DNA of 51,927 nt, taken from the NCBI GenBank assembly GCA_017392525.1, contig JAFOVD010000032.1, forward strand, positions 1 to 51,927, read 5' to 3'. The translations under genes and the position numbers were made by a program. Shown here in pieces: positions 1 through 51,927 of the stretch (the first letter of the stretch is position 1; every line of letters starts with the position of its first letter). This DNA comes from Lachnospiraceae bacterium. GTDB lineage: Bacteria > Bacillota > Clostridia > Lachnospirales > Lachnospiraceae. The notes beneath the pieces are model-generated. The model ran no database searches. It was not told where the DNA came from and saw nothing but the letters and a program-made list of their open reading frames with translations.

Positions 1-890
1 ATTACTTTTGCAATGCCAAGCTGCGATGTCGAACTTGGACAGTTATGTCCAATACCACGACTGATCTGTCCGCAAATAACCGCCAGAATATCTGCATCCA
101 CTGCCTTTGGATTGACCGCAATATAGCCGATTCTCTCCCCCGGAAGGGAAAGACTCTTACTAAAAGAATAACAGGTCAAAGTATTATCATAATATCTTGC
201 CGGATATGGGACTTCCACCCCGTCAAATGCAATCTCACGATATGGTTCATCCGAAATCAAGAAAATCTCATGACCATATTCCTCTTGCTTCTGATTTAAG
301 ATCTCCGCAAGTCTTTTTAGCGTCTTCTCGGAATAAACTACACCGGATGGGTTATTCGGCGTATTAATTAAAACTGCCTGGACATTGGGATTTAACATTT
401 CTAGAAATGCTTCTTCCTGAATCTGAAAATCCTCCGTTCTGGCAGGTACCACCTTTAATACCGCTCCCGCATCACCAATATAAGGCATATATTCCGGGAA
501 AAATGGTGCAAATGTGATAACTTCATCCCCGGGTTTTGTAACAAGTCGCACCGCATGAGCAATCGCAGATGCTGCACCACTTGTCATAAAAATGTGCTTC
601 GTCTCATATGGAATATCAAATCTTCTCTTCAAACTATCTGCTACGATTTCTCTCACAGATGTATTACCCAAGGACGGACTATAGCCATGAAGTTCCATCG
701 GATCCATATGTTCATACATATCAATTACAGAATTTGTAAAATCCTCCGTACATGGAACGGATGGATTGCCAAGACTATAATCAAAAACATTCTCATAACC
801 AATTTCCTGTCCTCGGGCGGTTGCATATTCACTCAACTCTCGAATAACAGATTTTGCTTCCAGTCTCCTCTTGTATGTTTCGTTAATCAT
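1..890 (-). CDS. Pyridoxal-phosphate aminotransferase, class I/II (partial, 3' end outside window)
   Basis: The minus-strand frame opens with ATG at 890 (MINETYKRRLEAKS) behind AGGAGAAG and stays open to base 1, so about 296 residues are visible and the C-terminus lies outside. The fold-type I aminotransferase pattern is clear: LGNPSVP near the N-terminus, the TPNNPSG substrate/PLP segment, SDEPYREI, and the PLP lysine in SFSKSLSLPGERIG at about residue 245. The family transfers amino groups between amino acids and 2-oxo acids in the cytoplasm; the substrate cannot be read here. Its start codon overlaps the stop of the ABC ATPase remnant (AATGATTAA), so it was probably the downstream gene of an older ABC operon. 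A second aminotransferase of the same superfamily, dapL, is at 20149-21342. Confidence 0.9.
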   Translation of the reverse strand, partial: MINETYKRRLEAKSVIRELSEYATARGQEIGYENVFDYSLGNPSVPCTEDFTNSVIDMYEHMDPMELHGYSPSLGNTSVREIVADSLKRRFDIPYETKHIFMTSGAASAIAHAVRLVTKPGDEVITFAPFFPEYMPYIGDAGAVLKVVPARTEDFQIQEEAFLEMLNPNVQAVLINTPNNPSGVVYSEKTLKRLAEILNQKQEEYGHEIFLISDEPYREIAFDGVEVPYPARYYDNTLTCYSFSKSLSLPGERIGYIAVNPKAVDADILAVICGQISRGIGHNCPSSTSQLGIAKV

Positions 891-1018
891 TTTTTCTTCT
901 CCTAACTAGCTTTCCTTCGTTAATCTCATAAACTTTGTCACAAAGTCTCTCTATATCCCCTTGATTATGTGATGACAGTATAATCGTCTTCCCGCTAGAT
1001 TTCAAATCCAAAAGCAGA
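883..1018 (-). pseudogene. C-terminal stump of an ABC transporter ATP-binding protein
   Basis: In the minus frame that begins right behind the ZIP gene stop codon, about 45 residues read as the end of an ABC ATPase: LLLDLKSSGKTIILSSHN, then GDIERLCDKVYEINEGK and a stop at 883-885. The TIILSSHN segment carries the H-loop histidine and CDKVYEINEGKL is the usual post-H-loop tail of multidrug-type ATPases. Walker A, signature and Walker B are absent because the frame runs into the ZIP gene. There is no start codon or ribosome site of its own. I read this as a broken gene whose 5' part was replaced when the ZIP gene arrived or by a deletion. Its stop overlaps the downstream aminotransferase start. 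Confidence 0.8.
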
Positions 1019-1801
1019 TTACCCCAGTGCCGTATCAAGTGCCATCATCAAAGTAAATCCAACGGCAAACATCACAACCGCAAAATGGCTGTGCTCTCCG
1101 GAAGCCATCTCGGGAATCAATTCCTCCACGACAACATAAATCATCGCGCCCGCTGCAAACCCAAGTAAATAGGGAAGAACAGGAACCATCACGCTGGATA
1201 ATAAAATCGTAACCACAGCTCCTATTGGCTCAACCAATCCTGATAAAAAGCCACCAAGGAAGGAATATCCCTTTGTCTTCCCCTCCGAATATAAGGGCAT
1301 CGAAATAATCGCCCCTTCTGGATAATTTTGAATCGCGATACCAATCGCCAATGCAAATGCTCCACCCATTGTGATTCCCGTATTTCCAGATAGCCATCCT
1401 GCCAATACGACACCTACTGCCATCCCTTCCGGAATATTATGCAGCGTCACTGCAAGAACCATCATTGTTGTCTTTTGCAATTTAGTATGCGGACCCTCAG
1501 CTTCTTCACTATTTAGATGTAAATGTGGAATCAAATGATCTAAAAACATCAAAAATCCCATACCAATCCATATACCCACCGTTGCAGGAATAAATGCAAG
1601 ATGACCCATTTCTACTTCTTGCTCCATAGCAGGTATAATCAAGCTCCAAACGGATGCCGCAATCATAACACCTGCTGCAAACCCCTGCAGCATACGCTCG
1701 GTTTTTAGACTGATATTTTCTTTCATGAAGAAAACATTCGCTGCACCTAAGGTTGTACCAATAAACGGGATTAACACACCCAGTAAAACTTTAGAAATCA
1801 T
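1019..1801 (-). CDS. ZIP family divalent metal transporter (ZupT-like)
   Basis: This 260-residue polytopic protein has about eight membrane segments and both signature motifs of the ZIP family: HNIPEG in TM4 and QNYPEG in TM5, which form the metal path. A histidine-bearing cytoplasmic stretch (DHLIPHLHLNSEEA) lies before TM4. ZIP proteins import zinc, iron or manganese; the metal is not determined by sequence. Length matches bacterial ZupT/GufA types. The start ATG at 1801 follows AGAGGATAGGAAAT. Its stop codon directly abuts the ABC ATPase stump, so the gene sits at a rearrangement junction. An inverted repeat upstream at 1867-1881 could be an operator. Confidence 0.9.
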   Translation of the reverse strand: MISKVLLGVLIPFIGTTLGAANVFFMKENISLKTERMLQGFAAGVMIAASVWSLIIPAMEQEVEMGHLAFIPATVGIWIGMGFLMFLDHLIPHLHLNSEEAEGPHTKLQKTTMMVLAVTLHNIPEGMAVGVVLAGWLSGNTGITMGGAFALAIGIAIQNYPEGAIISMPLYSEGKTKGYSFLGGFLSGLVEPIGAVVTILLSSVMVPVLPYLLGFAAGAMIYVVVEELIPEMASGEHSHFAVVMFAVGFTLMMALDTALG

Positions 1802-1866
1802 ATTTCCTATCCTCTTTCTCTATATAAATCCCCACTTTTTAGATACTTTAATACCTCTTAAGACTA

Positions 1867-1881
1867 TCACAAATTGTGTGA
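1867..1881 (-). promoter_or_regulatory. Inverted repeat in the ZIP gene promoter region
   Basis: TCACA-N5-TGTGA forms a short dyad 66-80 bases upstream of the ZIP start. A TTGATA-like -35 (1883-1888, minus) sits next to it, so the dyad would lie in the promoter spacer. A metal-responsive operator is only an inference; the arms are five bases long. Confidence 0.35.
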
Positions 1882-1909
1882 ATATCAAAGTATACTTCCT
1901 CTTTACGAT

Positions 1910-2719
1910 TTATATCACACAATACGGAATTAAATACATCGAAACAAGCTTCTCTATAACACTGCTATCTAACGAAGAATTCATAGACTCAAATGTACAT
2001 ATCAATTGAGTCCCTGGATAAATCCCACTCTTTATATATTCATTTATCTTTTTCACTGCATTATTTGCATATTTTTCATCATTCATCATTCCGTCATGTT
2101 CCCAATAGATTTCTTTTTCATCCTCAATATTATAAAAAGTAAAATCTGGAAATATTACGCGCCCACTTACCAACTGCAGTGGGCACTCATATTTGTATAA
2201 TATCCCATGATCGTAAAAGCAATCCGCCAAAATCTTTTCAGATTTTGACCGGACATATTCGCCCTTTTTTGTTTGAAACTTAGGGTCATTTTCCGCTATT
2301 TCTTTACCTCGATACTCTTTTTCATACCATTTCATCAATTTCTGCTCTCTCGTTAATTCAACCGGCAAAACTAAATCTTGCTTTGCTGGATGTAATTCAT
2401 GCAAAATATCGTCTAACGAAGCATTGTCCAAACTTCGCTCAAGTTTATATAACAATTTCAATTGTTTCCCAGTTATCTTCTGAATTTTACTATCATACTC
2501 TTTTTGTGCAAGCGCATAAATCAGATCCTTTTCACTTTTTCTCAGATATCTTCTCTCCCTCTTTTGATCAACCATTCTATTATGAAAAAACTTCACGTGG
2601 TTCTCAGAAATAGAACATTGTAAATTTCCCAGCGGCACTTCCACCAAGCGCTCGCTAGCCTTCTTATAAGCTCTTTCCAATTTCTGTTTTTCTTTCCTAA
2701 TTTCCTCAATAAATGACAT
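1910..2719 (-). CDS. Uncharacterised protein with a PD-(D/E)XK nuclease-like C-terminal region
   Basis: This 269-residue protein has a lysine/glutamate-rich, probably helical N-terminal half (about 1-130). The C-terminal half resembles a PD-(D/E)XK fold: a helix with E (VRSKSEKILADCFYDHG), a strand ending in FPDFTF, then EIYWEHDG. The D of PDF and the E of YWEH are at the spacing expected for the metal-binding pair, although the last motif is ExxWEH rather than ExK. Such domains cut or bind DNA, but the function here is unknown. The start ATG at 2719 follows GGGGGATTATT. It has no operon partner; a 51-bp tandem repeat array lies upstream and a terminator separates it from rlmD. Confidence 0.65.
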   Translation of the reverse strand: MSFIEEIRKEKQKLERAYKKASERLVEVPLGNLQCSISENHVKFFHNRMVDQKRERRYLRKSEKDLIYALAQKEYDSKIQKITGKQLKLLYKLERSLDNASLDDILHELHPAKQDLVLPVELTREQKLMKWYEKEYRGKEIAENDPKFQTKKGEYVRSKSEKILADCFYDHGILYKYECPLQLVSGRVIFPDFTFYNIEDEKEIYWEHDGMMNDEKYANNAVKKINEYIKSGIYPGTQLICTFESMNSSLDSSVIEKLVSMYLIPYCVI

Positions 2720-2748
2720 AATAATCCCCCTAACTTGTTTTCGCTATT

Positions 2749-2924
2749 GTTCTCTGTACACCACCAATACTGCTTTTCTGGTGCACAGTTTTCATTTTTG
2801 TTCTACGTGCACCACCAAATCTGCTTTTCCTGGTGTATAATTTTCATTTTCTACTTCTCTGCACCTCCGAACCCGCTTTTCCTGGTGTACAATTTTCATT
2901 TTTCTCTTCTCTACACCCCCTGCC
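2749..2924. repeat. Tandem array of about 51-bp units, 3.4 copies, each with an internal inverted repeat
   Basis: Units begin near 2749, 2800, 2851 and 2904 (the last partial), with periods of 51, 51 and 53 bases. Each complete unit holds a CACCA-type arm, a CTGCTTTTC centre and a TGGTG arm. In the first unit TGTACACCA faces TGGTGCACA, and in the second and third units bases in the arms differ, with only part of the pairing kept. The array sits directly upstream of the PD-(D/E)XK-like gene. Plus-strand open frames across it are by-products of the repeat. Confidence 0.75.
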
Positions 2925-3073
2925 AACAATCAAAACAACCTGTTTACAAAATACCTCTTTTGCATCCACTTCCCACACTTTCCATCATATTTCTCACACC
3001 ATGCAAATTCAAATTAAGAAATCATGGATTCTATTAAAACATTCTAAAAAAGCCCCACATGGTTCTGATGAGC

Positions 3074-3123
3074 AAAAAGCCCCGCAGGTTCTGAGGGTCA
3101 CCTCAGAACCATACAGGGCTTTT
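3074..3123 (-). terminator. Rho-independent terminator of rlmD
   Basis: A perfect 10-bp stem (GGTTCTGAGG / CCTCAGAACC, loop GTCA) is enclosed by AAAAGCCC / GGGCTTTT. On the minus strand it is followed by a U-rich GGGGCTTTTTGC tail, and the plus orientation also ends in TTTT. A degenerate half copy (AAGCCCCACATGGTTCTGA) lies just beside it at about 3050-3068, a sign of local duplication. Confidence 0.85.
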
Positions 3124-3135
3124 ATCTCATCTATA

Positions 3136-3213
3136 TACGAACTACTTCTTTATTTGCATTGTACGAACTACTTCTTTATTTACATTGTACGAACTACTTC
3201 TTTATTTACATTT
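3136..3213. repeat. 26-bp tandem repeat, three copies, covering the 3' end of rlmD
   Basis: TACGAACTACTTCTTTATTT plus six bases starts at 3136, 3162 and 3188 with exact 26-base spacing and almost no divergence. The third copy runs into the last codons and stop of rlmD (stop at 3202-3204), so the array appears to come from repeated duplication of sequence at the gene's end. It lies between the stop codon and the terminator. Confidence 0.85.
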
Positions 3214-4656
3214 CTTTAACAAGCAAATGGTCTCACAATGATATGTTGCCGGGAACATATCCACGGCGCACATACGTGTTACATCATAACCACGGGCAAG
3301 GAAGATTTCGAGGTCACGAGCTAAGGATGTTGGTTTGCAGGAGATGTAAATCATAGAATCTACATCATAGCTTAAAATCTTCTCGATAGCTTTTGGCTGG
3401 ATTCCTTCTCTTGGTGGATCGAGTACGATGAAATCAGGTTTTCCCTCTAACTCGCTCAATACTTTATACACATCGCCAGCGAGGAAATCGCAGTTAGATA
3501 ATCCATTTAAACCTGCATTTTCTTTTGCAGCTTCTACCGCTTCCGCTACTAATTCAATACCAAGAACTTCTTTCGATACGGATGCAAGCATCTGCGCAAT
3601 CGTACCGGTTCCGGAATACAAGTCATAAACCAGCTTTTCCTTCAAGAAATCAGAATCAATCTCAGAATCTTCCATAATTCTTGCTTTATGATCTGTAACT
3701 TCTAACTCTTTATCCAAAATGAATCTACGCGCTGTATCGTAGAGAACTTCCGCACCAAGCGAATTTGTCTGGAAGAAGGAGAATGGCGTAATCTTGAATT
3801 TCAAATTCAAGAGCTTTTCATAGAAATAATCCTCGCCATAGAGAATCTCCGTTCCCTCATCCTTAATGGCATCCGCTTCCTGATCATTTCTCGTATGAAG
3901 AAGTCCACGAAGCGTACCTTCCAGCTTCTGAGATTTCAACATCTCTGTATAGGCCTCTAAGAGAGCCTTCTCTTCCGCTTCCTCGATCTGTGTACTCGTA
4001 ACAAGGTCCACTAAAATCTCTCCCGTGTACTTCGCCTTACGAACAAGCAGATGACGGAGGTATCCCTCGTGTCGAAGTCTATGATAATAGGAAATGTTGC
4101 GTTCTCTAAAAAATTCCAATGTCGCTGACAATACCAGACGCATATCCGCATCCATAATTCTACAGTCTGAAACTGTAACGATATCATAGAAACTTCCACG
4201 CTTATGCATACCCAGAGAAAGTGGGCCATCCTTGACTTCATCACCGAATGTGAATTCCATCTTATTTCTATAATTGTCTTCTTCTGGAGAGCCAATCAAA
4301 CCTTCCCAAACAGCAGAAAGCTTCTCTTCTCCCAGAACCGGTCTGAATAAATCCAGTTCCATGGACTCTTTCAATTTCAGCTGTTCTTCATAAGGAACAG
4401 ACTGATAGGAACATCCACCGCAAGCGCCAAAATGCTCACATACATTCTCTTTTGTCTCCAATGGAGATTTCTCAAGAATTTCAAGCGTCATCCCCTCTGC
4501 TTTGGATTTACTGCTCTTCTTAATTCGGCAACGTACTGTCTGCCCTGGAATCACATTCTTCGTACGGAAGAGTTCCCCCTCTTCCGTCTCCACTACACCT
4601 TTATTTGGAAAACTGCCGCAAATCACTTTGCCGTCTAAAATCTGACCTTTTTTCAT
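3202..4656 (-). CDS. rlmD: 23S rRNA (uracil-C5)-methyltransferase, RlmD/TrmA (RumA) family
   Basis: The protein methylates uridine at C5 in rRNA or tRNA using S-adenosylmethionine. An N-terminal TRAM-like domain (about 1-60) precedes an iron-sulfur cysteine cluster CEHFGACGGC (C73, C79, C82, with a fourth Cys in VSDCRIMD). The SAM-binding loop is DLYSGTGTI, the LDPPREG motif is present, and the catalytic cysteine is in IYISCKPTSLARDL. I chose ATG at 4656 because AGAAGGAGA sits just upstream; a longer frame from 4683 lacks a ribosome site. Length (484 aa) fits RumA-type enzymes of Firmicutes, which often carry two paralogues, so the exact target uridine is uncertain. Confidence 0.9.
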   Translation of the reverse strand: MKKGQILDGKVICGSFPNKGVVETEEGELFRTKNVIPGQTVRCRIKKSSKSKAEGMTLEILEKSPLETKENVCEHFGACGGCSYQSVPYEEQLKLKESMELDLFRPVLGEEKLSAVWEGLIGSPEEDNYRNKMEFTFGDEVKDGPLSLGMHKRGSFYDIVTVSDCRIMDADMRLVLSATLEFFRERNISYYHRLRHEGYLRHLLVRKAKYTGEILVDLVTSTQIEEAEEKALLEAYTEMLKSQKLEGTLRGLLHTRNDQEADAIKDEGTEILYGEDYFYEKLLNLKFKITPFSFFQTNSLGAEVLYDTARRFILDKELEVTDHKARIMEDSEIDSDFLKEKLVYDLYSGTGTIAQMLASVSKEVLGIELVAEAVEAAKENAGLNGLSNCDFLAGDVYKVLSELEGKPDFIVLDPPREGIQPKAIEKILSYDVDSMIYISCKPTSLARDLEIFLARGYDVTRMCAVDMFPATYHCETICLLKKCK

Positions 4657-4680
4657 GTATTCTCCTTCTAATTTCAATAA

Positions 4681-4717
4681 CAAAAAAGAAACTCTTCCAT
4701 AACTTCTATGAAAGAGT
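4681..4717 (-). terminator. Terminator downstream of the small acidic membrane protein
   Basis: On the minus strand ACTCTTTCAT pairs with ATGGAAGAGT (one G-U) across a seven-base loop and is followed by TTCTTTTTTG. It lies between the 4762 stop codon and the rlmD start. Confidence 0.75.
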
Positions 4718-4761
4718 CCCTTGTATTTTATATGCTATGTCAGAACAATGCAACTAGAATT

Positions 4762-4962
4762 CTATTCGTCATCCTCATCAAAGAGGCTATCATCCTCTTC
4801 ATAGTCATCATCATAAAATTCATCGTCGAATTCATCCATAAATTCATCATCGTAATCCGGTTTGAAATAACGATACAATGCATATGCTGCAGCAGCAACT
4901 GCCGCCAATGCAATAACAACTCCAATGATAACCCCGATTGTATGCTTAACTGAATTCTTCAT
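4762..4962 (-). CDS. Small single-pass membrane protein with an acidic C-terminal tail
   Basis: This 66-residue protein has a short basic N-terminus (MKNSVKH), one hydrophobic helix (about residues 8-29) and a tail of about 30 residues that is almost wholly Asp, Glu, Tyr and Phe (for example EFDDEFYDDDYEEDD). The charge pattern predicts an inside tail or a signal anchor; orientation is not certain. A strong AGGAGG precedes the ATG at 4962, an extended -10 is at 5028-5036 and a terminator follows, so it looks like a self-contained real gene. Comparable YtxH-like small proteins are common in clostridia, but I do not recognise a function. Confidence 0.75.
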   Translation of the reverse strand: MKNSVKHTIGVIIGVVIALAAVAAAAYALYRYFKPDYDDEFMDEFDDEFYDDDYEEDDSLFDEDDE

Positions 4963-5027
4963 AATGTTCCTCCTGTAGTTACCTTCTCAGATTTCGTAGC
5001 AGGAAATGCTACAACTATATATTCAAA

Positions 5028-5036
5028 ATTATAGCA
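5028..5036 (-). promoter_or_regulatory. Extended -10 promoter element for the 4762-4962 gene
   Basis: TGCTATAAT on the minus strand is a perfect extended -10, about 65 bases upstream of the start codon. No good -35 is visible. The leader also holds a small hairpin (GTAGCA-TTTCC-TGCTAC). Confidence 0.55.
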
Positions 5037-5076
5037 CACTTCCACTAAATTTAACTAGCACTTCCACCGATTTTAA

Positions 5077-7431
5077 CTAGCATTTCTTCAATTTCGCAAA
5101 GCTGGCAAACATTTTCTTCACTCCAACACGGTCGAAATCCACGGTAACTTCATAATCACGTCCGCCATCATTAATCTTCTGCACAGTACCTTCACCAAAC
5201 TTTACATGCTTCACGCGATCACCAACATCATAGGAAAGGGAGCCCTTCTCAATCTTGGTTCCAAAATTCTTAGAGCTTGTACGTGCTTTATATTCTGCCG
5301 CCTGTCTCGCCTGGTTTTTCCACGGATTTCTGCCGGATCTGACACCGCTCATTCCTGCGCCATCACCGCCGAACCCCTTCTGGATGTCCGAACGGCCAAA
5401 TATGTTTCCACCGCCATAACTACCGGCAGATGCATTTCCACCATCAAATGGATTACCTTCTAAGAATGGCAAATCGTCCTTTCGCTTTGGCTCCCAGAGA
5501 TTTCCACGAATCATCTCTGAAGGAATCTCCTTCACAAATCTGGAAATAGCACCGAACTGCGTTTCACCACGAATCATACGCATCTTCGCGCTAGTCATGG
5601 TAAGTTTCTTTTCTGCACGGGTAATACCTACATAGCACAGGCGTCTTTCCTCTTCCAACTCATCGCTTTCATCTGAAAGAGACATATAACTTGGAAATAA
5701 TCCATCTTCCATTCCGGCCATATAGACATTTGGAAACTCCAAACCCTTGGCAGAATGAAGTGTCATAAGTACCACATAGTCTGTATCATCTTCCAGATTA
5801 TCAATATCCGCTACCAGTGCCACTTCTTCAAGGAAACCGGAAAGAGATGGCTCATCGGCATCCATTGTATAAGTAACTGCTTTATTCACTAATTCATCTA
5901 TATTTTCTATACGGGCCTTGGCTTCATCCGTATTTTCGACCTTTAAATCTTCCAGATATCCGGTTTGATCCAGGATTTCCCTGATCAACTCCGGAACCGT
6001 ATGCTCTTTGGCAAAAACCTGCATCGCCTGAATAAAAAGAATAAATCCCTCTATCTTGGAAGCAGCCTTGCCAATCGATGGAATTGTATCTGCACCACAA
6101 AGTGCATCATAATAAGTCAGATTATTCATCATGGCAAAATCCGAAACACGGTTCAGTGTTGTTGCACCGATTCCTCGTTTTGGAACATTAATAATACGTC
6201 GAACTGCAATCTCGTCCACTGCATTATCAATGGTCTTAAGATATGCCAGGATATCCTTGATTTCTTTTCTTGCATAGAAGTTTACGCCACCTACAATCTT
6301 GTATGGCACGCCCATCTGAATCAACTTTTCTTCCAGGAGACGTGACTGCGCATTGGTACGATATAAGATCGCATTGTCACCATACTGGAACTCTCCTTCT
6401 CTCTTGGCTTTTACAATATTTGATGCAATATATCCGGCTTCTTCATATGCAGAATCAAACTGCTCAAAACAGATTTTCTCGCCCTTGTCATTTTCTGTCC
6501 ACAGAGCCTTGTCTTTACGCTTACCATTATTTGCAATCACCGCATTGGCAGCATCCAGAATCATCTGTGTACTACGATAATTCTGCTCCAGCTTAATCAC
6601 AGTAGCATCCTTGTAATTCTGTTCAAAATTCAGGATGTTATAGATATTTGCTCCACGGAATTTATAAATAGACTGGTCGTCATCACCAACGACACAGAGA
6701 TTATTTCTTCCACCTGCCAAAAGTCGTACTAATTCGAACTGAGCCGTGTTTGTATCCTGATACTCATCCACCATGACATACTGGAACTTCTCCTGGTAGT
6801 AGTTCAACACTTCCGAATCCAGTTTTAATAATTCCACCGTCTTCATTATCAAATCATCAAAATCCAGTGCATTACTCTGTCTTAATCGATTCTGGTATTC
6901 GCGATACACCTGTCCGACTCTTGTTCTATTAAAATCGCCCATTACACGATTTAAATATTCTTCCGGCCCTACAAGTTCATTCTTCGCAGATGAAATATAG
7001 TTTAAAAATGTCTTCTCTTTAAACTTCTTAGTATCGATTTCTAACTTCTTGCAGACCTCTTTCATCAGTGTCTTCTGATCGTCTGCATCATAAATCGTAA
7101 AATGGTTATCGTATCCCATTCGATCTATAAAGCGACGCAATATACGCACGCAAGAACTGTGAAATGTTGATACCCAGATAGATTCCGCGTCTTCATGAAT
7201 CATTCCGTTGATTCGCTCCCGCATCTCTCTTGCAGCCTTGTTTGTAAATGTAATCGCCATAATATGGTATGGCTCTACACCCTTCTCCTGAATCAGATAT
7301 GCAACACGATTGGTAAGTACTCGGGTTTTACCTGATCCTGCACCTGCCAGAATCAACACCGGTCCTTCTGTGGTGGTAACACCAATTTTCTGTTTGTCAT
7401 TTAAAGACTCTAATAAAATATTCTCTGCCAT
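5077..7431 (-). CDS. pcrA: ATP-dependent 3'-5' DNA helicase PcrA (UvrD/Rep family)
   Basis: This superfamily 1A helicase acts in repair and in clearing RNA polymerase or recombination proteins from DNA. The 784-residue sequence holds all expected motifs in order: Walker A GAGSGKT (about residues 31-37), ITFTNKAAREM, DEYQDTN (motif II), VGDDDQSIYKFRGA (motif III), QNYRS (motif IV), TLHSAKGLEFPNV (motif V) and VGITRAEKKL (motif VI). A glycine-rich linker leads to the C-terminal Tudor-like domain (DRVKHVKFGEGTV), which in PcrA binds RNA polymerase. Length is slightly above Bacillus PcrA. ATG at 7431 follows AAGAGG. It is transcribed alone or with the small gene downstream. Confidence 0.97.
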   Translation of the reverse strand: MAENILLESLNDKQKIGVTTTEGPVLILAGAGSGKTRVLTNRVAYLIQEKGVEPYHIMAITFTNKAAREMRERINGMIHEDAESIWVSTFHSSCVRILRRFIDRMGYDNHFTIYDADDQKTLMKEVCKKLEIDTKKFKEKTFLNYISSAKNELVGPEEYLNRVMGDFNRTRVGQVYREYQNRLRQSNALDFDDLIMKTVELLKLDSEVLNYYQEKFQYVMVDEYQDTNTAQFELVRLLAGGRNNLCVVGDDDQSIYKFRGANIYNILNFEQNYKDATVIKLEQNYRSTQMILDAANAVIANNGKRKDKALWTENDKGEKICFEQFDSAYEEAGYIASNIVKAKREGEFQYGDNAILYRTNAQSRLLEEKLIQMGVPYKIVGGVNFYARKEIKDILAYLKTIDNAVDEIAVRRIINVPKRGIGATTLNRVSDFAMMNNLTYYDALCGADTIPSIGKAASKIEGFILFIQAMQVFAKEHTVPELIREILDQTGYLEDLKVENTDEAKARIENIDELVNKAVTYTMDADEPSLSGFLEEVALVADIDNLEDDTDYVVLMTLHSAKGLEFPNVYMAGMEDGLFPSYMSLSDESDELEEERRLCYVGITRAEKKLTMTSAKMRMIRGETQFGAISRFVKEIPSEMIRGNLWEPKRKDDLPFLEGNPFDGGNASAGSYGGGNIFGRSDIQKGFGGDGAGMSGVRSGRNPWKNQARQAAEYKARTSSKNFGTKIEKGSLSYDVGDRVKHVKFGEGTVQKINDGGRDYEVTVDFDRVGVKKMFASFAKLKKC

Positions 7432-7549
7432 GAAAACCTCTTTACTAAAAATTCACTTCCAACATTATATATAACTTCCTATAGAAAATCTAGGTGAAAT
7501 AGAAAATATGTTCGGTATCCTCCCATACACATATCAGCTTATCTGTCTG

Positions 7550-7578
7550 TTGAGATATAGTTTTACAAACTATATAAT
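7550..7578 (+). promoter_or_regulatory. Sigma-A type promoter of the DUF1836 gene
   Basis: TTGAGA (7550-7555), a 17-base spacer and a perfect TATAAT (7573-7578) lie 22 bases upstream of the ATG at 7600. Confidence 0.8.
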
Positions 7579-7599
7579 ATTGCATGAGGTGAATTGCTT

Positions 7600-8226
7600 A
7601 TGAGTAAAGAATCCAGAGAGCAGATGTTCTCTTTTTTAAAGAAAATTACCGATTTGGACTATGTCCACCCGGAAGATATTACCGAGATTGAACTGTATAT
7701 GGATCAGGTTACATCCTTTATGGATTCCAATCTGCAATCCGTAAAACGTCATCCCGATGATAAGACACTGACCAAGAACATGATTAATAACTATACAAAA
7801 CACCATGTTCTGCCGGCTCCGGTAAAGAAAAAGTATTCCAGAGATCATGTACTTACTTTAATCATGATTTATTATTTGAAAAGTTTCTTGAGTATATCAG
7901 ATATTGAAGAAATACTTAAACCCATTGATGAAAGGTTCTTTGGACAGGATAAGGACATCAACTTCGCTGATATCTATGAGGAACTTGTCAAGATGGAGAC
8001 CAGGGAGATCGACGTAGTCATTTCCGATATTATGGAAAAATACAGACTCTCGCAAAAATTCTTCAAAGATCATGAATTCGAAGACCAGGAAGAAGCCGAT
8101 GTACTGCATCAGTTTGCTATGATTTGTAACCTCTCCTTCGATATTTATCTGAAGAAGATGCTAATAGAGACCATGGTTGATGACATGATAGCCAAAAGAA
8201 ATGAAAAGTCGAAAACAGACAAATAA
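7600..8226 (+). CDS. DUF1836 domain protein
   Basis: The 208-residue protein matches the DUF1836 pattern of Firmicutes: LTKNMINNYTKHHVLPAP, followed by KKKYSRDHVLTLIMIYYLK and an ISDIEEILKP helix. This region looks like a MerR-type winged helix (about residues 55-115), so a DNA-binding role is plausible but unproven. No membrane segment or signal peptide. I start at ATG 7600, nine bases after GAGGTG; a TTG two codons earlier is overlapped by the spacing region. It has its own promoter and a bidirectional terminator shared with glnN. Confidence 0.85.
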   Translation: MSKESREQMFSFLKKITDLDYVHPEDITEIELYMDQVTSFMDSNLQSVKRHPDDKTLTKNMINNYTKHHVLPAPVKKKYSRDHVLTLIMIYYLKSFLSISDIEEILKPIDERFFGQDKDINFADIYEELVKMETREIDVVISDIMEKYRLSQKFFKDHEFEDQEEADVLHQFAMICNLSFDIYLKKMLIETMVDDMIAKRNEKSKTDK

Positions 8227-8242
8227 TTATTTCCTAAAAAAC

Positions 8243-8283
8243 AAAGAGGCAACCCCCGCTCACTAGGGGTTGTCTCTTTTCTT
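8243..8283. terminator. Bidirectional terminator between DUF1836 gene and glnN
   Basis: AGAGGCAACCCC and GGGGTTGTCTCT form a 12-bp stem with one mismatch. T-rich tracts follow in both directions (TTTTCTTT on plus, TTTGTTTTTT on minus), so it serves both convergent genes. Confidence 0.85.
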
Positions 8284-8340
8284 TAGGAGAGATATGGACC
8301 CAAAGGAAGAAAGAATCCAAATCTCATATATTACAACGAT

Positions 8341-10422
8341 TTACTCAGAGAAAAGTAAATCGGAGTAAACTGGGAATGGCCAGTATTCTTTGTCTACCAG
8401 CGCTTCTAACTCATCTGCTGAAGTACGAACTGCAGCCATATCAGGAAGCAATACTTCATGTGCATACTTCATTGCAGCCCATTCTTCAGATGGAATCTTA
8501 GATAAGTCTTCATCCAACTTATCTGTATCCTTCATCATTGTATCTGTAAATGCTGCCACTCTGTTTGCTGTCTCAGTCTCATATGCTGTAACACATCCGC
8601 AAGTTGTCATAGTCTCAATTCTCTGGCAAAGTTCTCCTGCATATGCAGATACAGCAGGCATAATCTGACGCTTTGCCATATCCAGCATAGTTCTTGCTTC
8701 AATTGTAATCTTAGAAGCATATGTCTCTGCATGAATGGTAGCTCTAGCTGTTAACTCTTCTTCTGTATAAACACCATTCTTAGTAAATAAAGCGATTGCC
8801 TTATCTGAAGCATATTCTGGAAGTGCATCTGCTGTAGATACAAGGTTTGATAAACCTCTCTTCTCTGCTTCTTCTACCCATGAATCATCGTATCCGTTTC
8901 CGTTGAAGATGATTCTCTGATGTTCTGTAAAAGTCTTCTTAATTAACTTCTGTAAATCTAATTCAAAGTCACGGGAACCCTCAAGAGCTTCCGCAAATTC
9001 AGCAAGTTCCTCAGCCATAATTGTGTTAAGTGCAATATTTGGTCCTGAAATAGACTGAGCAGAACCAAGCATACGGAACTCGAACTTATTACCTGTAAAT
9101 GCCATAGGTGATGTACGGTTTCTATCTGTTGTATCCTGAGCAATCTTAGGAAGCATATCTACACCGATACGAAGTGTCTTCTTGCCGCCATCTTCATAAT
9201 CAGTTCCATTGATGATTGAAGAAACAACAGCCTCTAACTCATCTCCAAGGAAGATAGAAAGGATTGCTGGAGGTGCCTCCTGAGCTCCTAATCTGTGATC
9301 ATTTCCGGCGGAAGCAACTGTGCAACGAAGAACATCCTGATATTCATCAACACCCTTAACAAATGCTGCAAGGAATAATAAGAACTGTGCATTCTTGCTA
9401 GGTGTATGTCCGGGACTAAGTAAGTTCTCTCCAAGATCTGTTCCCAGAGACCAGTTATCATGCTTACCTGAACCATTGACACCATCAAATGGCTTCTCAT
9501 GGAGAAGACATGCAAAGTTATGACGAAGTGCAACGGTCTTCATGATATTCATTGTTAACTGGTTTGCATCAGCAGCAGTATTGGCATCTGTGTAGATTGG
9601 AGCCATCTCATGCTGTGAAGGAGCAACCTCGTTATGTTTTGTCTTAGAGTAGATTCCAAGCTTCCAGAGTTCATTGTCAAGGTCTTTCATATAAGCTGCT
9701 ACTCTAGGCTTAATCTGTCCGAAGTAATGATCTGATAATTCCTGTCCACGTGCCGGCTTATTACCAAATAATGTTCTACCTGCAAGACGAAGATCCTCTC
9801 TCTGATCATAGAGCGCCTTGTCTACAAGGAAGTACTCCTGCTCCGGTCCGCAGTTTGCTGTTACACGGTTCGTCTCCTCATCTCCAAAGAGTCTTAAGAT
9901 ACGAACTGCCTGCTTGGACACTGCGTCCATAGATCGAAGCAGAGGAGTCTTCTTATCAAGTGCCTGTCCTGAATATGACAAGAAGATGGTTGGAATATAC
10001 AGGGAATTGTCTTTTACAAATGCAAAGCTGGTTGGATCCCATGCTGTATATCCTCTTGCTTCAAATGTTGCTCTTAAGCCACCTGATGGAAATGATGACG
10101 CATCCGGTTCACCTTTAACGAGCTCTTTACCGGAAAACTCCATCTCAATATTTCCACCGCCTACAGGATTGATAAAGGAGTCATGCTTCTCCGCTGTCAC
10201 ACCTGTCATTGGCTGGAACCAATGTGTAAAATGTGTTGCACCAAGTTCCATTGCCCACTGCTTCATTGCTTCAGCAATTTCATTTGCAGTAGAAAGTTCA
10301 AGAGATGTTCCCTCCTGTACTGACTTCTTCCAAGACTTGTAAGAAGCAGCTGACAGACGTCTCTTCATTGTCTCTTCATTAAAAACATAACTTCCAAATA
10401 ACTCTGGTAATTTCTCTTTCAT
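8341..10422 (-). CDS. glnN: Glutamine synthetase type III
   Basis: The enzyme makes glutamine from glutamate, ammonia and ATP. At about 693 residues it has the length of GSIII (about 700), far above GSI (about 450). GSIII hallmarks are present: PELFGSYVF at the start, ATHFTHWFQPMTG, NCGPEQEYFLVD (metal-binding Glu), KTKHNEVAPSQHEMAPIY, NGSGKHDNWS and NRTSPMAFTGNKFEFRMLG. I chose ATG at 10422 (MKEKLPELFG) behind AAAGGAAG; a start at 10464 would overlap asnB and add 14 non-conserved residues. It follows asnB by 22 bases and is last in the amt-asnB-glnN run, so glutamine and asparagine formation are linked to ammonium uptake. Confidence 0.97.
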   Translation of the reverse strand: MKEKLPELFGSYVFNEETMKRRLSAASYKSWKKSVQEGTSLELSTANEIAEAMKQWAMELGATHFTHWFQPMTGVTAEKHDSFINPVGGGNIEMEFSGKELVKGEPDASSFPSGGLRATFEARGYTAWDPTSFAFVKDNSLYIPTIFLSYSGQALDKKTPLLRSMDAVSKQAVRILRLFGDEETNRVTANCGPEQEYFLVDKALYDQREDLRLAGRTLFGNKPARGQELSDHYFGQIKPRVAAYMKDLDNELWKLGIYSKTKHNEVAPSQHEMAPIYTDANTAADANQLTMNIMKTVALRHNFACLLHEKPFDGVNGSGKHDNWSLGTDLGENLLSPGHTPSKNAQFLLFLAAFVKGVDEYQDVLRCTVASAGNDHRLGAQEAPPAILSIFLGDELEAVVSSIINGTDYEDGGKKTLRIGVDMLPKIAQDTTDRNRTSPMAFTGNKFEFRMLGSAQSISGPNIALNTIMAEELAEFAEALEGSRDFELDLQKLIKKTFTEHQRIIFNGNGYDDSWVEEAEKRGLSNLVSTADALPEYASDKAIALFTKNGVYTEEELTARATIHAETYASKITIEARTMLDMAKRQIMPAVSAYAGELCQRIETMTTCGCVTAYETETANRVAAFTDTMMKDTDKLDEDLSKIPSEEWAAMKYAHEVLLPDMAAVRTSADELEALVDKEYWPFPVYSDLLFSE

Positions 10423-10444
10423 AATTCTTCCTTTCTTTTCCTTG

Positions 10445-12037
10445 TTACATTCCTGATTTTCCATAATTCTTTAAAACTCTAGCACTCGGGTCATCTACAT
10501 CGCAGTTTTCCCAATGCTTATTTGGCATCCAATAATCCTTGATCATCTCATCCTGTCCCGGATAGAATGATTCAAAGATTTCTCTATATAACAAACTCTC
10601 CTTAGTAAATGGAGGACAGTGTGTATATTTCTTACATCTAGATTTAAATTCTTCATCGGAATACTTTTTCTCTGCATATTCCTTGAGATCATCTACCATA
10701 CTATGTCCAACCGCATCGGAGAATGCTGCCTTTTCTCTCCAGAGGATTTCATCCGGAATCAGATGATCCTCTTCAAAAGCATGTCGAAGTAAATATTTTC
10801 CACAGTCGTATTTGTTCATCTTAATCTCTGGATTAATCGACATAACATATTTCACAAAATCCGTATCCCCAAACGGAACTCTAGCTTCCAAGCTGTTATC
10901 CGCTACACATCTGTCTGCGCGAAGAACATCATACATATAGAGTTCATCAATTCTCTTTTTAGATTCCTTCTGAAATTCCTCCGGAGAAGGTGCAAAATCT
11001 GTGTACTTATAACCGAATAATTCATCAGATATCTCGCCTGTCATCAGTACTCTAACATCTGTATTTTCATGTATTGCCTTACAGCAAAGATACATTCCGA
11101 TACTAGCTCGTATGGTAGTGATGTCCCAGGTTCCCAGAATCTTAATTACTTCAGGAAGTGCCTCAATTACATCCTCAGGTGTCATATAGAATTCCCGATG
11201 TTCAGAACCAATATAGTCTGCCACCTTCCTTGCATATTTCAAATCAATCGCATCCGCTTCCATACCGATTGCGAATGTTCTGATCTTTCTGCCGGACTTC
11301 TTTAGAATTCTGGCAGCCATGCCGCAGACCAGACTGGAATCCAAACCACCGGATAACAAAAATCCCAGAGGAGCATCCGCACACATTCTTGTTTCTACGG
11401 ATTTTAGAAGCAGATCGTGGATGTTCTTACATGCGATTTCCACGTTACCTGTTACATAATCTTTGACATCTGTCAGATTAATGTAGGAAACGAAATCGCC
11501 ATCCATATAGTAATGTCCCGGTGGAAATGGTTTTACACTTTCCACCAGATCTATCAGCATGCGCGCTTCACTGGCGAAATAGATATCTCCATTTGCATCA
11601 TATCCGTAAAACATTGGACGGATACCGATAGGATCTCTTGCGGCGATATAGGTATTCTTGTCGCTGTCATAAATTACAAGAGCAAATTCACTGCCGAGGC
11701 GACGGAACATTTCCAGTCCATACTGCTCATACATCGGCAGTAAAATCTCGCAATCACTCTGACTCTGAAACTTATATCCAAGTTCCTCCAGTTCCTCCTT
11801 GTACTTCTGGAATCCGTAGATTTCTCCATTGCAAATCACTACATTGTCATGCAGTGTGAATGGTTGCATCCCCGCCTCTGTCAGCCCCATTATGGAAAGT
11901 CTCTGAAAACACATCTTTCCAATCGGCACCTCGAGGATTCGCTCCATGTCAGGCCCACGCATATGGGCCTTCTTCATGGATTCTTTCAGCTTCTGTCTCT
12001 CAATACTACGAGACATGGTTGCTAGAATTGAGCACAT
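10445..12037 (-). CDS. asnB: Asparagine synthase (glutamine-hydrolysing), AsnB type
   Basis: The protein transfers glutamine-derived ammonia to aspartate with ATP. The N-terminal glutaminase domain (1 to about 180) begins Met-Cys, so Cys2 is the nucleophile after Met removal, and NGEIYGF and SDCEILLPMYEQYG fit class II amidotransferases. The synthetase domain has the PP-loop SGGLDSSLV at about residue 230 and SLEARVPFGD further on. Length (530 aa) is close to E. coli AsnB (554). ATG at 12037 follows AAGGAAG. It lies 43 bases from amt-glnB and 22 from glnN. It is a metabolic AsnB, not a lasso-peptide cyclase. The window also encodes an ammonia-dependent AsnA. Confidence 0.95.
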   Translation of the reverse strand: MCSILATMSRSIERQKLKESMKKAHMRGPDMERILEVPIGKMCFQRLSIMGLTEAGMQPFTLHDNVVICNGEIYGFQKYKEELEELGYKFQSQSDCEILLPMYEQYGLEMFRRLGSEFALVIYDSDKNTYIAARDPIGIRPMFYGYDANGDIYFASEARMLIDLVESVKPFPPGHYYMDGDFVSYINLTDVKDYVTGNVEIACKNIHDLLLKSVETRMCADAPLGFLLSGGLDSSLVCGMAARILKKSGRKIRTFAIGMEADAIDLKYARKVADYIGSEHREFYMTPEDVIEALPEVIKILGTWDITTIRASIGMYLCCKAIHENTDVRVLMTGEISDELFGYKYTDFAPSPEEFQKESKKRIDELYMYDVLRADRCVADNSLEARVPFGDTDFVKYVMSINPEIKMNKYDCGKYLLRHAFEEDHLIPDEILWREKAAFSDAVGHSMVDDLKEYAEKKYSDEEFKSRCKKYTHCPPFTKESLLYREIFESFYPGQDEMIKDYWMPNKHWENCDVDDPSARVLKNYGKSGM

Positions 12038-12080
12038 ATTAAATTCTTCCTTTCATTCTGTGAGCTATATCTGTTAAAAA

Positions 12081-13850
12081 TTATTCGACATCCGCCAAAG
12101 CAGCAATATCTTCTTCACCTGTACGGACCTTGATAACTCGATCTACGTCGTAAACGAAGATCTTACCATCACCAATATGGCCTGTGTACAATGTCTTCTT
12201 GGCTGTTTCAATTAATTCATCTACAGGAACCTTGGCTACAACTACTTCAACCTTAACCTTAGGAATCAATGTTGCATCCACTACAGCACCTCTGTATCTG
12301 TCAGAAGATCCCTTCTGAATACCACAACCCATTACCTGACTCATTGTCATACCTGTTACACCAAGTTCATTTAACGCCTTCTTTAATGCATCAAACTTCG
12401 CTAACTTACAGATAATAACAACTTTATGCATATATGCTTCCGGCAATACAGAACGGTCGATTACCTTCACTGCTGCATCTCTCTTTACCTGACTTGCCTC
12501 TACATAGTCATCTTCACCAAGGTCGGTATTCTCATTAGCCTCTACTGTTAAAGTATTAGAAACATCCATGATTGAGAAACCTGCATATGCAGATGCCAAA
12601 CCATGTTCCATTTCATCAAGACCAACGATTTCCTCTTCTTCTGATACTCGAAGACCGATGGTACTCTTAATTACAAGGAATGTTATTGTGATAGTTACTG
12701 CTGTCCATGCTACTACAGTGATAACACCCAGTAACTGAATGGATAGTGTATGGAATCCACCACCATAGAACAGACCAACAATACCAGTTTCTTCATTTCC
12801 TGGAGCATCAGCTGTAGCAAATAAACCAACAGCGATTGTTCCCCAGATACCATTCATAAAGTGAACTGCTACGGCACCTACCGGATCATCGATATGAAGT
12901 ACATAATCCAAGAACCATACGCCGAAGCAAACAAGTAAACCTGCTACAGCACCGATAATTGATGCTCCCAATGCATCTGTTACATCACAAGGTGCTGTAA
13001 TAGCAACCAAACCTGCCAATGAAGCATTCAGACACATAGATACATCTGGTTTACCGTATTTCAACCAAGTAAATACCATACAAACAACGGTTGCTACTGC
13101 TGGAGCTACTGTAGTTGTCAAGAAAATAGAACCAAGCTGTGGAAGAGTTGTTGCAGCTGCTCCATTAAATCCATACCAGCCGAACCATAGGATGAAACAT
13201 CCTAAGCAACCCAGTGGCAGGTTTGATCCAGGGAAAGCGTTGACAGAAATAATCTTGCCATCTTTGTCTTTTGTAAACTTACCAATACGAGGTCCAAGGA
13301 TATAAGCTCCTATAAGTGCTGCAGTACCACCAACCATATGAATTGCTGTGGAACCTGCAAAATCATGGAATCCAAGCTGTGATAACCAGCCGCCACCCCA
13401 GATCCAGTGTGCTTCAATCGGGTAAATCAAACCGGAAATTACACCGGAGTAGATACAATAGGATAAGAACTTTGTTCTCTCTGCCATTGCACCGGATACG
13501 ATGGTTGCTGTTGTTGCACAGAACACAAGATTGAATACAAATGTTGAAAAATCAAAGCTGTGATAAGAAGTGAAAATATCAAAGCCCGGCTTTCCAATTA
13601 AACCAATAGCATCCTCTCCCATTAAAAGTGAAAAACCGATTAAGATAAATGTCACAGTACCAATACAGAAATCCATAAGGTTCTTCATTAAGATATTTCC
13701 GGAGTTCTTTGCCCTGGTAAATCCTGCCTCTACCATGGCAAATCCTGCCTGCATCCAGAATACTAATGCCGCTCCGATTAAAAACCATATGGCAAAAGCT
13801 GTTTTCGATGTCTCCTCCGACACCAGAGTACGAATCATTTCTTCAGTCAT
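12081..13850 (-). CDS. amt: Ammonium transporter fused to a C-terminal PII (GlnB/GlnK) domain
   Basis: Residues 1 to about 410 form an 11-helix Amt channel that brings in ammonium: FWMQAGFAMVEAGFTRAKN near the N-terminus, GSTAIHMVGGTAAL with the first pore His, and AVAVHFMNGIWG with the second. After a linker of about 70 acidic residues, residues about 475-585 are a complete PII domain (VVIICKLAKFDALKKAL, GCGIQKG, RYRGAVVDATLIPKVKVEVVV, ELIETAKKTLYTGHIGDGKIFVY). The T-loop Tyr at the uridylylation position is kept. Normally GlnK is a separate protein encoded next to amt; here gate and regulator are one chain. It follows gltBD across a hairpin and leads asnB and glnN. Confidence 0.96.
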   Translation of the reverse strand: MTEEMIRTLVSEETSKTAFAIWFLIGAALVFWMQAGFAMVEAGFTRAKNSGNILMKNLMDFCIGTVTFILIGFSLLMGEDAIGLIGKPGFDIFTSYHSFDFSTFVFNLVFCATTATIVSGAMAERTKFLSYCIYSGVISGLIYPIEAHWIWGGGWLSQLGFHDFAGSTAIHMVGGTAALIGAYILGPRIGKFTKDKDGKIISVNAFPGSNLPLGCLGCFILWFGWYGFNGAAATTLPQLGSIFLTTTVAPAVATVVCMVFTWLKYGKPDVSMCLNASLAGLVAITAPCDVTDALGASIIGAVAGLLVCFGVWFLDYVLHIDDPVGAVAVHFMNGIWGTIAVGLFATADAPGNEETGIVGLFYGGGFHTLSIQLLGVITVVAWTAVTITITFLVIKSTIGLRVSEEEEIVGLDEMEHGLASAYAGFSIMDVSNTLTVEANENTDLGEDDYVEASQVKRDAAVKVIDRSVLPEAYMHKVVIICKLAKFDALKKALNELGVTGMTMSQVMGCGIQKGSSDRYRGAVVDATLIPKVKVEVVVAKVPVDELIETAKKTLYTGHIGDGKIFVYDVDRVIKVRTGEEDIAALADVE

Positions 13851-13893
13851 ACATCTTTCCTCTCTTTCTTTTTGTCGCTTTTTATCTATAACA

Positions 13894-13935
13894 AAAGGCG
13901 CTGAAGCGAACGTATCGTTCTACTCCAGCGCCTTT
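13894..13935 (-). terminator. Hairpin between gltD and amt: terminator or read-through attenuator
   Basis: A perfect 10-bp outer stem (AAAGGCGCTG / CAGCGCCTTT) encloses an inner GAACG/CGTTC stem. On the minus strand the tail is TTTTGTTATAG, a weak U-tract, so partial read-through from gltD into amt is possible. Confidence 0.7.
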
Positions 13936-13960
13936 GCTATCGTAAATATAAAATTAAGTA

Positions 13961-15430
13961 TTATTCCATTGTTGTATATCCGCTAAGATAAGTATCCACT
14001 TCCTTAGCACAGGCTCTTCCCTCTGCAATTGCCCATACTACAAGTGACTGGCCTCTATGCATATCACCGGCAGTGAAGACCTTCTCTTCAGAAGTCTTAT
14101 ACTGACCTTCTGCAGTTTCAACTGTATTTCTAGCAGTCTTTTTAACATTGGCTGCATCAAGGATGTAATCCTCTGCTCCAACGAAACCTGCAGCAATAAG
14201 TAAGAGATCACATGGAAGTTCCTGCTCTGTTCCAGGGATTTCTACCATCTGACGATTCTCGAATTTAACCTTAACAGTCTTAATTCCAGTAAGAACACCC
14301 TTCTTTGTAACAAGTTCCTTAACAGTAGTTTCGTAGATTCTTGGATCATTTCCAAATACCTCGATTGCTTCCTGCTGACCGTAATCGGTCTTCAGAACCT
14401 TAGGCCATTCCGGCCATGGATTACTATCCAGACGCTCTACCGGAGGTGCACTCATCATCTCAAGCTGGGTAACAGACTTGGCTCCATGTCTGATAGAAGT
14501 TCCAACGCAATCATTTCCGGTATCACCACCACCGACAATTACCACATTCTTACCCTTGGCACTGATAAATGTGCCGCTCTTTAAGTTCTGATCTAATAAA
14601 CTCTTTGTTGTAGATGTAAGGAAATCTACCGCAAAGTGTACACCTTCTGTTTTATCGAAATCCTTCACACTAAGTGCTCTGGCTTTCTTTGCTCCACAAC
14701 AGAGGACTACTGCATCGTATTCTTTCTTTAAGTCCTTCATAGAGATATCCTTACCGACATCCACTCCGGTCTTAAATACAACACCTTCTTCTTCCATCAG
14801 TTTCTGACGTCTGAAGATAACCTCTTTCTGAAGCTTCATATTCGGAATTCCATACATTAACAGGCCGCCGATACGATCATCTCTTTCGAAGACCGTAACG
14901 TTATGTCCTCTGTGATTCAGCTGATCTGCAACAGCCAGTCCGGATGGACCGGATCCAACTACAGCTACCCTTTTACCACTGCGGATTGCAGGGATACGAG
15001 GTACGATATAGCCTCTCTCAAATCCGGTCTCGATGAGATAGAGTTCATTGTCATGTGTACTGACTGGCTGGCCTTCCTGGCCACAGATACAAGCCTTCTC
15101 ACAGAGTGCCGGACAAACTCGACCGGTAAACTCTGGAAAGTTGCTTGTCTTTAATAATCTGCTAAGTGCATGTTTCTCGTGTCCACGATAGATTTCATCA
15201 TTCCACTCCGGAATCAGATTGTGAAGTGGACATCCTGTATACATACCGCTTAATTTCAATGCGGACTGACACATTGGCACACCACAGTTCATACAACGTG
15301 ATGCCTGCTTTCTTCTGTCATCCTCATTTAATAACTTATGAAATTCGTCAAAATTTTTAATTCTCTGTTTTACTGGAATACATGGATTTTCTACTCTTCC
15401 ATATTCCAGAAATCCTGTTGGCTTACCCAT
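13961..15430 (-). CDS. gltD: Glutamate synthase small subunit (beta), NAD(P)H-dependent
   Basis: The subunit oxidises NAD(P)H and passes electrons through FAD and Fe-S clusters to GltB. The N-terminal part (1 to about 140) carries two cysteine groups, CMNCGVPMCQ...C and CPALCEKACICG, for [4Fe-4S] clusters. The FAD dinucleotide fold is VAVVGSGPSGLAVA with IGGLLMYGIPNMKL, and the NAD(P)H fold is VVIVGGGDTGNDC. The C-terminus has the FTAGDMHRGQSLVVWAI motif. Length (489 aa) matches bacterial GltD. It starts 11 bases after gltB behind AAAGGAG, so the two subunits are co-translated. The hairpin at 13894-13935 follows. Confidence 0.97.
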   Translation of the reverse strand: MGKPTGFLEYGRVENPCIPVKQRIKNFDEFHKLLNEDDRRKQASRCMNCGVPMCQSALKLSGMYTGCPLHNLIPEWNDEIYRGHEKHALSRLLKTSNFPEFTGRVCPALCEKACICGQEGQPVSTHDNELYLIETGFERGYIVPRIPAIRSGKRVAVVGSGPSGLAVADQLNHRGHNVTVFERDDRIGGLLMYGIPNMKLQKEVIFRRQKLMEEEGVVFKTGVDVGKDISMKDLKKEYDAVVLCCGAKKARALSVKDFDKTEGVHFAVDFLTSTTKSLLDQNLKSGTFISAKGKNVVIVGGGDTGNDCVGTSIRHGAKSVTQLEMMSAPPVERLDSNPWPEWPKVLKTDYGQQEAIEVFGNDPRIYETTVKELVTKKGVLTGIKTVKVKFENRQMVEIPGTEQELPCDLLLIAAGFVGAEDYILDAANVKKTARNTVETAEGQYKTSEEKVFTAGDMHRGQSLVVWAIAEGRACAKEVDTYLSGYTTME

Positions 15431-15441
15431 GCTATTCTCCT

Positions 15442-18400
15442 TTATGAATTCGTAACTTCTCTAAACGCTTCCAACTGAGCATTCTCCTTGGAGACGCCCT
15501 GTTCCTCATACTTACTGATTGCTACCAGTACTCTCTGGTAATCTGTAGGTACGATTTTCTTGAAATGTGGAAGATAGTCTTCAAAATTCGAAAGGATCTT
15601 AGATCCAAGCTCGGATGAAGTCTCTTTTACGTAATCCTCAAGGATGCCTTTGAGTTCTGCCACATCATACTTTTCTTTCACTTCCTGCATCGTAATCAAA
15701 TCTTTGTTGATTCTCAGATACAGTGTATGATCCATATCCAGTACATAAGCGATACCACCGCTCATACCGGCTGCGAAGTTTTTACCTGTTGGTCCCAGGA
15801 TAACTGCACGACCACCTGTCATGTATTCCAGACCGTGATCTCCACAACCTTCGGCTACTGCTGTTGCACCGGAGTTTCGAACCAGGAATCGTTCTCCGGC
15901 CACACCATTCATATAGGCTGTACCGCTTGTCGCACCGTAAAGCGCAACATTTCCAACGATAATATTGTCTTCTGCTTTGAAACTACTGCTCTTAGGTGGT
16001 GTAACAACCAGTTTACCACCGGAAAGTCCCTTACCGAAACCATCATTTGCATCACCGGTAAGTCTGAGTGTAAGTCCCTTAGGAATAAACGCACCGAAGG
16101 ACTGTCCACCTCCACCTTCACAGTTAATTACAAATGTATCATCTTCCAGATCTTCACCAAATCGACTTACGATTTCAGATCCGAAGATAGTACCAACGCT
16201 TCGATTTGTACTGCTGATCTTCAGCTTCATCTCTGCGTGATCTTTATTCTTTAACGCTGCTTCGAACTTTGGAATAATCTTCTTCTCATCAACAGTCTTT
16301 TCCAGATGGAAGTTGTAAACCTTCTTCATATCGAAGTGACGTTCTGATTCTTTCACAGGTTCAAAACCAATAATCTTGGAGAGATCCACTGTTTCACAAT
16401 CAGCTGTGTAAGGTACATCCTTGCGCTTCAGGCAATCTACACGACCAACCATTTCTTCAACAGTTCTGAATCCAAGTTCAGCCATGATTTCACGCATTTC
16501 CTGAGCGATGAACTTCATAAAGTTCATAACATATTCCGGCTTGCCCTTGAAGCGCTTTCTAAGTTCTTCATTCTGTGTAGCAATACCGAATGGACATGTA
16601 TCCTGGTTGCAGACACGCATCATCATACATCCCATTGTAACAAGTGGTGCTGTAGCAAAACCATACTCTTCTGCACCGAGGAGTGCTGCGATTACTACAT
16701 CACGACCGCTCATAAGCTTACCGTCTGTCTCAATAATAACGCGGTTTCGAAGTCCATTCTCAATCAGAGTCTGATGAGCTTCTGATAAACCAAGTTCCCA
16801 AGGAAGACCAGCATTGTGGATAGAACTTCCCGGAGCGGCACCTGTACCACCGTCATATCCGGAAATCAGGATAACCTGTGCACCTGCCTTGGCTACACCG
16901 GATGCGATAGTACCAACACCGGCTTCAGAAACAAGCTTTACAGAAATACGAGCCTTGCGGTTTGCATTCTTCAAATCGTAAATCAACTGTGCCAAATCCT
17001 CGATTGAATAAATATCGTGATGTGGCGGTGGTGAAATCAATGATACACCAGGAGTTGAATAACGACGTTTTGCAATCCATGGATATACCTTCTTACCAGG
17101 TAAGTGTCCACCTTCACCAGGCTTGGCACCCTGTGCCATCTTGATCTGGATTTCTTCAGCATTACTCAGGTACTCTTCTGTTACACCGAATCGACCGGAT
17201 GCAACCTGCTTAATCTTAGACATCTTCTCTGTATGGAAACGCTCTGGATCTTCACCACCTTCACCGGTGTTAGAACGTCCACCCAGACGATTCATAGCAA
17301 TTGCCATACATTCATGTGCTTCCTTGGAAATGGAACCATAGGACATAGCACCTGTCTTAAATCTCTTAACAATGGAATCCACAGACTCAACTTCATCAAT
17401 GGAAATCGGCTTATTCTTAGGAGCGAAATCCATAAGTCCACGAAGTGTATGTGGAGTTGCATTGTCCACCATAGCTGTATACTCTTTAAATCTCTGATAA
17501 TCTCCTCGCTGTGTTGCCTGCTGCAATGCGATGATTGTTTCAGGATTATAGAGGTGATCCTCCTTGTCCTCGCCGGAACGAAGTGAATGGAAACCAACAC
17601 TGTCAAGTGTTGTATCCACAGATAATCCAAGTGGATCAAAGGCATGACTATGACGATTCATCACGCCATCAGATATTTCCTGAAGTCCGATACCGCCCAC
17701 ACGGCTTACTGTACCGGTGAAATACTTATCAATTACATCTTTTCCAAGTCCGATTGCTTCGAAAATTCTAGCGGACTGGTATGACTGTAATGTGGAAATA
17801 CCCATCTTCGCAGCAATCTTAACGATACCATTTAAGATTGCATTGTTATAATCCGCAATTGCGGTATGGTAATCCTTATCCAGAATACCAATATTAATCA
17901 ATTCAGCAATACATTCATGTGCAAGATACGGATTGATTGCTCTCGCACCAAATCCAAGAATACATGCCATCTGATGTACATCTCTTGGTTCCGCACTTTC
18001 AAGAATCAGAGACACTGCTGTTCTCTTCTTTGTACGAACCAGATGCTGCTCTACTGCAGATACTGCAAGAAGTGATGGGATTGGAACATGGTTCTCATCT
18101 ACACCACGATCGGAAAGAATAATAATATTGCTTCCCTTTGCATATGCACGGTCTACAGAGATGCATACCTGCTCAAGAGCTTTCTCCAGTGGAGTGTTCT
18201 TGTAGTACAGAATTGGAATCACTTCTGACTTAAATCCCGGCTGATTTAAAGACTTAATCTTCAAGAGATCTACACCGGTTAAAATCGGATGATCCACTTC
18301 AAGTACCTTACAGTTCTCACCCTTTTCTTCTAAGAGGTTACCATCGGAACCGATATAAACGGTTGTATCTGTAACCACCTTTTCACGAAGTGAATCAATT

Positions 18401-19959
18401 GGCGGGTTTGTAACCTGAGCAAAAAGCTGCTTGAAATAATGGAATAACGGCTCATCATGTTTAGATAAAACCGCAAGTGGAACATCGTGTCCCATGGATG
18501 CTGTCTTCTCAACACCATTTTCTGCCATTGGAAGAAGTCCATCCTTTACTTCCTCATATGTATATCCGAATACCTTGTACATCTTATCTCTGGTACTCTG
18601 ATCATATTCAGGAATCTTCTTATTTGGAATCTTCAAATCCTGAAGATGTAATAAATTCTGATCCAACCATTCGCCATATGGCTTCTTTGTTGCGTAGGCT
18701 CTCTTACATTCCTCATCGGAAATGATACGTTTCTTCTTTGTATCAACTAAGAGAATCTTACCAGGTTCCAATCTCTTCTTCTCAACAATGTGTTCCGGTG
18801 CAATATCAAGTACACCAACTTCTGATGAGAGAATCAGACGATTGTCATCTGTTACATAATAACGGGAAGGTCTAAGACCATTTCTGTCAAGTGTTGCACC
18901 AACCATATCACCATCTGTGAAGAGAATTGCTGCCGGACCATCCCATGGTTCCATCATTGTCGCATAGTAATGATAGAAATCTTTTCTCTTTGGTTCCATG
19001 AAATTATTATGTTTCCATGGTTCCGGAATCATCATCATAATGGAAAGTGGTAATTCCATTCCATTCATGTAGAAGAATTCCAATGCATTGTCCAGGCTTG
19101 CGGAATCAGATCCCTTGCCATCAATAACAGGGAAAATCTTGTCCATATCCTGCTCAAGCAATTCATTTGTAACTGTCTCTTCTCTTGCGAGCATACGATC
19201 GATATTTCCTCGAATCGTATTAATCTCACCGTTGTGAGCAATCATTCTGTATGGATGTGCACGTTCCCAACTAGGAGTTGTGTTTGTGGAGAATCTTGAA
19301 TGAACCATTGCAATTGCTGTTGCATAGGTTGGATCCTCTAAATCACTGTAGAATGCACGTAACTGGTTAACCAGGAACATACCCTTGTAAACAATTGTTC
19401 TTGAGCTAAGAGAACAAATATATGTATCCTCGGAGCTCTGCTCGAATTCTCTTCTTGCCACAAAAAGCTTACGATCGAATTCTCTGCCTCTGTGGCAGCC
19501 CTTTGGACGCTTAACAAAAGCTTGCATAATCTTAGGCATGCAAGAGACTGCAACCTCACCCAAAATCTCCGGATGAGTTGGAACTTCTCTCCATCCCAAG
19601 AATTCCATTCCTTCTTTTTCTACAATCACCTGGAACATACGCATGGCAAAAGTTCTCTTAATGTCTTCCTGTGGAAGGAAAAACATACCAATACCATAAT
19701 CGCCTTCTTTGTCCAGTTCAATTCCACATGCCTTGGCTGCTGTCTTGAAGAACTCATGTGATATCTGTGCAAGAATACCAACACCATCTCCAACTTTACC
19801 AGTGGCATCTTTTCCGGCTCTATGCTCCAGTTTCTCAACGATGGACAATGCATCGCTCAGGATTCCATGATCTTTCTTACCGTCAATGGAACAAACCATT
19901 CCAATACCGCAGGCATCATGTTCTCTGGAGTTATAAAGCATGTTCTGAGTTTCTTTCAT
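15442..19959 (-). CDS. gltB: Glutamate synthase large subunit (alpha)
   Basis: The 1505-residue enzyme converts glutamine plus 2-oxoglutarate into two glutamates. An N-terminal segment of 16 residues precedes Cys17 in [10 protein letters not shown], which becomes the N-terminal nucleophile after propeptide removal. The glutaminase domain runs to about 420, followed by the central domain and the FMN-binding synthase domain ([30 protein letters not shown]... region, [24 protein letters not shown]). A 3Fe-4S cysteine set is in [21 protein letters not shown]. The GXGXG beta-helix is the C-terminal 250 residues. Full length for bacterial GltB. A leader with two inverted repeats lies upstream after the dapL terminator. 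Confidence 0.98.
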   Translation of the reverse strand: [1505 protein letters not shown]

Positions 19960-20004
19960 CTTTTTTCTTCCTTTAATCCTCTTTAATAAACTACTCGGAT
20001 ATAT

Positions 20005-20018
20005 AGTCCTATAGGACT
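20005..20018. promoter_or_regulatory. 14-bp perfect palindrome upstream of gltB
   Basis: AGTCCTATAGGACT is a perfect palindrome 46-59 bases before the gltB start. It could be an operator or a leader hairpin; I do not recognise it as a known nitrogen regulator site. Confidence 0.5.
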
Positions 20019-20021
20019 TTG

Positions 20022-20059
20022 TATGATTCTTCGTCTATATGAGCTAACGAAAAATCATA
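20022..20059. promoter_or_regulatory. 12-bp inverted repeat upstream of gltB
   Basis: TATGATTCTTCG and CGAAAAATCATA face each other over a 14-base spacer with one G-U type mismatch. Together with the palindrome at 20005-20018 it fills the space between the dapL terminator and gltB, so regulation of gltBD probably acts here. No confident -35/-10 pair could be placed. Confidence 0.5.
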
Positions 20060-20066
20060 ATAAAAA

Positions 20067-20137
20067 ACAAGCGACACGGAATCAAAACCGATTACATAAA
20101 CATAATCGATTTAAGAAGTGACCCCATTGTCGCTTGT
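20067..20137 (-). terminator. Terminator of the asnS-asnA-yerC-dapL operon
   Basis: On the minus strand ACAAGCGACA pairs perfectly with TGTCGCTTGT, followed by TTTTTTATT. The enclosed 51 bases contain an inner CGATTA/TAATCG hairpin, making a long two-part structure 12 bases after the dapL stop. Confidence 0.85.
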
Positions 20138-20148
20138 ACTTTATCTAC

Positions 20149-21342
20149 TTACTTATTTTCCTTCAGAAAATCACGGATTCGCTTCATTGCTTCACGTGTA
20201 TTTTCATGTGTGTTAAACGCCGTTAAACGGAAGAAGTATTCTCCACTCTTTCCGAACCCCTGACCCGGCGTACCAACAACATAACACTTTTCTAAGAGAT
20301 TGTCAAAGAATTTCCAAGAATTTTCTGAACATTTCATCCAAATGTATGGAGAATGCTTACCACCTGTGTAGTAAATACCCAGTTCATCCAGCACATCTGT
20401 AATGATTTTTGCATTTTCTTTGTAGTATGCAATATTATCTTCAATTTCTTTTTCACCCTGTTCTGTGAAGACTGCTTCTGCTCCTCGCTGAACAATATAG
20501 CTGACTCCATTAAACTTAGTTGTCTGTCTTCTTAACCAGAACTTATTCAGTGATGCATCATCGAATACCAGATCCTCAGGAACAACCGTATAACCGCATC
20601 TGGTACCGGTGAAGCCTGCCTTCTTAGAGAAACTGCAGAACTCAATAGCACACTTCTTAGCTCCCTCAATTTCAAAGATAGAATGAGGCAAATCATCTGT
20701 TACAAAACACTCATAAGCACTATCAAATAAGATGATGCTCTGATTCTCCAATGCAAATTCAACCCACTGCTTTAACTGCTCTCTTGAATATACAGCTCCT
20801 GTCGGGTTATTTGGCGAACAAAGGTAAATGATATCCGCCTTATACTTCTCTTCCGGCATAGGCAGGAAATCATTTCCTTCATTTGCTTCGGCATAAATAA
20901 TCTTACGACCATCCATCTCATTGGTATCAACATAAACCGGATATACAGGATCTGTTACAAGAACTGTATTCTCGCGGCTGAATAAATCAAGAATATTACC
21001 AAGATCAGACTTTGCACCATCGGAGATAAAAATCTCATCCAGATTTAACTTCACATCATATCTGGCATAATACTTCTGGATTGCAGTCTTAAGGAAATCA
21101 TATCCCTGTTCCGGACCATATCCATGGAAATGCTCACTTGTGCCCATTTCGTCACAAGCCTTCTTCATTGCTTCAACAACCGATTCCGGAAGTGGTCTTG
21201 TAACATCACCGATTCCCATACGAATCAGCTGATCTGAAACCTCCGGATGACTCTCCTGCCACGCAGATACACGTCTGGCAATCTCTGCAAAGAGATAGCT
21301 CTCTGATAAATTCTTATAGTTTTTCTCAACATGAAAAGCCAT
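20149..21342 (-). CDS. dapL: LL-diaminopimelate aminotransferase
   Basis: The enzyme makes LL-diaminopimelate directly from tetrahydrodipicolinate and glutamate, feeding lysine and peptidoglycan synthesis. The 397-residue sequence has the family signatures IRMGIGDVTRPLP near the N-terminus, GYGPEQGYDFL, FISDGAKSDLGN, CSPNNPTGAVY and the PLP lysine in FCSFSKKAGFTGTRCG. ATG at 21342 follows AGGAGG. It is the last gene of a run after asnS, asnA and yerC and is closed by a strong terminator. Its use of glutamate as amino donor fits its place among nitrogen genes. Confidence 0.95.
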   Translation of the reverse strand: MAFHVEKNYKNLSESYLFAEIARRVSAWQESHPEVSDQLIRMGIGDVTRPLPESVVEAMKKACDEMGTSEHFHGYGPEQGYDFLKTAIQKYYARYDVKLNLDEIFISDGAKSDLGNILDLFSRENTVLVTDPVYPVYVDTNEMDGRKIIYAEANEGNDFLPMPEEKYKADIIYLCSPNNPTGAVYSREQLKQWVEFALENQSIILFDSAYECFVTDDLPHSIFEIEGAKKCAIEFCSFSKKAGFTGTRCGYTVVPEDLVFDDASLNKFWLRRQTTKFNGVSYIVQRGAEAVFTEQGEKEIEDNIAYYKENAKIITDVLDELGIYYTGGKHSPYIWMKCSENSWKFFDNLLEKCYVVGTPGQGFGKSGEYFFRLTAFNTHENTREAMKRIRDFLKENK

Positions 21343-21378
21343 AGTTATGCCTCCTATTCTCTTCAGCCTAGCTTCTCG

Positions 21379-21666
21379 CTATTTCTCAAGCCTGTTTAAC
21401 ACTGTTTCATATCCATCATCGCCATAAGTCAATGCACGATTAACACGACTGATGGTTGCTGTGGATGCACCTGTTGCCTTTGCAATATCCTGATATGTTT
21501 TATCTTCTCTCAGCATACCTGCCACCTGAAAGCGCTGGCTCATAGCCTCAAGTTCACTAATAGTACAGAGATCTTCCAAGAAATGGTACATCTCATCACG
21601 GTCTTTTAAAGTGAGAAATCCATCCAATAGATTATTCATACTTTCATCGCGTACTTGTTTGCTCAT
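21379..21666 (-). CDS. TrpR-like regulator, YerC/YecD family
   Basis: This 95-residue protein is a TrpR/YerC-type DNA-binding protein. The helix-turn-helix region is in the second half (EDKTYQDIAKATGASTATIS followed by RVNRAL), and the first half (LTLKDRDEMYHFLEDLCTISELEAM) matches the family's dimer helices. Start is ATG at 21666 (MSKQVRDESM), with GGGG upstream; a TTG four codons earlier would place the ribosome site inside the gene. Homologues commonly sit beside pcrA or amino acid genes in Firmicutes; the target and any ligand are unknown. It lies between asnA and dapL in one operon, so it may regulate that operon. Confidence 0.88.
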   Translation of the reverse strand: MSKQVRDESMNNLLDGFLTLKDRDEMYHFLEDLCTISELEAMSQRFQVAGMLREDKTYQDIAKATGASTATISRVNRALTYGDDGYETVLNRLEK

Positions 21667-21725
21667 TTTATACCCCAAACTTTCTTTTATTTTTTGTTTT
21701 GGTTATCAGCATATTGCAATTGTTC

Positions 21726-22736
21726 TTATAAGATAATTACACCACGTTCTGCAGCGTAATCCACTTCTTCCTGTGGCCAGATGGATACCTGAACCTCGCC
21801 GATATGGGCTTTTCTAAGGAAGAACATACAGATACGAGACTGACCAATACCACCACCAATGGTATATGGAATCTTCTTTTCAAGAATAGACTTCTGAAAT
21901 GGAAGGGATGCTCTGTCTTCTGCACCTGCAAGTTTCAACTGTTCCTGAAGAGAATCCTCATCTACACGAACGCCCATAGATGACAATTCCAATGCAATAT
22001 CAATAACCGGATAATAGACGATGATATCACCGTTTAATTTCCAATCGTCATAGTCAGGCGCACGGCCATCATGCTTTTCACCTGATGCCAATGTACCACC
22101 TATCTGCTCAATGAAAACTGCGCCTTTTAATTTGGCAATTTTATATTCTCTTTCCTTTGGAGTCAGGTCAGGATACATATCCTCCAGTTCCTGAGATGTA
22201 ATAAATGAAATCTCCTCCGGAAGGAAACAGTCAACATATTCATACTGATTTGAGACATACTTCTCGGTTACACGAAGGGCTTCGTACACAGACTTTACAG
22301 TCTTGCGAAGGGTCTCTTCTGTTCTGTCAGACTTCTCGATTACCTTTTCCCAATCCCACTGATCTACATAGATTGAGTGAATATTGTCAGTATCTTCATC
22401 TCTACGAACAGCGTTCATATCAGTATATAAGCCCTCACCAACATGGAAACCGTAACGGCCCAGGGCCATACGTTTCCACTTGGCAAGAGAATGTACGATT
22501 TCTACCTCTTTATCCTCTAATTCCTTGATTCCGAACTTAACCGGACGCTCTACACCATTTAAGTTATCATTTAAACCGGATTCCGGTGTGACGAATAACG
22601 GTGCTGAAACACGGTGAAGGTTTAATTCCGTAGCAAGCTGTGCCTGAAAGAAATCCTTAACCTTCTTAATTGCAATCTGAGTCTCCTTTAAGTTCAGAGC
22701 AGGTGTATACTCCTCTGGTATTATAATCTTAGCCAT
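21726..22736 (-). CDS. asnA: Aspartate-ammonia ligase (AsnA)
   Basis: The enzyme forms asparagine from aspartate, ammonia and ATP (AMP-forming). It is 336 residues long like E. coli AsnA (330) and shows the family's class II synthetase-like blocks: RVSAPLFV and [13 protein letters not shown] early, [11 protein letters not shown], then [30 protein letters not shown] and [16 protein letters not shown] near the end. It follows asnS by 51 bases. Together with AsnS this makes and uses asparagine from one transcript. The ribosome site is weak (GAGAG). Confidence 0.96.
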
Positions 22737-22787
22737 CTTTTTTCTCTCTTTTCTCTTAAATCAATTTACTGTCCTAAATACGAGCAA

Positions 22788-24173
22788 TTATAATTCGCAA
22801 GTACCAACTGTTCTTGGGAATGGAAGCACGTCACGGATATTACCCATACCTGTGATGTACATAACTGCACGTTCAAATCCAAGTCCGAATCCGGCGTGAC
22901 GTGAAGAACCGTACTTTCTAAGATCCATATAGTAATCATATGTCTCTTCCTTCATACCAAGTTCTTCCAAACGAGCCTTTAACTTCTCATAATCATCTTC
23001 ACGCTGAGAACCGCCGATGATTTCACCGATTCCAGGAACAAGACAATCCATAGCAGCAACAGTCTTGCCATCTTCATTAAGCTTCATGTAGAAGGCCTTG
23101 ATTTCCTTTGGATAATCTGTTACGAATACAGGCTTCTTGAAGATTTTCTCTGTAAGATATCTCTCATGTTCTGTCTGAAGATCACATCCCCAGAATACCT
23201 TGTAGTCAAACTCATCATTGTGCTTTTCTAATTCCTTGATTGCATCTGTATATGTGATACGACCGAAATCAGAGTTAACAACGTGGTTCAATCTATCTAA
23301 CAGTCCCTTATCGATAAACTTGTTGAAGAATGCCATTTCTTCCGGAGCATGCTCTAATACATAGTTGATTACATACTTCAGCATAGATTCAGCAAGGATC
23401 ATATCATCATCAAGATCTGCAAATGAAATCTCAGGTTCAATCATCCAGAACTCTGCAGCATGTCTTGTTGTATTAGAGTTCTCTGCTCTAAATGTAGGTC
23501 CGAAAGTATAGATGTTTCTGAATGCCTGAGCAAATGTCTCACCCTGAAGCTGTCCTGAAACTGTCATATTAACAGCCTTACCAAAGAAATCCTGCTTAAA
23601 ATCAACAGCGCCTTCTTCATCCTTAGGCACATTGTCAAGATCCAATGTTGTTACCTGGAACATCTCACCTGCACCTTCTGCATCAGAAGAAGTCAGGATT
23701 GGTGTATGTACATATACAAAGTCTCTCTCCTGGAAAAACTGATGAATTGCATATGCGATTAATGAACGCACTCTAAATACTGCCTGAAATGTATTTGTTC
23801 TCGTACGAAGATGTGGAACTGTACGAAGATATTCCAATGTATGTCTTTTATTCTGAATAGGATAGTCAGGTGTTGACTGTCCTTCTACTTCTACATTTGT
23901 TGCCTGAATCTCAAATGGCTGCTTAGCTCCCGGTGTCAATACGAACTCACCTGTTACAACTACAGCAGCGCCAATATTTAACTTAGCGATTTCGTCAAAA
24001 TTATTGACTTTATCTCCATAAACGACCTGAATGGTCTCAAAGAATGTTCCATCGCTAATTACGAGGAAACCGAAATTTTTACTATCACGATTATTTCGTA
24101 CCCAACCACCAATCGTTACTTCTTTGCCACTATAGGCTTCTTTGTTGCGGTACAACTCTCTTACGGTTACCAT
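22788..24173 (-). CDS. asnS: Asparaginyl-tRNA synthetase
   Basis: The class IIb synthetase charges tRNA-Asn. An N-terminal OB-fold (about 1-110, [20 protein letters not shown]) is followed by the catalytic core with motif 2 ([22 protein letters not shown]) and motif 3 ([13 protein letters not shown]). Length 461 is typical. ATG at 24173 follows GGAGG. It is the first gene of asnS-asnA-yerC-dapL. A promoter is visible 35-63 bases upstream; the short leader has no room for a T-box. Confidence 0.98.
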
Positions 24174-24207
24174 AGATTTTCCTCCATTTTATAATTTTAT
24201 CTCATCT

Positions 24208-24236
24208 AGTTTATCGCACTAAAGTATCCATTTCAA
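24208..24236 (-). promoter_or_regulatory. Promoter of the asnS operon
   Basis: On the minus strand TTGAAA (24231-24236), a 17-base spacer and TAAACT (24208-24213) lie upstream of asnS. It is back-to-back with the DUF4317 gene promoter. Confidence 0.6.
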
Positions 24237-24249
24237 GATTATTTTTTAT

Positions 24250-24267
24250 TACAGCCGGCAGGCTGTA
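24250..24267. promoter_or_regulatory. Inverted repeat between divergent promoters
   Basis: TACAGCC-GGCA-GGCTGTA is a perfect 7-bp dyad placed between the two divergent -35 elements of asnS (24231-24236) and the DUF4317 gene (24289-24294). This is a natural place for an operator controlling both sides. It is not followed by a convincing U-tract in the direction of either gene. Confidence 0.5.
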
Positions 24268-24288
24268 TGTACAATCAAAAGTCAATGC

Positions 24289-24317
24289 TTGTTTGAAGCA
24301 AACTGTAATATTATAAT
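24289..24317 (+). promoter_or_regulatory. Promoter of the DUF4317 gene
   Basis: TTGTTT (24289-24294), a 17-base spacer and a perfect TATAAT (24312-24317), 40 bases before the ATG. Confidence 0.75.
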
Positions 24318-24357
24318 AAAGTCCGTGTAAGAACAGAAAATAACAGGAGTGTGAATT

Positions 24358-25587
24358 ATGAATAAACGTGAAGTAACCGAAATTAAGAGGCGTTTAAAGA
24401 AAGAATCCGTATCAATCTCCAAGATGGTAGGTTGCTACGTAGATTCATCTAAAGAAAAAGTTGTAAAATTTCGTCATTCCTTCCTCAATCTGGAAGACGA
24501 AGAATTCTATAAATATCTGGAGATTGCCAACAAAGTACTTTCAGGTAAACTTGGAAACAATCTGGTGGAGTTATCATTTCCAACAGAGACAGAGGTAAAT
24601 GGCGGACCACAGCAGTCTCTAATGGCGCTTCGTGAATCCGGACTGGAAAATGATGATTTGTTGGATGCCTTCTATGACCATGTGATTGAAACCTATGATA
24701 CCATCGATAACTATCTGATTCTTTTATTCCATGATATCTACGATGTACCGATTAAAACATCAGATAACCTCGCTTTGGATGACTCGGAAGAAGTATATGA
24801 CTATATTCTCTGTGCAATCTGTCCTGTGTCTCTGTCCAAACCGGGACTTTCATACCATGCTGAAGAGAATTCTATTGGCGCTGTAGATCGAAACTGGATT
24901 GTAGGAGCAACCGAATCCGGCTTTACATTCCCTGCATTTACAGATCGTAGTGCAGATATCCATTCCATCCTTGTGTACACCAAAAATGCCAAGGAGCCTC
25001 ATAAAGAATTCTGGGAAAACGGTCTCGGATGTACATCCAAGTTCACTTCCACAGAAAAGAAAAATGCCTTTACCAATATGGTTAGTCATGCGATGGGACC
25101 GGAAAATGAAGAGACTGAGGACGTACTGATTGAAGTTCAGGCCAATCTGAATGCCTATATTGAAGAGGAAGCTCCCCTTCACGAAAAAGACGATCCGATT
25201 ATTCTGACTCCGGAAGCAATTGCTCCTATTCTGGAAGAAAGCGGTATCCGCGAGGACAAAGTAAAACGTATTCAGCAGGACTACGAACAGTTCTTCCAGG
25301 AAACTCCTCCGGAAGCAGAAGAACTTCTGGATACCAAGGTTCTCAAGGACAATGAAGCCAGAATTGAAAAGAAGGTGCTTCAGGAAAAGGTAGTTGATTT
25401 AACAAAACAGCTGGAATCTGCCGGAGTTATCAACAAAGATGGGGAAGATATTGATATCGTTCTGAAGGTCAGCTCCGATCGTGTAGATCAAATTACTGCC
25501 ACATTTGTCGACGGACAGCGATGCCTCGTCATCCCATTGGAAGCAGATGACCAGGCCACTGTAAACGGCGAAAAGAAAATATTCTAG
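24358..25587 (+). CDS. DUF4317 family protein
   Basis: The 409-residue protein begins MNKREVTEIKRRLKKE and contains the phrases RFSHSFLNLEDEE-like (here FRHSFLNLEDEEFYKYLEI) and CPVSLSKPGLSYH that I associate with DUF4317 proteins of clostridia. No signal peptide or membrane helix; it looks cytoplasmic and acidic in the C-terminal third. Function is unknown in the family. ATG follows AGGAGTG. It has its own promoter, divergent from asnS. Its TAG stop overlaps the TAG of the convergent gene within one CTAG. Confidence 0.85.
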   Translation: MNKREVTEIKRRLKKESVSISKMVGCYVDSSKEKVVKFRHSFLNLEDEEFYKYLEIANKVLSGKLGNNLVELSFPTETEVNGGPQQSLMALRESGLENDDLLDAFYDHVIETYDTIDNYLILLFHDIYDVPIKTSDNLALDDSEEVYDYILCAICPVSLSKPGLSYHAEENSIGAVDRNWIVGATESGFTFPAFTDRSADIHSILVYTKNAKEPHKEFWENGLGCTSKFTSTEKKNAFTNMVSHAMGPENEETEDVLIEVQANLNAYIEEEAPLHEKDDPIILTPEAIAPILEESGIREDKVKRIQQDYEQFFQETPPEAEELLDTKVLKDNEARIEKKVLQEKVVDLTKQLESAGVINKDGEDIDIVLKVSSDRVDQITATFVDGQRCLVIPLEADDQATVNGEKKIF

Positions 25588-26984
25588 AAATTCAAATATT
25601 GAAGATAGTATTTTTCAAAATCCTCGTGATTAGCAAGGAGTATCTCCTTCGCCATTCCGGGGATTTTTTTCATACGCGCCTGCAGATCTAAAGCGCCGTT
25701 TTCTGAGGATTCTTCTCTCAGAAACCTCTCCGCTCCTCCAAGGGATGTATTGGAAACAGCAACCACCCGATTCGCCAGTTCCTCCGGCAATAAACCAATC
25801 TGCACCGCGGCCTCCACAGAGATTGCATTTCCAAGGCCGCCCGCCAGATACACATGAGCGATTTCCTCTATCCTAATACCGGAAGATGCAATCAATATTT
25901 CTATTCCGGCACGAATTGCTGCCTTGGCAAGTTGCACCTGTCTGATGTCCTCCTGGGTAAAATAGATTTCATCCCCCTGCATTCGCCGATAGAGAACAAA
26001 TCCATCCTCACGATATTCTTCTGCCAGAAGTCCGCTTCGATCCATATCTCCGTCTAAAATCAGATTTGCACAGGCAGACACGACTCCCGCACCACAGATT
26101 CCAACTGCAGGCTTGCCGTCAATTGTCTCCACACGGGAGAAACCTTTCTTGATGTTCACATCTGTAATTGCCCCCGGGATACCGGCCACACCTCTTTTAA
26201 TATTGCCGCCCTCAAATGCCGGGCCTGCTGCTGTAGATGTAATATAAAATCCGTCACGATTTCCTAGTACCATTTCACCATTCGTACCAAGATCCAGTAA
26301 CAGATTGTATTCCTCCGACAGATCCATATCGAGTTTATACACGCCGGATACAATATCGCCTCCAACAAATGCCGAAAATCCAGGCATCAGATAGATATTT
26401 TCCTCTCCAAGTCTGTGGTATGTGATATCTCCCGGCTGAAAAGGAGCCTTGGACAGACCAGTGACATCCTGTCCTTCCAGCAGATGCTCCATGGCAGTAT
26501 TTCCGGAAATCAGTATCTTCCCTCCCCGGAAATGAACACGCTCCCCTAAGTCTGTAAGATCCCTTACCATAAGATCTCGGAGTTCTCTTCCGTAACCGCG
26601 AACAGCAGCATCGATTCTCGAGATTATATCATGACCATAGGTCCGCTGATGATTTTCTCCTACAGCAGTTTCTCCTGTCGTAAGATTCTTAACAGCAATG
26701 GTAGTTGAACCAAGGTCCACAGCCAAAAGCTGTGGACCTTCACGCCATTCAGGATTAAATTCTACCGGGATTTCAGCTACAGATTCTCCTGAAACCTCTA
26801 CTCCACGGTACTGTACAACCAGGTTGTCTTCCATCTCAGTCTGGCAGGCAAGTACATATCGCTTACTCTTCTCCGGTTCATCCTTGGACCAGATAAGGAC
26901 TTTACACCCGCCGCATTTTCCTGCTCCACCACAAGGAGAATCAATCAGAATATGCTGTTGTCTCAAATAATCTGAAATCCTCAT
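25584..26984 (-). CDS. ASKHA-domain [2Fe-2S] protein, RACE-like (DUF4445)
   Basis: An N-terminal plant-type ferredoxin remnant (about 1-60) keeps the cysteines of CGGAGKCGGC and a later LACQ. The rest is an actin-like ATPase fold: LAVDLGSTTIAVK (phosphate 1), LLLDLGTNGEMVLG (phosphate 2) and YLAGGLGNAISVEAAV. Such proteins include reductive activators of corrinoid proteins (RACE). At 466 residues it is shorter at the N-terminus than typical RACE proteins. No corrinoid protein or methyltransferase is nearby, so its partner is unknown. Its ATG directly follows the TAG stop of the diguanylate cyclase, and its ribosome site lies within that gene, which indicates one operon. Confidence 0.85.
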   Translation of the reverse strand: MRISDYLRQQHILIDSPCGGAGKCGGCKVLIWSKDEPEKSKRYVLACQTEMEDNLVVQYRGVEVSGESVAEIPVEFNPEWREGPQLLAVDLGSTTIAVKNLTTGETAVGENHQRTYGHDIISRIDAAVRGYGRELRDLMVRDLTDLGERVHFRGGKILISGNTAMEHLLEGQDVTGLSKAPFQPGDITYHRLGEENIYLMPGFSAFVGGDIVSGVYKLDMDLSEEYNLLLDLGTNGEMVLGNRDGFYITSTAAGPAFEGGNIKRGVAGIPGAITDVNIKKGFSRVETIDGKPAVGICGAGVVSACANLILDGDMDRSGLLAEEYREDGFVLYRRMQGDEIYFTQEDIRQVQLAKAAIRAGIEILIASSGIRIEEIAHVYLAGGLGNAISVEAAVQIGLLPEELANRVVAVSNTSLGGAERFLREESSENGALDLQARMKKIPGMAKEILLANHEDFEKYYLQYLNF

Positions 26985-28691
26985 CTACTTTCCTCTACCA
27001 TTGTGTGAAACCTTCTTCATCTCATACATTCTAAAATCCGCCAACTTGTAGATTGACTCTGCATCATGCTCACGAAGTTCATCCGAAAAGGCCACTCCGT
27101 AAGACGCCTCTACTAAAAACGGTTGCGTCTGTGATGCCTCACGATTCAAATCATCCAAACGCAAGAGACATCTCTCAATATGCTTCTGGTCTTTAATTCT
27201 ATCCCAGAATACCAAAAACTCGTCGCCACCCATTCGAATCACATTGGCACCTTCCTGATCAAAGGCTTGACTCAAAGAAGTTGCAAATATCTTAAGAAGA
27301 GCATCTCCCTGATTATGACCAAATGTATCATTGGTTACCTTCAGCTTGTTAACATCAAACAGAATCATGGTACAATCCTGATTTTCATCTGTATTAAATG
27401 TCTCAAAAAGTGCTTCCGACTTGGCACGATTATACAGTCCCGTCATGGAATCCTGAAATGCCATCATTGTAAGAGTCTGTCTGGTGGCTTCATCCAATAC
27501 TCTTGAATAGATAAATACGAGATAGCTAACCAGAAGAATAATGATGAAAATCAATGTTCCCAACGGAAGGATGCTGACATTTAAAATATCCACCTGTGGG
27601 AATACATACACCTGCAGATTAAATCGAACCATGTCTACAATTCCAAATAACAGAATCTCAAGGAGAGCAATATTCAAAACCTTCTCATCCTTTTCCATAT
27701 CCCGTATCGGTTTCGCACCAAGAAGCAGAATTGTTATAACACAGAGAATAGCTATTCCATGGAACACTGATACAAATGCCGAATAATGAACCACATTTGT
27801 AAAATGTAAAATCGATGTCACCAATAGGAACAGGAGGTTGACACCTGTCAATCCTGCCATAACTCTGTATTTCCACTTTTCCTTAAGCAACGTTTCCCGA
27901 CGTATCTCTATAATGAGGCACATAATCGGAATCAAAGCAGCATAGAGTGTGACATATTCCAGAATACTGTTAAATTCAAAATTCAAAGAATACAGTTCCA
28001 TAAACTTGGAATTACACATGGACCAGAGACCAATCAGATAACTGAAAGCTCCGATTGGAATCAGTCGGTGATAGACTACATCCTTGCTCTGTACAAAGAA
28101 TCCAACCACCATTAGGATATTACCCAGAATAAATAAAAAGACTGCGCAGAAAATCGCCAGCACATTTCTATTGAAGAAATCTGCATAGATATAGTCTGAA
28201 TCTGTAACTACAATGGAGGAAATGCTTGAAAATGCCCCGTCCTCCGCCGGATAGAATGTGATTCTGATATCTTTGCCGCCACTGTTTTTATCCAGATGAA
28301 CAAAATGATATCCGCTACCTATAAACTTATGCTCCCTGAAAAGATCCATACCATAGAGATACTGACTATTGCCTCCGACGCTGACTTCCACTCCCGTAAG
28401 ATAATTTAAAATACGGATGGTAGAATCCGTAGGAATCCCTTTCGGAAGCGTATTTGTAAGGCAAACCACGTCTCCCCTCTTCACCATCTTTGGAAATATA
28501 AACTGGTTTAAATCCACATTCTCATAGACATCATCATTAATTCGAACATTCCAGCCATAATCCAATTCATAGCGCTTATACTGTTCTTGATTAAGTGTAG
28601 TTACTTTATAGAAAAATATGGTAGTACAAAGAAGCGTCAATACTACCCCCACTGTGGATAGTATTGGTCTTAAAATCTCCTTGCCTTTCAT
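26985..28691 (-). CDS. Membrane diguanylate cyclase, 7TM sensor plus GGDEF
   Basis: This 568-residue protein should make c-di-GMP. An N-terminal membrane anchor (about 9-28) is followed by an extracytoplasmic domain (about 30-180), seven or eight helices (about 180-400) of 7TMR-DISM type, and a C-terminal GGDEF domain (about 405-565). FQDSMTGLYNR and DVNKLKVTNDTFGHNQGD are canonical, and the active site is intact (IRMGGDEFLVF). The inhibitory RxxD site upstream of GGDEF is absent (Q and A at those places). I start at ATG 28691, inside the TGATGA that ends the peptidase gene, so the two are translationally coupled; the longer frame from 28778 lies over the peptidase gene. Confidence 0.92.
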   Translation of the reverse strand: MKGKEILRPILSTVGVVLTLLCTTIFFYKVTTLNQEQYKRYELDYGWNVRINDDVYENVDLNQFIFPKMVKRGDVVCLTNTLPKGIPTDSTIRILNYLTGVEVSVGGNSQYLYGMDLFREHKFIGSGYHFVHLDKNSGGKDIRITFYPAEDGAFSSISSIVVTDSDYIYADFFNRNVLAIFCAVFLFILGNILMVVGFFVQSKDVVYHRLIPIGAFSYLIGLWSMCNSKFMELYSLNFEFNSILEYVTLYAALIPIMCLIIEIRRETLLKEKWKYRVMAGLTGVNLLFLLVTSILHFTNVVHYSAFVSVFHGIAILCVITILLLGAKPIRDMEKDEKVLNIALLEILLFGIVDMVRFNLQVYVFPQVDILNVSILPLGTLIFIIILLVSYLVFIYSRVLDEATRQTLTMMAFQDSMTGLYNRAKSEALFETFNTDENQDCTMILFDVNKLKVTNDTFGHNQGDALLKIFATSLSQAFDQEGANVIRMGGDEFLVFWDRIKDQKHIERCLLRLDDLNREASQTQPFLVEASYGVAFSDELREHDAESIYKLADFRMYEMKKVSHNGRGK

Positions 28692-29128
28692 CAATCTCTC
28701 CCCCTGAATATTACTTTTATTCGATGAATAAATCCTGATATTGCCGGACGAAACGGACGAAGCCATAGCCATATACAACTATATAACAGGTATACAGGAT
28801 TCTTAACCGAGAATCTGTGCCCTTTACGAATCACAGATACCATCTGTCCGCGCAACTGATCCACCCGAAGTGGACCCTCTACTTCACTCTGATTATCTCC
28901 AACAAAAAACAATCCGTCCTTTGTCTTCTTACACAATCGATGCAACACCAGAATGCTTTCATCTCTTCGATAGAGATAAACTTCGCCAACCCGGATCTTT
29001 TTAACCGGAGCAATCACAACCATGTCACGCCCCGGAACAAATAGGGGATACATACTATATCCCTGTGGATAAATCTGAATAACTTTTCCGTCTCGTAAAA
29101 ATTTCTCCACATCCTTTTTTTGTTCCAA
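28691..29128 (-). CDS. S24/S26-type signal peptidase-like protein (SipW-like)
   Basis: This roughly 145-residue protein resembles type I signal peptidases with a Ser-His pair: the serine in QGYSMYPLF, the histidine in LVLHRLCKK and the VGDNQ motif. SipW and archaeal enzymes use His where most bacterial ones use Lys. A hydrophobic stretch near the C-terminus (YLLYSCIWLWL) may anchor it. I place the start at TTG 29128, seven bases after AAAGGAG, since the TTG at 29149 has no ribosome site. Small peptidases of this type often accompany PqqD/nucleotidyltransferase/HPr-kinase clusters in Lachnospiraceae, from memory. It overlaps the diguanylate cyclase start by one base and is divergent from the PqqD-kinase gene. 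Confidence 0.8.
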   Translation of the reverse strand: MEQKKDVEKFLRDGKVIQIYPQGYSMYPLFVPGRDMVVIAPVKKIRVGEVYLYRRDESILVLHRLCKKTKDGLFFVGDNQSEVEGPLRVDQLRGQMVSVIRKGHRFSVKNPVYLLYSCIWLWLRPFRPAISGFIHRIKVIFRGRD

Positions 29129-29202
29129 AGTTTTTCTCCTTTTACTCAAAAAAATATATCTTTAATATTACTATTTTCGCACATTTCTCATGGAAAAACC
29201 AT

Positions 29203-29208
29203 TATAAT
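29203..29208 (+). promoter_or_regulatory. -10 element for the PqqD-kinase/ABC exporter genes
   Basis: A perfect TATAAT lies 55 bases before the ATG at 29263. No clear -35 is seen at 16-18 bases, so an activator may be needed. Confidence 0.45.
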
Positions 29209-29262
29209 AGGAATTGTTTTACGAAAATATTTAGCTAAACATTAATTTATGGGGGAAAATCT

Positions 29263-30495
29263 ATGTATCCATCTTCTGATTATACATTACAAAAATTACA
29301 GGATTCTTACTATCTTCTGCCCCTTGGGCAGGGTATAGCCACCTTTCACAGACAGTTGAAAATTAATGAATCCTCAGCAGATCTATACGTTCTAATCTGT
29401 CAGATCTGTAACTCTCTGGGGGATATTTCCAGAGACGAACTTCTGGAAATACTGATTACACATACCATGAAACTGCATGAAGTTCCAGATGAAGAGCATG
29501 ACAGCGTGGCAGAAGATATTGATGAATTTCTCACCTATCTTACCGGCTATGGTGTTCTTATTGGCTCCGCCGGAAATGATGCGTTGCCGTTTATCTCTCA
29601 GGCGCTTATCAGTAATATACTACTGAAATTCTATGGAAACAGCGATTGCATTTCCAACGAACTAAAGGATTTCTATGTCGAAGAAGTAACAGAGCACTAT
29701 GCCAAAGACCATACACTTTCGGTCTACTTCCATACTGATATGCTACAAAACAATGAGAAGAAAATTCTCCTCATCCATACATCTGAACTGATTATCTATC
29801 GCAGTGAATACTACTACATCCTGGAATACCCTGGTTCTACAGGTATTCGTAATATACATCTCAGTCTGGATGGACTTCGGGCTGATTTTTATATCACCGG
29901 AGAGGTTGATGATAAACTTCGCTATGATATATTCCACGCTATCCGACTGGTACTGTCCTACCAGCTTCAGAATCATAATCAGTTTCTGATTCACTCTGCA
30001 TCTATTTTATATCAGGGACGGGTATGGCTCTTTTCCGGTCCTTCCGGCACAGGGAAATCCACTCATACTGCTCTTTGGAACAAGCTCTATGATACCCCGG
30101 TTATCAATGGGGATTTGAATCTTATTACCCTATGTGAGATGCAACAGATGGATCAGCCTATGACCTATGGCATACCTTGGTGTGGAACAAGCGAGATATA
30201 CAGCAAAGAGAAATATCCCCTTGGCGGTATTATTTTCCTGCACCAGGATGACCACAATGTCTGCGAATCAAAAAAAGAAGACGAAAAACAACTATCTGTA
30301 TTGCAACGTCTGATTTCGCCATTCTGGACCGTGGATCAAATGGAGAAAAATCTTGCATTTACAGATGCACTGATTAAACGCATCCCAATCTGGCATCTAC
30401 GATGTACCAAGGACGACGATGCAGCGATTTGCATGAAAGAAGTTATCGATAACTATCTAAAGAAAAACAACGAAAGCATACAAATGGAATACTAG
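29263..30495 (+). CDS. PqqD-like / HPr-kinase-like fusion protein
   Basis: Residues about 10-100 resemble a PqqD/RRE winged helix (YYLLPLGQGIATFHRQLKIN, then LYVLICQ and a DEFLTYLTGYGVL end). Residues about 225-400 are an HPr-kinase-like P-loop domain: FLIHSASILYQGRVWLFSG, Walker A GPSGTGKST at about 259-267, VINGDLNLI and GTSEIY. HPr-kinase-like enzymes phosphorylate some ribosomal peptides (known for paeninodin-type lasso peptides), and PqqD-like domains bind leader peptides. A single chain would recognise and phosphorylate a substrate. The 410-residue length and absence of HPr kinase hexamer features argue against carbon catabolite control. ATG follows GGGGGA. The ABC exporter gene starts 13 bases later. 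Confidence 0.8.
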   Translation: MYPSSDYTLQKLQDSYYLLPLGQGIATFHRQLKINESSADLYVLICQICNSLGDISRDELLEILITHTMKLHEVPDEEHDSVAEDIDEFLTYLTGYGVLIGSAGNDALPFISQALISNILLKFYGNSDCISNELKDFYVEEVTEHYAKDHTLSVYFHTDMLQNNEKKILLIHTSELIIYRSEYYYILEYPGSTGIRNIHLSLDGLRADFYITGEVDDKLRYDIFHAIRLVLSYQLQNHNQFLIHSASILYQGRVWLFSGPSGTGKSTHTALWNKLYDTPVINGDLNLITLCEMQQMDQPMTYGIPWCGTSEIYSKEKYPLGGIIFLHQDDHNVCESKKEDEKQLSVLQRLISPFWTVDQMEKNLAFTDALIKRIPIWHLRCTKDDDAAICMKEVIDNYLKKNNESIQMEY

Positions 30496-30508
30496 AGGAA
30501 ACAGATTT

Positions 30509-32281
30509 ATGTCACACATCACCGAACGCATCGACTTCTACGTCGGTCGCATTAAATCAGGGCGCATACAGGAAATGTGGCGTCAGACAAAATGGATTTA
30601 CACTTATGCCAGAAGATATTGGCTGGCAATGATTTTTTACACTATATTAGGACTGGGCGGAACCGTAGTTTCCCTGATTTCAAGTCTGGTAAGCAAGGAC
30701 CTGGTTGATATTATCACAGGTCATCAGGCTGGAGAACTGGCAAAGACATTCGCAATGATGATTGGCATTGCCGTCTTCTCCATATTTATCAATCAGTTTA
30801 CAAGCTACGCAAGCAGCTGGATTTCTCTAAAAGTCAATAACGAGATTCGTTCCGATATCTTTTCCAAGATTCTGATTACAGATTGGGAAAGCCTGACGAA
30901 TTATCATACCGGAGATTTACTGACCCGCTGGAGTAGTGATGCATCCTCCATCTCAGACGGAGTGCTCAGTTATCTTCCCAGCCTGATTATCAATATCTTC
31001 CGATTTTTCAGTGCCTTTGCCATGGTAATCTACTACGATGCAAGTTTTGCTGTCTTTGCTCTAATTGGTATACCTTTCTCTCTACTTATGAGTAAGACAC
31101 TGCTTACAAGAATGCAAAACAACAATCAGCGCAGTGCTGCTATGTCAGCCAAGATGTCCGGATTTAATCAGGAGACCTTCTCCAATATCCAGACTATTAA
31201 GGCTTTTGATCTGGTTCGACTTTATACCGAGAGACTGAAGCAATTACAATCTGACTATCTGAAGATGAGAATGGAATTCTCCCGTATGTCCATCTGGACA
31301 TCTATCATCCTTAGCATGGTTGGACTGCTGGTTTCCTACAGTTCCTATGGATGGGGAATCTATCGTGTCTGGTCCGGTGCCATTTCCTACGGTACCATGA
31401 CCATGTTCCTCTCTCTTTCCGGAACCCTGACATCCTCTGTGAACTCTCTGGCATCCATGATTCCATCTGCCATCAGCCTAACGACTTCCGCCGGACGTCT
31501 CATGGATATTCTGGATATGCCTCAGGAGGATTACAGCAATCTTGACACTGCAAAAGAATTTCTTGAGAATCATCGCAATGAAGGAGTCTCTCTCAGTATC
31601 CACCAGATTAACTATACCTATCAGACCGGAACCGAGGTATTTAAAGGAGCAAGTTTTGAGGGACATCCTCATGAAATTATCGGACTTGTCGGTCCTTCCG
31701 GTGAAGGTAAAACCACAATGCTTCGCCTTCTACTGTCACTTTTACCATCTCATGGCGGAGAAGCATCTATCCAGTCTGTTAATGGAGAGGAGATTCCACT
31801 GTCTCCATCGACTCGACAGTTCTTCTCCTACGTGCCTCAGGGCAATACTATGCTATCCGGAACCATTGCCGAGAATATGCGAAATGTAAAACCGGATGCT
31901 ACGGATGAAGAGATTATTGAAGCATTAAAGCTTGCCTGCGCCTATGAATTTGTTGAGAAATGCAAAGATGGTATCTATACAGAAATCAAAGAACGAGGCG
32001 GCGGATTCTCCGAAGGGCAGGCTCAGCGTCTGGCAATTGCCCGGGCTCTCCTTCGAAAATCGCCAATTCTGTTACTGGATGAAGCAAGTTCTGCTCTCGA
32101 TGTTGCCACAGAACGTAAGGTTCTGAAAAATATCATGAGAGATACCTATCCTAGACTTTGCCTTGTCACAACCCACAGGCCAACCGTTTTGACTCTGTGT
32201 AACCGTGTCTATGCAATCCGTGCTGAACACTGTGAACTTCTCAGTAATACAGAAGTAGATCAGCTGATTAAAGATTTTTAA
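30509..32281 (+). CDS. ABC transporter half-exporter (permease and ATPase fused)
   Basis: The 590-residue protein has six membrane helices (about 40-310) and an ATPase domain (about 345-575) with Walker A GPSGEGKTT (about 395), a Q-loop VPQGN, signature FSEGQAQRLAIARAL (about 500), Walker B ILLLDE (about 520) and H-loop TTHRPT. The signature reads FSEGQ rather than LSGGQ, a conservative change. No C39 peptidase domain precedes the helices, so a leader would be cut by another enzyme, perhaps the SipW-like one. The most likely cargo is the CBM2-like protein encoded at 33366-33797. Its 3' end overlaps the convergent glycosyltransferase by 14 bases inside a hairpin. Confidence 0.93.
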   Translation: MSHITERIDFYVGRIKSGRIQEMWRQTKWIYTYARRYWLAMIFYTILGLGGTVVSLISSLVSKDLVDIITGHQAGELAKTFAMMIGIAVFSIFINQFTSYASSWISLKVNNEIRSDIFSKILITDWESLTNYHTGDLLTRWSSDASSISDGVLSYLPSLIINIFRFFSAFAMVIYYDASFAVFALIGIPFSLLMSKTLLTRMQNNNQRSAAMSAKMSGFNQETFSNIQTIKAFDLVRLYTERLKQLQSDYLKMRMEFSRMSIWTSIILSMVGLLVSYSSYGWGIYRVWSGAISYGTMTMFLSLSGTLTSSVNSLASMIPSAISLTTSAGRLMDILDMPQEDYSNLDTAKEFLENHRNEGVSLSIHQINYTYQTGTEVFKGASFEGHPHEIIGLVGPSGEGKTTMLRLLLSLLPSHGGEASIQSVNGEEIPLSPSTRQFFSYVPQGNTMLSGTIAENMRNVKPDATDEEIIEALKLACAYEFVEKCKDGIYTEIKERGGGFSEGQAQRLAIARALLRKSPILLLDEASSALDVATERKVLKNIMRDTYPRLCLVTTHRPTVLTLCNRVYAIRAEHCELLSNTEVDQLIKDF

Positions 32282-32294
32282 TCCGCTGATCTAC
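32255..32294. terminator. Hairpin spanning both convergent 3' ends
   Basis: GTAGATCAG and CTGATCTAC form a perfect 9-bp stem that continues through ATTAAA/TTTAAT, around 18 bp in total with one mismatch. It covers the last codons of the ABC exporter (stop at 32281) and of the glycosyltransferase (stop at 32268). U-tracts after the stem are poor on both strands, so it may act as an end-protecting structure rather than a classical terminator. Confidence 0.6.
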
Positions 32295-33359
32295 CTTAAG
32301 ATTCACAATGAATCGAATCATACAAGATATCAATCCAAAGTGACGATATTTAATTAAAGCAGTAAAACATGGGATTCCAATTCGATATACTCGACTTGGA
32401 ATCTTTTTCTTTATGCTTCTTTTCAATGCGAGATTCATGTACTCTCTCGCCCATGTATTCTGTCCATAGAATAAAATCAAGTCTTTCAGGCTTTCCCTGG
32501 AATGGTCATGTTCATATACCATCTTGCCATCAAAAAATACTGCAAATAACAGTGTAAATGTAATAAGATCTGAGGTGTCGAAATCTCTACCACACTGTAT
32601 TTTCATAAGTTGCTCTGTCTCCCTTGCAATCTGCATCCATCCCTTCTCATAGTCCTTGCGAAACTTATAGGACTGCGATGCAAAGTTCTGCACATAGATA
32701 TAAGTATTATCTTCTAGAAATGCGTACTTCGCCCCCATAAGATAACACCCAAAGGAAAACAGCTTGTCCTCACCATAGGATATGTCATAGGATGGAATTC
32801 CCCACTTAAGAAGAGAAGATTTACGGAACATCTTTCCCCAGACATATGCCAGATGACCTGCAGAAAAAAATCCTGCAAATCTATATTCCAAACTATCCTG
32901 AGATAATTTAGAAAAACAGTTGTGAGATGTGGTCTCCACCAGTTTACCGGAAATCTCACGGACATAATTTCCTACAACAATATCACAGGATTCATCGGAT
33001 TCCATAATCCTTAGAAATTTCTCAACCACATAGGAATCATACAGTCGGTCATCGGCATCCATATACATAAGATACTCTCCACCGGCCTCCATGAGTCCAT
33101 AATTTCGCACAGCAGAAACACCCCGGTGACTAAGATGATAACACTTGATCTCCATCCCAGAATTTTCCTCTTCAAACCGACGTCGAAACTGTTCATAAAT
33201 CTCATCCAGTTTTTCGGCTGCTTCCTTATGACTTCCATCATCCAACAGAAGTATTTCAATATTTTTATGGGATTGTTCTGCAATGGAAGAAATACACTCT
33301 TCCATTGCAGTCACACCGTTGTAGACCGGTATGATAATAGAAATGCTTTTATTACTCAT
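32268..33359 (-). CDS. Glycosyltransferase family 2
   Basis: The 363-residue protein has an N-terminal GT-A fold of the family: ISIIIPVYNGVTAMEECI, LLDDGSH, the GVSAVRNYGLMEAGGEY segment and YMDADDRL as the metal-binding DxD. The C-terminal 150 residues are helical with no clear membrane span. Related proteins (EpsJ-like) transfer sugars in capsule and exopolysaccharide synthesis. It starts six bases after the CBM2-like protein gene, so glycosylation of that protein, or a role in the polysaccharide made next door, are both possible. Acceptor and sugar unknown. Confidence 0.9.
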   Translation of the reverse strand: MSNKSISIIIPVYNGVTAMEECISSIAEQSHKNIEILLLDDGSHKEAAEKLDEIYEQFRRRFEEENSGMEIKCYHLSHRGVSAVRNYGLMEAGGEYLMYMDADDRLYDSYVVEKFLRIMESDESCDIVVGNYVREISGKLVETTSHNCFSKLSQDSLEYRFAGFFSAGHLAYVWGKMFRKSSLLKWGIPSYDISYGEDKLFSFGCYLMGAKYAFLEDNTYIYVQNFASQSYKFRKDYEKGWMQIARETEQLMKIQCGRDFDTSDLITFTLLFAVFFDGKMVYEHDHSRESLKDLILFYGQNTWAREYMNLALKRSIKKKIPSRVYRIGIPCFTALIKYRHFGLISCMIRFIVNLKVDQRIKNL

Positions 33360-33365
33360 GTAATT

Positions 33366-33797
33366 CTAGTTTCCGTCGGCTCCTCCACCCTGAACATTTG
33401 TCTGCTTAGAGCAATCGTAGCTTGTAATACTACAAGAAAGAGCCTTGGTAGAAGCTTCATCTGTTGACTTAGCCCATACCTTGTAAGTTACTTCATCACC
33501 GGACTTATATGCATTTGCATGACTTGGTCTTGTTAAAGTAACTGTGTTTCCATTTAATGTACAACTCCAGTTATTCTCTGTGTATACGTCTGTAACAACA
33601 CCTGTAAATAACAATGTGATTGTACAAGCAGTAGAAATATGCTCTACCTCCTTTGAATGTGTAAGATGAATTTCAAACACATGATGGCTACCGTTCCAGT
33701 CCTGTGCATTTACAACAAAACCTGACCAGCAACCACTTGCTGCAAAAACTCCCTCAGATAGATTATCCAGCACTACCACGCTAGGTTTTTCAAACAT
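33366..33797 (-). CDS. CBM2-like exported protein with AASG leader (candidate substrate of the PqqD/ABC system)
   Basis: This 143-residue protein starts MFEKPSVVVLDNLSEGVF followed by AASG (19-22), a leader without the hydrophobic core of a Sec signal. Residues 23-129 look like a carbohydrate-binding module of family 2: a predicted terminal disulfide pair C23/C129, beta-strand repeats, VTDVYTENNW, NGNTVTLTRP and a DEVTYKVWA end, with Trp at 24, 34, 77 and 108. Other Cys are at 58, 79 and 122. A Gly/Asn tail ends it. ATG follows GGAGG. Its place between a nucleotidyltransferase gene and a glycosyltransferase gene, with PqqD two genes upstream, suggests a modified, leader-exported protein. The CBM2 call rests on visual alignment and could be another beta-sandwich. 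Confidence 0.75.
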   Translation of the reverse strand: MFEKPSVVVLDNLSEGVFAASGCWSGFVVNAQDWNGSHHVFEIHLTHSKEVEHISTACTITLLFTGVVTDVYTENNWSCTLNGNTVTLTRPSHANAYKSGDEVTYKVWAKSTDEASTKALSCSITSYDCSKQTNVQGGGADGN

Positions 33798-33852
33798 AAC
33801 CCTATACCTCCATAAATCAAGTAATATTTTCTACAAAAACAACCTCGATTTT

Positions 33853-33861
33853 ATAATACCA
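33853..33861 (-). promoter_or_regulatory. Possible extended -10 promoter for the CBM2-like gene
   Basis: TGGTATTAT on the minus strand fits an extended -10, 55 bases before the ATG. A CACATG-N8-CATGTG dyad overlaps its upstream side (about 33860-33880). This could let the cargo be expressed independently of, and more strongly than, the upstream genes. Confidence 0.45.
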
Positions 33862-33895
33862 CATGAAACTGACCATGTGTATAGTAAAACCCAAT

Positions 33896-35038
33896 TTATC
33901 TTCGGAACAATTGTATTTCGTCCAAATAGGAGCTTCGCTCTCTGGCACTTTTCAATACTTTAAAAAGTGATGTACTTCGGACGGTATGATTGTTCACGGA
34001 AAACCGAATATATGTCATTATCCAAAGTACCGGCCATATAATAAATACTGCCCCTGCCCTTGGATAATTAATATGCATCTGATGATGAAACTCCCGGATA
34101 TAATCCCATAACCTCGTACCACGCATGGCCACCATCTGATGATCCTCCATACCACCAAATTCATGGGATGAAAGAACATCCTTTAAGAACTGTCTCGCAG
34201 TCTCCTCACTAACTCTTGTTCCAATGAGGGACGAATCATCCAGCCCCAGTTCAAAAAAACAGGCTGACGAAATCATTTCCGAAAATCCGCTTAAGCCGAA
34301 TTCCCGAATCAGACGACGATAGATTTTGCGCTCTGACTTCTCCATCCCGTGATTCCAGAAATACGTCCAGTCCAAAAGAAGTTTCAAACCGAATCCGGAT
34401 CGCATAAAGTGATGAAGCATATGTAAAAGCAAGGAAAAAGCCTGATATCCGGGACTGAGTACCGGAAATGAATTCTCGAGTATTTCCACCTGAACCACGT
34501 GGTTTTTAAGCTCTCCCTGTAACTTGGAAAGCTTATGATTCATCCGAACAGAATCCAACTCCTCCGTCATGGATAAATGCAGTTCAATCTCTATCTGCTC
34601 ATCACTGATCATAGCCACATGATAGTTGGCATGCTGGGTAGACATACGCCTTACGCCATGCTGTTCCAACACCTCTACCGCCCGATCAATATCCCCTGGA
34701 TTCAATAACAATAAATCTATGTCTCCAGACTTTCTAAGCTGTGGAATCGGATAATACTGTGCTACAGGGAACCCCTTTAAAATCACAGTCTCTATGCCGG
34801 ATTCTCTAAGCAGTCCCACATAGTATTTCGTCTTAAATAAAAGATGATAATACTGACTGATAGTTCTCATGGAAATCCTGTACACATCCTGATCCTTCCA
34901 CAAGATATCCCCTAGAAGTGGCATAATCGCATGACGGTTAGCCAGCTGCTTTATCATTTCAAATGATGACTCTTCTGCAATTGCTTCTCCCCGAAGCAAA
35001 GAGAGTAAATTTTTTTCATCCTTACTAAACTTAACCAT
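33896..35038 (-). CDS. Nucleotidyltransferase family protein (NTP_transf_5-like)
   Basis: The 380-residue protein has the nucleotidyltransferase core IETVILKGFPVAQYYPIPQL followed by RKSGDIDLLLL (residues about 100-130), where GDID supplies metal-binding Asp residues. This family is found with lasso-peptide and PqqD clusters in Firmicutes, but its chemistry is not established; nucleotide transfer to a peptide or sugar is inferred. The rest is mostly helical, with a hydrophobic stretch near residue 335 (GAVFIIWPVLWIMTYIRF) that could be a membrane contact. ATG at 35038 shares a base with the PqqD stop (TAATG), so the two are coupled. The CBM2-like gene follows after 98 bases. Confidence 0.85.
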   Translation of the reverse strand: MVKFSKDEKNLLSLLRGEAIAEESSFEMIKQLANRHAIMPLLGDILWKDQDVYRISMRTISQYYHLLFKTKYYVGLLRESGIETVILKGFPVAQYYPIPQLRKSGDIDLLLLNPGDIDRAVEVLEQHGVRRMSTQHANYHVAMISDEQIEIELHLSMTEELDSVRMNHKLSKLQGELKNHVVQVEILENSFPVLSPGYQAFSLLLHMLHHFMRSGFGLKLLLDWTYFWNHGMEKSERKIYRRLIREFGLSGFSEMISSACFFELGLDDSSLIGTRVSEETARQFLKDVLSSHEFGGMEDHQMVAMRGTRLWDYIREFHHQMHINYPRAGAVFIIWPVLWIMTYIRFSVNNHTVRSTSLFKVLKSARERSSYLDEIQLFRR

Positions 35039-35289
35039 TACAACTGTTCCAGGAAGTCATGCACATCCTGTTTCATCTCCTGCAAATCTACTTTGTATTT
35101 CTCAGACAGCATCTCCACCACCTGATCCTCTGTATTGCCCTCAATTAAAAGCTGACAGATCTCTGCGCCCATATTGTTAAGCGGGAGCACCTTCTCATAA
35201 TCTTCTCCGGACTGCGCGGTATGTACCAGCCATTCCGTTCCAATCACTCTCTCCAACTTATAATCTTTCCAGTTTCTATCAATTCCCAT
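35038..35289 (-). CDS. PqqD family protein (stand-alone RiPP recognition element)
   Basis: This 83-residue protein matches the PqqD winged-helix pattern: LNNMGAEICQLLIEGNTEDQVVEMLSEKY-like (the LNxxGAxIxxLL core followed by a DxxQDVxxFLxxL C-terminal helix). Stand-alone PqqD proteins bind leader peptides and present them to modifying enzymes. It opens the group PqqD, nucleotidyltransferase, CBM2-like protein, glycosyltransferase. ATG at 35289 follows AGGTGAG. A second PqqD-like domain is in the kinase fusion at 29263. The region to the divergent DUF4832 gene holds a strong palindrome. Confidence 0.9.
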   Translation of the reverse strand: MGIDRNWKDYKLERVIGTEWLVHTAQSGEDYEKVLPLNNMGAEICQLLIEGNTEDQVVEMLSEKYKVDLQEMKQDVHDFLEQL

Positions 35290-35322
35290 AACTCACCTAT
35301 ATCTGATAATCAGACCTCTTTC

Positions 35323-35351
35323 TTGTATATCCTCTCCACCTTTTCTATAAT
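35323..35351 (+). promoter_or_regulatory. Promoter of the membrane-anchored DUF4832 gene
   Basis: TTGTAT (35323-35328), a 17-base spacer and a perfect TATAAT (35346-35351), 24 bases before the ATG at 35375. Confidence 0.75.
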
Positions 35352-35358
35352 AGAAAAG
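35340..35358. promoter_or_regulatory. 19-bp palindrome over the -10 element
   Basis: CTTTTCTAT-A-ATAGAAAAG is a perfect inverted repeat that contains the TATAAT of the DUF4832 promoter and reaches the expected start of transcription. This is where a repressor would bind; it could also influence the divergent PqqD operon starting at 35289. Confidence 0.6.
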
Positions 35359-35374
35359 ACAGGGAGGGAAAAAT

Positions 35375-36838
35375 ATGAAGCAGAATACTTCACGTTCTTT
35401 CGTAACATTTTTTATTTTTTTAGCTGTGATGATACTCACCATCAGCGGTATTTTCTATTATATATTTAAACATCATTACCTGCTGCAAGTCCAGCCGGAT
35501 ATTGCAACAGAAAGTACGGATGCCTTATCCAATCCATATCAGGGATGGTATCACATCAAGGGTTATCTTCTATCCGAAGATCTCGAGATTGATTCCAAGC
35601 AGGTCAAAAATGATACCAATCAGACAGATTCTAATCTCGTGCTTTTAGAAATCAATCTAAAGGAATACAGGGATTCCGATTTGACCGACAAGGCACTGCA
35701 GGATTTTCAAACAATCCTGGAGGGTGTAAAGACAAATCACAAGCAGATTATCCTTCGTTTCCTCTATGACTGGGACGGGCTTGCCGATAAGACCGAGCCT
35801 TCTTCCATCCAGCAGATTTTCACCCATATGGATCAGGTTGCTCCCTTGGTAAACCGTTACAAGGATGACATCTACATCCTGCAGGGAATCTTCGTCGGAG
35901 ACTATGCTGAAATGCATGACTCCAAATATATGACAGATTCCGATATGACCAAACTTGCAAAGCATCTTGACAGTGTTATCGATTCATCGATTTTTCTCTC
36001 TGTTCGTACTCCGCAGCATTATCGAATCATCAATCAAACTTATGAAACTATTACGGCGGAAAATGCCTTCAACGGCACTCTAGCATCCCGCCTCGGACTG
36101 TTTAATGACGGCATGCTCGGTTCTGTCTATGACCTGGGAACCTATGGGGATACCAAATACGACCCCAATAGTACCGACTACACCAAAAAGGGGGACCGAG
36201 AGCAGGAAATTGCATTTCAAAATGCCCTCTGCACCTACGTACCTAATGGTGGCGAAGCAATCCTCGATAATGAATACAATAATTTGATTAACGCCATTCC
36301 GGATTTATCCGCCATGCATGTTTCCTATCTTAATATCGAGTATGATCCTGAAGTTCTTGAGAAATGGCAAAATACCACTTACACCGGTGATGATCTATTC
36401 AATGGATGTAACGGACTTGAATATATCCGTGCCCATCTGGGATATCGCTATCTGATTACCGGATGTTCTATTGACGTTCAAAACCGTGCCACCTTCTCAA
36501 GTACAGCAACCATGAATATAGATATTCAAAATACAGGTTTTTCTAATGCCTATAAAGAGATGGATTGTACCTGCATCCTGGTAAATCAGGAAACAAATAA
36601 AGTTACTAAATTAACTGTCGATACAGACAACCGTTTCTGGAATGCCAACGAAACCACTACCATCGGAGTTGAGCTTCCTCTTACTGAGCTTGAAGAAGGA
36701 ACCTACGATGTGTATCTGGCACTTCACGATCCTGACACCGACAGCGATATCGAATTTGCCAATTCAAACAGTGACAATTCTTATGGCTGCTCCATTGGAA
36801 GTCTGAACATCTCTTCCGGTTTTAAATTAGTAAAATAA
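35375..36838 (+). CDS. DUF4874/DUF4832 protein, membrane-anchored
   Basis: The 487-residue protein has an N-terminal signal anchor (about residues 9-30), so the rest should be outside the cell. NPYQGWY opens the DUF4874-like TIM-barrel region, QGIFVGDYAEMHDSKY holds the conserved Glu that is the best candidate catalytic residue, and the last 130 residues form the DUF4832 beta-sandwich. DUF4832/4874 proteins resemble glycoside hydrolases, but no activity is established to my knowledge. Next to a Pel-like operon lacking a clear hydrolase it could fill that role. It is a paralogue of the cytoplasmic protein at 36781-38109, and the two genes overlap tail to tail by 58 bases. Confidence 0.88.
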   Translation: MKQNTSRSFVTFFIFLAVMILTISGIFYYIFKHHYLLQVQPDIATESTDALSNPYQGWYHIKGYLLSEDLEIDSKQVKNDTNQTDSNLVLLEINLKEYRDSDLTDKALQDFQTILEGVKTNHKQIILRFLYDWDGLADKTEPSSIQQIFTHMDQVAPLVNRYKDDIYILQGIFVGDYAEMHDSKYMTDSDMTKLAKHLDSVIDSSIFLSVRTPQHYRIINQTYETITAENAFNGTLASRLGLFNDGMLGSVYDLGTYGDTKYDPNSTDYTKKGDREQEIAFQNALCTYVPNGGEAILDNEYNNLINAIPDLSAMHVSYLNIEYDPEVLEKWQNTTYTGDDLFNGCNGLEYIRAHLGYRYLITGCSIDVQNRATFSSTATMNIDIQNTGFSNAYKEMDCTCILVNQETNKVTKLTVDTDNRFWNANETTTIGVELPLTELEEGTYDVYLALHDPDTDSDIEFANSNSDNSYGCSIGSLNISSGFKLVK

Positions 36839-38109
36839 ATCGGCCGCTGGTCCTTGAATCGAACCATCTTAATACTGATTCGGTATTTTCCCTTCTTAAG
36901 AGGATTTAATTTCAAGGTCCAGTTCTGAGTGCTTCCACTCTGCACGGACGCATGTCGAATACGGTAGTGTGCCTGTTGTTCCATATGTAGTCCGTGCTCT
37001 ATTTCTCCGGTCTCCATATTCATTTCTGTCCATTCCTGCTCAATCAAAACCCTACACTCTGCAGTCTCTATCATGGCACCAAATCCCAGATTTATTACTC
37101 TGATATTCAGTTCATACTCCTTGGGATCATAGGTAATTTCATCCAGATGAATCGCATATCCCAAATGCTTCTCCACATAATCATAAAATGTTGTGTCACC
37201 GTACTTTATTTCCTTCCAGCGATCGAGAAGATTCCTGTCATACTGACGATTCAAATAATTAATATGTAAAGTCTCCAGATGATTTAGCATCTTAACCTGA
37301 GATAACTCTGCATCCCCTTTTAACACTTCACCACCTACCGGTACCTTAATGACATTCTTTTGAATATACTGTATCTCTTTCGAAAGCTGATCCTTATGAA
37401 ATGTTCCGCAATCATCCTCACTATAGAGAAGTGCATCATCAAAAAGCCCGATCTTATCCAGATGTCTCAAATGTTCCTGGTATAATTCTTCATCTTGCTT
37501 CATTCGCTTCTGAATTCTTGGATTTTCTTTGAGAAGAATTTGGATCATCCCCGGAGTACGGACTGCAAGATAAATATGTCCTGCCTCACTCATGCGATAG
37601 GTTTCATAGAGAACCTTCAATGCATTGTCAGTTGCATAACGTGAACTATGCATCTCACCCCAGTTTCCGACATAGAGTCCCTGCATCAGGATTATAATAT
37701 CCTGATACTGCTCAATAATATTTAAAGTCTGCCGCATATGCAGTTGTATCTTATCTATGCTTGTAGGTTCGGATTCTGCTGCATGTCCGTCCAGATCATA
37801 AGTAAACCGAACAATCAGGTCCTTGTTTTTATTTCTAAAATACGTCAGAATCCGATGAAGGTGATTACATCCTTCCTGGGATATCTGCTCCTCTCTATAA
37901 GCTTTTAAACAAACTTCTATGAGACAGATGGTATCATCTGTCTGCATAGTGGTATCAAGGTATTTCTCATCAATGTCACAAGATAAATCAAAGGGATATA
38001 CCTGATAGAATCCCCTGGAGGGATTTTTCTTTGTTTCCTCTACAAATTCATAATCATTTCTACTTGTGTCCAGTAGAACCTGTTTCTTTTTCCTGCCAAA
38101 TGGTATCAT
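36781..38109 (-). CDS. DUF4874/DUF4832 protein, no signal peptide
   Basis: This 442-residue paralogue of 35375-36838 shares NPSRGFY, VRFTYDLDGH, QGLYVGNWGEMHSSRY, YLAVRTPG and the C-terminal beta-sandwich (INLGFGAMIETAECRVL). It begins MIPFGRKKKQ and has no hydrophobic signal, so it seems to stay in the cytoplasm, or to leave by a non-Sec route. Its ATG at 38109 lies 50 bases inside the end of the GT2 gene behind GGGAG, so it is the last gene of the Pel-like operon. Function unknown; a trimming hydrolase for lipid-linked or cytoplasmic oligosaccharides is a guess. Confidence 0.85.
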   Translation of the reverse strand: MIPFGRKKKQVLLDTSRNDYEFVEETKKNPSRGFYQVYPFDLSCDIDEKYLDTTMQTDDTICLIEVCLKAYREEQISQEGCNHLHRILTYFRNKNKDLIVRFTYDLDGHAAESEPTSIDKIQLHMRQTLNIIEQYQDIIILMQGLYVGNWGEMHSSRYATDNALKVLYETYRMSEAGHIYLAVRTPGMIQILLKENPRIQKRMKQDEELYQEHLRHLDKIGLFDDALLYSEDDCGTFHKDQLSKEIQYIQKNVIKVPVGGEVLKGDAELSQVKMLNHLETLHINYLNRQYDRNLLDRWKEIKYGDTTFYDYVEKHLGYAIHLDEITYDPKEYELNIRVINLGFGAMIETAECRVLIEQEWTEMNMETGEIEHGLHMEQQAHYRIRHASVQSGSTQNWTLKLNPLKKGKYRISIKMVRFKDQRPIYFTNLKPEEMFRLPMEQP

Positions 38110-38878
38110 TTTCTCCCACTCCCATATCTTCTTTCAAAACCCCAAAACGGAATGCCACTGCCAGCACAGAAAATGTCATACGAAACATATATACAAATGG
38201 TTTCCAGCCGGAATGCATACTCACTCCTGATGTTCGACTATGCATCACTGCCGGAATCTCACGAATCTTAAACTTCAAAAGCAGCATCTGGGTCAGCATA
38301 TTTGCATCCGGATACTTATCATCGAAGTGATTATATTTTGAATAATACAAAAATGCCTTACGGTTCAGTCCCTGCAATCCCGTTGTGGGATCAGCAAATC
38401 TTCTTCCTGTAAAAAGCTTAATCAGAAATCTAAACCACACATAGGCAATCTTTTTTGCAAAACTTGTCTCAAAGGTCTCTTCCTGCCCCATATAACGAGA
38501 ACCCAAAACAATATCGCAGAGGTTTCCTTCTGCATCTCTTTTCTTAAGTTCTTCATAAATTACCGGAATATTCGACGGATCATGCTGACCATCCGCATCC
38601 ATCTGGATTACATATTGATAACGTCGGCGCACTGCGTATTTATATCCCAGCTGAATCGCACTTCCATAGCCCAGATTAAATACATGGGTTACCATCTTTG
38701 CCTTGCCTCTTCCCTTAACCAGAAAATTGGTATCATCCTTGGATGCATCATTGATTACCAACACATCCGCAATATCCGAAATCGGCGGTTTCTCCAGTTT
38801 TTCCAACACTTCACTAATATTTGATTCCTCGTTATATGCAGGTATAATTACAAGCAGGTCATGTCTCTTATTTTCCAT
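38060..38878 (-). CDS. Glycosyltransferase family 2, polyprenyl-phosphate sugar type (DPM1-like)
   Basis: The 272-residue enzyme has LLVIIPAYNEESNI, VLVINDASKDDT, HVFNLGYGSAIQLGY, QMDADGQHDP (catalytic DxD) and DPTTGLQGLNRKA, all typical of dolichyl/undecaprenyl-phosphate mannose or glucose synthases and DpsA-like transferases. It should load a sugar onto the lipid carrier. It stands 26 bases after a GT4 gene and close to DUF2304, which often partners DPM-like transferases. A hydrophobic C-terminal segment (FVYMFRMTFSVLAVAF) may attach it to the membrane. Confidence 0.9.
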   Translation of the reverse strand: MENKRHDLLVIIPAYNEESNISEVLEKLEKPPISDIADVLVINDASKDDTNFLVKGRGKAKMVTHVFNLGYGSAIQLGYKYAVRRRYQYVIQMDADGQHDPSNIPVIYEELKKRDAEGNLCDIVLGSRYMGQEETFETSFAKKIAYVWFRFLIKLFTGRRFADPTTGLQGLNRKAFLYYSKYNHFDDKYPDANMLTQMLLLKFKIREIPAVMHSRTSGVSMHSGWKPFVYMFRMTFSVLAVAFRFGVLKEDMGVGENDTIWQEKETGSTGHK

Positions 38879-38904
38879 AGTTATTCCCTATAAATCTCTA
38901 GTAT

Positions 38905-40113
38905 TTATGCATTTAAAACTTGCATAAGCTTATGTACTTCACTGTCTTCCTTGGAGCGAATTGCAGCTGCTCTTGCGCTGTATTTCATACGAAGATTCTT
39001 GTCTAAAATCAAATCTTCAATGGCGTCTGCAATGCCCTCCGGTGTCAATTCGCAGAGAATGCCATTTACGCCATCCTCTACTGTTTCGCGGTTTCCCACA
39101 CAATTTGACGCTATCACCGGACAACCGAGAATCATCGCTTCCTGAATTGCGATGCTCTTGCCTTCATAGCGGGTTGCATGAACATAGATATCACACTGTT
39201 CATAATATGGATAAGGATTGGTTACCGCCCCCATCAGGATGAAATCATCATCGAGTCCCGCACTGTGAATCTGCTGTGCAAGCTTATCTCGAAGAGATCC
39301 ATCTCCCAGTACATACCATCTGGCATGTATATTTCTTCTCTTTAGAAGCTGCATGGCCTGAATTGCAATATCATATCCCTTTTGATAATGCAGACGACCG
39401 ACGGTAAGTAACCGGATACCATTATAGGCGTCCAAGAATCCTTCATCTTCAATTGCCTTCTTAAAAATCATCTCATGATTAATAATATTATAAAAGATGG
39501 AACATCGATCCTCCAATTCCGGATAGATTTCCACAAATTTGTCCTGAACCTCTTTGGATACCATAAATAAATGGTCAAAAGACAGATAGCAGTTTAGGTC
39601 CAGTTCTCTTGTGTACCCAGCCTGCTGATAGTCCACATGCACATATGTTGCCTTTCGCTTGGCTTTGACATGGTCACTTACATAGTAACTTGATCCACCT
39701 TCTAAAAATGCAACTGCAAGGTCGTACTCCTTGTCTTGCCTTTCCGCCCCATCTGACATCATACGCCAAATCAGATTCTTGTATGGATGGTTCTCATTTC
39801 CAAGCATGGCAATCCAGTTTTTCACCATATATCCAAAAAGCCGGAAAACATTTCCCCGGCAAAGTGCCGCTCTGATTACATTCTTAATGAGAATTTTCTT
39901 ACCGGCACTTGTTAATACCGAAGTAGTATCATATCTATGATTTATCAATCGTATTTCGGGAGGTAACTGAGAAACCAGTTCTCCCTGCCCCATTAATACG
40001 AATAAATCTATCTCATAACGATTCAAGTCAATATGCTTTAATAATTCCAGCAAAGCAACCTCAGCGCCACCCTTACTAAAGGTATTAATCACGAATAAAA
40101 CTGACTTCTTCAT
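38905..40113 (-). CDS. Glycosyltransferase family 4 (GT-B)
   Basis: The 402-residue protein opens with VLFVINTFSKGGAEVALLEL and has the donor-site block ARWYVLGDGSL, QCDIYVHATRYEGKSIAIQEAM with the EX7E motif, and CPVIASN. This fits retaining GT4 enzymes that use nucleotide sugars. It starts inside the stop of the DUF2304 gene (ATGA) and so belongs to the Pel-like operon in addition to PelF. It would add a second sugar or a different linkage; donor and acceptor not readable. Confidence 0.92.
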   Translation of the reverse strand: MKKSVLFVINTFSKGGAEVALLELLKHIDLNRYEIDLFVLMGQGELVSQLPPEIRLINHRYDTTSVLTSAGKKILIKNVIRAALCRGNVFRLFGYMVKNWIAMLGNENHPYKNLIWRMMSDGAERQDKEYDLAVAFLEGGSSYYVSDHVKAKRKATYVHVDYQQAGYTRELDLNCYLSFDHLFMVSKEVQDKFVEIYPELEDRCSIFYNIINHEMIFKKAIEDEGFLDAYNGIRLLTVGRLHYQKGYDIAIQAMQLLKRRNIHARWYVLGDGSLRDKLAQQIHSAGLDDDFILMGAVTNPYPYYEQCDIYVHATRYEGKSIAIQEAMILGCPVIASNCVGNRETVEDGVNGILCELTPEGIADAIEDLILDKNLRMKYSARAAAIRSKEDSEVHKLMQVLNA

Positions 40114-40475
40114 GATTTATTCCCCTTCTCCAGCACTTCCAGTCTTTGGAGGATATGCTCATTCTCCTGATTGAGAAGCGAGACCTGCATTGCAAGTTCA
40201 CGATTTCTCGTCTGTAACACAGAAATAGCCATTGTTGTAAGGAACAGTCCGATTACAGAAAAACCAAACAATAAAATGTTTGGAATATAGAGAAATGATG
40301 TACTGTGATTTCTCCAGGGCTGTCCCACAGGAAGCACCGCAAGCAATATCAATCCGATTGCAAATGCGAACCACACAAGACTGATACTGGCTGCCATTTT
40401 CTTCTTACTGAATGCGAGAAAATCCAGAAGCAACAAGATTACCCCCATTCCTATAAAAGCAACTGTAACATTCAT
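40110..40475 (-). CDS. DUF2304 family membrane protein
   Basis: This 121-residue protein has three membrane helices (about 5-20, 30-48 and 65-87), the WFAFAIGLILLAVLP and PNILLFGFSVIGLFL pieces expected of DUF2304, and a C-terminal coiled-coil tail of about 30 residues (ELAMQVSLLNQENEHIL). The family is often encoded beside DPM-like glycosyltransferases. It starts inside the pelG stop (TAATG) and overlaps the GT4 gene by four bases. Its role is probably structural; unknown. Confidence 0.85.
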   Translation of the reverse strand: MNVTVAFIGMGVILLLLDFLAFSKKKMAASISLVWFAFAIGLILLAVLPVGQPWRNHSTSFLYIPNILLFGFSVIGLFLTTMAISVLQTRNRELAMQVSLLNQENEHILQRLEVLEKGNKS

Positions 40476-41923
40476 TATGATAAACCCTCCTTGGTATATA
40501 CTCGATCACTCGGTCTGTTTCCTCGACCCTTCTTCATGAGGTTTCCTCGACAGAAGATATGAATATCCATATGTCGCTCAACCCAGCGCAGGCGGAAATA
40601 TCCAATCATCCATCCCACAAATGCACCGACAAACAGTCCCATTCCATACCAAATGGTACTAAAATGCATGGAAATCAATGCGCCGATAATTGTTGTAATA
40701 AAGAATCCTCCTGCCGTAATAACTGCACCTGAAAGATCATTGAAATAGTACAAAAAGATCAGTTCGCCATACATAATAAACAATACGAAATATCCGGCTG
40801 CAAGACATGGATAAATCTGCAACGGCAGTCCGGCTATACCAATCATTGGCAGGCAGACAATAAAAATCAAAAATATCACTACAGAGATAATGAACTGAAT
40901 TCGTGTCAAATCCGATAACTCTGTAGAAAGCTGACCAAACATACGGCTCTTGGCATTTTCAATATCACTGAGTCTCCCACCAATAACAGACTCTGAATAT
41001 GCTTTGTATCTCTGATGGAAATGAAGCTCCACATTGGAGATAAATATAACCGTAGATGTAAAATTCGTTACCAGTGCCAGAAATGTGGCCATATCATATG
41101 GCTCTGCACATACAAATGTATCTACAACCTCCATTCTAAGATCGCTAGTCCAGAACACAAAATTGTGTACGTATAAACCGCATACATAGAGAAAGTTACT
41201 GATAATCAACGGCCAGAAATCCTTGAAATACGGGAGCACCTTCAAGTATGCTCTCGTATTCTCATGGAAATAATTCTTCACCTGAGCAATCTCAAGAATC
41301 GCCACCACCAAAAAGCCAATAACAAGAGATAAGAGCATACCAAATACGATTTCCATATGACAAAGCTTTACCAAAAGCAGGCTGGATCCAACTGAAACCA
41401 ACATACCCACAAAATAAAACCAGGTAATCTTGGTGTAATCCTTACAAATGGACAGATATAACATTGTATAAAAAACGAGAATCAATGCGAAATATCCACA
41501 ATAAGATACGAATATAAACATGGGATCCACTTGCTTTGTCAAAAATTCATGAATCACAAATGGAATTCCAAAAATAGCACCAAATACTATATTTATCCAC
41601 AACCCGGTATAGAAACACGGCATAATATCCCCATATCGTTCCTGATAAATGACATCCGACATAAATCTGGACAACACTGCATTAAATGGTGACGCAGCCA
41701 ACAATGCAAAGATAAATATATATAACACCGTACAAGAGAATAGAGATCTTCTCGCATAACTAACCTGCTCATATCCCAAAAGCTTCTCCATAATGACAAT
41801 GGTAATCATAATAATAATCATTGGCGCTATGGTAATAATCGTACTATAAGCAAAACCAGCCAGATGCGCTAACAGTGTTTTCTTCCTGTAGATCTTATTC
41901 AGTTTAACACCTATACCAGCCAT
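40475..41923 (-). CDS. pelG: Pel polysaccharide membrane transporter PelG-like
   Basis: The 482-residue protein has about 12 helices. It begins MAGIGVKLNKIYRKKT, the usual PelG start, followed by FAYSTIITIAPMIIIM. PelG belongs to the MOP flippase superfamily and acts with the PelF glycosyltransferase and the PelD/PelE complex to move the polymer across the cytoplasmic membrane. Start ATG at 41923 follows GGAAAGGAATAAGAG, six bases after the pelF stop. In Gram-positive bacteria there is no outer-membrane PelB/PelC, and none is seen here. Confidence 0.92.
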   Translation of the reverse strand: MAGIGVKLNKIYRKKTLLAHLAGFAYSTIITIAPMIIIMITIVIMEKLLGYEQVSYARRSLFSCTVLYIFIFALLAASPFNAVLSRFMSDVIYQERYGDIMPCFYTGLWINIVFGAIFGIPFVIHEFLTKQVDPMFIFVSYCGYFALILVFYTMLYLSICKDYTKITWFYFVGMLVSVGSSLLLVKLCHMEIVFGMLLSLVIGFLVVAILEIAQVKNYFHENTRAYLKVLPYFKDFWPLIISNFLYVCGLYVHNFVFWTSDLRMEVVDTFVCAEPYDMATFLALVTNFTSTVIFISNVELHFHQRYKAYSESVIGGRLSDIENAKSRMFGQLSTELSDLTRIQFIISVVIFLIFIVCLPMIGIAGLPLQIYPCLAAGYFVLFIMYGELIFLYYFNDLSGAVITAGGFFITTIIGALISMHFSTIWYGMGLFVGAFVGWMIGYFRLRWVERHMDIHIFCRGNLMKKGRGNRPSDRVYTKEGLS

Positions 41924-41929
41924 AATCTC

Positions 41930-43357
41930 TTATTCCTTTCCTCCGTTAAAGCCCTCATAAATCTCATCATAGGTATGACGCATATCCTCTACTTTATACT
42001 TACGCATCAGTCTCTGATAACCGACTTCACCCATTTTCAAAGTCAATTCCGGATTTGTCGCCATACTTACCATTGCATTGGCAATATCCTCGACATTCAT
42101 AATGTAGGTGACAATACCTGCCGAACCTAAATTATCATCTTCACCCTCAATCAGGCCTCTACAGTTACCGACATCCGTTGCTATCGCCGGCTTATGTGCT
42201 GCAAATCCCTCGAGAATAGTCAGCGGCTGTCCCTCACTGATGGATGTTAATATAGTACAGTCCATGCGACCATAATACTCTCTTACATCTACTCTACCGG
42301 TAAATACAACATCCTGAATGCCCATGGAATCCACCATATCAAAGCACTCTTTTGCGTACTCCATTTCCTCTTCCCATGGTCCCATAATCCACAGCTTCAA
42401 CCTTGGCTCCTGCTTTTTAGCATAATAGAATGCGCGAATCATAGTCTTTACATCCTTGATTGGTGCCACTCGAATCACCGCTCCGATATTGAAGTATTTC
42501 TCATCCTCTGCTGTCTTACCCACAAGATTACTAAAGCGCTCCACACTGATTCCATTAGGTGTAACCTGCAGTTTCTGTGGCGGACATCCAAGCTCAATCT
42601 GTAACTCTCTGGCATGTGCAAAAAGAGATGTTACCAGATCCGCTCGCTGATATCCCAGAAAGGACATCTTTCTAAACTGCTCAATCCATATATTCTTGTA
42701 GATACCCTGTACCCATTTTGCCTTAACCAGTTCCTCTTCACGTTCTCTTGTATAAATACCGTGCTCGGAAATAAGCAGGCCGCACTGATATTTTGCCTTG
42801 GCCATAGCCCCCAAAACACCTGCATAACCTGTTGCAACACAGTGGTATAAATCCGCCTCCGGAACCTTAAACTGCAATGTTAAAAACAGTGGTAAATAAA
42901 TGGAACGCATAGTCCACAGGAAATCTGAAAATACCGCATCTGTATATTGTTTTCTGTAGACATCCTTAACTGCCTCTAAGAAATCCTCCCCCATTAACAG
43001 TGCATCCACAGACAGATTCTCTCTCTGAAACAATGTAAATATCGTATCCCAATCAATATTCTGATTTAAAAGTAAAGAACGTAGTGCCTGCTGCTCCGTC
43101 TTATTTAAACGATACGTGCGACGTCTACTATTTTTATTAGCAGTTGACCAGTCCAGGTCTGTAAGATACAGCTCATAAACTTCAGATACATTATCCGCCA
43201 AGTCATAGACAAATTTTCCTCTCATGCTACGGTCTGCAACAATCGACAGGATAACAAACTCATGCTGCGGAAACTGATTTATTAAACTGTGAATCCAACT
43301 GGAAACGCCACCAACCACATATGGGTAACAACCCTCAGCTACCAAACAGATTTTCAT
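41930..43357 (-). CDS. pelF: Pel glycosyltransferase PelF-like (GT4)
   Basis: The 475-residue enzyme begins KICLVAEGCYPYVVGGVSSWIHSLI, the PelF signature, and contains LISEHGIYTREREEEL and an EX7E-type site in SISEGQPLTILEGFAAHKPAIATDVG. PelF is the cytoplasmic synthase for the Pel polymer (GalNAc/GlcNAc-containing in Pseudomonas; a similar polymer in Bacillus cereus). The polymer here may differ because extra glycosyltransferases follow. It starts two bases after the DUF2194 stop and precedes pelG in the conserved pelF-pelG order. Confidence 0.93.
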   Translation of the reverse strand: MKICLVAEGCYPYVVGGVSSWIHSLINQFPQHEFVILSIVADRSMRGKFVYDLADNVSEVYELYLTDLDWSTANKNSRRRTYRLNKTEQQALRSLLLNQNIDWDTIFTLFQRENLSVDALLMGEDFLEAVKDVYRKQYTDAVFSDFLWTMRSIYLPLFLTLQFKVPEADLYHCVATGYAGVLGAMAKAKYQCGLLISEHGIYTREREEELVKAKWVQGIYKNIWIEQFRKMSFLGYQRADLVTSLFAHARELQIELGCPPQKLQVTPNGISVERFSNLVGKTAEDEKYFNIGAVIRVAPIKDVKTMIRAFYYAKKQEPRLKLWIMGPWEEEMEYAKECFDMVDSMGIQDVVFTGRVDVREYYGRMDCTILTSISEGQPLTILEGFAAHKPAIATDVGNCRGLIEGEDDNLGSAGIVTYIMNVEDIANAMVSMATNPELTLKMGEVGYQRLMRKYKVEDMRHTYDEIYEGFNGGKE

Positions 43358-43359
43358 CT

Positions 43360-45195
43360 CTAATTCCCTTCGTAATAATACACTTCTGATTCCTTGTTCA
43401 TGGTAATCTTAACCAACTGATCTTTGATATGAAGTAGATACGCATCGTCTTCCAACTTTGTATAGTCCGCTCCCTCAATATCAACTATCTTCTCTCCATG
43501 AGTACGGAAAATAAAATATCCGTCATCTGTTGAAGAAGATATCTGAATCACTTTTCCTGTTCGGGATACATTGTATTCAAGATTATAATAATCTCTTACC
43601 CTCTGTCCCGTTTCCGAAAGTGTCAATTCATCAAATGCATCATACTGCTTAAACAAAGTCACGCAATAGGAAGACAGTTTCTTGGACAAATTCTCCCAGT
43701 GCTGATCTTTGGACTGTGGATATATAACCTCACTTAAGTCCTCGGAAATCATTGAATAAGCCAAAGCAGTCTCTATACTGCGGGCTCTTAAATCTTCAGA
43801 ATAGGTATGGGATGAACCTGTATTTACCGATGACAATACCAGGGTATCATCATCGAGAAAAGATAAGATATCTCCGGTATTCTCATAATCTTTTAACAAT
43901 GTAGAAACATCTGTATACCCCTCTTGTGAAAGTGCCTGACTAACCTCTGTCGGACTGTTGGATCCCACATAGGCAGTTGTAAACTTATAGTCCGAAAGGT
44001 ACTCATCATAGAATGACTTGTCATACTGAAGCTGCTCCAGACTACTGAGAGAATCCGTTCCCCCGGCACTGATTCCGGCTTCTGTTTCCTGTACCCCTAA
44101 GAATCTCATAAGCATAGCCACATCACCAACGTCAATAGAAGTCTTATCACTATAATCAATTCTACTCTGTAACATAAATGTCATATGACTGTTTGTATTG
44201 GTCATAATCTCAACCAGCGCAGGCCATACAATATCTCTCATTACACTGATTGCATCTCTGGAATAGATTTCATTCATCTGTTCCCCGTTCTCCGATGCAA
44301 AGGTCGGATAAGCAGTCATAACCGTACTCTGGGCATTTACCACAGGATAAATCTGGAAACCTGAAACCTCGTATTCCATTGCATAAAGCATTCCAATACC
44401 GGTATCTGATTCCATATAATCTCCATTAACAACAAAGATTCTGGAATCCTCGATACTGTTTCTCCAGATTATGCCCGGAAGAAATGCAGTCGGATAATTC
44501 AGATAATTTTCCTCTCCAAAATTATCAATATAATCTTGATGTTCGATTTCACCGGAAAGATACATCTTCGTACCGGAAGCCAGGATATACCATGGAGTGG
44601 TGAGATCCAAATCCTGCATATCCTCTTCGTAGTCTGTATCCTCTACATAATCTCCGGCTCCTCCAATCAAAAAGCCCTCACGTAAACTCATACCGGTGAG
44701 TTCAACCTCATCCTGATATACTTCAGAGATACCGAGATAACGGCGCAGTGTATCATTTCCCTTAATCATCTTAAGAGATGGCATGTCAGCAAAGATAATA
44801 GACATGCCCTGCTCAATCCATTCTCCGATTGTGTCCACATCCGAATCAGAGATTTTACTACCCTGTACAATGATAAACTCCGGCTTGTTATCATCCGAAA
44901 AACTCACATCAGAAACCGTTTCTTCTGACACAAGATTGGAATGATGAAGGCTACTCCACTGACGTGCTGTATCTAAAATACCGCTCTCTTCTCCAACATA
45001 AATGGAATATGCCCCCTCCGTGCTGTCTGTCACCTGGTAGACTTTGTTACATTCGCCTCCCTTCGTCGCTACATCGCCGTAGGGATTTTCATCATACTTA
45101 TTCAACTGCTGTTTCGCCGCTTCCGTAAACATGAACAATCCTAAAAGTACAAACATGATTAGGGAAATCATTGCGAAATTTCTTCGACTAACCAT
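43360..45195 (-). CDS. DUF2194-like extracytoplasmic protein, in the position of a PelA deacetylase
   Basis: The 611-residue protein has one N-terminal membrane helix (about 7-24) and a large outside domain. Elements such as FIIVQGSKIS, IGEWIEQGMSIIFADMP, FLPGIIWRN and IFVVNGDYM look like DUF2194 proteins, which are encoded in pel-like clusters and relate to the PelA deacetylase region. I could not place the His/Asp metal triad of NodB-type deacetylases, so enzymatic activity is doubtful. It lies three bases from the preceding polytopic protein gene and two from pelF. Its likely job is handling the polymer outside the membrane. Confidence 0.7.
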   Translation of the reverse strand: MVSRRNFAMISLIMFVLLGLFMFTEAAKQQLNKYDENPYGDVATKGGECNKVYQVTDSTEGAYSIYVGEESGILDTARQWSSLHHSNLVSEETVSDVSFSDDNKPEFIIVQGSKISDSDVDTIGEWIEQGMSIIFADMPSLKMIKGNDTLRRYLGISEVYQDEVELTGMSLREGFLIGGAGDYVEDTDYEEDMQDLDLTTPWYILASGTKMYLSGEIEHQDYIDNFGEENYLNYPTAFLPGIIWRNSIEDSRIFVVNGDYMESDTGIGMLYAMEYEVSGFQIYPVVNAQSTVMTAYPTFASENGEQMNEIYSRDAISVMRDIVWPALVEIMTNTNSHMTFMLQSRIDYSDKTSIDVGDVAMLMRFLGVQETEAGISAGGTDSLSSLEQLQYDKSFYDEYLSDYKFTTAYVGSNSPTEVSQALSQEGYTDVSTLLKDYENTGDILSFLDDDTLVLSSVNTGSSHTYSEDLRARSIETALAYSMISEDLSEVIYPQSKDQHWENLSKKLSSYCVTLFKQYDAFDELTLSETGQRVRDYYNLEYNVSRTGKVIQISSSTDDGYFIFRTHGEKIVDIEGADYTKLEDDAYLLHIKDQLVKITMNKESEVYYYEGN

Positions 45196-45198
45196 CGC

Positions 45199-47847
45199 TT
45201 ATTTCTCTCCAACATTGAAACCATAATTAATTGCCAAGTTAAGTAATGCACTAGTATTCTGTTTGATTTCATAACAGATGAAATCATCGTCTTCATAAAA
45301 CACCTGCATTTCATTCGGATACATCCGCTCGTAAGCCTCCGCCCAGTAATAGAGCCTTGACATTACAATAAATCGATTCTCTCCCGTGTAGATGTCCACC
45401 CCATCCCCCTTCGGGAGTTCCATCGAAGCGCCCTCTTCAGAGACTGTCGACCCACTTCCATACCAGCTGGTATAGTAATCCAGTGGAACCTTCTCAATAT
45501 AGATATATACGTATTTTGTCGGGCAGGCAAAATATGCATCTTCCTCATAGTCCTCCATCTCACGGAGAAGATCGATACTCTCCGTGTGGTATCCGGATGC
45601 ATCCAACATCTGCATCTCGTCATTGGCGGAAACTATGGTAAAGTCTTTCTTCGTGTGCGTTTCCAAAATACTTGCTGTACAGAGAATCGCACCATTGGTT
45701 TCCTGTGCCTCCACATGATATGGCTTTGCATACAGTTTATGCTGATATGTAACAACCAGTGTGACAACCACCAGGCCAAAGGCAACCACGCGCATTGGCC
45801 GGATCAATTTACGCCAGGATAACAATAGATACAGTACTGCATCCACTGCCAGCCCAAACATCATACATATGAAATACAGCATGAAATATCGAGTTCTATT
45901 GGCATCAATCAATACCGGAAGACCAATTTTCTCTGCTATTAATAACAGCATCAAAAATCCGGCGGATAGAGATATTGATGTCAACATACGACCGTAGTCA
46001 CTATCCTTGCATCGAACCAGAATCGAAAGTCCCATTGATGCAAGTAGAAGAACCATCATAGCCTTGGCAATGCCCTTATATCCACTGTCCTTATTTACAA
46101 CATAATCATCGATGGATTCCTTAAAACTGTTCTTACAGGTAATCACCCCGTTCCGAAGTTTTTGAGAAAGCCCCAGAAGTCGCTCTTTAACCTTTTGAAC
46201 AAGACTCTTATTCACCGTCTTCACATTCTCAGACTCTACCGTATCTTCTGCCTGCGTAGAATCAGAAGAATCCATATTAGGCTGAATGTCAAACTGCTTT
46301 ACAAAAGATTCTGAACCGATTACCGTTCCATCTTTTTTCATAATGGCCACTAGATTACCATCCGAATCATAGAAGGCCGCGTCACCCTCATCCAGACCCT
46401 TTTCTAATTCTTCCTGCAGCTCTTCACTGTTTTGTGAATCTGCAGTATCACCACTGATGACGCCCAGCGCCCAGTTCATGGAACCCTGAAACGGAGTTCC
46501 ACCAATATATGCAAATGCAAAAGGGTAAACCGCACAGATAATTGCGATAATACCTGTCTGCATAAGTACCTTAAAATATTCTCCCCGAATGAATTTACCA
46601 AAAAATCCTATGGCAATGGCGATGCAGGCAATTCCTGTAATAATAGTCGCATAGAAATGAACCGCCAGCGTTGCCTGAAATGCCAGTGCAAAATATACCA
46701 GCATCCAGCTGGACTCCCTGAAACGCATCATTTCCTTAATATGTCTCTCTTTTTGTCTTCTGATAAGACATTGCAGGATAGCGATGCAACGCTTCACCTT
46801 GTCCTTGAACTTGAGATAACGAAAATCCGATGTATAATACAGAGTCCGGTTTCTTCTTTTCTCCATTGCCTCGTAGCGCCTGGAACTGATTAGCCAACGA
46901 CGGTAGAGCTTCATGCTCTTCCAGTCATCCTTTTCCATATCGCTCTTTAAATCCTCGGCCTTGACCTGGAAATATCGAATTGCGAAATAAACCGAAGGCA
47001 GAATAAATACCATACCGTATTCCTGAGGCAGGGGAGAATGGAATCTGGAAAAAGAATCCACACTCCAGATATTTAATCCAACATATAAGATTCCCGAGAG
47101 AAATGTTACGTATTTGGATTTAGACAACGCTGAAACCGACGCAAGTAACATCAACAGTACATATAGAATCTGAACCAGACCAAAGAGTCTGAGAAGTGTC
47201 AGAACACGAATTCCAAAAACCTCACTTAAAAAATATAAAACAATATGATAGCCAAAGGGATAAATCCCGGCTACGAAAAGCTTGCCATCTTTTAAGCCAT
47301 TTATCCAATAATTGTGTACCACCAGATCAGAAGCATTGTATCCATAGTTAATCAGATACGTCGATCCAAAAATATAGATTGTAAATGCAATCGTTCCAAA
47401 AAGTAATACACATGGAAACAGTTTTTTTAAAACATTATCCACCAACCATCGGAGGAATAACTTGAAAATCCCCCTGATTCTCTTTCGTACGCTTCGACCA
47501 AGAGTCTTTCTCCCCATAACACCGGAGAGGTAACGACGAATCAAATCCAGCCTCTGATGAAGATATTCATCCAGGCGAATGCCTCTATCATGAAAGAACA
47601 AGAGGACTGCAATCAAAAATGTGACGAGAATCAATGTAGCGCGATTACATATATGAAGTAACTGTAAGAGAAACACTACATTCATCATATAGAAATTTCC
47701 CCATAGAAAATAAATCATAAATCGCACTGAAAACTCGTATTTACTTGTTTTCCTATGAAATAAAAGGGCTGGGAGAAACAGGGTCATCGTAAGATATGAT
47801 GCGAATATTCCAATGAATTGCAAAACAGTAAGTTCTGCCATGCTCAT
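45199..47847 (-). CDS. Large polytopic membrane protein, GT-C-like, in the pel operon
   Basis: The 882-residue protein has about 13-15 helices. The loop NYGYNASDLVVHNYWINGLKD-type segment after an early helix and the repeated aromatic helices suggest a GT-C fold glycosyltransferase, whose acidic catalytic residue would lie in that first outside loop. A hydrophilic insertion of about 130 residues (455-585) rich in Asp, Glu and Ser (SGDTADSQNSEELQEEL) separates two helix groups, and a C-terminal domain of about 130 residues follows the last helix. I do not recognise it as a named Pel protein. It stands between pelE and the DUF2194 gene, so it is probably needed for polymer building or acylation. 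Confidence 0.7.
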   Translation of the reverse strand: MSMAELTVLQFIGIFASYLTMTLFLPALLFHRKTSKYEFSVRFMIYFLWGNFYMMNVVFLLQLLHICNRATLILVTFLIAVLLFFHDRGIRLDEYLHQRLDLIRRYLSGVMGRKTLGRSVRKRIRGIFKLFLRWLVDNVLKKLFPCVLLFGTIAFTIYIFGSTYLINYGYNASDLVVHNYWINGLKDGKLFVAGIYPFGYHIVLYFLSEVFGIRVLTLLRLFGLVQILYVLLMLLASVSALSKSKYVTFLSGILYVGLNIWSVDSFSRFHSPLPQEYGMVFILPSVYFAIRYFQVKAEDLKSDMEKDDWKSMKLYRRWLISSRRYEAMEKRRNRTLYYTSDFRYLKFKDKVKRCIAILQCLIRRQKERHIKEMMRFRESSWMLVYFALAFQATLAVHFYATIITGIACIAIAIGFFGKFIRGEYFKVLMQTGIIAIICAVYPFAFAYIGGTPFQGSMNWALGVISGDTADSQNSEELQEELEKGLDEGDAAFYDSDGNLVAIMKKDGTVIGSESFVKQFDIQPNMDSSDSTQAEDTVESENVKTVNKSLVQKVKERLLGLSQKLRNGVITCKNSFKESIDDYVVNKDSGYKGIAKAMMVLLLASMGLSILVRCKDSDYGRMLTSISLSAGFLMLLLIAEKIGLPVLIDANRTRYFMLYFICMMFGLAVDAVLYLLLSWRKLIRPMRVVAFGLVVVTLVVTYQHKLYAKPYHVEAQETNGAILCTASILETHTKKDFTIVSANDEMQMLDASGYHTESIDLLREMEDYEEDAYFACPTKYVYIYIEKVPLDYYTSWYGSGSTVSEEGASMELPKGDGVDIYTGENRFIVMSRLYYWAEAYERMYPNEMQVFYEDDDFICYEIKQNTSALLNLAINYGFNVGEK

Positions 47848-47879
47848 AATTTTCTCCCTCCTTTCCTGTCATTCTCGTC

Positions 47880-48830
47880 CTAGTTTTTGGAGAACGTACG
47901 AATCATCTCCAGTGTTTCCCTATCGATCACAACGGAGGATGACTTCAACTCATTCATCACTCTAAAGAATTTTTCTTTTTCCTGTTTTTCAAAGTACAAT
48001 TTTAAAAGGCAGGTGTATGAGGACAGTTCTTTCGGATAGTATTCTGCCGCACGAAGGCACCATTTCTCACAGTTTTCGAAATCCCGAACCTCCAGAAGTC
48101 GCATGGAAACCCACTCATAGAACATGGATTTCATATACTTCGGATCCTTGTCAAACATAATGGATGCAACCTCATCCATCATCTCAACATAGGATTTCTG
48201 CTCCATCTGGCTAAACACCTGCTGCGCCAGGAAAGCATTCATATATTTCAACAGACCCTCGCCTACCACAGCAATATCCGTATCCTCTTTTTTTAACCCG
48301 GTATAAAGTTCCTGCACATTAAACCGGAAGTTATTTAGTTCATCTCGAAGTGCCGATGCAGCATAATGTGCTGTTTCCGAATCGTTACTGTTAAGAGCTT
48401 CCGCAATAGTATGTAACGATTTTGAGATATCTCCCTTTAAAATATTTAACATCAGGGTACGTAGACTCTGTTTGTCGGAAACTGCCAGTGCCTCCTCCAG
48501 AGGAACAATATTTCGTTCCACATCATCATCACCACGGTGAAGGGATTCCACTCGATCCTTACTGAAGATAACATCCTCCAGATCCACTGTCTTACGAAAG
48601 AACAGTCGGTTACAAAGACATCCCAGAGAAAAGAACAACGCTCCTATCACCGGGCAGAAAAACATAACCACACATGTGATATAGCACTTTCTTCGATCTA
48701 TATTTTCATTTCTTCCCTTCTTCCGATAAAAGATTGGAAGAAGATAAATCATAATCACATAGTAACCTATCACCAATAACAGATTCAGAATCAGGATTGC
48801 CAGCACCAGCCAAAAATTACGATTTATCAT
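47880..48830 (-). CDS. pelE: PelE-like membrane TPR protein
   Basis: The 316-residue protein has two membrane helices (about 6-30 and 47-75) followed by a helical repeat domain. NSNDSETAHYAASALRDELNNF matches the characteristic PelE region, and ENCEKWCLRAAEYYPKELSSY resembles a TPR unit. PelE bridges PelD with PelG/PelF in the synthase complex. Its ATG overlaps the pelD stop by four bases (ATGA) behind AGAGGAG, the usual pelD-pelE coupling. The next gene begins 32 bases on. Confidence 0.88.
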   Translation of the reverse strand: MINRNFWLVLAILILNLLLVIGYYVIMIYLLPIFYRKKGRNENIDRRKCYITCVVMFFCPVIGALFFSLGCLCNRLFFRKTVDLEDVIFSKDRVESLHRGDDDVERNIVPLEEALAVSDKQSLRTLMLNILKGDISKSLHTIAEALNSNDSETAHYAASALRDELNNFRFNVQELYTGLKKEDTDIAVVGEGLLKYMNAFLAQQVFSQMEQKSYVEMMDEVASIMFDKDPKYMKSMFYEWVSMRLLEVRDFENCEKWCLRAAEYYPKELSSYTCLLKLYFEKQEKEKFFRVMNELKSSSVVIDRETLEMIRTFSKN

Positions 48831-51025
48831 AGCTGTATCTCCTCTAAATTCTGTACATTAGCAATATATCCAAGCTTCTTAAAACGATCCATAACAAAAT
48901 TGGCATTTTCCAGATTTGTATTGGATAACAGAACATATAACTGGCCATCATCTAACTGGCCCATATAATCCGATGTACGTAACGCATGTCCAAGATCCAT
49001 GCCCGCCTGAAGAATCGTTCTGCCATTCAGTGCAATGGAAAGTACCGTTACCTCTGTAAGGCCACGGTTTGCAGCCTGCACATAGGCTCCAAGAAGTGTC
49101 TTGAATGCCTCTCGTTCGAGAATCGATGTTCCCTCGTGATAACGCTTTGCTTCAAGAGCTTCCATATAACGATCCGCACGCAGAATTGCATTCTGAATCA
49201 AAAATCCGGTTACACGAAGCATATTAGCCTGTGACAGAGTCATACGGTCCCAAGGAATACCCCAGGCCATAATAATCATCTCCATTTTCTCCTGTGAAAA
49301 GATGGCATCCGCCATCAATGGATAAGCATCATTCATGTCTTTATTAATATAGACACGGTCACGTTCCAACTCACGATACATTTCCGGAAGTTCTTTATAG
49401 CGAATGGAATTTCCAAGGCAACGTGCCTTATCCGATGTAGCTGCAAATAATCTGGCATAATCCCCGTTGGAGATTGAGTAGATAGCGACATCCTTGCTGT
49501 GAATCAACTTCGATACAACCTCTACTGCGTAGAATAAAACCTCTTCCGTAGCGTACTGATCCAGTGATGATGTGATTTCATATACACGGCCGAAACTGTC
49601 ATTCTGATTAATAATCTGGCTTTCCAGAACATTCTTAATCTGCACATTGGAGCTGTTGATTGTGGAAATATCATCCATCTGATTCTTCAGGTATTCAATC
49701 TCCCGCTTGTCTTCCCCACGAATCGCACGCAATCGATCCTTGAGATAACCTACAACCAATCCCAGAATAAATAACTGGGCAATCCACACATAGGTATTGT
49801 AATCCAGAATTACTTCAAAACTTGATCTGGTATACTGCTGTCTGAAGATATATCCAGCCGTTGCCAGAATCGCAGAATACGTCGCCTGCTGCTGGCCGAA
49901 AATAATCGCAAACAACAGTACGTAAATCAGATAAAAATCCAGATTTGCAAAATACTGTGATCCTACCGCTCTGTTATTTAACATAAAAAACGGAATGAAA
50001 CATACAGTATTCTCAATGTACGGAATCAAAATCTGAAAAATCATGAACAGCTGATTCAGGATACGATTCGTAAATACAAATTTCTTTTCGTTGGTCTGAT
50101 AGTACTTCTTAAAATGCTTCCGCACATAATTCGCAATTTTTCTGATACTATCCTCAGGATGATCACGATACACCGCACCAAATTCCTGATTAAACGCCTC
50201 CGCAGACAGACAGGTATGATAATCCATTCCCAGAGAACGTTCCGTAACGGAAATCTTCTTATTACCATTTGCCATACCCTCAGCTACCGCTACAGCAATC
50301 TCCGTCTCAGTAAGCGTATTACCGGAGCTGATATGATATATTCTCTGCTTTGGCTCCTTTGCATTTACAAATGTATAAATATGCTGAATCGCATCCCCCA
50401 CAGAAAGAAGGGTATAACGATTCTTTTCATTAGTGTTGATATTGTTAAAGAACATGCCTTCCCGGCACATCTCAGAAAGCAATTCTGAGAAATCCTGACT
50501 TGTCTTCGGTTTTCCATAGAGATGGTCTAATCGAAGCACATAAGTCTCCAGATTCTCGTCTGTCTGCGCATTTAACACGCTCTGCTCTCCCTGACGAATA
50601 GCCAGCTGATAAGCCCCATAAGATTTCGGGATATCCCGCTCTGTCAGCGGTTCTTCATATCGATCCTGGAAAATCTGCTCGCTGGAAAGATAGATAAACT
50701 TCACCTTTTTCTTACTGCACTGCAGTGCCATCAAAAGGTTTACCAATCCCGTTGTATAAGATACGATTTGACCCTGATCCGATTCCTTTGAATAGTTCGA
50801 ATCATAGGCACCGGAAAAAATGACAGTATCCGGAGCGATACTCTCAATAACTTCATTTATTACTACGGCATCATATGAAAAATCATATTGTTCGAATACT
50901 TTCTTGTATCTGTCAGTACCGTATTTATTACCTGACAGAACATAAACTCTGTGTCCTTCCTTGGTAAACTTGTCAATCATGGCATCCATGAAATAACTCG
51001 TACCACCTGTAAGTAAAATATCCAT
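48827..51025 (-). CDS. pelD: PelD-like c-di-GMP receptor with an N-terminal SDR/epimerase-like domain
   Basis: Numbering is from ATG 51025 (MDILLTGGTSYF) behind GAGGG; a frame from 51106 lies upstream of the probable transcription start. Residues 1 to about 300 are NAD-dependent epimerase-like, but the catalytic YxxxK is Y136xxxQ140 and the Rossmann glycine pattern is incomplete. About 315-428 are four membrane helices, 430-480 a coiled coil, 485-615 a GAF domain and 640-732 a degenerate GGDEF domain with DDGQL (692-696) in place of GGDEF. The c-di-GMP-binding RxxD is kept as R683-T-S-D686. This is the known PelD layout (membrane, GAF, dead GGDEF) plus an extra front domain. First gene of the operon, coupled to pelE. 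Confidence 0.92.
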   Translation of the reverse strand: MDILLTGGTSYFMDAMIDKFTKEGHRVYVLSGNKYGTDRYKKVFEQYDFSYDAVVINEVIESIAPDTVIFSGAYDSNYSKESDQGQIVSYTTGLVNLLMALQCSKKKVKFIYLSSEQIFQDRYEEPLTERDIPKSYGAYQLAIRQGEQSVLNAQTDENLETYVLRLDHLYGKPKTSQDFSELLSEMCREGMFFNNINTNEKNRYTLLSVGDAIQHIYTFVNAKEPKQRIYHISSGNTLTETEIAVAVAEGMANGNKKISVTERSLGMDYHTCLSAEAFNQEFGAVYRDHPEDSIRKIANYVRKHFKKYYQTNEKKFVFTNRILNQLFMIFQILIPYIENTVCFIPFFMLNNRAVGSQYFANLDFYLIYVLLFAIIFGQQQATYSAILATAGYIFRQQYTRSSFEVILDYNTYVWIAQLFILGLVVGYLKDRLRAIRGEDKREIEYLKNQMDDISTINSSNVQIKNVLESQIINQNDSFGRVYEITSSLDQYATEEVLFYAVEVVSKLIHSKDVAIYSISNGDYARLFAATSDKARCLGNSIRYKELPEMYRELERDRVYINKDMNDAYPLMADAIFSQEKMEMIIMAWGIPWDRMTLSQANMLRVTGFLIQNAILRADRYMEALEAKRYHEGTSILEREAFKTLLGAYVQAANRGLTEVTVLSIALNGRTILQAGMDLGHALRTSDYMGQLDDGQLYVLLSNTNLENANFVMDRFKKLGYIANVQNLEEIQL

Positions 51026-51070
51026 ATTGCCCTCTACATAAACCTTAAAACCAAACCAACAAAACAATTC

Positions 51071-51094
51071 GAAACCGGTTAACCGCCCAGTTTC
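51071..51094 (-). promoter_or_regulatory. Leader hairpin of the pel-like operon
   Basis: GAAACTGG and CCGGTTTC pair (one G-U) over GCGGTTAA within the roughly 75-base leader between the promoter and the pelD start. Its role is unknown; it does not match the c-di-GMP riboswitch pattern. Confidence 0.45.
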
Positions 51095-51104
51095 CTTGAT
51101 ATCC

Positions 51105-51113
51105 ATTGTACCA
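51105..51113 (-). promoter_or_regulatory. Extended -10 of the pel-like operon
   Basis: TGGTACAAT on the minus strand fits an extended -10 about 80 bases before the pelD ATG at 51025. A clear -35 was not found. It lies just after the terminator of the TtcA-type gene, so the operon has its own promoter. Confidence 0.5.
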
Positions 51114-51151
51114 TATTTGACAATTTATACACATTATTTTATCAAATTCGA

Positions 51152-51191
51152 CAAAAAACAGATTATTTCATACAATTCATGAAATAACCTG
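51152..51191 (-). terminator. Terminator of the TtcA-type gene
   Basis: CAGGTTATTTCAT pairs with ATGAAATAATCTG (13 bp, one G-U) over a seven-base loop and is followed on the minus strand by TTTTTTG. It separates the TtcA-type gene from the pel-like operon. Confidence 0.88.
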
Positions 51192-51213
51192 CCTTTTGCA
51201 CATCTTTGCTGAT

Positions 51214-51927
51214 TTAGTAATTATCCAGGAAATGATGCTTTCCATCCTTATCTTTGTACTGAATTACTGTACTTAAATTGACATTTTCAACACTTCTAAA
51301 AATATTCATGGCAATCACAGGATCTTTATCCTCTAACTGCTTTATCAGCTGTTTTACTTCTGCACGCTTAGAGCCTGTTTCCTCACCGGTAGTAGAACAA
51401 CTATCCGTTAATCGGCAGGCACATGCTATGAATTTCAAATGATTGTACTCTCTCCAATGGATAATATCACGTTCACGTATCAGATACATTGGGCGAATCA
51501 ATTCCATTCCTTCAAAATTCGTACTGTGAAGCTTCGGCATCATGGTCTGCATCTGAGCGCCATAGAGCATTCCCATCATTATCGTTTCAATTACGTCATC
51601 AAAATGATGACCCAGGGCAATCTTGTTGCAACCCAGTTCCTTGGCCTTGCTGTAAAGATATCCTCGTCTCATTCTCGCACATAGATAACACGGATTAGCA
51701 TCAATATCTGCAACGATATCGTAGATTTTGGACTCGAATACTGTGATTGGGACATCCATAATACTTGCATTGGTAAGAATACGCTGATAGTTCACATCAT
51801 TGTATCCCGGATTCATCACAAGATAAACCACATCGAAATTCTTCTTACCATGACGCTGCAACTCTTGAAAAAGCTTTGCCATCAGCATACTGTCCTTACC
51901 GCCGGAAATGCAAACGGCGATTTTATC
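51214..51927 (-). CDS. TtcA family PP-loop protein (tRNA 2-thiocytidine biosynthesis type), partial at 5' end
   Basis: The frame stays open to the window edge, so the N-terminus is missing; about 237 residues are visible. The PP-loop is read at the edge as AVCISGGKDSMLMAKLF, adenylating the target base. CYLCARMRRGYLY supplies a CxxC pair, ALGHHFDDVIET is the second family motif, and ACACRLTDSC adds cysteines that fit the Fe-S centre. TtcA puts sulfur on C32 of some tRNAs; many Firmicute homologues have untested targets. It ends at a strong terminator and is independent of the pel-like operon. Confidence 0.88.
   Translation of the reverse strand, partial: DKIAVCISGGKDSMLMAKLFQELQRHGKKNFDVVYLVMNPGYNDVNYQRILTNASIMDVPITVFESKIYDIVADIDANPCYLCARMRRGYLYSKAKELGCNKIALGHHFDDVIETIMMGMLYGAQMQTMMPKLHSTNFEGMELIRPMYLIRERDIIHWREYNHLKFIACACRLTDSCSTTGEETGSKRAEVKQLIKQLEDKDPVIAMNIFRSVENVNLSTVIQYKDKDGKHHFLDNY

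Follow-up and report, generated by a model that had tools for sequence, protein, structure and literature searches.

RiPP machinery is usually seen as a maker of small modified peptides. Leader removal is also familiar from C39 double-glycine ABC exporters, in which a short leader is cut off at a site of small residues, either ahead of ABC export or in the course of it, and in the SipW-TasA/TapA system of Bacillus subtilis a SipW-type peptidase is tied to the biofilm matrix. The closest described relatives of the locus analysed here are the linear polyphosphorylated peptides, or LPP RiPPs (Popov et al., May 2026, PMC13381572). In LPP clusters a PqqD-type RRE protein binds a YxxP leader, a SipW-like peptidase (LppS, a homologue of SipW) cuts the leader, and precursors can be up to 200 amino acids long; according to their discoverers, the role of these clusters is unknown. 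The locus also shares a PqqD protein, an HprK-like kinase, an NTP transferase and a [Y/W]xxP leader with paeninodin-type lasso peptides, and part of its gene content with Gram-positive Pel loci. Whitfield et al. (2020, PMC7112168) place the pel loci of Roseburia within a larger cluster of unclear meaning; the legend names NTase and PTase genes, and the terms 'HPr', 'PqqD' and 'signal peptidase' are absent from the main text.

We analysed a stretch of 51,927 nucleotides (the window) from a Lachnospiraceae bacterium (GCA_017392525.1, contig JAFOVD010000032.1). A preliminary description had listed seven genes between 28691 and 35289, and all seven were found there. The features of the window are:

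26985–28691, minus strand: GGDEF (diguanylate cyclase type) membrane protein
28691–29149, minus strand: putative SipW-like S26 (signal peptidase I type) leader peptidase, from profile matches and conserved residues
29263–30495, plus strand: PqqD(RRE)-HprK-like fusion, with His and P-loop present and the catalytic DD changed to GD
30509–32281, plus strand: ABC transporter of MsbA/peptide-exporter type, no C39 peptidase match
32268–33359, minus strand: GT2 glycosyltransferase, probably accessory
33366–33797, minus strand: cargo precursor, 143 amino acids
33732–33797, minus strand: leader, 22 residues, at the start of the cargo gene
33896–35038, minus strand: NTP_transf_5 (PF14907) nucleotidyltransferase-like protein (E = 1e-29)
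35038–35289, minus strand: stand-alone PqqD/RRE protein (E = 2e-11)
35375–36838, plus strand: first DUF4874/DUF4832 protein
36781–38109, minus strand: second DUF4874/DUF4832 protein
38060–40113, minus strand: two glycosyltransferases (GT2-type, 38060–38878; group-1 type, 38905–40113)
40475–41923, minus strand: PelG (PF16933, E = 3e-143)
41930–43357, minus strand: PelF-type glycosyltransferase (DUF3492, E = 4e-78; PelF name assigned in this analysis)
43360–51106, minus strand: probable remainder of a Gram-positive-type Pel cluster (DUF2194 protein, 882-aa membrane protein, PelE-like protein and epimerase-domain PelD-like protein; names inferred from gene order and PMC7112168)

By sequence comparison, the locus is a mainly Lachnospiraceae variant of LPP-type machinery. 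It had been presented as a possibly undescribed system, which is only half right: the machinery parts and one half of the leader are known from LPP RiPPs. The shared parts are a SipW-like leader peptidase, a PqqD-type RRE, an HprK-like protein, an NTP transferase and an MsbA-like exporter, together with a YxxPxV(L) leader half and a setting in polysaccharide loci. The differences are that here the RRE is fused to the HprK-like domain, that the second half of the leader is EGV[FY]AASG in place of HQxIxFET in the LPP leader YxxPxVLxHQxIxFETxxS, and that the cargoes are whole small proteins with a tight linkage to Pel genes. LPP-like gene sets in Clostridium pascui (L173) and Paenibacillus contaminans (L177) have 22–36% identity over the matched parts (32–36% for the S26 peptidases); we did not see an ABC gene or a precursor in the P. 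contaminans set.

We put a probability of about 0.58 on the reading that this LPP-related RiPP-type leader system is an RRE-guided, non-Sec exporter of small proteins into the Pel matrix. We infer the steps of binding, cleavage and its site, export, modification and interaction with Pel as follows. By homology to LppB, the PqqD-type domain of the fusion would recognise the leader at its YxKPxV half, and the fusion would offer the E-G-V-[F/Y]-A-A-S-G half to the SipW-like peptidase, which would cut in the cytoplasm, inside this half or just after it. The most likely cut site is [FY]-A-A|S-G (compare F-x-[T/A]| in LPP), or else after the G, since A-S-G would satisfy the rule of small residues at P3 and P1 for signal peptidases. 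Export without Sec would then fall to the dedicated MsbA-like ABC transporter; we know of no case in which an MsbA-type ABC protein exports folded domains, and the cargo may therefore have to exit unfolded. Outside the cell, the proteins would become part of, or attach to, the Pel polymer that the adjoining genes make, with c-di-GMP from the neighbouring GGDEF protein as a likely common control and the NTP transferase as an optional modifier. If this is true, whole small proteins leave the cell by way of RiPP recognition logic and form the protein component of a Pel biofilm in common gut and rumen Lachnospiraceae, a route of matrix building that would be new. LPP-like clusters would then have a suggested role that can be tested, Lachnospiraceae would have candidate Pel-associated matrix proteins, and a portable export tag would become available.

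The conserved leader of the 143-residue protein, YxKPxV...EGV[F/Y]AASG, reads F-E-K-P-S-V in the YxxP-type recognition half and E-G-V-F-A-A-S-G in the second half in the window. A DNA pattern for EG[V/I/M][F/Y]AA-(S, T or a few others)-G had 16 matches in 10 of the 150 genomes searched, and 15 of these, from 9 genomes, lie close to the N-terminal end of a small protein. The control, in which the pattern was reversed, gave only 3 matches in 3 genomes, so the leader occurs above chance. Conservation by position was 4.3 bits at the last G, then 1.5, then 0.6 bits. All 74 leader-core junctions examined have Ser, in a sample that favoured Ser: it comprised leader HMM matches above 20 bits, five leaders found by eye, and matches to a regular expression that required [S/T]-G, so the invariance of S-G is partly built in. 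The leader had been called non-Sec, and its low hydropathy agrees with this: the best 12-residue mean is 1.29 in the window and at most 1.54 (average 0.73) across 71 leaders, and no strongly hydrophobic stretch was found in the leaders or the mature parts. Sec-dependent export of the SipW type was rejected because the cargo leader has no hydrophobic Sec signal peptide; the locus differs from SipW-TasA/TapA also in its adjoining ABC exporter and its RRE.

Comparison across genomes shows that leader, fusion and peptidase coincide. In 150 genomes of Lachnospiraceae, with thresholds of E ≤ 1e-4 for the leader, >330 bits for the fusion and ≥150 bits for S26, we found the leader in 12 genomes, the PqqD-HprK fusion in 12 and the SipW-like S26 peptidase in 11, with all three present in 11 (pairwise hypergeometric P of 1e-14 or lower). 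The expected co-occurrence across Lachnospiraceae is thus borne out: the three genes occur together in different genera, for the most part within a single neighbourhood. At 49 named loci identified via the fusion, the leader is present in 41 (37 by HMM and 4 by eye), the ABC gene in 45, S26 (counted over all ORFs) in 38 and the NTP transferase in 24. S26 was not found in the other 11, some of which are at contig ends, and in L117 and L133 no leader was seen within about 10 kb on either side. The named matches are mostly from Lachnospiraceae, plus two from Erysipelotrichaceae (L132 and L147); cultured carriers include Anaerobutyricum hallii (L130), Fusicatenibacter saccharivorans (L131), Coprococcus catus (L124) and Eubacterium plexicaudatum (L118). 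Some genomes have a looser arrangement: the S26 gene and the fusion are on different contigs in G025, in G135 a distance of 37 kb separates the fusion from the leaders, ABC and S26 genes, and G096 has the fusion but neither S26 nor PelG at the thresholds used. In G000 (C38 and C51), G022 (C55), G029 (C51) and G034, some leader genes are not near the fusion but on a different contig or 28 kb distant, which suggests that one system may serve leader genes elsewhere in the genome.

The machinery genes bear on whether this is simply an LPP pathway. The peptidase matches TIGR02228 (E = 3e-8) and PF00717 (E = 1.6e-4), both under the curated cut-offs; it keeps Ser32 and His70 in 7 of 7 aligned copies, lacks an N-terminal hydrophobic helix and has a weakly hydrophobic C-terminus. 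The PqqD domain of the fusion has a Pfam match in 7 of 8 aligned homologues, the window copy being the exception, and HprK-model matches are weak (E about 0.01–0.02). In alignments the HprK-like domain keeps the His, the P-loop Lys and the Ser, and it is likely still to bind ATP. Of the catalytic DD pair, the first Asp has become Gly in all 49 of the 49 family loci; among the 32 entries that come from the 31 more remote loci, 27 have DD. With one of two catalytic Asp residues lost, its role as a normal peptide kinase is doubtful, and it may not act as one. In a strict LPP pathway, the HprK-like protein would put a phosphate on a Ser of the core, perhaps the invariant one in S-G, the NTP transferase would add a sugar or nucleotide, and the variable C-terminal part would be a long 'core'. 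The gene types, the YxxPxVL leader half, the length of LPP precursors and the Ser at every junction (given the sampling) would fit this, but the lost Asp argues against it, as the equivalent residue, D186, matters in the lasso kinase BsfK (PMC10368454), and so does the NTP transferase, which has homologues in only 24 of the 49 loci. We regard this pathway as rather unlikely. In the NTP transferase, the G-D-[I/V]-D motif is kept in all 6 aligned copies. Of the order of events proposed earlier, leader binding and cutting have LPP precedent; the kinase step is weakened by the Asp-to-Gly change, and the glycosyltransferase falls outside the conserved set. It had been counted as part of the system, but L145 alone has a strong GT2 match next to the cargo (452 bits), and GT2 matches of any strength are present in 8 of the 49 named loci, so this gene is probably accessory. 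The window has a stand-alone PqqD besides the fused domain; few discrete RRE proteins were seen in other loci, and in AC2012 (L145) no matching ORF of at least 60 amino acids was found.

Two other peptide systems were rejected. A lasso peptide was rejected because no macrolactam cyclase was found in the cluster, an absence already noted earlier: the L133 cyclase query matched only a housekeeping-type AsnB in the window, and only L133 itself among the fetched neighbourhoods. In general family scans, none of the window genes covered matched a B2 cysteine peptidase family. C39 bacteriocin export was rejected since, as first described, the ABC protein has no C39 domain (ABC_membrane and ABC_tran above cut-offs, C39 not matched in the Pfam scan); here, unlike in C39 exporters, the peptidase is a separate S26 protein and the leader ends in S-G, not G-G.

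Behind the common leader are different bodies, with mature parts of about 50–140 residues: window-type, CBM_2-type, Cys-rich and Butyrivibrio-type cargoes, which have no detectable homology to one another in the profile comparisons made. Some genomes have two or three leader genes with variable C-terminal parts per locus, and the source genome has three on three contigs, whose upstream stretches have no common motif by eye. The window cargo had been called CBM2-like, a label that finds no support here: the protein has no Pfam or NCBIfam match, and CBM_2 (PF00553) is above cut-off in 3 of 28 aligned cargoes, the window cargo not among them. Single-linkage clustering had merged the window type with the CBM_2-type cargoes, but the profile comparison gave no support for homology between the two (hhalign probability 1.5) and they were kept apart. 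Searches of PDB sequences with profiles of the cargo, the peptidase and the Cys-rich type yielded no useful match. Compared to AC2012 (L145), the window cargo has 82% identity and dS of about 1.1, and a dN/dS of about 0.11 indicates purifying selection.

The tie between the leader system and Pel exopolysaccharide genes is new here. All 12 of the 12 leader genomes carry PelG, compared to 30 genomes in the whole set of 150 (P = 5e-10). Where the S26 matches are limited to weaker, mostly LPP-like ones (63–139 bits), PelG is present in 2 of 17 genomes (Fisher P = 1.8e-6 compared to leader genomes); 16 of these 17 also carry an HprK match. PelG is 8.9–19.0 kb from the fusion on the same contig in 10 genomes of the 150-genome set and 8.2–26.3 kb away in 17 named genomes checked by sequence; PelF or PelG falls inside the 10-kb flanks in only 5 of the 49 loci. 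Three Butyrivibrio genomes have the leader system without PelG, and the linkage could come partly from common descent inside one family. The earlier reading of the locus made no mention of Pel. MsbA-like ABC proteins often move lipids, and the locus sits among polysaccharide genes; accordingly, the ABC protein and NTP transferase might serve polysaccharide (lipid-linked sugar) export, with the leader proteins as peptidase-cut intracellular regulators or chaperones of Pel synthesis. We consider this improbable, given that an ABC gene accompanies the fusion at 45 of 49 loci, that some leader genes are away from the Pel locus, and that Cys-rich and CBM_2-like cargo classes are typical of secreted proteins. 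Exported effectors or bacteriocin-like toxins would suit a leader that heads variable C-terminal parts, with some genomes having two or three such genes per locus, but are very improbable in view of the Pel linkage, the CBM_2 matches and the purifying selection on the window cargo. An extension of the matrix-export reading strikes us as a long shot: in it, the RiPP recognition and leader-cutting machine would have become a general secretion pathway, independent of Sec, for proteins of the biofilm matrix, and the HprK-like protein and NTP transferase would use the invariant Ser-Gly, left at or close to the new N-terminus, to attach the exported protein covalently to a phospho-sugar and so tie it to Pel.

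The Pel part of the window resembles the Gram-positive Pel loci of PMC7112168 in its adjoining PelF- and PelG-type genes (40475–43357), epimerase-domain PelD-like protein, DUF4832 proteins and nearby GGDEF gene. PMC12345266 describes a DUF4832 protein of S. intermedius that has glycoside hydrolase activity and breaks up Pel-dependent aggregates. No c-di-GMP riboswitch turned up in an Rfam scan of five sources. The likely ATG of the GGDEF gene shares one base with the stop codon of the peptidase gene, which suggests that the two are on a single transcript.

The leader system of the window is real and conserved, and it is a variant of a recently published kind. Two of its properties would surprise a specialist: the cargo behind a leader of RiPP type is a whole protein, and a leader system of this type is tightly tied to Pel genes. 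All of the genes listed in the preliminary description are present at the coordinates it assigned to them, and a further cluster lies outside its interval:

Genes of the leader system and the neighboring cluster in the window
28691-29149, minus strand, SipW-like S26 peptidase
29263-30495, plus strand, PqqD-HprK fusion
30509-32281, plus strand, ABC exporter, with no match to C39
32268-33359, minus strand, GT2 glycosyltransferase
33366-33797, minus strand, cargo protein of 143 aa
33896-35038, minus strand, NTP_transf_5 protein
35038-35289, minus strand, stand-alone PqqD protein
38060-51106, Pel-type exopolysaccharide cluster (by appearance), outside the interval of the preliminary description

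By reading of the sequence, the probable start codon (ATG) of a GGDEF protein shares one base with the peptidase stop codon. The Pel-type cluster contains PelG (E = 3e-143) and a PelF-type DUF3492 protein (E = 4e-78), together with a putative PelD-like protein with an epimerase domain and others with putative names. Two DUF4874/DUF4832 proteins lie between the leader-system genes and this cluster. DUF4832 genes adjoin the pel loci of clostridia and streptococci (PMC7112168), and in Streptococcus intermedius a DUF4832 protein has glycoside hydrolase activity and breaks up preformed aggregates (PMC12345266). Elsewhere in the window, an asparagine synthase-like gene (10445-12037) with a weak match to the lasso cyclase query is a housekeeping gene; beside it are genes that we named by eye as glutamine synthetase, ammonium transporter and glutamate synthase. 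There are no Rfam matches in the window at gathering score. Two TwoAYGGAY RNAs are found near the Lachnospiraceae AC2012 locus (L145, 3726-3887 and 4802-4957), and contig C51 of the window's own genome carries a T-box leader (L029, 12385-12621).

Comparison of sequences shows that the leader is real and common to several proteins. The window's own genome encodes two further proteins with the same leader and different bodies, one on C51 and one on C38. For the protein on C51, a distant relationship to the window cargo is possible (E = 5e-4 across residues 1-107, with the leader counted in). At the thresholds used, this assembly (78.6% complete) has a single fusion match and a single S26 match, and it is suggested that one system serves leader genes elsewhere in the genome. 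Among 150 Lachnospiraceae genomes, 10 had the leader pattern, with 16 matches in total (one match lies inside a frame of 999 residues), and a reversed control pattern gave three matches in three genomes. A leader HMM found 24 places in 12 of the 150 genomes (E at or below 1e-4). In a class-wide draw, the HMM matched 3 of 341 genomes at 1e-3: the own genome, G022, which belongs to the same family, and G166, whose peptides of some 50 residues carry a leader that is only related (mostly DVITTSG). G166 has five similar small peptides (of the MKNYIKPEVKINSFISEDVITTSG... type) on five contigs (L181, L184, L186, L187 and L188), and in three of the five cases the large neighboring protein begins with an apparent signal peptide.

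We analyzed leader anatomy in 74 non-redundant sequences, including one (L147) that the regular expression had dropped from the cargo set and that we re-added by hand. In 68 of them, a [Y/F/W]..P motif occurs 16 residues upstream of the [F/Y] position. Conservation is high at P (69/73), E (74/74), G (71), V/I (74) and [F/Y] (74), and past [F/Y] it continues with A/G/S at the second place (72), S (74/74) and G (74/74). Information content is 4.32 bits at the last G and drops to 1.53 bits one residue later and to 0.57 at the residue after that. Because selection by HMM and regular expression favors these conserved residues, the sharp edge of conservation is more telling than exact invariance. 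The hydropathy of the leader is below that of a Sec signal.

The gene set around the leader was also shown by comparison of genomes. With thresholds of over 330 bits for the fusion and at least 150 bits for S26, the 150 genomes include 12 with the fusion, 11 with S26 and 12 with the leader, and all three occur together in 11. The leader is present without the other parts in G146, which is 68% complete; in G096 the fusion alone passes, adjoined by a diverged leader-like protein (MSEFKS...EGIYAGSG; L092). The S26 gene is not on the fusion's contig in G025, and G135 has about 37 kb between the fusion and the leaders, ABC and S26 genes. We also scanned species genomes with the fusion alignment and took the best 80 of a larger number of loci; all counts for L101-L180 rest on these. 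They comprise a family of 49 loci (L101-L149, E at or below 3e-48) and 31 distant relatives (L150-L180), and this set partly overlaps the 150 genomes (L106, L124, L131 and L144 are G012, G025, G118 and G135). Among these best 80 loci, the leader is present in 41 of the 49 family loci, with ABC in 45, S26 in 38 and NTP_transf_5 in 24, and leaders scoring over 20 bits occur in 1 of the 31 distant loci (L154). No leader was found in L101, L117, L122, L133, L134, L139, L141 and L144. The sequence ends within 3 kb on one side in L101, L122, L134 and L139, extends about 10 kb on both sides in L117 and L133, and L144 is the locus of G135.

Comparison of genomes likewise shows linkage to Pel. PelG is present in 30 of the 150 genomes, yet in all 12 leader genomes (P = 5 x 10−10). 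It lies 8.9-19.0 kb from the fusion on the same contig in 10 genomes; in G025 the two are on separate contigs, each near an end, and in G146 leaders and PelG are on different contigs. A further 17 genomes have weaker S26 matches only (63-139 bits); two of the 17 have PelG and 16 have an HprK match, and we infer that these genomes are mostly LPP-like (linear polyphosphorylated peptides). From 50 of the best 80 loci (L101-L149 and L154) we picked 30 genomes, preferring longer contigs, and found PelG in 27; the three without it are Butyrivibrio. Three of those with PelG (L106, L131 and L144) are already in the 150-genome count as G012, G118 and G135. PelG on the same contig was verified in sequence for 17 of 20 loci tried, at 8.2-26.3 kb from the fusion, and is on another contig in L117, L119 and L135. 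L104, L124 and L133 count as having PelG in the genome, not as linked to it. Because the usual PelG distance is larger, PelF or PelG falls within the 10 kb flanks of only 5 of the 49 family loci, and of 3 of the 31 distant loci (L154, L162 and L176), among the best 80; L118, another of the genomes with PelG, carries PelF and PelD-like genes inside that flank.

The HprK-like domain is altered at its catalytic site. Among the best 80 loci, the first catalytic Asp is aligned with Gly (NGD) in all 49 family loci, and NDD is present in 27 of 32 entries from distant relatives, the five others being L152 (two), L154, L166 and L178. Two weaker, leaderless fusion matches in the 150-genome set (G049 and G023; L093 and L094) have other residues at the Asp position. 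In a tree of HprK domains, leader loci fall in one 60-tip group, 49 tips of which have the leader, with weak support (0.57). Both Asp residues matter in BsfK, a characterized lasso-peptide kinase (PMC10368454). On this evidence ATP binding is probably retained, and canonical phosphotransfer is doubtful. A WxxP type of leader, ending ..NEYVAACG or ..QVYAAGC, is seen near GD-type HprK genes in L152 (Lachnospiraceae bacterium TWA4, 10273-13243), where there is also an S26 match and an apparent radical SAM gene, and in L178 (9424-9756); these loci may belong to a sister family, either of export systems or of RiPPs.

LPP RiPPs were described from Bacilli by Popov et al. 2026 (PMC13381572). In that account, RRE binding goes through YxxP, cleavage by the SipW-like peptidase LppS needs the RRE and works with GFP fused behind the core, core Ser3 is phosphorylated, deletion of the NTP transferase leaves the detectable products unchanged, and the authors state the biological role as unknown. 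Its main text does not contain the terms Lachno-, Clostridi- or carbohydrate-binding, and we found no published account of the Lachnospiraceae variant in the open-licence papers searched. Each part of the LPP-like sets in L173 and L177 can be aligned with the window proteins. Judged by sequence, processing in the window system would be similar, but the kinase residues and the distal half of the leader differ. Because these two are defining features of LPP, we class the window system as a variant of LPP and not a member.

LPP-like sets consisting of a DD-type HprK, a separate PqqD and an S26 occur in L171 and L179 (Ruminiclostridium cellobioparum), L173 (Clostridium pascui) and L177 (Paenibacillus contaminans). 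Those of L171, L179 and L173 have short YxxP peptides (about 33-67 aa) beside them, so LPP-like RiPPs seem to extend into Clostridia. In L133 (13704-17600), an apparent lasso cyclase with a PqqD-like gene and an ABC gene lies a few kb off a family-type fusion and S26, an arrangement like the one described for Bacilli with LPP and paeninodin clusters.

For the window system we infer RRE binding, a cut site, ABC export and a role in the matrix. A cut after A-A would make [F/Y]-A-A a parallel of the LPP F-x-[T/A]; a cut after G, following A-S-G, would fit the small-residue rule better. The second A is replaced by E or Y in 2 of the 74 leaders.

We gathered 77 leader proteins (five by eye) and retained 72 with distinct mature parts. 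By hhalign, bodies of the window type and CYTV type are homologues (probability 93.8, E = 1.7e-7). Comparison of the CBM_2-type, Cys-rich and Butyrivibrio-type bodies with the window type by hhalign gave nothing significant (probabilities 1.9 or less). CBM_2 scores over the cut-off in one L102 cargo and one L113 cargo; it is found in 3 of 28 aligned cargoes, the window protein not being among them. The window cargo is 82% identical to that of AC2012 (L145), with dN/dS of about 0.11 and dS of about 1.1. In the cargo alignment, many window-type and CYTV-type proteins have spaced His together with Cys close to each end, which may form a metal site or a disulphide. Leader proteins of G146 (L096 and L097) have related bodies, and L096 has a weak match to the ubiquitin family (PF00240, E = 0.0019, below cut-off).
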